A DNA stretch of 24,715 bases, taken from a virus. The translations under genes and the position numbers were made by a program. Of this stretch, positions 1 to 24,715 are shown one piece after another (positions within the stretch are counted from its first letter, which is position 1; each line of letters starts with the position of its first letter). The notes under the pieces were generated by a model. The model was not told where the DNA came from and ran no database searches. It was given only the letters and a program-made list of their open reading frames with translations. Where the stretch lies: positions 1 to 24,715 of IMG/VR virus record IMGVR_UViG_3300020404_000338; one strand, written 5' to 3'.

Positions 1-327
1 GGTAACTCAAGACATACTATCGACAAGGGCCTGAGGGTACGTGTCAACAGTAAGGGGGAAGCGGGCAACAACTATAACATAGAGGTCGGCCAGGGCTCTA
101 ACGTCAATGTCGAGGTCAACGGAGGTAACATCAACCTGACAACGATCAACACGGGAAATGACGCAGGGGATATCAACATCAATGCCAGTCGTAACCTGAA
201 TATGCAGGTGCAGGGCGACATGAACGTCAACGTCATAGGTAATAGCATAGAGAACGTGGGCAAGAGGAAGGACGAGTTTGTCGTACTGAACAACACGAAG
301 ACAGGTAAACGTATAGACCTTAACTAA
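1..327 (+). CDS. Baseplate central spike, gp5-like C-terminal beta-helix (5' partial)
   Basis: The reading frame is open from base 1 to the TAA at 325-327, giving 108 residues with no start in the window. The protein is rich in Gly, Asn and Val with alternating hydrophobic residues. From residue 70 it shows an eight-residue spacing of V-x-G type (V70, V78, V86), like the octad repeat of the triple-stranded beta-helix at the end of T4 gp5, the spike that pierces the outer membrane. The last 20 residues are charged and break the pattern. A PAAR tip protein encoded at 6441 would be the expected cap of such a spike. The lysozyme and OB-fold parts of gp5 are not in view, so another beta-helical tail protein is possible. 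G+C is about 50% and 18 of 23 Asn codons are AAC, unlike the AT-rich genes to the right. Confidence 0.55.
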   Translation, partial: GNSRHTIDKGLRVRVNSKGEAGNNYNIEVGQGSNVNVEVNGGNINLTTINTGNDAGDININASRNLNMQVQGDMNVNVIGNSIENVGKRKDEFVVLNNTKTGKRIDLN

Positions 328-406
328 TAAGCAGACAGAAAGCGTGTGTCGAAAACTGGCCTAATTACAACCAGTACTACTAAGGGATCTGTTAGGGCAT
401 AGATAC

Positions 407-418
407 TTGATATATCAA
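407..418. repeat. 12-bp perfect palindrome in the 328-505 intergenic gap
   Basis: TTGATATATCAA reads the same on both strands. It lies in the 178-base gap between the spike gene and the DUF465-like gene, about 53 bases upstream of the late promoter box at 471. It might be a protein-binding site, but an AT-rich palindrome of this size can occur by chance. The rest of the gap has no clear gene and no convincing terminator. Confidence 0.3.
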
Positions 419-470
419 ACGGCTGGTTTAGGAATATATCGAAATTTTTTCTCGTGGGATTTTTCACCCT

Positions 471-478
471 TATAAGTA
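471..478 (+). promoter_or_regulatory. T4-type late promoter box (variant TATAAGTA)
   Basis: TATAAGTA differs by one base from the T4 late promoter TATAAATA, which is read by the phage sigma factor gp55. It lies 27 bases before the ATG at 506, with a Shine-Dalgarno AAGGAG at 496-501 between them, so the spacing suits a short-leader transcript. The same variant recurs at 2513. Confidence 0.5.
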
Positions 479-505
479 TTCATGTAATCAATTATAAGGA
501 GATTT

Positions 506-727
506 ATGTCAAATAAAGACACTTACAAAAGAAAACACAAATACCTCGATAGACAGATAACCCACCTAGAACGAACAAACTACTACAATCGCACCCTCAT
601 CGCCAATCTCAAGAAGAAGAAACTCAAACTCAAGGATAAACTAATCTCTCATACTAGGGAGTTGGCCAGGCGAGAGAAATACAATTCACACGAGTATATA
701 AAACGAGCGCTATCCATGACTGCTTGA
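506..727 (+). CDS. DUF465/YdcH-like small coiled-coil protein
   Basis: This 73-residue basic protein is almost entirely helical. Residues 10-50 carry the pattern H-K-Y-L-D-R-x-I, then L-x-x-L-K-K-K-K-L-K-L-K-D, which resembles the DUF465 (YdcH) family of small coiled-coil proteins common in alphaproteobacteria; the biochemical role of that family is unknown. The ATG has a strong AAGGAG ribosome site five bases upstream and a late promoter variant at 471. Its TGA stop (725-727) lies inside the -35 box of the next gene's promoter. The family call rests on motif resemblance only; a generic phage coiled coil is the alternative. Confidence 0.5.
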   Translation: MSNKDTYKRKHKYLDRQITHLERTNYYNRTLIANLKKKKLKLKDKLISHTRELARREKYNSHEYIKRALSMTA

Positions 728-752
728 CAAAGCTTCTCTCATGTGATATAAT
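724..752 (+). promoter_or_regulatory. Consensus sigma70 promoter with extended -10
   Basis: TTGACA (724-729), a 17-base spacer, then TATAAT (747-752), preceded by TG one base upstream (744-745), make a full-consensus extended -10 promoter. The expected start of transcription is about 759-760, at the edge of the ATG at 761. The -35 box overlaps the stop codon of the gene before it. This is the form expected for an early phage promoter used by host RNA polymerase. Confidence 0.85.
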
Positions 753-760
753 GGATACAT

Positions 761-967
761 ATGCTACACAAGATAAGTCAATTATGTGATAAGATAGATT
801 CTTTGAAACGATCGGCAGATCATCTGCGAGAATTGAAGTATGGACCCAACAAAGCTCCTCGTGTCGTCATTGATGATAAGATAGCTTCCATACAGGCGGA
901 ATGTCTGCTGATCGCAAAGGATCGATCGGACTATAACGAGCCCCATGTCCAGGAAGATTTAGAATAA
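761..967 (+). CDS. Small helical protein of unknown function, probably early and leaderless
   Basis: This 68-residue protein is not recognised. It is predicted helical, with a Leu/Ile heptad-like run in residues 2-24, a break at G28-P29-N30, and an acidic end. There is no Shine-Dalgarno sequence in front of the ATG. Instead the consensus sigma70 promoter at 724-752 places the transcript start at or one to two bases before the ATG, so translation is probably leaderless. No better in-frame start is visible downstream. It lies between the DUF465-like gene (33-base gap) and the late-promoter gene at 1019 (51-base gap). The strong early-type promoter among late-type neighbours suggests a role early in infection, but nothing in the sequence gives a function. 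Confidence 0.6.
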   Translation: MLHKISQLCDKIDSLKRSADHLRELKYGPNKAPRVVIDDKIASIQAECLLIAKDRSDYNEPHVQEDLE

Positions 968-1005
968 AAAAATTTCTCTAAAATTTTCTGTGATCCTGCG
1001 AGGTG

Positions 1006-1013
1006 TATAAATA
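1006..1013 (+). promoter_or_regulatory. T4-type late promoter TATAAATA
   Basis: An exact late promoter box ends five bases before the ATG at 1019. Late transcripts usually start about six bases past the box, so the predicted RNA begins at the start codon. The same geometry occurs at 21360-21373. Confidence 0.7.
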
Positions 1014-1018
1014 GTATT

Positions 1019-1357
1019 ATGAAAACACTTAAACAGGTAGAGGCCATCGATGCCATCTGCGAGAACACATATCAGGATCTTGAGATCACCGAAGCTGAGT
1101 ATCAGGGAAAGAAGGTGAAACTCAACGACCCGATAAGGGGCGGTAGTAAGAAGTTCTATGTCTATGTGAAGAACAACAAGGGCAATGTCATCAAGGTATC
1201 ATTCGGTGATACGACAGGCCTATCCATCAAACGTGATGATCCTGCGAGAAGAAAGTCCTTCCGTGCAAGGCATAATTGTGATACAGCGAAAGATAAGACG
1301 ACCGCAAGATACTGGTCCTGTTATCAATGGCGTGCTGGCGCTAAGGTGAATAACTAA
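1019..1357 (+). CDS. Conserved T4-like phage protein with FRARHNC...ARYWSC motif
   Basis: This 112-residue protein has a helical N-terminus (1-25) and a basic C-terminal domain (about 30-105). That domain contains K-K-F-Y-V-Y-V-K-N, then S-F-R-A-R-H-N-C-D (residues 80-88) and A-R-Y-W-S-C (96-101). I recall this segment from small proteins of marine T4-like phages, but know no proven function; the Cys87/Cys101 pair with nearby His and Arg could bind a metal, which is inference. The exact late promoter box at 1006 leaves no normal leader; the only ribosome-site candidate, GAGGTG at 1000-1005, is 13 bases from the ATG. The speD start follows 13 bases after the stop. Confidence 0.6.
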   Translation: MKTLKQVEAIDAICENTYQDLEITEAEYQGKKVKLNDPIRGGSKKFYVYVKNNKGNVIKVSFGDTTGLSIKRDDPARRKSFRARHNCDTAKDKTTARYWSCYQWRAGAKVNN

Positions 1358-1370
1358 TACATTATGATAC

Positions 1371-1760
1371 ATGAAGAATCCAGTCCTAATACATAAACAC
1401 CTCATCATAAGAGCTGAAGCGAATCGAGTTCCCACGGACGAGGAACAACTCACAGCATGGTTAACAGAATTCATTGACTCCATCGGTATGAAGATACTCA
1501 TGGGTCCATATGTCAAGTATTGCACGATGGAGGGCAATCGAGGTATCACAGGCATAGCGGTTATCGAAACAAGTCACATTGCAATTCATGTATGGGACGA
1601 ACCGAATCCCGCTCTCATGCAAATAGACGTTTACTCTTGTGCTGAGTTCGATCCCTATAAGATTGCCGAGAAGATTAAGAACGACTTTGATGTTGTCAAG
1701 ATTGATTATAAATATTTAAACAGAGAAACAGGACTTAAGCCAATTCGATTAAAGAAGTGA
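1371..1760 (+). CDS. speD: S-adenosylmethionine decarboxylase, phage type
   Basis: This 129-residue protein matches the short bacterial/archaeal AdoMet decarboxylase, which makes the aminopropyl donor for spermidine and uses a pyruvoyl group formed by self-cleavage at a serine. The key region reads E-T-S-H-I-A-I-H at residues 66-73. Ser68 is the expected pyruvoyl precursor and His73 sits five residues later, as in Thermotoga maritima (Ser63/His68). Cys90 in D-V-Y-S-C-A corresponds to the catalytic Cys83. The residue before the cleaved Ser is Thr, where cellular enzymes usually have Glu. I recall speD as an auxiliary gene of T4-like marine phages. There is no good ribosome site before the ATG. 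The stop codon overlaps the ribosome site of the next gene, so the two are probably coupled. No spermidine synthase gene is in view. Confidence 0.85.
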   Translation: MKNPVLIHKHLIIRAEANRVPTDEEQLTAWLTEFIDSIGMKILMGPYVKYCTMEGNRGITGIAVIETSHIAIHVWDEPNPALMQIDVYSCAEFDPYKIAEKIKNDFDVVKIDYKYLNRETGLKPIRLKK

Positions 1761-1767
1761 GGAGTTT

Positions 1768-2481
1768 ATGCAATTCGTAGCAAACATACCATACATCAAG
1801 TGTTATCTAAAGAAAGAATACCTATACGACCTGGAGAAGGGTCATGGTCAATTTGAGGAGTGTGTATTACTCTCGGTCAAGTCCATGCAGGGACGAGCAC
1901 TCATGTTCGAAGCATATCTACCACAGTATGGTGCTTGTTATGATAAGTTTCCCCTATCCGCTTTTGTATGGAAGAAAGATATCAAAGAGGAGGAACAATT
2001 ACCTTTAAATGTGATAGAGTTGTGGGATGCGTTTTCTTACGACATACAAGTGTGGACAAAACGATTGCTTAAAAATTGTGATGTCGATATAGTGATCAAG
2101 GGAAAAGGTAAGATGTCAGGCGAATATCTATTCACGATTGATAGTTGCCATAGTGATCCCAATATGATCAATATCGGGCCATCGGAGGTGCCTGCTGAAC
2201 ATAAACAATTCAATGTAGGTAAACTAAACAATGGACAGTTCTTCGCCCAACCCAACAATCGTATGTTATGGTACGAACAATCATTGACACCTAGTGAATT
2301 AAAGAGACCTGACTTCAAGGTATCAACCAAATACTTCTTTTGCGAACAGGATAGTAAGTGGGTGTTTGGTGATAGTGATGATTACTTCTATGAGGAAGTT
2401 GAGAGAAAAGAATATAACGAGAAAAATCGTGATACCTCAAATGATCCTTTCAAGGGAACTGATATAGAGGGTAAAGATTAA
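1768..2481 (+). CDS. Conserved T4-like marine phage protein, function unknown
   Basis: This 237-residue soluble protein has no signal peptide or membrane segment. I recognise the pattern from marine T4-like phages without a known role: an N-terminal stretch with Y-L-Y-D-L-E-K-G-H-G (residues 18-27), S-V-K-S-M-Q-G-R-A-L (37-46), and a middle part with G-E-Y-L-F-T-I-D-S-C-H (about 118-128) and N-N-G-Q-F-F-A-Q-P-N-N-R (about 154-165). The last 30 residues are charged and likely disordered. The ATG follows GAGGAG, which overlaps the speD stop, so it is probably translated together with speD. A link to polyamine metabolism is not shown by the sequence; a role in early takeover or in particle building is equally possible. 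Confidence 0.65.
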   Translation: MQFVANIPYIKCYLKKEYLYDLEKGHGQFEECVLLSVKSMQGRALMFEAYLPQYGACYDKFPLSAFVWKKDIKEEEQLPLNVIELWDAFSYDIQVWTKRLLKNCDVDIVIKGKGKMSGEYLFTIDSCHSDPNMINIGPSEVPAEHKQFNVGKLNNGQFFAQPNNRMLWYEQSLTPSELKRPDFKVSTKYFFCEQDSKWVFGDSDDYFYEEVERKEYNEKNRDTSNDPFKGTDIEGKD

Positions 2482-2512
2482 TGTTTAGTATTTAAGTCAA
2501 GATCCTGATTCT

Positions 2513-2520
2513 TATAAGTA
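2513..2520 (+). promoter_or_regulatory. T4-type late promoter box (variant TATAAGTA)
   Basis: The same one-base variant as at 471. It lies about 55 bases before the ATG of the lipoprotein gene at 2576 and is the only nearby candidate promoter for it. Confidence 0.4.
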
Positions 2521-2575
2521 TGTGTGTGCGTCCTTCAGAAACCACCTAGCTCCCAGAGTAGCGAAAATTCAAGCA

Positions 2576-2722
2576 ATGAAAGTAATCATATTAATAGTAG
2601 TAATAATCACAATGTATGGTTGTGGTATTAAACCAAGTGTATCTTGCAATGTAAATGATATTGATACTGCTATCAATGATTGTAAAGAACAACCTCAATT
2701 CGGTATATCTAAAGAATTTTAA
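2576..2722 (+). CDS. Small lipoprotein, late-type promoter upstream
   Basis: Forty-eight residues. The N-terminus is a lipoprotein signal: Met-Lys, a hydrophobic core of Ile/Val/Leu to about residue 11, then a lipobox-like T-M-Y-G-C with the acylated Cys expected at position 16. The mature part (about 33 residues) has two more Cys (24 and 36) that could form a disulfide in the periplasm. I chose ATG 2576; a longer GTG frame from 2522 would bury the signal peptide. The ribosome site is weak. The gene converges on tRNA-Pro, with the stop one base from the tRNA CCA end. A small late lipoprotein could be an outer-membrane spanin or an exclusion factor, but no partner is adjacent. Confidence 0.55.
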   Translation: MKVIILIVVIITMYGCGIKPSVSCNVNDIDTAINDCKEQPQFGISKEF

Positions 2723-2723
2723 T

Positions 2724-2800
2724 TGGTCGGAGTGGTAGGATTCGAACCTACGACCCTATGGTCCCAAACCATATGCGCTACCAGGCTGCGCTACACTCCG
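2724..2800 (-). tRNA. tRNA-Pro (UGG)
   Basis: The reverse complement folds as a standard tRNA: acceptor stem CGGAGTG/CACTCCG, D-arm with A-G-C-G-C-A-G-C, anticodon stem TATGG/CCATA around the loop TTTGGGA (anticodon UGG), and T-loop with GGTTCGAATCC. The discriminator A and CCA are encoded (2727-2724). It starts five bases after the stop of the small membrane protein gene, so it is probably cut from the end of the same leftward transcript. UGG reads CCA and CCT, the Pro codons that dominate in the AT-rich structural genes. Confidence 0.95.
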
Positions 2801-2805
2801 TTATG

Positions 2806-3024
2806 TTATTGTATATAGGTGTAAACTAAACCTACTAATGTGATTGTAGATAAAACAATATTAGTTGTGATAAGTGCGGCTTCACGCCACATGATCGAAA
2901 CTGCCAACCAACACATTCCACCTACTAGGGTGGCGATAGGTCCTATCGGATATATGTTGAGAGAATTACAGGCGGCCCCTATCATTAAGAAACCAGTTGC
3001 AATCCATTTAAGATACTTATCCAT
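2806..3024 (-). CDS. Small integral membrane protein
   Basis: This 72-residue protein has two or three hydrophobic spans: about residues 7-21, 26-45 (with a Gly-Gly in the middle), and 50-70. It begins M-D-K-Y-L-K-W, and W46-R47-E48 forms a short polar loop before the last span. I recall similar small membrane proteins in marine T4-like phages, without a function. The start is four bases after the stop of the lipoprotein gene upstream, so the two are translationally coupled; tRNA-Pro follows five bases after its stop. With the lipoprotein it may form an envelope pair (superinfection exclusion or lysis timing), which is inference. Confidence 0.65.
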   Translation of the reverse strand: MDKYLKWIATGFLMIGAACNSLNIYPIGPIATLVGGMCWLAVSIMWREAALITTNIVLSTITLVGLVYTYIQ

Positions 3025-3028
3025 TATT

Positions 3029-3172
3029 TCATTGACCTAATAGATCCCAAAACTTATCTAATGTTTCTAGTGCATTTTCATTATTTGTAGGATGTGTTTC
3101 TAACTTCTTATTTGTGCTTGTGCAACCTACAAGTAATACAAACAATATGATTAAACTATATTTTAGTGCCAT
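3029..3172 (-). CDS. Small lipoprotein in the leftward operon
   Basis: Forty-seven residues. The N-terminus M-A-L-K-Y followed by a hydrophobic core and the lipobox L-L-V-G-C-T is a clear lipoprotein signal, with lipidation expected at Cys17. The mature part is about 30 polar residues ending in a hydrophobic-acidic helix. The start overlaps the end of the DUF3310 gene by 17 bases, and the stop is four bases before the membrane protein gene, which supports it as a real coupled gene despite its size. It is unrelated in sequence to the rightward lipoprotein at 2576. The function is unknown. Confidence 0.7.
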   Translation of the reverse strand: MALKYSLIILFVLLVGCTSTNKKLETHPTNNENALETLDKFWDLLGQ

Positions 3173-3509
3173 CTGAATATTGATAACTAACTTTTATTTC
3201 ATCTTCCGTCTTATCGTTTTCTGATCCCTCAGGATAGTCTATTGACAATCCCTCATAAGTTATATCAACTCCTGAATCAACGGAACTATTATTGACCTCA
3301 TCTGAATAATCTCTCTCGATTATCATATCAATATAGTGTTTTGCTTTTTGAAGGTCTTGCAATCCGCCTTTGTTTATATGCCTACAAATATATTTGATGG
3401 CATTGCCTTCAGCAAATTTCATTTCATTTTTGTTTATAAATTCGGCAGGTTGTATCTTCATGTTTTGATAGTGACTACCGCCAACTTGTTTATCGTATGG
3501 GTTACTCAT
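3156..3509 (-). CDS. DUF3310-family protein (T7 gp1.7-like nucleotide kinase family)
   Basis: This 117-residue protein carries the DUF3310 signature in residues 8-67: V-G-G-S-H-Y-x-x-M, I-Q-P-A-E-F-I, G-N-A-I-K-Y-I-C-R-H, then K-G-G, D-L-x-K-A-x-H-Y-I. Members include T7 gp1.7, reported as a nucleotide kinase active on dGMP and dTMP, so a part in the phage dNTP supply is plausible but not shown here. The tail after residue 70 is acidic and low in complexity, probably disordered. A strong AAAGGAGA lies just before the ATG. Its end overlaps the lipoprotein gene by 17 bases. It is usually an early gene, which fits this operon. Confidence 0.8.
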   Translation of the reverse strand: MSNPYDKQVGGSHYQNMKIQPAEFINKNEMKFAEGNAIKYICRHINKGGLQDLQKAKHYIDMIIERDYSDEVNNSSVDSGVDITYEGLSIDYPEGSENDKTEDEIKVSYQYSDGTKI

Positions 3510-3521
3510 TTTTCTCCTTTG

Positions 3522-3755
3522 TTAATGTAATGTTGTATCTTCAAATTTTTCAATCTCATCATAACTATTAGATATGGTCTCGGTCATCTTTTTATAACCT
3601 TCCTCATCTAGTACTGTTTTATATAATCTTAATCCTATGGATATCAAAGTGGCTGCAATCATCTGCCAATTAAACTTAACACCCATGATTAGCACATATC
3701 TATACAGATCATCATATGCTTCCTGTAAATCTTTTTGTTCTTCTTTACTTGACAC
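3522..3755 (-). CDS. Small helical phage protein, GTG start, unknown function
   Basis: This 77-residue protein is predicted mostly alpha-helical. Residues 30-48 (W-Q-M-I-A-A-T-L-I-S-I-G-L-R-L-Y-K) form an amphipathic or hydrophobic helix followed by acidic residues. I recall short proteins with a similar M-I-A-A-x-x-x-x-x-L-x-x-Y-x-x-x-L pattern in T4-like cyanophages, but no function. GTG is the only plausible start; it lies 11 bases inside the end of the gene upstream, and its ribosome site is weak, so translation probably depends on coupling. A new ribosome site for the DUF3310 gene follows its stop. Confidence 0.6.
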   Translation of the reverse strand: MSSKEEQKDLQEAYDDLYRYVLIMGVKFNWQMIAATLISIGLRLYKTVLDEEGYKKMTETISNSYDEIEKFEDTTLH

Positions 3756-3957
3756 TTCGTTTATTACTTTCTTGGTTGTTTACAAATACTCTTATCAATC
3801 TTGACACATCAACCTCCTCTTTCTTTAAGGTCTTGGGATGTGTGAATATTACTTTACTCTTGTTAACCTCTAATTGTATACCTATATCAGAGGCAACCAC
3901 GATGGCGTCATCTGTATTCTTTCTCCAGTCGTGTGAACTATATCCTAATACGTCCAT
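3745..3957 (-). CDS. Small phage protein of unknown function
   Basis: Seventy residues, not recognised. The N-terminus (D-V-L-G-Y-S-S-H-D-W-R-K) is followed by a mixed alpha/beta stretch with alternating hydrophobics (I-Q-L-E-V, K-V-I-F-T) and a basic end. There is no membrane segment. The ATG shares one base with the stop of the gene upstream (TAATG) and has GAGGAG about eight bases before it. Its own end overlaps the next gene by 11 bases. Confidence 0.55.
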   Translation of the reverse strand: MDVLGYSSHDWRKNTDDAIVVASDIGIQLEVNKSKVIFTHPKTLKKEEVDVSRLIRVFVNNQESNKRSVK

Positions 3958-4271
3958 TATATTCTCTCCTCAACGTGTTTTGCAAACCAATTGTCTTGAT
4001 ACTTTTTACTTTTCAATAATGATTTAACAATAGGTTTCAATAAAACTTTTTGTTTAGATGATATACTAACATCGCCATACATTTTAATCTTATTTCTAAT
4101 GTAAGATGGTTCTATGTTAAGTAATTTGCAATAGTATTGAAATTGAGGATCATTACTCATAATCCAATTAATTGCTTCTATCTTATGTTTAAGATATTTT
4201 TTACTAAAGCCTATGTACCTGGCATCCTCAACTGCTTGTGTTAATATTGCTGTGATAAATTTCTCTTCCAT
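3957..4271 (-). CDS. Conserved small phage protein, helical and basic
   Basis: I take the start at ATG 4271, which overlaps the upstream stop as TAATG and is preceded by AGGA. A longer frame from 4340 would add an Arg-rich stretch that merely reads through the upstream gene. The resulting 104 residues include I-L-T-Q-A-V-E-D-A-R-Y (about 8-18) and A-I-N-W-I-M-S-N-D-P-Q-F-Q-Y-Y-C-K-L-L (about 36-54), then an S-Y-I-R-N-K-I segment. I recall this A-I-x-W-I-x-S-x-x-x-x-F-x-x-x-C pattern from phage and bacterial small proteins that look like a helix-turn-helix. DNA binding is possible but unproven. Confidence 0.6.
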   Translation of the reverse strand: MEEKFITAILTQAVEDARYIGFSKKYLKHKIEAINWIMSNDPQFQYYCKLLNIEPSYIRNKIKMYGDVSISSKQKVLLKPIVKSLLKSKKYQDNWFAKHVEERI

Positions 4272-4573
4272 TATTTTCCTAACTGTTGTTCTGCTTCTAA
4301 ATTTAAAGCGATATCGATATCTGAATCTTCTTTCATCCATGCTGTATCTTCAACATATTCATTCTTCTTAATCACTTCAGCGATCTGACTAAAATAACAC
4401 CAGTTAGAACCAAAAGTAATTGCACCAGTATAATCTAATTCTGTATCATACTCTTTCGCATTAACTCCTAATTCACCAGCGATATCATACTTATCAGTAG
4501 CAATACCAATATTGGTTATCTCGCCCTCTCGTCCTTTCGTATCTTTGATTGTATCTCCTAATTGTATTTTCAT
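4271..4573 (-). CDS. Small phage protein of unknown function
   Basis: One hundred residues. The first 60 are beta-rich with G-D-T-I-x-D-x-x-G-R-E-G-E-I (6-19), similar in style to small SH3/KOW-like barrels; the last 30 are acidic and helical. There is no signal peptide. A strong AAGGAG precedes the ATG, so after the 10-base gap translation restarts independently here. Its stop overlaps the next gene's ATG by one base. I do not recognise the family. Confidence 0.55.
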   Translation of the reverse strand: MKIQLGDTIKDTKGREGEITNIGIATDKYDIAGELGVNAKEYDTELDYTGAITFGSNWCYFSQIAEVIKKNEYVEDTAWMKEDSDIDIALNLEAEQQLGK

Positions 4574-4583
4574 AATGTTCTCC

Positions 4584-4796
4584 TTATATAAAATCGTAAG
4601 CGTATTCGCCGTTATTAATATTATACATCTTAACTATCGTATTGTCAAGAAGTTTCTCTAGCACACCTTTTAACTCTTTTGATAAGACATCTACGAAACC
4701 TGGTGTGAAGGTAACGAATAATGATCCGTGTAGCATTTCTGCCTTTTTAGCGCCACTTGATTTAGCAGCTTTTAAGATTAGTTCTTCATGTTTCAC
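4584..4796 (-). CDS. Small phage protein, GTG start, unknown function
   Basis: I choose the GTG at 4796 because it overlaps the upstream TAG by one base (TAGTG) and has a full AAGGAGG ribosome site eight bases before it. A longer frame from 4886 is only the shadow of the membrane gene. The 70-residue protein begins with a helical K-H-E-E-L-I-L-K-A-A segment, followed by a beta stretch (L-F-V-T-F-T) and a helix (L-S-K-E-L-K-G-V-L-E-K-L-L), and ends in a Tyr-rich tail. It is soluble, with no recognised family. Confidence 0.6.
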   Translation of the reverse strand: MKHEELILKAAKSSGAKKAEMLHGSLFVTFTPGFVDVLSKELKGVLEKLLDNTIVKMYNINNGEYAYDFI

Positions 4797-4978
4797 TATT
4801 TTGCCTCCTTGTAAAGTTCTTGTGAATATAAAGCAAGCATGAACATAGTGGCACCTAACATCGCCATCAATCCACCTTGTAACCATTTGTCAGTTTCTAT
4901 CGATCCGACAGCACCAACCATCATTAATGTACCGATAACAGCGTTACCGATAGTTAAATATTCTAAAAATTTCTTCAT
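4796..4978 (-). CDS. Small two-span membrane protein
   Basis: Sixty residues with two hydrophobic helices, about 8-26 (Gly, Val, Met rich) and 34-51, joined by a polar loop with E28-T29-D30-K31-W32. Both ends are charged. Its ATG overlaps the upstream stop (TAATG), and its own stop overlaps the next GTG, with the ribosome site for that gene inside its 3' end. The function is unknown; it is the second membrane protein of this early-type operon. Confidence 0.6.
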   Translation of the reverse strand: MKKFLEYLTIGNAVIGTLMMVGAVGSIETDKWLQGGLMAMLGATMFMLALYSQELYKEAK

Positions 4979-5172
4979 TAGGCAGCCGCCATTTCATTAT
5001 CGATAACTTCTTCGACATTTTCAGAATCAATACCTATCATTTGTAGGTTATCAACTTTTAAAATATCAGAAATCGCAGTTTCCTTAGTGATAAGATTTTG
5101 TTTAACTTGTAAAATAATCTTATCTACTGATTCTTCGGCAGTATTTTCTGCCCATTGTTTTACTTTTGACAT
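4978..5172 (-). CDS. First gene of the leftward operon, small acidic phage protein
   Basis: The start is ATG 5172, preceded by AAAGGAGA; an extension from 5259 has no ribosome site. The 64-residue protein begins S-K-V-K-Q-W-A-E-N, and the middle is helical (S-V-D-K-I-I-L-Q-V) then K-E-T-A-I-S-D-I-L-K-V-D-N. I recall proteins beginning M-S-K-V-K-x-W in many T4-like cyanophages, without a function. The end is acidic, then Ala-Ala-Ala. A leader of about 310 bases separates it from the predicted transcription start near 5484, and that leader holds hairpins and a direct repeat. Confidence 0.6.
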   Translation of the reverse strand: MSKVKQWAENTAEESVDKIILQVKQNLITKETAISDILKVDNLQMIGIDSENVEEVIDNEMAAA

Positions 5173-5189
5173 ATTGTAGTCTCCTTTGT

Positions 5190-5301
5190 TGTTTTTTTCA
5201 TAATATACGATAATAATATCATAATTTTTGACTTTTGTATATAGCACAAAGTGTCGCACTTGATAGAATTATTGTTTTTATGTGTTTTTTTCATAATATA
5301 C
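5190..5301. repeat. 19-base direct repeat, two copies 93 bases apart
   Basis: TGTTTTTTTCATAATATAC occurs exactly at 5190-5208 and 5283-5301, and the similarity continues weakly into the adjoining TATTAT on the 3' side. On the minus strand each copy reads as a TATATTATG block followed by seven A's, lying in the leader of the leftward operon. Duplicated promoter -10 elements or binding sites for a regulator are possible. A short frame crosses both copies in phase, but it has no ribosome site. Confidence 0.7.
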
Positions 5302-5368
5302 AGTTATAATACACTAAAAACCTGTAACTTACAAGAAAAAAATGGAGAAAAATGGACAAAATACTAAT

Positions 5369-5394
5369 CTGTTGCAAAAATACAACAGTTTTTT
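5369..5394 (+). terminator. Candidate intrinsic terminator on the + strand
   Basis: CTGTTG, an 8-base loop, CAACAG, then six T's. Only the + strand reading has the U-run after the stem; on the minus strand the stem is followed by ATTAG. The stem is short (6 bp). There is no rightward gene just upstream, so it would end readthrough from far left or a short unannotated RNA. Confidence 0.45.
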
Positions 5395-5423
5395 AGAACA
5401 AAACAAGAACATTACAGATTTTG

Positions 5424-5448
5424 CGGCCTGATCCTAGGAACCAGGCCG
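5424..5448. other. GC-rich stem-loop in the leader of the leftward operon
   Basis: CGGCCTG pairs with CAGGCCG around an 11-base loop that itself contains the palindrome CCTAGG. It stands out in an AT-rich gap. On the minus strand it starts about 37 bases after the predicted transcript start. Neither strand has a U-run after it, so it is not an intrinsic terminator; RNA protection or leader regulation are possible roles. Confidence 0.55.
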
Positions 5449-5490
5449 TGCGTCCTGACTTTATCCGTCTCCATCAAAAGTCATAAGTCT

Positions 5491-5519
5491 ATTATATCAT
5501 TTTTTTACGTTTCCGTCAA
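5491..5519 (-). promoter_or_regulatory. Sigma70 promoter of the leftward operon
   Basis: Read on the minus strand: TTGACG (5519-5514), a 17-base spacer, TATAAT (5496-5491). This is 11 of 12 consensus positions with ideal spacing. The predicted start is near 5484, giving a leader of about 310 bases before the first gene. It is the only strong promoter seen for the genes from 5172 down to tRNA-Pro and marks them as early-type. Confidence 0.8.
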
Positions 5520-5524
5520 GCACT

Positions 5525-5532
5525 TATAAATA
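5525..5532 (+). promoter_or_regulatory. T4-type late promoter TATAAATA
   Basis: An exact late box followed by GTT. It lies 29 bases before the ATG at 5562, with AAAGGA at 5548-5553 between them. It is back-to-back with the leftward sigma70 promoter, five bases from its -35 box. Confidence 0.8.
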
Positions 5533-5561
5533 GTTATTATTAATTTTAAAGGAAAAAAACT

Positions 5562-6086
5562 ATGTACGAGTATAAATGCAAAATTATAAAGATAGTTGAC
5601 GGTGATACCGTTGATATTGACCTAGATTTGGGTTTCGGTGTTTGGCTTCGAGATGAAAGAGTCCGAATTATGGGCATTGACACTCCAGAAAGTAGAACAT
5701 CCGATAAAGTTGAAAAAGTTTTTGGCTTAGCAGCAAAAGATAGATTAAATTCGTTATTAGGTAGTGAGGCAATCTTATTATCACAGGTAACAAAGGGTGG
5801 AGAGAATATGAAAGGTAAATTTGGTCGTATTCTTGGTGATTTTAAAACAATTAATGGTGATACTGTTACTGAAATATTAATGAAGGAAGGCCATGCTGTT
5901 GCTTATAATGGTGGAAGTAAAGATGATGTTATAAAACAACATTTATTAAATAGACAGAGATTGGTTAATGAAGGAAAAGTTCCTGCACCAGAAGGTATAA
6001 GTGTTGAAACAAAACAAGAAGAACCAATTGTTGTTAAAGAAACTAAATCTACACCGAAGAAAAAAAAGAGTAAAAAGAAAAAGTAA
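5562..6086 (+). CDS. Staphylococcal-nuclease-like (thermonuclease) protein
   Basis: This 174-residue protein matches the SNase fold, an OB-fold Ca2+-dependent nuclease family. It starts I-V-D-G-D-T-V-D (11-18, with the metal-binding Asp at 15). It continues R-V-R-I-M-G-I-D-T-P-E (33-43), in which Arg35, Asp40, Thr41 and Glu43 correspond to the catalytic set of the S. aureus enzyme. The second catalytic Arg is probably Arg89 in K-F-G-R. There is no signal peptide, so it acts in the cell or is packaged. The last 15 residues are almost all Lys, a likely nucleic-acid-binding tail. Late expression is expected from the promoter at 5525. Whether it degrades host DNA, repairs DNA or serves in the particle cannot be told from sequence. 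Confidence 0.85.
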   Translation: MYEYKCKIIKIVDGDTVDIDLDLGFGVWLRDERVRIMGIDTPESRTSDKVEKVFGLAAKDRLNSLLGSEAILLSQVTKGGENMKGKFGRILGDFKTINGDTVTEILMKEGHAVAYNGGSKDDVIKQHLLNRQRLVNEGKVPAPEGISVETKQEEPIVVKETKSTPKKKKSKKKK

Positions 6087-6103
6087 TATAGGAGGGCACT
6101 CCA

Positions 6104-6238
6104 ATGAATTATTTTAAAAAAATAGTTGATTGGGTTATTCAATCATATGAACCCGAAAAACCTAAATTAAAACCAAAAGTAATGTTTACAAAAAATGGTA
6201 AAACATACTATTTAAGAAAACGTAAAAAGAAAAGATGA
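6104..6238 (+). CDS. Very small basic protein of unknown function
   Basis: Forty-four residues with a strong TAGGAGGG ribosome site eight bases before the ATG, which makes it believable despite its size. The N-terminus M-N-Y-F-K-K-I-V-D-W-V-I-Q is a short amphipathic helix; the end is strongly basic (L-R-K-R-K-K-K-R). Its TGA overlaps the ATG of the next gene by four bases (ATGA), so the two are coupled. No family is recognised. Confidence 0.6.
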   Translation: MNYFKKIVDWVIQSYEPEKPKLKPKVMFTKNGKTYYLRKRKKKR

Positions 6239-6441
6239 TAGGTGAATATACTGTTATGATAGGTGATAAACTTTTTCATTATACAAATGTGGATGATATT
6301 CCTGAAAAGTTTGATCATCTTATAAAATTTTTACCAGCATTACCATCTGAGCCACACACTCAGGCGGACCATGATTATATAGATACATTTACTGATAAGA
6401 TGAGAGAGATACAAAAAAGGGGAATAAAGGATAATGAATAA
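6235..6441 (+). CDS. Small conserved phage protein next to PAAR gene
   Basis: Sixty-eight residues. The N-terminal half is beta-like (Y-T-V-M-I-G-D-K-L-F-H-Y) followed by D-D-I-P-E-K-F-D-H-L-I and a P-x-x-P-S-E-P-H-T segment; the C-terminal half is a charged helix. I have an impression of similar short proteins near baseplate genes of T4-like marine phages. It overlaps both neighbours (ATGA with the gene before, TAATG with PAAR), so it is probably made in step with the spike tip. The function is unknown. Confidence 0.6.
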   Translation: MIGEYTVMIGDKLFHYTNVDDIPEKFDHLIKFLPALPSEPHTQADHDYIDTFTDKMREIQKRGIKDNE

Positions 6442-6740
6442 TGGGTAAGTCCGTAGTTAGATTTAGAGATCCTGATGTAGCTCATTGTAGTGGTATGACT
6501 AGATTGGGTAAGTCACCAAATGTATTTGCTAATGGTAAAGGAATTTCAAGGCAAGGTGATGTTAATACTACTCATCTTTTACCACCCAATTTACCACCTT
6601 GCGGTTCTCATTCAGCTGGTATTACTACAGGATCAACAACAGTTTTTACAAATAGCAAAGGGACAGGCAGAACCGGCGATGCTATATCAGGTTGCACTTC
6701 TTGTGGACAGGGATCAACAAATGTATTTGCAGGCGGATAA
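6441..6740 (+). CDS. PAAR-repeat spike tip protein (T4 gp5.4-like)
   Basis: This 99-residue Gly/Thr/Ser-rich protein has the PAAR pattern: A-H-C-S-G, F-A-N-G-K-G-I-S-R-Q-G-D, C-G-S-H-S-A-G-I-T-T-G-S, F-T-N-S-K-G-T-G-R-T-G-D and a final C-G-Q-G-S-T-N-V-F-A-G-G. T4 gp5.4 is 97 residues. PAAR proteins sharpen and cap the trimeric beta-helix spike of phage tails and type VI secretion; conserved His and Cys bind a metal. The expected partner is the spike whose end is at 1-327. The ATG overlaps the stop of the gene before it, and a late promoter for gp25 begins six bases after its stop. Confidence 0.85.
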   Translation: MGKSVVRFRDPDVAHCSGMTRLGKSPNVFANGKGISRQGDVNTTHLLPPNLPPCGSHSAGITTGSTTVFTNSKGTGRTGDAISGCTSCGQGSTNVFAGG

Positions 6741-6746
6741 TTGCAG

Positions 6747-6754
6747 TATAAATA
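6747..6754 (+). promoter_or_regulatory. T4-type late promoter TATAAATA
   Basis: An exact box followed by GTAGTA, 17 bases before the ATG of gp25 at 6772, with the ribosome site AGGAGAG at 6760-6766. It drives the gp25-gp6-gp7-like unit. Confidence 0.8.
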
Positions 6755-6771
6755 GTAGTAGGAGAGATTAA

Positions 6772-7200
6772 ATGGCAAGTTATGACGCTGGTACATTAAC
6801 GAATAAAAGTAAAAGAAATGGGCAAATCTATAACGATTTAAATTTAGATTTTCAACAAAATTCTGCTACTAAAGATATTCAAAAAATTACAGATGTTGAG
6901 TCTGTAAAAAGAAGTGTACGAAACCTAATTAACTTAAATCATTATGAGAAGCCTTTTCACCCAGAAATTGGGTCTAATTTAAGAGGTATGTTATTTGAAA
7001 ATATAACTCCTCAAATGAGTCATGCGATTAGTAAAGAAATTGATTTATTAATTAGAAATTTTGAACCAAGAGCAAGATTAGTACAGATATCTACTATACC
7101 ACAATTTGATAGAAATGCATATGCAGCTACAATATCTTTTTATGTGCAAAATTCTCCAGATAGAATAGTAGTAGAATCATTTTTAGAAAGATTAAGATAA
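6772..7200 (+). CDS. 25: Baseplate wedge subunit gp25
   Basis: This 142-residue protein (T4 gp25 is 132) has the GPW/gp25 pattern: P-F-H-P-E-I-G-S-N-L-R (61-71), L-F-E-N-I (74-78), then the E-P-R motif at 98-100 followed by A-R-L, typical of gp25 and its type VI counterpart TssE. In T4 it joins the inner baseplate to the sheath and takes part in triggering contraction. Soluble; strong ribosome site; own late promoter. One base separates it from gp6. Confidence 0.9.
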   Translation: MASYDAGTLTNKSKRNGQIYNDLNLDFQQNSATKDIQKITDVESVKRSVRNLINLNHYEKPFHPEIGSNLRGMLFENITPQMSHAISKEIDLLIRNFEPRARLVQISTIPQFDRNAYAATISFYVQNSPDRIVVESFLERLR

Positions 7201-7201
7201 T

Positions 7202-9058
7202 ATGGCAACTAAATTAGAAATATCACAATTAGACTTTGATGGAATCAAAGACAATCTAAAAACTTTCCTATCACAACAAGACGAATTTACTGATTATGAT
7301 TTCGAAGGTTCTGGAATGAATATTCTATTAGACGTTCTTGCTTACAATACACATTATCTTGGATACAATGCTAATATGTTGGCAAATGAAATGTATCTTG
7401 ACAGTGCTGATCAAAGATCAAGTGTTGTGTCATTGGCAAAACAAGTTGGATATACTCCAAAAAGTGCTTCATCTTCTCTTGCAACAATTAATGTTCTTAT
7501 GAATAATGCCACTGGCTCTAGTGTTACAATGACAAGAGGAACAAAATTTACAACCACGGTTGATGGAACAAATTATTCTTTTGTAAATAATGCTGATGTA
7601 AGTATTTCTCCTCAAGATGGTGTTTATCAATTTTCTAATTTAGAAATTTATGAAGGAACATATTTGAATTACAAATATACAGCAAACACCTCTGATAAAG
7701 ATCAAAGATTTATTATACCAAATGATTTTGTTGATACAACAACTCTTACTGTTAAGGTACAAGAATCTTCTTCCGACTCCACAACTAACACATATAAATT
7801 AGCACAAGGTATCACAGGATTAGATTCTACATCTAAAGTTTATTTCTTACAAGAAGTTGAGAATGGAAGATTTGAAGTTTATTTTGGCGATGGTGTTCTA
7901 GGTGAAGCAATCGCTGACGGTAATATTGTAATACTAGATTATATCACTTGTAATTTAGATGAACCGAATGGTGCTACCACATTTACATTATCAGGAACAA
8001 TTGATGGTTTTTCAGATGTAACAATTACAACAGTTGATGCTGCTGCTAACGGTAGTGGTCCTGAAACAATTAAATCAATTAAGTATAATGCACCTAGAGA
8101 TTATACAGCACAAGATCGTGCCGTGACAGCAGATGATTATAAAGTTCTTGTTAAGGGTTTATATGCTAATGCTCAATCAGTTCAAGTATATGGTGGTGAA
8201 GACGCTGCCACTCCTGACTATGGTAAAGTTTATATATCAATTAAAGCAAAATCTGGTTCTAACCTAACAGAGATAACTAAAGTAAATTTAGTTCAAAGTC
8301 TTAAATCATTTGCTGTTGCTTCAGTAACACCTGTGATCATTGATCCTGAAACTACTTTCATAACTCTAACTACAACTTTTAAATATGACTCTAGTGCCAC
8401 TACTAAAGACATATCAACAATAGAAACAGATGTAACTAATGCTATAATAGCTTATAATACATCCACACTAGAGGATTTTACAGGTATGTTTAGATATTCG
8501 GAAGTGTTAAAAAGAATAGATGACGCTGATACTTCTATACTATCAAATATCACTAAAGTTAAAATGTATAAATTTATAACACCAACATTGAATTCAGGAT
8601 TAAAATACACTCTATCATTTAACAATGCACTTTATAATCCACACTCTGGCCATGCTTCTGATATGGGTGGTATAGTTTCATCAACAGGATTTAAGATTAA
8701 TAACGATAATTCAACTAATGAACATTTTTTAGATGATGATGGTAAAGGTAATATTAGAGTTTATTATTTAAATGGTACTACAAGAATATATACAAGTACA
8801 ACTTTTGGTACTATTGATTACACAACTGGTGAAATAGTTTTGACCTCTGCTCATATAACAAGTATCTCAAATGTCGATGGTGCAGCTAGTACTCGAATAA
8901 GAGTATTTACAACACCAAGTTCAAATGATATTATTCCTGTAAGAAATCAAGTTTTAGAAATTGATACTGCTAATTCAACTATAACTGGTTCAATAGATGA
9001 AATCGAAAGTGGTAGTTCACAAGCAGGAACATCTTACACAACAACTAGTAGTTATTAG
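7202..9058 (+). CDS. 6: Baseplate wedge subunit gp6
   Basis: This 618-residue protein (T4 gp6 is 660) is a baseplate-J-type wedge protein. The N-terminus has the typical I-S-Q-L-D-F-D-G-I-K-D-N-L-K (7-20), then D-Y-D-F-E-G-S-G-M-N-I-L-L-D-V-L-A-Y-N-T (33-52) and the N-E-M-Y-L-D-S-A segment (63-70). The middle holds the J-like domain with Y-F-G-D-G-V-L-G (about 228-235) and R-A-V-T-A-D-D-Y. The C-terminal 140 residues carry H-S-G-H and I-V-S-S-T-G-F, then D-D-D-G-K-G-N-I-R-V-Y-Y-L, as in T4-like gp6. It builds the ring of six wedges around the hub. Spacing to gp25 is one base and to the next gene 10 bases. Confidence 0.9.
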   Translation: MATKLEISQLDFDGIKDNLKTFLSQQDEFTDYDFEGSGMNILLDVLAYNTHYLGYNANMLANEMYLDSADQRSSVVSLAKQVGYTPKSASSSLATINVLMNNATGSSVTMTRGTKFTTTVDGTNYSFVNNADVSISPQDGVYQFSNLEIYEGTYLNYKYTANTSDKDQRFIIPNDFVDTTTLTVKVQESSSDSTTNTYKLAQGITGLDSTSKVYFLQEVENGRFEVYFGDGVLGEAIADGNIVILDYITCNLDEPNGATTFTLSGTIDGFSDVTITTVDAAANGSGPETIKSIKYNAPRDYTAQDRAVTADDYKVLVKGLYANAQSVQVYGGEDAATPDYGKVYISIKAKSGSNLTEITKVNLVQSLKSFAVASVTPVIIDPETTFITLTTTFKYDSSATTKDISTIETDVTNAIIAYNTSTLEDFTGMFRYSEVLKRIDDADTSILSNITKVKMYKFITPTLNSGLKYTLSFNNALYNPHSGHASDMGGIVSSTGFKINNDNSTNEHFLDDDGKGNIRVYYLNGTTRIYTSTTFGTIDYTTGEIVLTSAHITSISNVDGAASTRIRVFTTPSSNDIIPVRNQVLEIDTANSTITGSIDEIESGSSQAGTSYTTTSSY

Positions 9059-9068
9059 GTGTTGATTG

Positions 9069-12000
9069 ATGGACAAGAAAAAAACAAATAAAAAAAAACT
9101 ATCCACACTCATTAAGCAACAAGTACCTGAGTTTGTATTAACAGATCATCCTAAGTTTACAGAATTTCTTACATCTTATTTCCTATTCATGGAATCTGCT
9201 GAATTGAATCTAGATCAATTCACAGACATAGATCAAATACTTTTAGAAACAGTAGGTACTACGGACAGTTTTGTTTTATTAAATCAAACAACTAAAAATG
9301 GTTTAGACGCAGGTAATAAACTTGTAAATGAAGAAAATACTTTTGGCAGTTCTTTTCAGAAAGGCGAAATAATTACAGGTGCAACATCTGGTGCTACATC
9401 AACTATTTTAGCAGAGGACACGATAGCCAATGATAGATTATTCATATCAGCAAACAATGGTTGGATAACAGGAGAAACTGTTACAGGTTCTATTTCAGGT
9501 GCAACTGCTAAAGTTCGTAAGTATCGTGCAAATCCTGTAGAGAATATTCAACAACTTTTAAACTATTCTGATCCTGATCATACTATTAGTGACTTTTTAA
9601 ATCAAATGAAAGAGGAATTTCTTAATACAATTCCTAGAGATACAGATGAAGGTGTAGATACAAGAAAATTAATCAAGAATATTAAATCTCTATACAGAGC
9701 AAAAGGTACTGCAAAGGCACACAAGGCTTTCTTTAGAATATTATTTGATGAGTCAGCAGAGGTTTACACTCCATCAGATGATATGTTGAGAGTATCAGGT
9801 GGTTCTTGGAATGTTCAAACATTTATTCGTTGCACTCAAACATCACTACAATCCGTTAATGATCCTATCTTTCTAACAGGACAAACAATTACACAGGCAA
9901 ATAATCCTTCATCAACGATAATAAACAAGGCAACAGCGATTGTAGAAAACGTTTTAAAATTTCAAGAAGGTAGCACACAAATTATTGAGATCATACTTAA
10001 TACAGAAACGACAACAGGTACTTTTATTAACGGTGCTGAGATTACTGGAATAAGTAATGCAGATCCAGATGTAACAATAGGAGCAACTGTATCAGAATGT
10101 TTATCGACTGCCGTGATCACAAATAATGGTAACACGTTGACAGTTGGTGATGAGGCAACTTTAACTGGTGGTGGTGGATCTGGTGCTAGAATTCAAGTAT
10201 TGGATATATCTGGTGCAGGTGTATCAGAGGTTATTGTAGATTCTGTTGGGGAAAATTTTGAAGAAGGAGATACACTCACATTTAGTTCAGGTACTGCTGA
10301 AGCAAAAGTTTCTGTTGTTAATGGTGGATTTGCACCTGAGTCAGGAAGTATAGATTCTCATATCGAATTAGAAGTAGGAACAGTTACAGGCGGCGGATCA
10401 GGAGATTTATTATTTGAGGATGCGATTGATAATAATGAAGGTGGAAAATTTTTAGATGAATCTACAATCATGCGTGATCTTCAAGTTAGAACATCACTAG
10501 AAAATGAGGTTGGTTCTATATTGCAGGAAGAATATATTGATGATTCCGCTGATAGAATATATGTAGTAAATCAAGAAGATGAAACAGATTTACCTTATAA
10601 CATGGAGGCCGATGATCATATCGTACTAGAAGATTTAGTGGCAGGGGAAGGAATCCCAGGAAATAAAATTGTTCAACAAAATGCAACAGGCGTAGGAGAT
10701 ATTACCGATGTAAGAATGATCGCAAGTGGTTCTGGATATACAACTTTACCTACGGCAACAATTGATGGTGTTAGACATTTAGGATTAGAAAATGCCACAT
10801 CTTCCGAAACATCCGATTTTAGTCGTATCGAGTTTGAAGATGGTGGAACGGTATTAAATGAATCAGATTTTGCTACTTTAAATGTTCAAGGTGCAACCGT
10901 AATACCTTTCGGTGAGGATATAGGTAGAGCGACTTCACTAACTATCATTGAACATGGTATTAATTTTACATCAGCACCTACTTTAGATTTTCCTCGTTAC
11001 GCTGTTCTTAAAACAGTTTCAGGAGCAATATCTGCTAATGAAACATTTACATCAAATGTAAGTGGTGCAACAGGAACAGTAATTGATTTTACAGCACCTC
11101 TTCTAAAATATACAGCAACAACAAGTGAATTAGCTGAAACAGATACGGTCACATTTTCTGGTAACACAACAGCTGTTGTTGCAAAAACTGATCCATTAAC
11201 TGGTTCTGCGACCATAGGAACATTAGTTACAACCTCTGGAAAATATATAAATCAAGATGGACACCTTTCAGAGGGTTCTAAAAAAATTCAAGATAGTTTA
11301 TACTATCAAGATTTTTCTTATGTAATTAAAGTTGCACAATCAATTAACAAGTGGAGAGATTCTATTAAACGTGCAGTTCACCCAAGTGGATTTTACGTTA
11401 CTGGAGAGGTAAACATTCAAACAAGATTAGCGGGTGGTGTTAAACAACCAGTTGGTGCTACATTATCACAAGGATTATTCTCTGGTACTGCTGATAGTCC
11501 AATCTACATGAGATTAAATACATTGTTCAATACTATCTTTAGTAGAAGAACAGGAGTTGGATTTAAATTTATGAGTAATGCTGGTCAACTAGATGGTAAA
11601 ACTTTAGTATCATCAGCAGTTGCAAGAACAGGTAAACCAGTAGAAGTTCACAATGATTACAGAGATACGAGTACAAATACTGAAAAAGAATTAAATTTAC
11701 ATCCTGAAACTACACTAGATTTAGAACGTAGAAGTAGAACAAATTTTTACACAAATACGTCATATACAGCAAGAAGCACTGCTGTTAAGAATGGATTTGC
11801 ATATGCAGGTCCTAGATTAAAGACTTTGAATACCTTTGCTCTCTCAGCATTTGCAGCTAATAATGCGATAACACTAGAAGGTGGCACAGGTGCAGGTGAG
11901 ATCATACTAGAAAACGAACATGGCGTGCTACAACATCCACAGTCAGATTCATTCAGCACAAGACTTAATTCTTGGACAAATTTAAGATTTACTGGTACTT

Positions 12001-12116
12001 TAAACACAAGTGTTGATGGAGAAACAATAAGAATATCAGATTTTAATGGTACAACTTCAAATGCTAATGTTAAAACTAATTTTGCATTTCCATCAGAAGT
12101 CACTAAGTCGACCTAG
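9069..12116 (+). CDS. Large baseplate structural protein, probably gp7-like
   Basis: I take ATG 9069 (1015 residues), with AGGTG eight bases before it; a TTG one codon earlier is less likely. The N-terminus (D-H-P-K-F-T-E-F-L-T-S-Y-F-L-F-M-E) and the segment near 190-240 (D-T-R-K-L-I-K-N-I-K-S-L-Y-R-A-K-G-T, A-F-F-R-I-L-F-D-E) are familiar from large structural proteins after gp6 in T4-like cyanophages. The position between gp6 and gp8 is that of gp7 in T4 (1032 residues), so a gp7-like role is the best guess, though I see no clear sequence proof. The middle is beta-rich with I-T-G-A-T-S-G-A-type modules and G-S-G-Y-T-T-L-P-T-A-T-I-like stretches that also appear in the next two genes. Confidence 0.65.
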   Translation: MDKKKTNKKKLSTLIKQQVPEFVLTDHPKFTEFLTSYFLFMESAELNLDQFTDIDQILLETVGTTDSFVLLNQTTKNGLDAGNKLVNEENTFGSSFQKGEIITGATSGATSTILAEDTIANDRLFISANNGWITGETVTGSISGATAKVRKYRANPVENIQQLLNYSDPDHTISDFLNQMKEEFLNTIPRDTDEGVDTRKLIKNIKSLYRAKGTAKAHKAFFRILFDESAEVYTPSDDMLRVSGGSWNVQTFIRCTQTSLQSVNDPIFLTGQTITQANNPSSTIINKATAIVENVLKFQEGSTQIIEIILNTETTTGTFINGAEITGISNADPDVTIGATVSECLSTAVITNNGNTLTVGDEATLTGGGGSGARIQVLDISGAGVSEVIVDSVGENFEEGDTLTFSSGTAEAKVSVVNGGFAPESGSIDSHIELEVGTVTGGGSGDLLFEDAIDNNEGGKFLDESTIMRDLQVRTSLENEVGSILQEEYIDDSADRIYVVNQEDETDLPYNMEADDHIVLEDLVAGEGIPGNKIVQQNATGVGDITDVRMIASGSGYTTLPTATIDGVRHLGLENATSSETSDFSRIEFEDGGTVLNESDFATLNVQGATVIPFGEDIGRATSLTIIEHGINFTSAPTLDFPRYAVLKTVSGAISANETFTSNVSGATGTVIDFTAPLLKYTATTSELAETDTVTFSGNTTAVVAKTDPLTGSATIGTLVTTSGKYINQDGHLSEGSKKIQDSLYYQDFSYVIKVAQSINKWRDSIKRAVHPSGFYVTGEVNIQTRLAGGVKQPVGATLSQGLFSGTADSPIYMRLNTLFNTIFSRRTGVGFKFMSNAGQLDGKTLVSSAVARTGKPVEVHNDYRDTSTNTEKELNLHPETTLDLERRSRTNFYTNTSYTARSTAVKNGFAYAGPRLKTLNTFALSAFAANNAITLEGGTGAGEIILENEHGVLQHPQSDSFSTRLNSWTNLRFTGTLNTSVDGETIRISDFNGTTSNANVKTNFAFPSEVTKST

Positions 12117-12124
12117 AAAAGTCT

Positions 12125-12132
12125 TATAAATA
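12125..12132 (+). promoter_or_regulatory. T4-type late promoter TATAAATA
   Basis: An exact box eight bases after the gp7-like stop and 36 bases before the gp8 ATG at 12169. The ribosome site is a modest TGGGA at 12157-12161. Confidence 0.8.
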
Positions 12133-12168
12133 ATAGAAAGAAACATTAATATTTAATGGGAAAAAACA

Positions 12169-13626
12169 ATGGCAGCAATAATTACAAACAAATTTAGAAT
12201 AAACAATGCGGAACAGTTTGTTGAATCTTTTTCAGAAGCAGCACCTACAACGTATTATCTATTCATAGGAAGAGCACACTCTTGGGCAACAGATGCTGAT
12301 GTTCAAGGCAATTCTATTAATGAGGGAACAGATGCTTCTCCACCTACACCAAATGATGATATAGCTTCAGAATTCTACAACTATGATGATATGTTAGGTG
12401 CAAAACTAATTTCATCAACAGATGTAACTCATTGTATACCGAGAAGAAACTGGACAACAGGAACAACTTACGATAGGTATGAACATAACATAAGCACTTC
12501 TAATCCTGCAAACAGTGGCGCAACAAACTTATTTGATTCATCTTTCGTAGTTATGAATAGCTCATATGCTGTTTATAAAGTAATTGATAATGATGGCAAT
12601 ACTGCTTCAACAGTAGAACCAACATCTACATCAAACTCAATTTTCACTACATCTGATGGTTACAAATGGAAGTATATGTATTCTTTAACATCTGCTGAAA
12701 CATTAAATTTCATGTCAACAGATTTTATTCACGTTTCAACCGACTCTACTGTATCAGCGGCTGCCGTTGATGGTGCATTAGACACGATTGAAATTGTTGC
12801 TGCTGGATCAAGTTATAACACATCTTCAGGTTCAACTATTTCCGCTATCCCAATTCGTGGTGATGGTTCTGGTGGTATCGCTTCAGTTACAGTTAGTTCT
12901 GGTGCGATCACGGCTGCTACCGTAACAACTGCAGGAACAGGATATACTTTTGCATACATTAGAAGTGCTGATATTATCACTGCTACAAATGCAGGTGGCG
13001 CTGGTTCAGGTGCAAATCTAAATGTAATCATTCCACCAAAAGGTGGTCATGGCTCTAACGCAATAAAAGAATTAGGTGGATTTTATGTGATGATGAATAA
13101 ATCACTTGTAGGTATCGAAGGTACCTCTGACATTGGTGTTGCCAACGACTTTAGAAGAATAGGTCTTGTAAGAAACCCAACTAACTTTGGTACTACAACA
13201 GTTGCTTCTGCTTCAACTAGAAGACAATTATATGCCACCGTATTTGCTTCCGTATCAGGAACATTTACTGCTGATGAAGAAATTAATCAGGCAAGCACAG
13301 GTGCTGTTGGTAAAGTTGTAGAGTTTGACTCAACAAATAAAATTTTATACTATTATCAAACTAGATTTCCAGATGTTGGTACAGACTCTAATGGTAATTT
13401 AACTGCCTTTAGTGGTGCAAACGCAATCACAGGACAAACTTCAAGTGCGAGTGCTACGCCAGACACAAGCAACTCAACAACAACTAATGGCACAGTGTTT
13501 GTTTCTGGTTATTCAAATCCAGAATTAGCATTTGACTCGGGAGATATAATTTATGTGGAAGAAAGAAGTCCTATAACAAGGGCGTCTGACCAAACGGAAA
13601 ACATTAAGTTAATAGTTGAATTTTAA
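12169..13626 (+). CDS. 8: Baseplate wedge subunit gp8
   Basis: This 485-residue protein is longer than T4 gp8 (334). The N-terminal part is typical of phage gp8: R-I-N-N-A-E-Q-F (9-16), Y-Y-L-F-I-G-R-A-H-S-W (about 28-38), P-P-T-P-N-D-D, then T-S-D-G-Y-K-W-K-Y-M-Y-S-L-T (about 161-174). The extra length comes from Gly/Ser-rich beta modules (roughly 200-300) with G-S-S-Y and G-T-G-Y-T-F, and a late stretch F-T-A-D-E-E-I-N-Q-A-S-T-G-A-V-G-K. The C-terminus returns to a gp8-like E-R-S-P-I-T-R-A-x-D-Q-T-E-N. In T4, gp8 dimers sit in the wedge beside gp7 and gp10. Own late promoter; 16 bases to the next gene. Confidence 0.8.
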   Translation: MAAIITNKFRINNAEQFVESFSEAAPTTYYLFIGRAHSWATDADVQGNSINEGTDASPPTPNDDIASEFYNYDDMLGAKLISSTDVTHCIPRRNWTTGTTYDRYEHNISTSNPANSGATNLFDSSFVVMNSSYAVYKVIDNDGNTASTVEPTSTSNSIFTTSDGYKWKYMYSLTSAETLNFMSTDFIHVSTDSTVSAAAVDGALDTIEIVAAGSSYNTSSGSTISAIPIRGDGSGGIASVTVSSGAITAATVTTAGTGYTFAYIRSADIITATNAGGAGSGANLNVIIPPKGGHGSNAIKELGGFYVMMNKSLVGIEGTSDIGVANDFRRIGLVRNPTNFGTTTVASASTRRQLYATVFASVSGTFTADEEINQASTGAVGKVVEFDSTNKILYYYQTRFPDVGTDSNGNLTAFSGANAITGQTSSASATPDTSNSTTTNGTVFVSGYSNPELAFDSGDIIYVEERSPITRASDQTENIKLIVEF

Positions 13627-13642
13627 ATAATAAAGGAAAATA

Positions 13643-16600
13643 ATGCCAAGTAAAACTGATTTTAATGTTAGTCCTTATTTTGATGACTATACAGAGGATA
13701 AAAAATTTCATAGGGTCATGTATCGACCATCCTTTGCTGTTCAAGCAAGAGAATTAACAACACAACAAAGTATATTACAAAATCAAATAGAATCATTTGG
13801 TGACCATATGTTCAAACATGGCGCCATGGTTATTCCTGGTCAAATAAATCTTGATAAAAACTATTTTGCTGTTAAATTAACTTCTTTTACTGGAACTCTA
13901 TCACTATACAAAGACAATAAGATAACAGGTGCGACATCTGGTGTTGTTGCTGATGTTGTAGGATTTGTTGCAACTGATGGTACTGATCCTGATACATTAT
14001 TTGTAAAATATAGAAATTCTGGTACTGATAATTCTTCACAAAAATTTGTTGATGGAGAAACAATTACAAGTGGACAAGAAGCTGCTTCGACAGCGGTTGT
14101 TTCAACTTGTATTACTGGTTCTGCCGTACATATTGATAGTGGTACATATTACATTAATGGATTTTTTGTTAATGTTGATAAACAAACTTTAGTATTAGAA
14201 AAATATTCAAATATTCCAAGTTATCGTGTTGGATTGACAATCGTAGAAAATTTTATAACATCAACAGATGATACGAGTATATTAGATAATGCAACTGGTT
14301 CATCAAACGCAAATGCCACTGGTGCTCATAGATTTAAAATAGATTTGATTTTAACAAAATTAGAATTAACTTCAACTGCTGACGCAAGTTTTGTTGAGTT
14401 AATGAGAGTTGAGGAAGGTAATCTTAAAAATAGAATTGATACCACAAAATACAGTCACTTTGAAGATACTTTAGCAAGAAGAACATTTGACGAGTCTGGT
14501 GATTACACGGTTGAAAATTTTGATCTGGACATAAGAGAACATCTAGCTGTCGGAGATAATCGTGGTATATTTGCTGCTGGATCAACATCAACAGATGGTA
14601 ATTTAGCTGATGAATCAAAATTAGCATTTGGTCTTGGTCAAGGTAAGGCATACGTTAAAGGATATGAGATTGGAAAAATAGGAACAACTCATGTTGACGT
14701 AGATAAGGCAAGAGATTTCGATACTGATAGTGGATCAGTAACTAGATTTAATATTGGTTCTTTTGTAAATGTTCAAGATGTTCATGGCACACCTGATATA
14801 GGATTTGTTTCTGGAGAATCAGAAGCATTCAAAACAGTTAGACTAGTAGATGAAGCACATGGAACGAGAGGTACTGTTTTTGGTACTGCTCTTGCATTTG
14901 TTTATGATATTGGTCGTGCAAAGACAAGAGCTTTTGAACATAACACTGGTTCTCCCTCTACAAACTTCTTATCATCATCAAGTGTAACCGATACCGTTTT
15001 TAAACATTATCTTTTTGATATTGAAATGTTTAGTCATGTAAATATAAGTGGAAAAATGTCAGGTGCTTTAACAGCTGGTGATACATTAACTGGAGGAACT
15101 TCAGGTGCGACTGGTATAGTCGAAAGTATTTCAACTGAAAATTCAGCAGTTATCACAGGTGCAACTTCGGCTAATCCTGTTGTTGTAACTTGTTCGGGTG
15201 GACACTCATTTACTGAAGGTCAACAAATTATAATCGCTGGTGTTTCTGGAATAACAGACATCAATACGACTCATACTGTAAAAGATCCAACTGCGACAAC
15301 ATTTAAATTATTTACTGCACAAACGGCCGCAACTACTACCCCAGCTGCTGTTGATGGTTCTGGATATAGTAGTTTCTCTGGTTCAGGTGGTACAGCAAAA
15401 CATACAACAATCATATTAAATAATGTTCAAGGTGAATTTATTGGTGGTGAAACAGTAAGCGCACCGACAGGTTCAAGATCAGGAACAATTCAGTTTGACT
15501 CTCTTGGATGCAAAGGATTTGAACTAAAAGAATTTAATCAAACAAAAGGTATCTCAATGGCAGGTAGTCCACCATATACTGCTAATGTTTCATTGGGATC
15601 AACTTTTTCTGAACATAAGACACTAACAGGAAATATTTCTGTCGCTAATAGTGCAACCGCTATTACTGGAAGCGGAACACGATTTACATCCGAATTAAAA
15701 ATCGGAGACAGCATTACATTTACAGATAATGCCAACACAACAGTTACAAGAGTTGTAGAGAGTATTAACTCAGACACATCATTAGAATTAACTGCTGCTG
15801 TGGGTGGTTCAGATGTTACGACATCAGCTCCTTTTGTTCGAAGAAGAGGACAACTTCAAGACGCTGATAAAAATGTTGCTATATCAAGACTGCCGTATGA
15901 TGTTGTTAAAACATTACTGACAACTGATAACGATAGTGTTAGTGATACAAGTTTTAAAATTAGAAGACAGTTTGTTGCTACCTTATCAAGTTCTGGTACT
16001 GCAACGATAACTGCTGGTACGAATGAAACATTTGCAGATTTCTCAGAAAATGATTATTCGATTTCTATTATGACGACAGGCTCTGGCGGTACTGGTGCTG
16101 TTGGAGATGTTATTTCACTTTCAACAGCTGATGATTTTGAAAAAACTGGAACACCAGAAGGTAAAACGTTAGATATAGATTTAGGTAGTGGATATAATGG
16201 TCATAAAATTAAAATTCTTGCTACAATAAATGCTTCTGTTGTTGGTTCAAAAACAAAATCTGATACTTCAGGAACTCAAACTGTTGATACTGAAGCACTT
16301 GCAACTGCAACGACAATTAGTCTTGGTAGAGCAGATGTTCACTCAATAGAGAGTATATTCATGGCTGCTGACTTTAGTACGGCCGCTACTTCAGAGGATA
16401 CAGATGTCACAGATAATTTTGATTTAGATTCTGGTCAAAGAGATAACTTCTATGATATAGGACGTATTGTAAGAAAAGCTGGTACTCTTGCACCGACTGG
16501 TAGATTACTAATTAATTTTAAATTTTTTGAGCATGGTGCTGGAAACTTCTTTAGTGTAGATAGTTATTCAGGTTTTGACTATGGATCAATCCCTTCCTAT

Positions 16601-19600
16601 ACTTCAGATGTGACTGGTGAAAAATTTGAATTGAGAGATGTATTAGATTTTAGACCAAGAGTTGATGACGCTTCAACAATTGATTCTGGTTCTCAAGATA
16701 GATCATTTGATGGCGTTGGTTCTTCGGTAATAGAAACTATGAAAATCAATACAGATGTCACAGCCGATTTAGAGTTTTTTCTTGCTAAAAATGCTAGGGT
16801 TTACCTAACAGCTTCAGGATTGTTTAGAGTTGTTGAGGGCGCTTCATCACTTGATCCTCAATTTCCAGAAGAATTAAAAGATAGTATTCATTTATATGAT
16901 GTAGAAATACCACCATATACATTCAACACAAGTGATATTAAAATTAAAGCTGTAGATAATAGAAGATTTACAATGAGAGATATTGGTAGAATTCAAAAAC
17001 GTGTAGAGAATATAGAATACTACACTCAATTATCTCTATTAGAATCAGACGCAAAAGGAATGCAGATTCAAGACGCTGATGGATTTGATAGATTTAAAAA
17101 TGGTATTATAACTGACAACTTTACGGGCCATGGTGTTGGAGAGGTATCAAGTAGTGATTACAAAAATTCTATGGATATTCCAAATGGTCAATTACGACCT
17201 GCATTTCATCAAAACAATATTAATTTAATCGAATCTGATTCTGCATTGAAAAATTCATCTTCAATGACAGACGCTATTCGATCAACAAACGGTTATCAAA
17301 GAACTGGTGAGTTAATTACTTTACCTTACACCGAGGTAGAATACCTAGATCAACCTTTTGCAAGTACAACAGTTAATTTAAATGAATATGATACAATCGA
17401 TTTTATAGGACAAATAACATTATCTCCAGACAATGATGAGTGGATGGCAACTGAAACTAGACCAGAATTAAGAGTTGATCTTCCAAACGTATATGACACA
17501 CTAACAAATCTTGCTTCTCAAGGAGTGCTAGATTTGAATCTTGGTACAGTTTGGAATAACTGGAACGATACATGGACAGGTGTCAGATCAGATACAGGAA
17601 ATACTACCAGCACAAATAGAACATGGTGGCAAGGTAATTCTTTATTAAGAAATACTGTAACCACTGTAAGTCAATCTGAGAGAGTAGATAGAACAAGAAC
17701 AGGTATAAGAACAGCATTAGTACCTGGTGGTGTTCAAACTAAGAGTTTTGGTAATAGAGTAGTATCAGTTGGGTTTGCTCCTTTCATTAGAAAAAAAGAT
17801 ATTGAATTTAGTGCTGTTGGTATGAAACCATTAACAAGAGTATTTCCATTCTTCGATGGTGTAGATATATCAGCTTATGTGACACCAACAGGAAGTAATG
17901 CTGGTGCAGCACTGACAACAGATGCTAACGGATCGGTTTCAGGTCTATTTGCTTTACCTGCACCTATTGATGGTTTTAATATAAGACTTGCTCCAGGAAC
18001 TTCACTACCACCAAAATGGAGAACAGGAACAAGAGCATTTAGATTAACTTCAAGTTCAGAGAATAGTCTTGTTGGAGATGTATTTACCTCTGCTGAAACA
18101 GACTACACAGCAAAAGGAATGATACAACAAGTTCAAGGTACGGTAGTTTCTACTAGAGAACCTAGAATACAAAGAACAGGAGTATCAGAATCAACTTCAA
18201 TTAATGTTGCTGTCGGTAACAGAGTAGTTAGTAATTCAACGTCTGTTATTGGTCGAAGAAATCCACCAAGACAAAATGATAGAGATCCAGGAGATAGGAG
18301 AGATCCACTCGCTCAAGCATTCTATGTTGATCAAGAAGATGGTATGTTTATAACAAGTATTGACGTATTCTTTTCAGCAAAAGATACTGCCATGCCTGTA
18401 ACCATGCAGATAAGACCTATGGTAAACGGATATCCAAGTAGTAATACAGTTTTACCTTTCGGTGAAAAAACTTTACAAGCTTCAGAAATTAGCACATCAA
18501 CAGATGGCACAACAGCGACAAGATTTACTTTTCCTAGTCCTGTGTTCGTACAGAATGCTACTGAATATGCCTTTGTTCAATTATGTAGCACACCTAATTA
18601 TACTCAATATGTTGCTGAAATGGGACAGACTACAATAGACGGAGGAAGATTAATTTCTACTCAACCATATCTATCTAGTTTATTCAAATCTCAAAACGGA
18701 AGTACTTGGACTGCTGAACAGAATCAAACTCTTAAATTCAAAGTCAATCGTGCTGCATTTACAGAAAATACACAAGGACACGTTTACCTTGTTAATGATG
18801 ATATACCTACACAAATATTAGGAAAAAATCCTATTGAAACAAATGCAACTGCAGGATCAGGTTCAACATTTGGTAGTAATCCTGCCATCATAAAAATTAA
18901 TGCGAGAAATCATGGGCTACATAGTAGTTCTCACAATGTTACCATTGCAGGTGTTCCTGCAGGAACATATAATGGAATCGCTTCTACAAACATCAATGGA
19001 ACATATACAACAATTGGTAACATCACATTAGATTCATTTACTGTAACTGCTCAAAATTCAGATGTCGCAACAGCAACAGGATCAATTGGTGCAAGTGCTG
19101 TGACTATAAATCCAAACATTCAGTATGATATCATACAACCGATTGTCGGTTTAGTTCAACCTGCAGGATCAACAATTACTGCTAACCTAAGAACAGCTAA
19201 TGGTAGAACACTTGAACAATCTGAAAATGAATTTTCTTTAACGTCCGCTTCTAAGCAAGTTCCTGTTGAGATCAATAGTGATCATTACTTGAACAATCCT
19301 GGTGCAGTTTATTCTACACTCAATGAAACAAATGAAATGTCAGGTAGTAAATCACTATCACTTAAATTATCATTTAGTACACCGACTGAACAAGGACACG
19401 TTTCACCTGTTATAGATACAACTAGATTGTCTGCTCACTTAATACAGAATAGAATTAATAATCCTATATCAGGAACAACTCCAGATTTTGTTCCCGAAAC
19501 AACTAACACTGGTAGTAGTACAGAAGCTAAATATCAAACTAGACCTATCATATTAGAAAATGAATCTACAGCACTTGATATAAGAATTACAGCAAATGTT

Positions 19601-19876
19601 GCTTCGACAGCTGCTGTAAAAATGTATTATCGTCTATCAAATGCTGATGATGCTAGAAATATGAGTAATCTTGCCTGGAGAGGTTTCAATGATGATGGTT
19701 CTACCGATACGGCTGTTGAACCATCAGAAAATAGATTCCAATTCAAAGAACACAAATTTAGCGCTAGCGGTTTGACAGCATTTACAGCCTTTCAATTAAA
19801 AATCACAATGACTGGAACAAGTTCTTGTTATCCGCCAAAAATAAAAGATTTAAGAGGAATTGCTTTGGCAGTTTAA
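13643..19876 (+). CDS. Giant DUF4815 virion structural protein (baseplate/fibre)
   Basis: A single 2077-residue frame. The N-terminus is typical of DUF4815 tail proteins: P-Y-F-D-D-Y (11-16), F-H-R-V-M-Y-R-P-S-F-A-V-Q-A-R-E-L-T-T-Q-Q-S-I-L (22-45), G-D-H-M-F-K-H-G-A (53-61). Many beta modules follow, including several T-G-x-T-S-G-A-T repeats and a T-C-S-G-G-H-S-F-T-E-G-Q segment (about 515-526). Late regions include D-P-L-A-Q-A-F-Y-V-D-Q-E-D-G-M-F (about 1555-1570) and S-L-F-K-S-Q-N-G-S-T-W-T-A-E-Q-N (about 1677-1692), which I recall from the largest structural proteins of T4-like cyanophages. It probably forms a large part of the outer baseplate or a fibre scaffold. An AAAGGA ribosome site precedes the ATG; no late box lies between gp8 and this gene. 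Confidence 0.8.
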   Translation: MPSKTDFNVSPYFDDYTEDKKFHRVMYRPSFAVQARELTTQQSILQNQIESFGDHMFKHGAMVIPGQINLDKNYFAVKLTSFTGTLSLYKDNKITGATSGVVADVVGFVATDGTDPDTLFVKYRNSGTDNSSQKFVDGETITSGQEAASTAVVSTCITGSAVHIDSGTYYINGFFVNVDKQTLVLEKYSNIPSYRVGLTIVENFITSTDDTSILDNATGSSNANATGAHRFKIDLILTKLELTSTADASFVELMRVEEGNLKNRIDTTKYSHFEDTLARRTFDESGDYTVENFDLDIREHLAVGDNRGIFAAGSTSTDGNLADESKLAFGLGQGKAYVKGYEIGKIGTTHVDVDKARDFDTDSGSVTRFNIGSFVNVQDVHGTPDIGFVSGESEAFKTVRLVDEAHGTRGTVFGTALAFVYDIGRAKTRAFEHNTGSPSTNFLSSSSVTDTVFKHYLFDIEMFSHVNISGKMSGALTAGDTLTGGTSGATGIVESISTENSAVITGATSANPVVVTCSGGHSFTEGQQIIIAGVSGITDINTTHTVKDPTATTFKLFTAQTAATTTPAAVDGSGYSSFSGSGGTAKHTTIILNNVQGEFIGGETVSAPTGSRSGTIQFDSLGCKGFELKEFNQTKGISMAGSPPYTANVSLGSTFSEHKTLTGNISVANSATAITGSGTRFTSELKIGDSITFTDNANTTVTRVVESINSDTSLELTAAVGGSDVTTSAPFVRRRGQLQDADKNVAISRLPYDVVKTLLTTDNDSVSDTSFKIRRQFVATLSSSGTATITAGTNETFADFSENDYSISIMTTGSGGTGAVGDVISLSTADDFEKTGTPEGKTLDIDLGSGYNGHKIKILATINASVVGSKTKSDTSGTQTVDTEALATATTISLGRADVHSIESIFMAADFSTAATSEDTDVTDNFDLDSGQRDNFYDIGRIVRKAGTLAPTGRLLINFKFFEHGAGNFFSVDSYSGFDYGSIPSYTSDVTGEKFELRDVLDFRPRVDDASTIDSGSQDRSFDGVGSSVIETMKINTDVTADLEFFLAKNARVYLTASGLFRVVEGASSLDPQFPEELKDSIHLYDVEIPPYTFNTSDIKIKAVDNRRFTMRDIGRIQKRVENIEYYTQLSLLESDAKGMQIQDADGFDRFKNGIITDNFTGHGVGEVSSSDYKNSMDIPNGQLRPAFHQNNINLIESDSALKNSSSMTDAIRSTNGYQRTGELITLPYTEVEYLDQPFASTTVNLNEYDTIDFIGQITLSPDNDEWMATETRPELRVDLPNVYDTLTNLASQGVLDLNLGTVWNNWNDTWTGVRSDTGNTTSTNRTWWQGNSLLRNTVTTVSQSERVDRTRTGIRTALVPGGVQTKSFGNRVVSVGFAPFIRKKDIEFSAVGMKPLTRVFPFFDGVDISAYVTPTGSNAGAALTTDANGSVSGLFALPAPIDGFNIRLAPGTSLPPKWRTGTRAFRLTSSSENSLVGDVFTSAETDYTAKGMIQQVQGTVVSTREPRIQRTGVSESTSINVAVGNRVVSNSTSVIGRRNPPRQNDRDPGDRRDPLAQAFYVDQEDGMFITSIDVFFSAKDTAMPVTMQIRPMVNGYPSSNTVLPFGEKTLQASEISTSTDGTTATRFTFPSPVFVQNATEYAFVQLCSTPNYTQYVAEMGQTTIDGGRLISTQPYLSSLFKSQNGSTWTAEQNQTLKFKVNRAAFTENTQGHVYLVNDDIPTQILGKNPIETNATAGSGSTFGSNPAIIKINARNHGLHSSSHNVTIAGVPAGTYNGIASTNINGTYTTIGNITLDSFTVTAQNSDVATATGSIGASAVTINPNIQYDIIQPIVGLVQPAGSTITANLRTANGRTLEQSENEFSLTSASKQVPVEINSDHYLNNPGAVYSTLNETNEMSGSKSLSLKLSFSTPTEQGHVSPVIDTTRLSAHLIQNRINNPISGTTPDFVPETTNTGSSTEAKYQTRPIILENESTALDIRITANVASTAAVKMYYRLSNADDARNMSNLAWRGFNDDGSTDTAVEPSENRFQFKEHKFSASGLTAFTAFQLKITMTGTSSCYPPKIKDLRGIALAV

Positions 19877-19880
19877 TCGT

Positions 19881-20105
19881 ATGTCAGTTATAAAAGTAAA
19901 AGGTCATACGCATTTAGTTAGAGATTTAAAGTCACAAGCAATTATCAATACGGATTCAGATGCCTATGCTCGTTACATGGCGAGAAAGGCGAAACAATCT
20001 AAAAAAGATGATGAGATGAGATCAGTTGTTAGAGAAGTTAATAGTCTAAAAACTGAGATGTTTGAAATAAAAAAATTACTTAAAGAGATAAAAGATGGCA
20101 GATAG
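19881..20105 (+). CDS. Small protein with C-terminal coiled coil
   Basis: I take ATG 19881 (74 residues), four bases after the DUF4815 stop; a longer frame would run back into that gene. The N-terminus is V-I-K-V-K-G-H-T-H-L-V-R-D, followed by I-I-N-T-D-S-D-A-Y-A-R-Y. From about residue 44 there is a clear heptad helix (V-V-R-E-V-N-S-L-K-T-E-M-F-E-I-K-K-L-L-K). I recall short proteins of this layout (H-x-x-L-V-R-D, N-T-D-x-x-A-Y, then a coiled coil) among structural genes of T4-like marine phages. The end overlaps the first fibre gene by 11 bases. The ribosome site is weak, so expression likely depends on the gene upstream. Confidence 0.65.
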   Translation: MSVIKVKGHTHLVRDLKSQAIINTDSDAYARYMARKAKQSKKDDEMRSVVREVNSLKTEMFEIKKLLKEIKDGR

Positions 20106-20126
20106 ATCAGTAGCATCAACAGATAC
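20095..20126 (+). repeat. 32-base identity shared by the two fibre gene starts (copy 1)
   Basis: The first 32 bases of this gene are identical to 21373-21404. The shared block begins exactly at the ATG and includes the 11 bases that also encode the end of the coiled-coil protein. It suggests a recent gene duplication or selection to keep an N-terminal docking peptide. Confidence 0.85.
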
Positions 20127-21360
20127 GTTTAATGATTTTAGACGAGAAGTAAATGGCACAGCGAGAGATATAGGTGATATTTCAAACTTGTTAAGTGCAA
20201 GTGGATTTATCGCTTCATCAACAGATTTAGCTGAAGCTATCGTTGCGATCAACACGGAACTTCCTGAGATCACAACAGACGCATTTGTATTTCCTGGTCG
20301 TACTATGGTATTTGAAGGTGCAACAGATGACGATTTTGAAACAACCATAGAATTTCTTGAACCAACTGGCGATAGAACACATACTTTACCAGACGCTGAT
20401 GGAACGATAGTGCTAGTGGATCCTGTAGCAGTAACATTAACAAATAAATCTCTAGATTCATCAAACGTTTTTATGGATACTACCCTAAGCACTGCCGTTT
20501 CAGGTTCTGCCATATTAGATGAAGACGATATGTCCTCAAACTCAGCAATCAAGGCTGCTACACAACAAAGTATTAAAAAATATGTAGATGATAGTATTGA
20601 TGCTGATATGGATTTAGTTTTTGCAACTGATAGTGGTGGTGGACAGATCACAATGGATTCTGAAACATTAACACTCACTGGTGGCACTGGTATTGATACT
20701 GCTGGATCAGGTAATGCGATCACTTATAGTATTGATAATACAGTCGCTACTCTTGCAGGAACTCAAACATTCACAAATAAAACTTTTACAACTCCGACTT
20801 TAACAAGTCCTGTATTCAATACATCATTGAGTGGTAGCGCTTTTCTTGATGAGGATGATATGTCGAGTAATAGTGCAACTAAGATGGCTTCTCAGCAAAG
20901 TATCAAGACATATATTGATAACATCATAGCGACAGAGGATTTAGACTTTGCACCAGATAGTGGCACAGCACAAAACATACTTTTAGCAAGTGAAACAATG
21001 TCCATCTCTGGTGGTACAGCAGTAGGAACAACTGCTTCGGGTAGTACTATCAATGTGGCACTTGACTCAACTGTTGCTACAAAAACAGGAACAGAAACAT
21101 TTACAAATAAAACTTTTACAAGTCCGTTAATAAATGCTTTGACTTTTGTATCAGGAACCTCAGCGACAGGAATAAGTATTGGTGCTAACGGAATTATATT
21201 TGAAGGTGCGACCGCTGACGCACATGAAACAACTTTGACAGCAGTGGATCCGACACAAGACAATGTAATAACAATACCAGACACAACAATGACATTATTA
21301 ACAACAGCAACACACGCCAGTAAATCAAATCATATTGGCAAAGTGATTGCATTAGGATAG
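20095..21360 (+). CDS. Tail-fibre-like structural protein, copy 1 of a tandem pair
   Basis: This 421-residue Thr/Ser/Asp-rich beta protein begins M-A-D-R-S-V-A-S-T-D-T, identical to the start of the next gene. It opens with a F-E-G-A-T-D-D-D-F-E-T-T...D-R-T-H-T-L-P-D-A-D-G-T module (about 73-102) and ends with a related one (about 364-395). Between them are two copies of a 110-residue module starting at residues 136 and 246: S-G-S-A-x-L-D-E-D-D-M-S-S-N-S-A, Q-Q-S-I-K, then (first copy) L-T-L-T-G-G-T-G-I-D-T and T-Q-T-F-T-N-K-T. Such modules are common in fibre and appendage proteins of marine phages. It starts inside the coiled-coil gene and has no late box of its own. Binding target unknown. 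Confidence 0.7.
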   Translation: MADRSVASTDTFNDFRREVNGTARDIGDISNLLSASGFIASSTDLAEAIVAINTELPEITTDAFVFPGRTMVFEGATDDDFETTIEFLEPTGDRTHTLPDADGTIVLVDPVAVTLTNKSLDSSNVFMDTTLSTAVSGSAILDEDDMSSNSAIKAATQQSIKKYVDDSIDADMDLVFATDSGGGQITMDSETLTLTGGTGIDTAGSGNAITYSIDNTVATLAGTQTFTNKTFTTPTLTSPVFNTSLSGSAFLDEDDMSSNSATKMASQQSIKTYIDNIIATEDLDFAPDSGTAQNILLASETMSISGGTAVGTTASGSTINVALDSTVATKTGTETFTNKTFTSPLINALTFVSGTSATGISIGANGIIFEGATADAHETTLTAVDPTQDNVITIPDTTMTLLTTATHASKSNHIGKVIALG

Positions 21361-21367
21361 ATAAATA
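21360..21367 (+). promoter_or_regulatory. Late promoter variant GATAAATA overlapping a stop codon
   Basis: GATAAATAGTA: the first base of the box is the last base of fibre 1's TAG stop. The box ends five bases before the ATG at 21373, so the predicted transcript starts at the start codon, as at 1006-1019. No clear Shine-Dalgarno sequence is present. Confidence 0.55.
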
Positions 21368-21372
21368 GTAAC

Positions 21373-21404
21373 ATGGCAGATAGATCAGTAGCATCAACAG
21401 ATAC
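21373..21404 (+). repeat. 32-base identity shared by the two fibre gene starts (copy 2)
   Basis: Identical to 20095-20126, beginning at the ATG. The sequence upstream of the two copies differs: coding sequence before copy 1, a late promoter box before copy 2. Confidence 0.85.
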
Positions 21405-22623
21405 TTTAGAAACCTTTAGAACAACATATAATTCTACGGCAGCAGATGTCGGAGATATATCGGCTGTTACAGGTGCGAGTGGTGTCATTGCGTCTGCAAC
21501 AGATATCGTTGAGGCAGTCACATTGATGAATACCGAGGTTACTGCGATCAAGGCGGGTACTGCTGTGTTTGAAACTAAAATAACTTTTGAAGGTAATACC
21601 GTTGATGATAACGAAACAGTTTTAGCGATCACTGATCCTACACAAGATAGAACAATCTTTTTTCCAGACTCAGATGGTGAAGTTGTTACTACAACTGCCG
21701 TTCAAAACTTAGATAATAAAACATTCCAGCAATGTACAATCACTAACGGTGTTTTCAATATTCAATTTCAAGGAGATGCATTTTTAGATGAAGATAACAT
21801 GGCGAGTGATAGTGATACAAAATTAGCCTCTCAACAATCTATCAAGGCATATGTTGACGCTCAGATCACTGCTCAAGATTTAGATTTTCAAGCAGATTCA
21901 GGTGGTGCGTTATCAATTGATTTAGACTCTGAAACATTAACACTCACTGGTGGTACTGGTATCGATACGACAGGTTCAGGCAATACAGTTACGTTTGCAA
22001 TTGACAACACTGTAGCCACTCTCGCAGGCACTCAAACATTTACAAATAAAACTTTAACAACTCCGACTCTAACAAGTCCTGTTTTAAACACTTCTATTTC
22101 TGGTAGTGCTTTTCTTGATGAGGATGATATGGCGAGTAATAGTGCGACTAAAGTTGCATCCCAACAATCGATCAAAGCATATGTTGATAGTAGTATCACA
22201 GCCGAAGATTTAGATATTACAACAGATAGTGGATCAATCTCAATTGATTTAGATAGTGAAACATTAACATTCACTGGTGGTACTGGTATTGATACTACGG
22301 GTTCAGGTAACGCATTAACTATCGCAATCGACTCAACTGTTGTGACAAAAACAGGCACTCAAACATTAACGAATAAGACTTTAACAAGTCCTACTCTTAA
22401 CTCACCTACTATCACAAGTTTGACAGCAACAGCATTAAATTTAACAGATTCAAGTATTGTGTTTGAGGGTGCGACTGCTGATGCTTTTGAAACTACACTT
22501 ACAGTAGTGGATCCAACAGCAGATAGAACGATCACAATACCAAACGAAACAGGAACACTAATAACATCGGCAAGTGCAGCTACTAACGCTTTTTCAATAT
22601 CAATTGCAGCTGCATTAGGATAA
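21373..22623 (+). CDS. Tail-fibre-like structural protein, copy 2 of a tandem pair
   Basis: This 416-residue paralogue of the gene before has the same M-A-D-R-S-V-A-S-T-D-T start and architecture: an opening T-F-E-G-N-T...D-R-T-I-F-F-P-D-S-D-G module (about 73-102), two 110-residue modules starting at residues 133 and 243 (A-F-L-D-E-D-N/D-M-A-S, Q-Q-S-I-K-A-Y-V-D, L-D-S-E-T-L-T), and a closing V-F-E-G-A-T-A-D-A-F-E-T-T...D-R-T-I-T-I-P-N module (about 362-391). It ends in A-A-A-L-G, much like copy 1 (V-I-A-L-G). It differs from copy 1 in having a late promoter box directly in front, and could be made separately or in different amounts. The ligand is unknown. Confidence 0.7.
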   Translation: MADRSVASTDTLETFRTTYNSTAADVGDISAVTGASGVIASATDIVEAVTLMNTEVTAIKAGTAVFETKITFEGNTVDDNETVLAITDPTQDRTIFFPDSDGEVVTTTAVQNLDNKTFQQCTITNGVFNIQFQGDAFLDEDNMASDSDTKLASQQSIKAYVDAQITAQDLDFQADSGGALSIDLDSETLTLTGGTGIDTTGSGNTVTFAIDNTVATLAGTQTFTNKTLTTPTLTSPVLNTSISGSAFLDEDDMASNSATKVASQQSIKAYVDSSITAEDLDITTDSGSISIDLDSETLTFTGGTGIDTTGSGNALTIAIDSTVVTKTGTQTLTNKTLTSPTLNSPTITSLTATALNLTDSSIVFEGATADAFETTLTVVDPTADRTITIPNETGTLITSASAATNAFSISIAAALG

Positions 22624-22627
22624 ACAT

Positions 22628-22635
22628 TATAAATA
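22628..22635 (+). promoter_or_regulatory. T4-type late promoter TATAAATA
   Basis: An exact box followed by GTC, four bases after the fibre 2 stop and 22 bases before the ATG at 22658; AAGGA at 22643-22647 is the ribosome site. Confidence 0.8.
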
Positions 22636-22657
22636 GTCTTATAAGGATTTAAAAAAC

Positions 22658-24715
22658 ATGGCATTATCAAAAATATCAGGAACAACAGGTATAACAGACG
22701 GAACAATTACCTCTGCTAAACTAGCAGATTTTACAGCGGCTGTTGATCTTAATGGTGTTGAATTAATTTTAGACGCCGATCAAGATACTTCGATCAGCGC
22801 TGATACAGATGATCAGATAGATATTAAAATTGCAAACGCAGATCATCTAAAAATATTAAGTTCTTCTGGTGATACAGTTCTTAAACCGATGGTTGACGCC
22901 AAAGATATTATCTTTCAACAGTTCGATGGAAATAAAATATTTTGCATAGATGATGGCAATTTCGTAAGTGTCGGTGGTAATTCAGCTGCACCAGGCGAGA
23001 TAAGAATTTACGAAGATACCGATAACGGTACTCATTATACAGGTTTCAAGGCAGGTAATAATACTGCTTCAGTGGCATATGTATTACCAACTGCTGACGG
23101 TAGTGCAGGAACACAATTAACAACTGACGGATCAGGAACTTTATCTTGGTCTTCAAATTTAACAATCACAAACGACACTAACAATCGTATCACAACTGCA
23201 ACAGGATCTTCTGGTCTAAACGCAGAGGCAAGTTTAACTTTTGATGGAACAACTTTAGCTCTAACAGGAAATCAAACTGTATCTGGTAACATAGATGTAG
23301 ATGGTACAAGTAATTTAGATAACGTTGATATTGATGGTAATTTAGATGTAAATGGTGGCACAATAAAATTAGATGGTGCTTTTCCAACAGGAACATCAAA
23401 CACAGCATTAGGAGCTGCAGCTTTAGATGATGGTAGTTTAAGTGGTGGTTGTAACGTTGCAATTGGTTCTGGCGCTTTAAGCGAAAATGAAGGTGGTGCA
23501 AGTAACATAGCAGTAGGTGTTAGTTCTTTAAATGCTAACACATCAGGCGATCAAAACGTAGCAGTCGGTTGTGCTGCTTTACTAGTTAATACAACAGGTG
23601 ATAACAATGTTGCTGTCGGTTATCTGTCATTAGACGCTAATACTACAGGCGGTTCAAATGTAGCAATGGGTAGAGGTTCACTTGGTGCTAATACAACAGC
23701 ATCAAATAATGTAGCAATTGGAGATTTATCTATGGTTGCTAACACAGAGGGTCATAGTAATACAGCAATAGGAAAAGGTAGTTTAGGTGCTAATACTACT
23801 GGAACAAGCAACACAGCAGTTGGGTGTGATGCTTTAGTAAATAATACAACTGCTGGAGCAAATACGGCAGTAGGTAGAAATTCTTTAAGAGATAATACAA
23901 CAGGTTCTGATAATACAGCAGTAGGAGAAAGTTCATTAAGAGAAAATGAAACAGGTTGTTGTAATGCAGTTTTAGGTGAAAATGCAATGACACTTAATAC
24001 ATCAGGTTGTTACAATACATCAATTGGTAGTATGTCACTACACAATAACACAACAGCATCTAATAACACAGGAGTTGGATTTTGTTCTTTATATTCAAAT
24101 ACAACAGGTGCTAACAATGTTGCAATCGGAGATAGTGCTTTAAAAACTTCTTCAACAAATACACAAAACACAGCAGTTGGTACTAATGCACTTTGCCTTA
24201 CAACAGCAAATGAAAACACAGCTGTTGGTTTTGAATCTCTTAAAACTAATGCAGGTGGTTTTTATTTAACAGCAGTTGGTAAAGATTCTGGTTTATCTAA
24301 TACTTCTGGTGCTTACGGAACATATGTAGGTAGATATGCTGCTAGAGCTAACACAACAGGTTTTGGTAATGCAGTATTAGGTGCAAATGCTTTTTGTGCT
24401 AATACAACAGGTGGTTCAAATGTTGCTGTTGGTTTATGTGCTTTACAAGATAACACTACAGCAGATGGTAACACAGCAGTAGGTGGAAATAGTTTAGAAC
24501 AAAATACAACAGGAGCAAGTAATACAGCAGTTGGTCGTTGTGCTTTGAATGTTAATACAACAGGATACAATCTTGTTGGAATAGGTGCAGATTCTTTAAA
24601 ATCTAACACTACAGGAAGTCAAAGTGTAGCCATTGGGTATAAAGCCTCATCTTCAAATACAGAGGGTTTTAAAAACATTGCTATTGGTCAATGTGCTTTG
24701 TTAAGCAATACTACA
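22658..24715 (+). CDS. Repeat-rich tail-fibre/adhesin protein (3' partial)
   Basis: The frame is open to the window end: 686 residues with no stop. Residues 1-247 form an N-terminal region with I-T-D-G-T-I-T-S-A-K-L, Y-V-L-P-T-A-D-G-S-A-G-T-Q-L-T-T-D and A-S-L-T-F-D-G-T-T-L-A-L-T-G, common in phage fibre proteins. From residue 248 on there are 26 copies of a 17-residue repeat, N-T-A-V-G-x-x-A-L-x-x-N-T-T-G-x-x, the last cut by the window. The A-V-G / A-I-G core resembles the head repeats of trimeric autotransporter adhesins, so a trimeric beta-solenoid shaft is likely. A C-terminal chaperone (such as peptidase S74) may follow but is not visible. Late promoter and ribosome site are clear. It probably acts in receptor binding. 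Confidence 0.75.
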   Translation, partial: MALSKISGTTGITDGTITSAKLADFTAAVDLNGVELILDADQDTSISADTDDQIDIKIANADHLKILSSSGDTVLKPMVDAKDIIFQQFDGNKIFCIDDGNFVSVGGNSAAPGEIRIYEDTDNGTHYTGFKAGNNTASVAYVLPTADGSAGTQLTTDGSGTLSWSSNLTITNDTNNRITTATGSSGLNAEASLTFDGTTLALTGNQTVSGNIDVDGTSNLDNVDIDGNLDVNGGTIKLDGAFPTGTSNTALGAAALDDGSLSGGCNVAIGSGALSENEGGASNIAVGVSSLNANTSGDQNVAVGCAALLVNTTGDNNVAVGYLSLDANTTGGSNVAMGRGSLGANTTASNNVAIGDLSMVANTEGHSNTAIGKGSLGANTTGTSNTAVGCDALVNNTTAGANTAVGRNSLRDNTTGSDNTAVGESSLRENETGCCNAVLGENAMTLNTSGCYNTSIGSMSLHNNTTASNNTGVGFCSLYSNTTGANNVAIGDSALKTSSTNTQNTAVGTNALCLTTANENTAVGFESLKTNAGGFYLTAVGKDSGLSNTSGAYGTYVGRYAARANTTGFGNAVLGANAFCANTTGGSNVAVGLCALQDNTTADGNTAVGGNSLEQNTTGASNTAVGRCALNVNTTGYNLVGIGADSLKSNTTGSQSVAIGYKASSSNTEGFKNIAIGQCALLSNTT
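23399..24715 (+). repeat. At least 26 tandem 51-base (17-residue) coding repeats
   Basis: From 23399 the sequence repeats every 51 bases, except one 54-base and one 48-base unit, always in frame. The best-kept parts are A-V/I-G at unit positions 3-5, Leu at 9 and N-T-T-G at 12-15. Units are diverged in sequence (several lack N-T-T-G), so they are old or under diversifying change, not a fresh expansion. Twelve Cys residues are scattered through them. The array continues past the window. Confidence 0.9.

Follow-up and report, generated by a model that had tools for sequence, protein, structure and literature searches.

Coupling of cysteine-bearing repeat fibres with a predicted GT9-fold transferase in aquatic phages, and its proposed substrate half in a pelagimyophage-like virus

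The presence of Cys in repeat-bearing phage proteins is coupled with a nearby transferase gene, and this coupling is shown on two different repeats as well as within one phage lineage. A gene for a Cys-rich tail fibre of this kind lies at the end of the window, i.e. the whole 24,715-base stretch analysed here, which is one complete IMG/VR contig. Sequence comparisons lead us to regard it as probable that the fibre is S-glycosylated on its Cys by a dedicated transferase. On balance, with somewhat less assurance, we also favour the wider proposal that aquatic phages carry exchangeable modules, made up of a Cys-dotted fibre and a GT9-like S-glycosyltransferase and sometimes a sulfotransferase, which would cover tail fibres in S-linked glycans, from tens up to about a hundred of them, and would have arisen on at least two different repeat scaffolds.

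The window encodes T4-like baseplate genes on the + strand, including those for gp25, a wedge protein and gp8. Its gp6 is 58% identical to that of Pelagibacter phage Mosig and 55% to that of HTVC008M, and the gene order from the baseplate to the VrlC-like gene is the order found in both phages. Judged by gene content, the virus is pelagimyophage-like, and its fibre region corresponds to the host-recognition cluster that comes after the VrlC gene in pelagimyophages (PMC7029224). Elsewhere the window carries an auxiliary metabolic gene for S-adenosylmethionine decarboxylase (1371-1760; PF02675, E 1.6e-17), a tRNA-Pro (TGG) gene on the - strand (2724-2800) and, ahead of gp25, a PAAR-like protein scoring slightly below the cut-off (6441-6740). 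The features central to this study are:

13643..19876, + strand: VrlC-like large structural protein of 2,077 aa (PHROG 358; synteny with Mosig and HTVC008M)
20095..21360, + strand: fibre gene A (tail-fibre PHROG 892)
21373..22623, + strand: fibre gene B, a paralogue of A (PHROG comparison)
22658..24715, + strand: Cys-rich repeat tail-fibre gene, 686 aa in the window, 3' end past the contig (ORF; PHROG 4636)
22658..23398, + strand: N-terminal part of this fibre, aa 1-247, probable anchor (DNA comparison with other contigs)
23399..24715, + strand: array of 26 units of 17 aa, with 12 Cys at x positions (unit parsing; beta-roll model)
23560..24112, + strand: mosaic block in the array (DNA 92% identical to the L085 contig's array, about 65% across the rest of that array)

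Fibre genes A and B are tandem paralogues with the common start MADRSVASTDT, and gene B contains a 327-base repeat in 1.9 copies.

The Cys-rich fibre ORF reaches the contig end before a stop codon and matches the tail spike family PHROG 4636 with E 5.5e-84. Its N-terminal part shows 81% DNA identity across the first 492 bases to contig L005, whose matching ORF contains no array, and the search of other contigs found no close relative of this part joined to an NTAVG array. From aa 248 the protein consists, for 439 residues up to the contig end, of units with the consensus N-[TV]-A-[VI]-G-x-x-[AS]-L-x-x-N-T-T-G-x-x. A regular expression returned 25 segments, one of which, at 34 residues, comprises two units; this confirms the at least 26 in-frame copies of a 17-residue repeat with twelve Cys that a preliminary description had reported. 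Apart from an 18-mer, a 16-mer and the truncated final unit, all units have 17 residues, and residue autocorrelation peaks at lags 17, 34 and 51 (0.42, 0.40 and 0.37, respectively). The copies are divergent, with TRF giving only 1.9 copies in the array region. The mosaic block is in part about 85% identical to contigs L087 and L090, and the fibre N-termini of L085, L087 and L090 differ; this identity pattern is a probable sign of exchange between arrays. As had been supposed, copy number is variable: phages sharing the neighbouring tail protein at 90% identity or more have between 18 and 44 units.

No Pfam family, including YadA, matches the window fibre at E<=1, and a sequence search of solved structures gave nothing useful for the array. 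A nine-unit AlphaFold model built with 50 relatives is a regular beta-solenoid (pLDDT 76), whose top fold similarity is to an ice-binding protein (Z 15.1), followed by the heads of YadA, BpaC, EibD and AtaA (Z 13.3-14.4). The superposition on the YadA head (1p9h) has Z 14.4 and an rmsd of 2.3 across 127 residues, and that on BpaC (7o23) has Z 14.3; Foldseek by itself is weak for this model (E 0.17). The array is thus predicted to form a YadA-head-like beta-roll, and the model lends support to the likeness to trimeric autotransporter heads that had been drawn from the letters alone. The C-terminal chaperone that had been anticipated was looked for in relatives: a Peptidase_S74 domain ends a complete one (E 4.3e-11), S74-like motifs are present in 58 of 76 complete relatives, and the C-terminal S74 is followed by phage genes. 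NTAVG-type arrays are confirmed in at least 587 instances in viral contigs, and 87 records of cultured phages have an array match.

The 12 array Cys of the window fibre (TGT codons in 11 of them) occupy unit positions 6 (2), 7 (4), 10 (2), 16 (2) and 17 (2); a 13th is at aa 96 in the N-terminal part. All 12 thus fall on six of the 17 unit positions (binomial 3.7e-6), and while these six were picked after the pattern was seen, it holds in independent relatives. Parsing 106 arrays with a 17-state periodic profile revealed a nearly bimodal Cys content, with 25 arrays at 2-4.5% and most others below 1%. At the six variable positions Cys accounts for 7.9% of residues in the 25 Cys-rich arrays, compared with 0.1% across 80 arrays of the Cys-poor class. 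Conserved positions in the Cys-rich class are without Cys or nearly so, and the few Cys of the Cys-poor class are mostly at conserved positions. Apart from Cys, with its roughly 80-fold difference, no residue differs by more than about 2-fold between the classes. In an enlarged set including later-fetched loci (105 Cys-rich arrays, 3,604 distinct units), the six positions hold 99.1% of 1,624 Cys. A diversity-generating retroelement was considered as the source of the Cys, but these positions also carry Lys, Glu and Gln, which argues against such an origin. It is highly improbable that the pattern arose by chance or because the composition of AT-rich phages drifted towards TGT codons: the Cys-rich loci are indeed AT-rich (GC 0.31-0.38), but many Cys-poor arrays also come from loci of GC 0.36-0.38, and the Cys occupy only six positions, while structural proteins nearby have little Cys (about 2.5% in the array versus 0-0.24% in the window's remaining large structural proteins).

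The Cys had been suggested to stack into ladders between coils or chains or to bind metal. The pair statistics do not support the ladders: the same position carries Cys in consecutive units 178 times versus 143 by chance, only a slight excess, and no general pair enrichment emerged in 1,416 and then in 3,604 units. All Cys pairs between neighbouring units together stand at chance level (753 versus 768). Near pairs within a unit are depleted, both for positions 7 with 10 (11 versus 38) and for 10 with 11 (8 versus 23). For metal binding no positive evidence was obtained. The pattern looks like single sites with space around them and not like a ladder. Certain neighbouring-unit pairs are enriched, namely 16-16 (40 versus 16) and 11-to-7 (42 versus 22), which favours a metal-binding or disulfide role; set against this are the chance level overall and the avoidance of neighbours within units, and such a role would leave the coupling with the transferase unexplained, so that we hold it to be improbable.

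On listing genes near Cys-rich arrays, a protein of about 293 aa was found behind the fibre gene, annotated in HTVC111P and HTVC112P as a putative glycosyl transferase. Among loci fetched by the fibre and not by the transferase, this gene follows 12 of 12 Cys-rich arrays with sequence downstream and none of the Cys-poor ones, of which 40 have at least 1 kb downstream (0 of 40). A reciprocal search with the transferase recovered 80 loci, 75 of them evaluable (more than 300 bases upstream); an array is directly upstream in 70 of these, with at least 1.5% Cys in 65, and of the remaining five, two have an array 430-475 bases upstream and one reads as an array end plus S74. A second transferase subfamily, about 25% identical, accompanies three further loci (L089, L122 and L131), in which additional genes separate it from the array. 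Weak partial GT9-like matches were seen in L100, L101 and the Cys-poor L126. In some Cys-rich records (L136, L141, L316, L317) no transferase was seen, and their arrays reach or approach the contig end. The Cys classes were set after viewing the first array set; the tests on one lineage and on a second repeat, described below, were done afterwards.

The lineage set was gathered with the L091 tail protein encoded upstream of the fibre; a fibre was counted if it was distinct, had its 3' end intact and was followed by 400 bases or more. Among these phages with related fibre N-termini, whose arrays have 18 to 57 units, the transferase is present with the Cys-rich array in 13 of 13 cases and otherwise in 0 of 12, i.e. 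ten without an array and two with a Cys-poor array (Fisher 1.9e-7). For example, locus L438 has a tail protein 89.5% identical to that of L091 and nearly the same fibre N-terminus, and is without both the Cys-rich array and the transferase. Inside one lineage the transferase thus tracks the Cys-rich fibre, which counts against an explanation by host or lineage. This bears on the possibility that the transferase alters the host surface (e.g. the O-chain, to block superinfection), with Cys-rich fibres being used by phages of the same hosts. Such a role has been published for glycosyltransferases in the pelagimyophage host-recognition cluster (PMC7029224), but the enzyme's position directly behind the fibre gene and its homologues adjoining a different Cys-bearing repeat point the other way, and we judge it unlikely.

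That different repeat is present in L271, a metagenome-assembled contig resembling a phage and the single match when the transferase was sought in bacterial genomes. Here the transferase and a sulfotransferase adjoin proteins with a '...C-TEEYNGTAWS...' repeat, with Cys at one position. Among 70 loci fetched with the TEEYNGTAWS repeat, the Cys-bearing ones have the transferase in 27 cases and not in 12, and the Cys-less ones in 0 of 30 (Fisher 3.6e-10), a set with many near-duplicates that reduces to about 14/9/0/14 distinct loci. Two of the 12 have a transferase elsewhere in the record. The Cys-less loci without a GT9-fold gene (L323, L325, L326, L332, L335-L337, L339-L341 and others) often have a divergent sulfotransferase-like gene (26-29% identity). 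By eye the repeat resembles kelch, but Pfam gave no match, and this assignment was dropped.

The window phage's own transferase was sought by searching other contigs with its VrlC gene and fibre N-terminus, which yielded only the weak partial matches in L100 and L101; 29 VrlC-gene relatives (viral contigs, many ending soon after this gene) had no array or transferase of this kind. Because the contig breaks off within the array and the search turned up the enzyme in none of the close myophage relatives, a transferase past the contig end is only a prediction. A Cys-rich array and a subfamily-2 transferase do occur about 15 kb apart in Marine virus AG-345-L05, which is assigned to Kyanoviridae. 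Its fibre (L272, 4094-11569; 2,491 aa, 75 Cys) has an NTAVG-like array of looser pattern, and oxygenase-like and sulfotransferase-like genes, named by eye, lie downstream.

The transferase matches Pfam GT9 with E 1.2e-4 and 21.9 bits, 0.1 below the cut-off of 22.0, and among solved structures its sequence recovers GT9 weakly (E 0.05). Its structural model (pLDDT 82.6) superimposes on the GT9 protein 3tov with Z 23.3, on WaaC with 20.2 and on TibC with 19.0, and the partner gene is accordingly predicted to encode a GT9 / GT-B heptosyltransferase fold. When aligned with E. coli WaaC and WaaF, all 123 of 123 homologues have Lys in place of Asp13, the catalytic base of WaaC. The D-x-G-L-x-H motif of WaaC and WaaF reads D-S-[CSA]-L-[QN]-H in nearly all homologues, with the Gly changed, and the only conserved Cys are C89 and C215. 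The Lys-for-Asp exchange was considered as a mark of S-transfer and rejected, since P-SSM2, whose array is Cys-poor, has Arg here in a GT9-like gene, and the Asp is therefore lost without Cys too. This distant gene (PSSM2_307; L360, 30283-31395) stands beside genes for a phosphoheptose isomerase, a carbohydrate kinase and a nucleotidyltransferase. The L089 fibre (1-10443; at least 3,480 aa) contains about 199 units and 97 Cys. Between its array and the GT9-fold gene lie a GT2-like and a GT4-like gene and genes for an FkbM methyltransferase and a sulfotransferase, likely a glycan-building set.

Based on these observations we propose that the window gene would supply the substrate in a phage module of two genes. 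Its array would form a long beta-roll fibre, with x positions 6/7, 10/11 and 16/17 taken as surface and about 0.45 Cys per unit distributed among them. The gene that comes next in most relatives, for a dedicated GT9-fold glycosyltransferase, would provide the enzyme that puts sugar on the fibre thiols during fibre synthesis in the reducing cytoplasm. In some phages the sulfotransferase, further glycosyltransferases and methyltransferase may extend this sugar, and the resulting glycan coat may adjust how the fibre binds its receptor, or may serve to shield or stabilise the fibre. We infer the role of Cys as acceptor, and likewise the donor sugar, the surface exposure and the purpose; Cys as acceptor is the simplest reading because on both repeats it is Cys that goes together with the enzyme. 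TibC, which modifies Ser, shows that an enzyme of the heptosyltransferase fold may be dedicated to an adhesin (PMC4358343). This precedent, together with the abundance of Thr, Ser and Asn in the repeat of both Cys classes, lends some weight to the alternative that the phage enzyme glycosylates fibre Ser, Thr or Asn, with the Cys serving another purpose such as recognition or stability. Yet Cys alone changes strongly with the transferase, and the second repeat again pairs the enzyme with Cys at one fixed site, so that we deem this alternative rather unlikely, if less so than the others weighed above.

Few S-glycosylated proteins are known (PMC9877059), and in the part of the literature covered by our search we found no paper on phage S-glycosylation or on this coupling. 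If the proposal is true, abundant aquatic viruses would hold a large natural set of such proteins, phage glycosyltransferases now taken as modifiers of the host surface would gain a function, the GT9 fold would have a new acceptor, and fibre decoration would be seen to come in exchangeable cassettes. The isolated SAR11 phages HTVC111P and HTVC112P allow a direct test.

The window fibre has the same repeat as the widespread NTAVG/S74 phage fibres (PHROG 4636; P-SSM2, HTVC111P/112P, Venkman and CRP phages). The P-SSM2, Venkman and CRP arrays are Cys-poor, unlike that of the window, whereas HTVC111P and HTVC112P, which alone in the cultured-phage collection have the first transferase subfamily, both have Cys-rich arrays. 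With the heads of YadA-like trimeric autotransporters the array shares an N-x-A-x-G repeat and the predicted beta-roll; it differs in belonging to a phage fibre, in its 17-residue unit, in the absence of a Pfam match and in that its relatives carry an S74 chaperone in place of the membrane anchor. The autotransporter heptosyltransferases (TibC/TibA, AIDA-I; PMC4358343) offer a heptosyltransferase-fold enzyme dedicated to an adhesin, as proposed for the phages, and TibC ranks with the best fold matches. TibC itself combines an N-terminal beta-barrel, a four-Cys iron-finger and a catalytic Asp110, and its acceptor is Ser. The 293-aa phage enzyme aligns with TibC from residue 97 onward, has neither barrel nor iron-finger, carries the Lys in place of WaaC Asp13, and is proposed to act on Cys. 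S-glycosyltransferases of glycocins are known as GT2-type enzymes and are not known to be of the GT9 type. As in our proposal, a dedicated enzyme in the glycocin systems (pallidocin, PMC6405829; ThgS, PMC12457901) puts sugar on the Cys of a gene-encoded peptide, but glycocins are small bacteriocins with one or few Cys, whereas the phage array offers tens.
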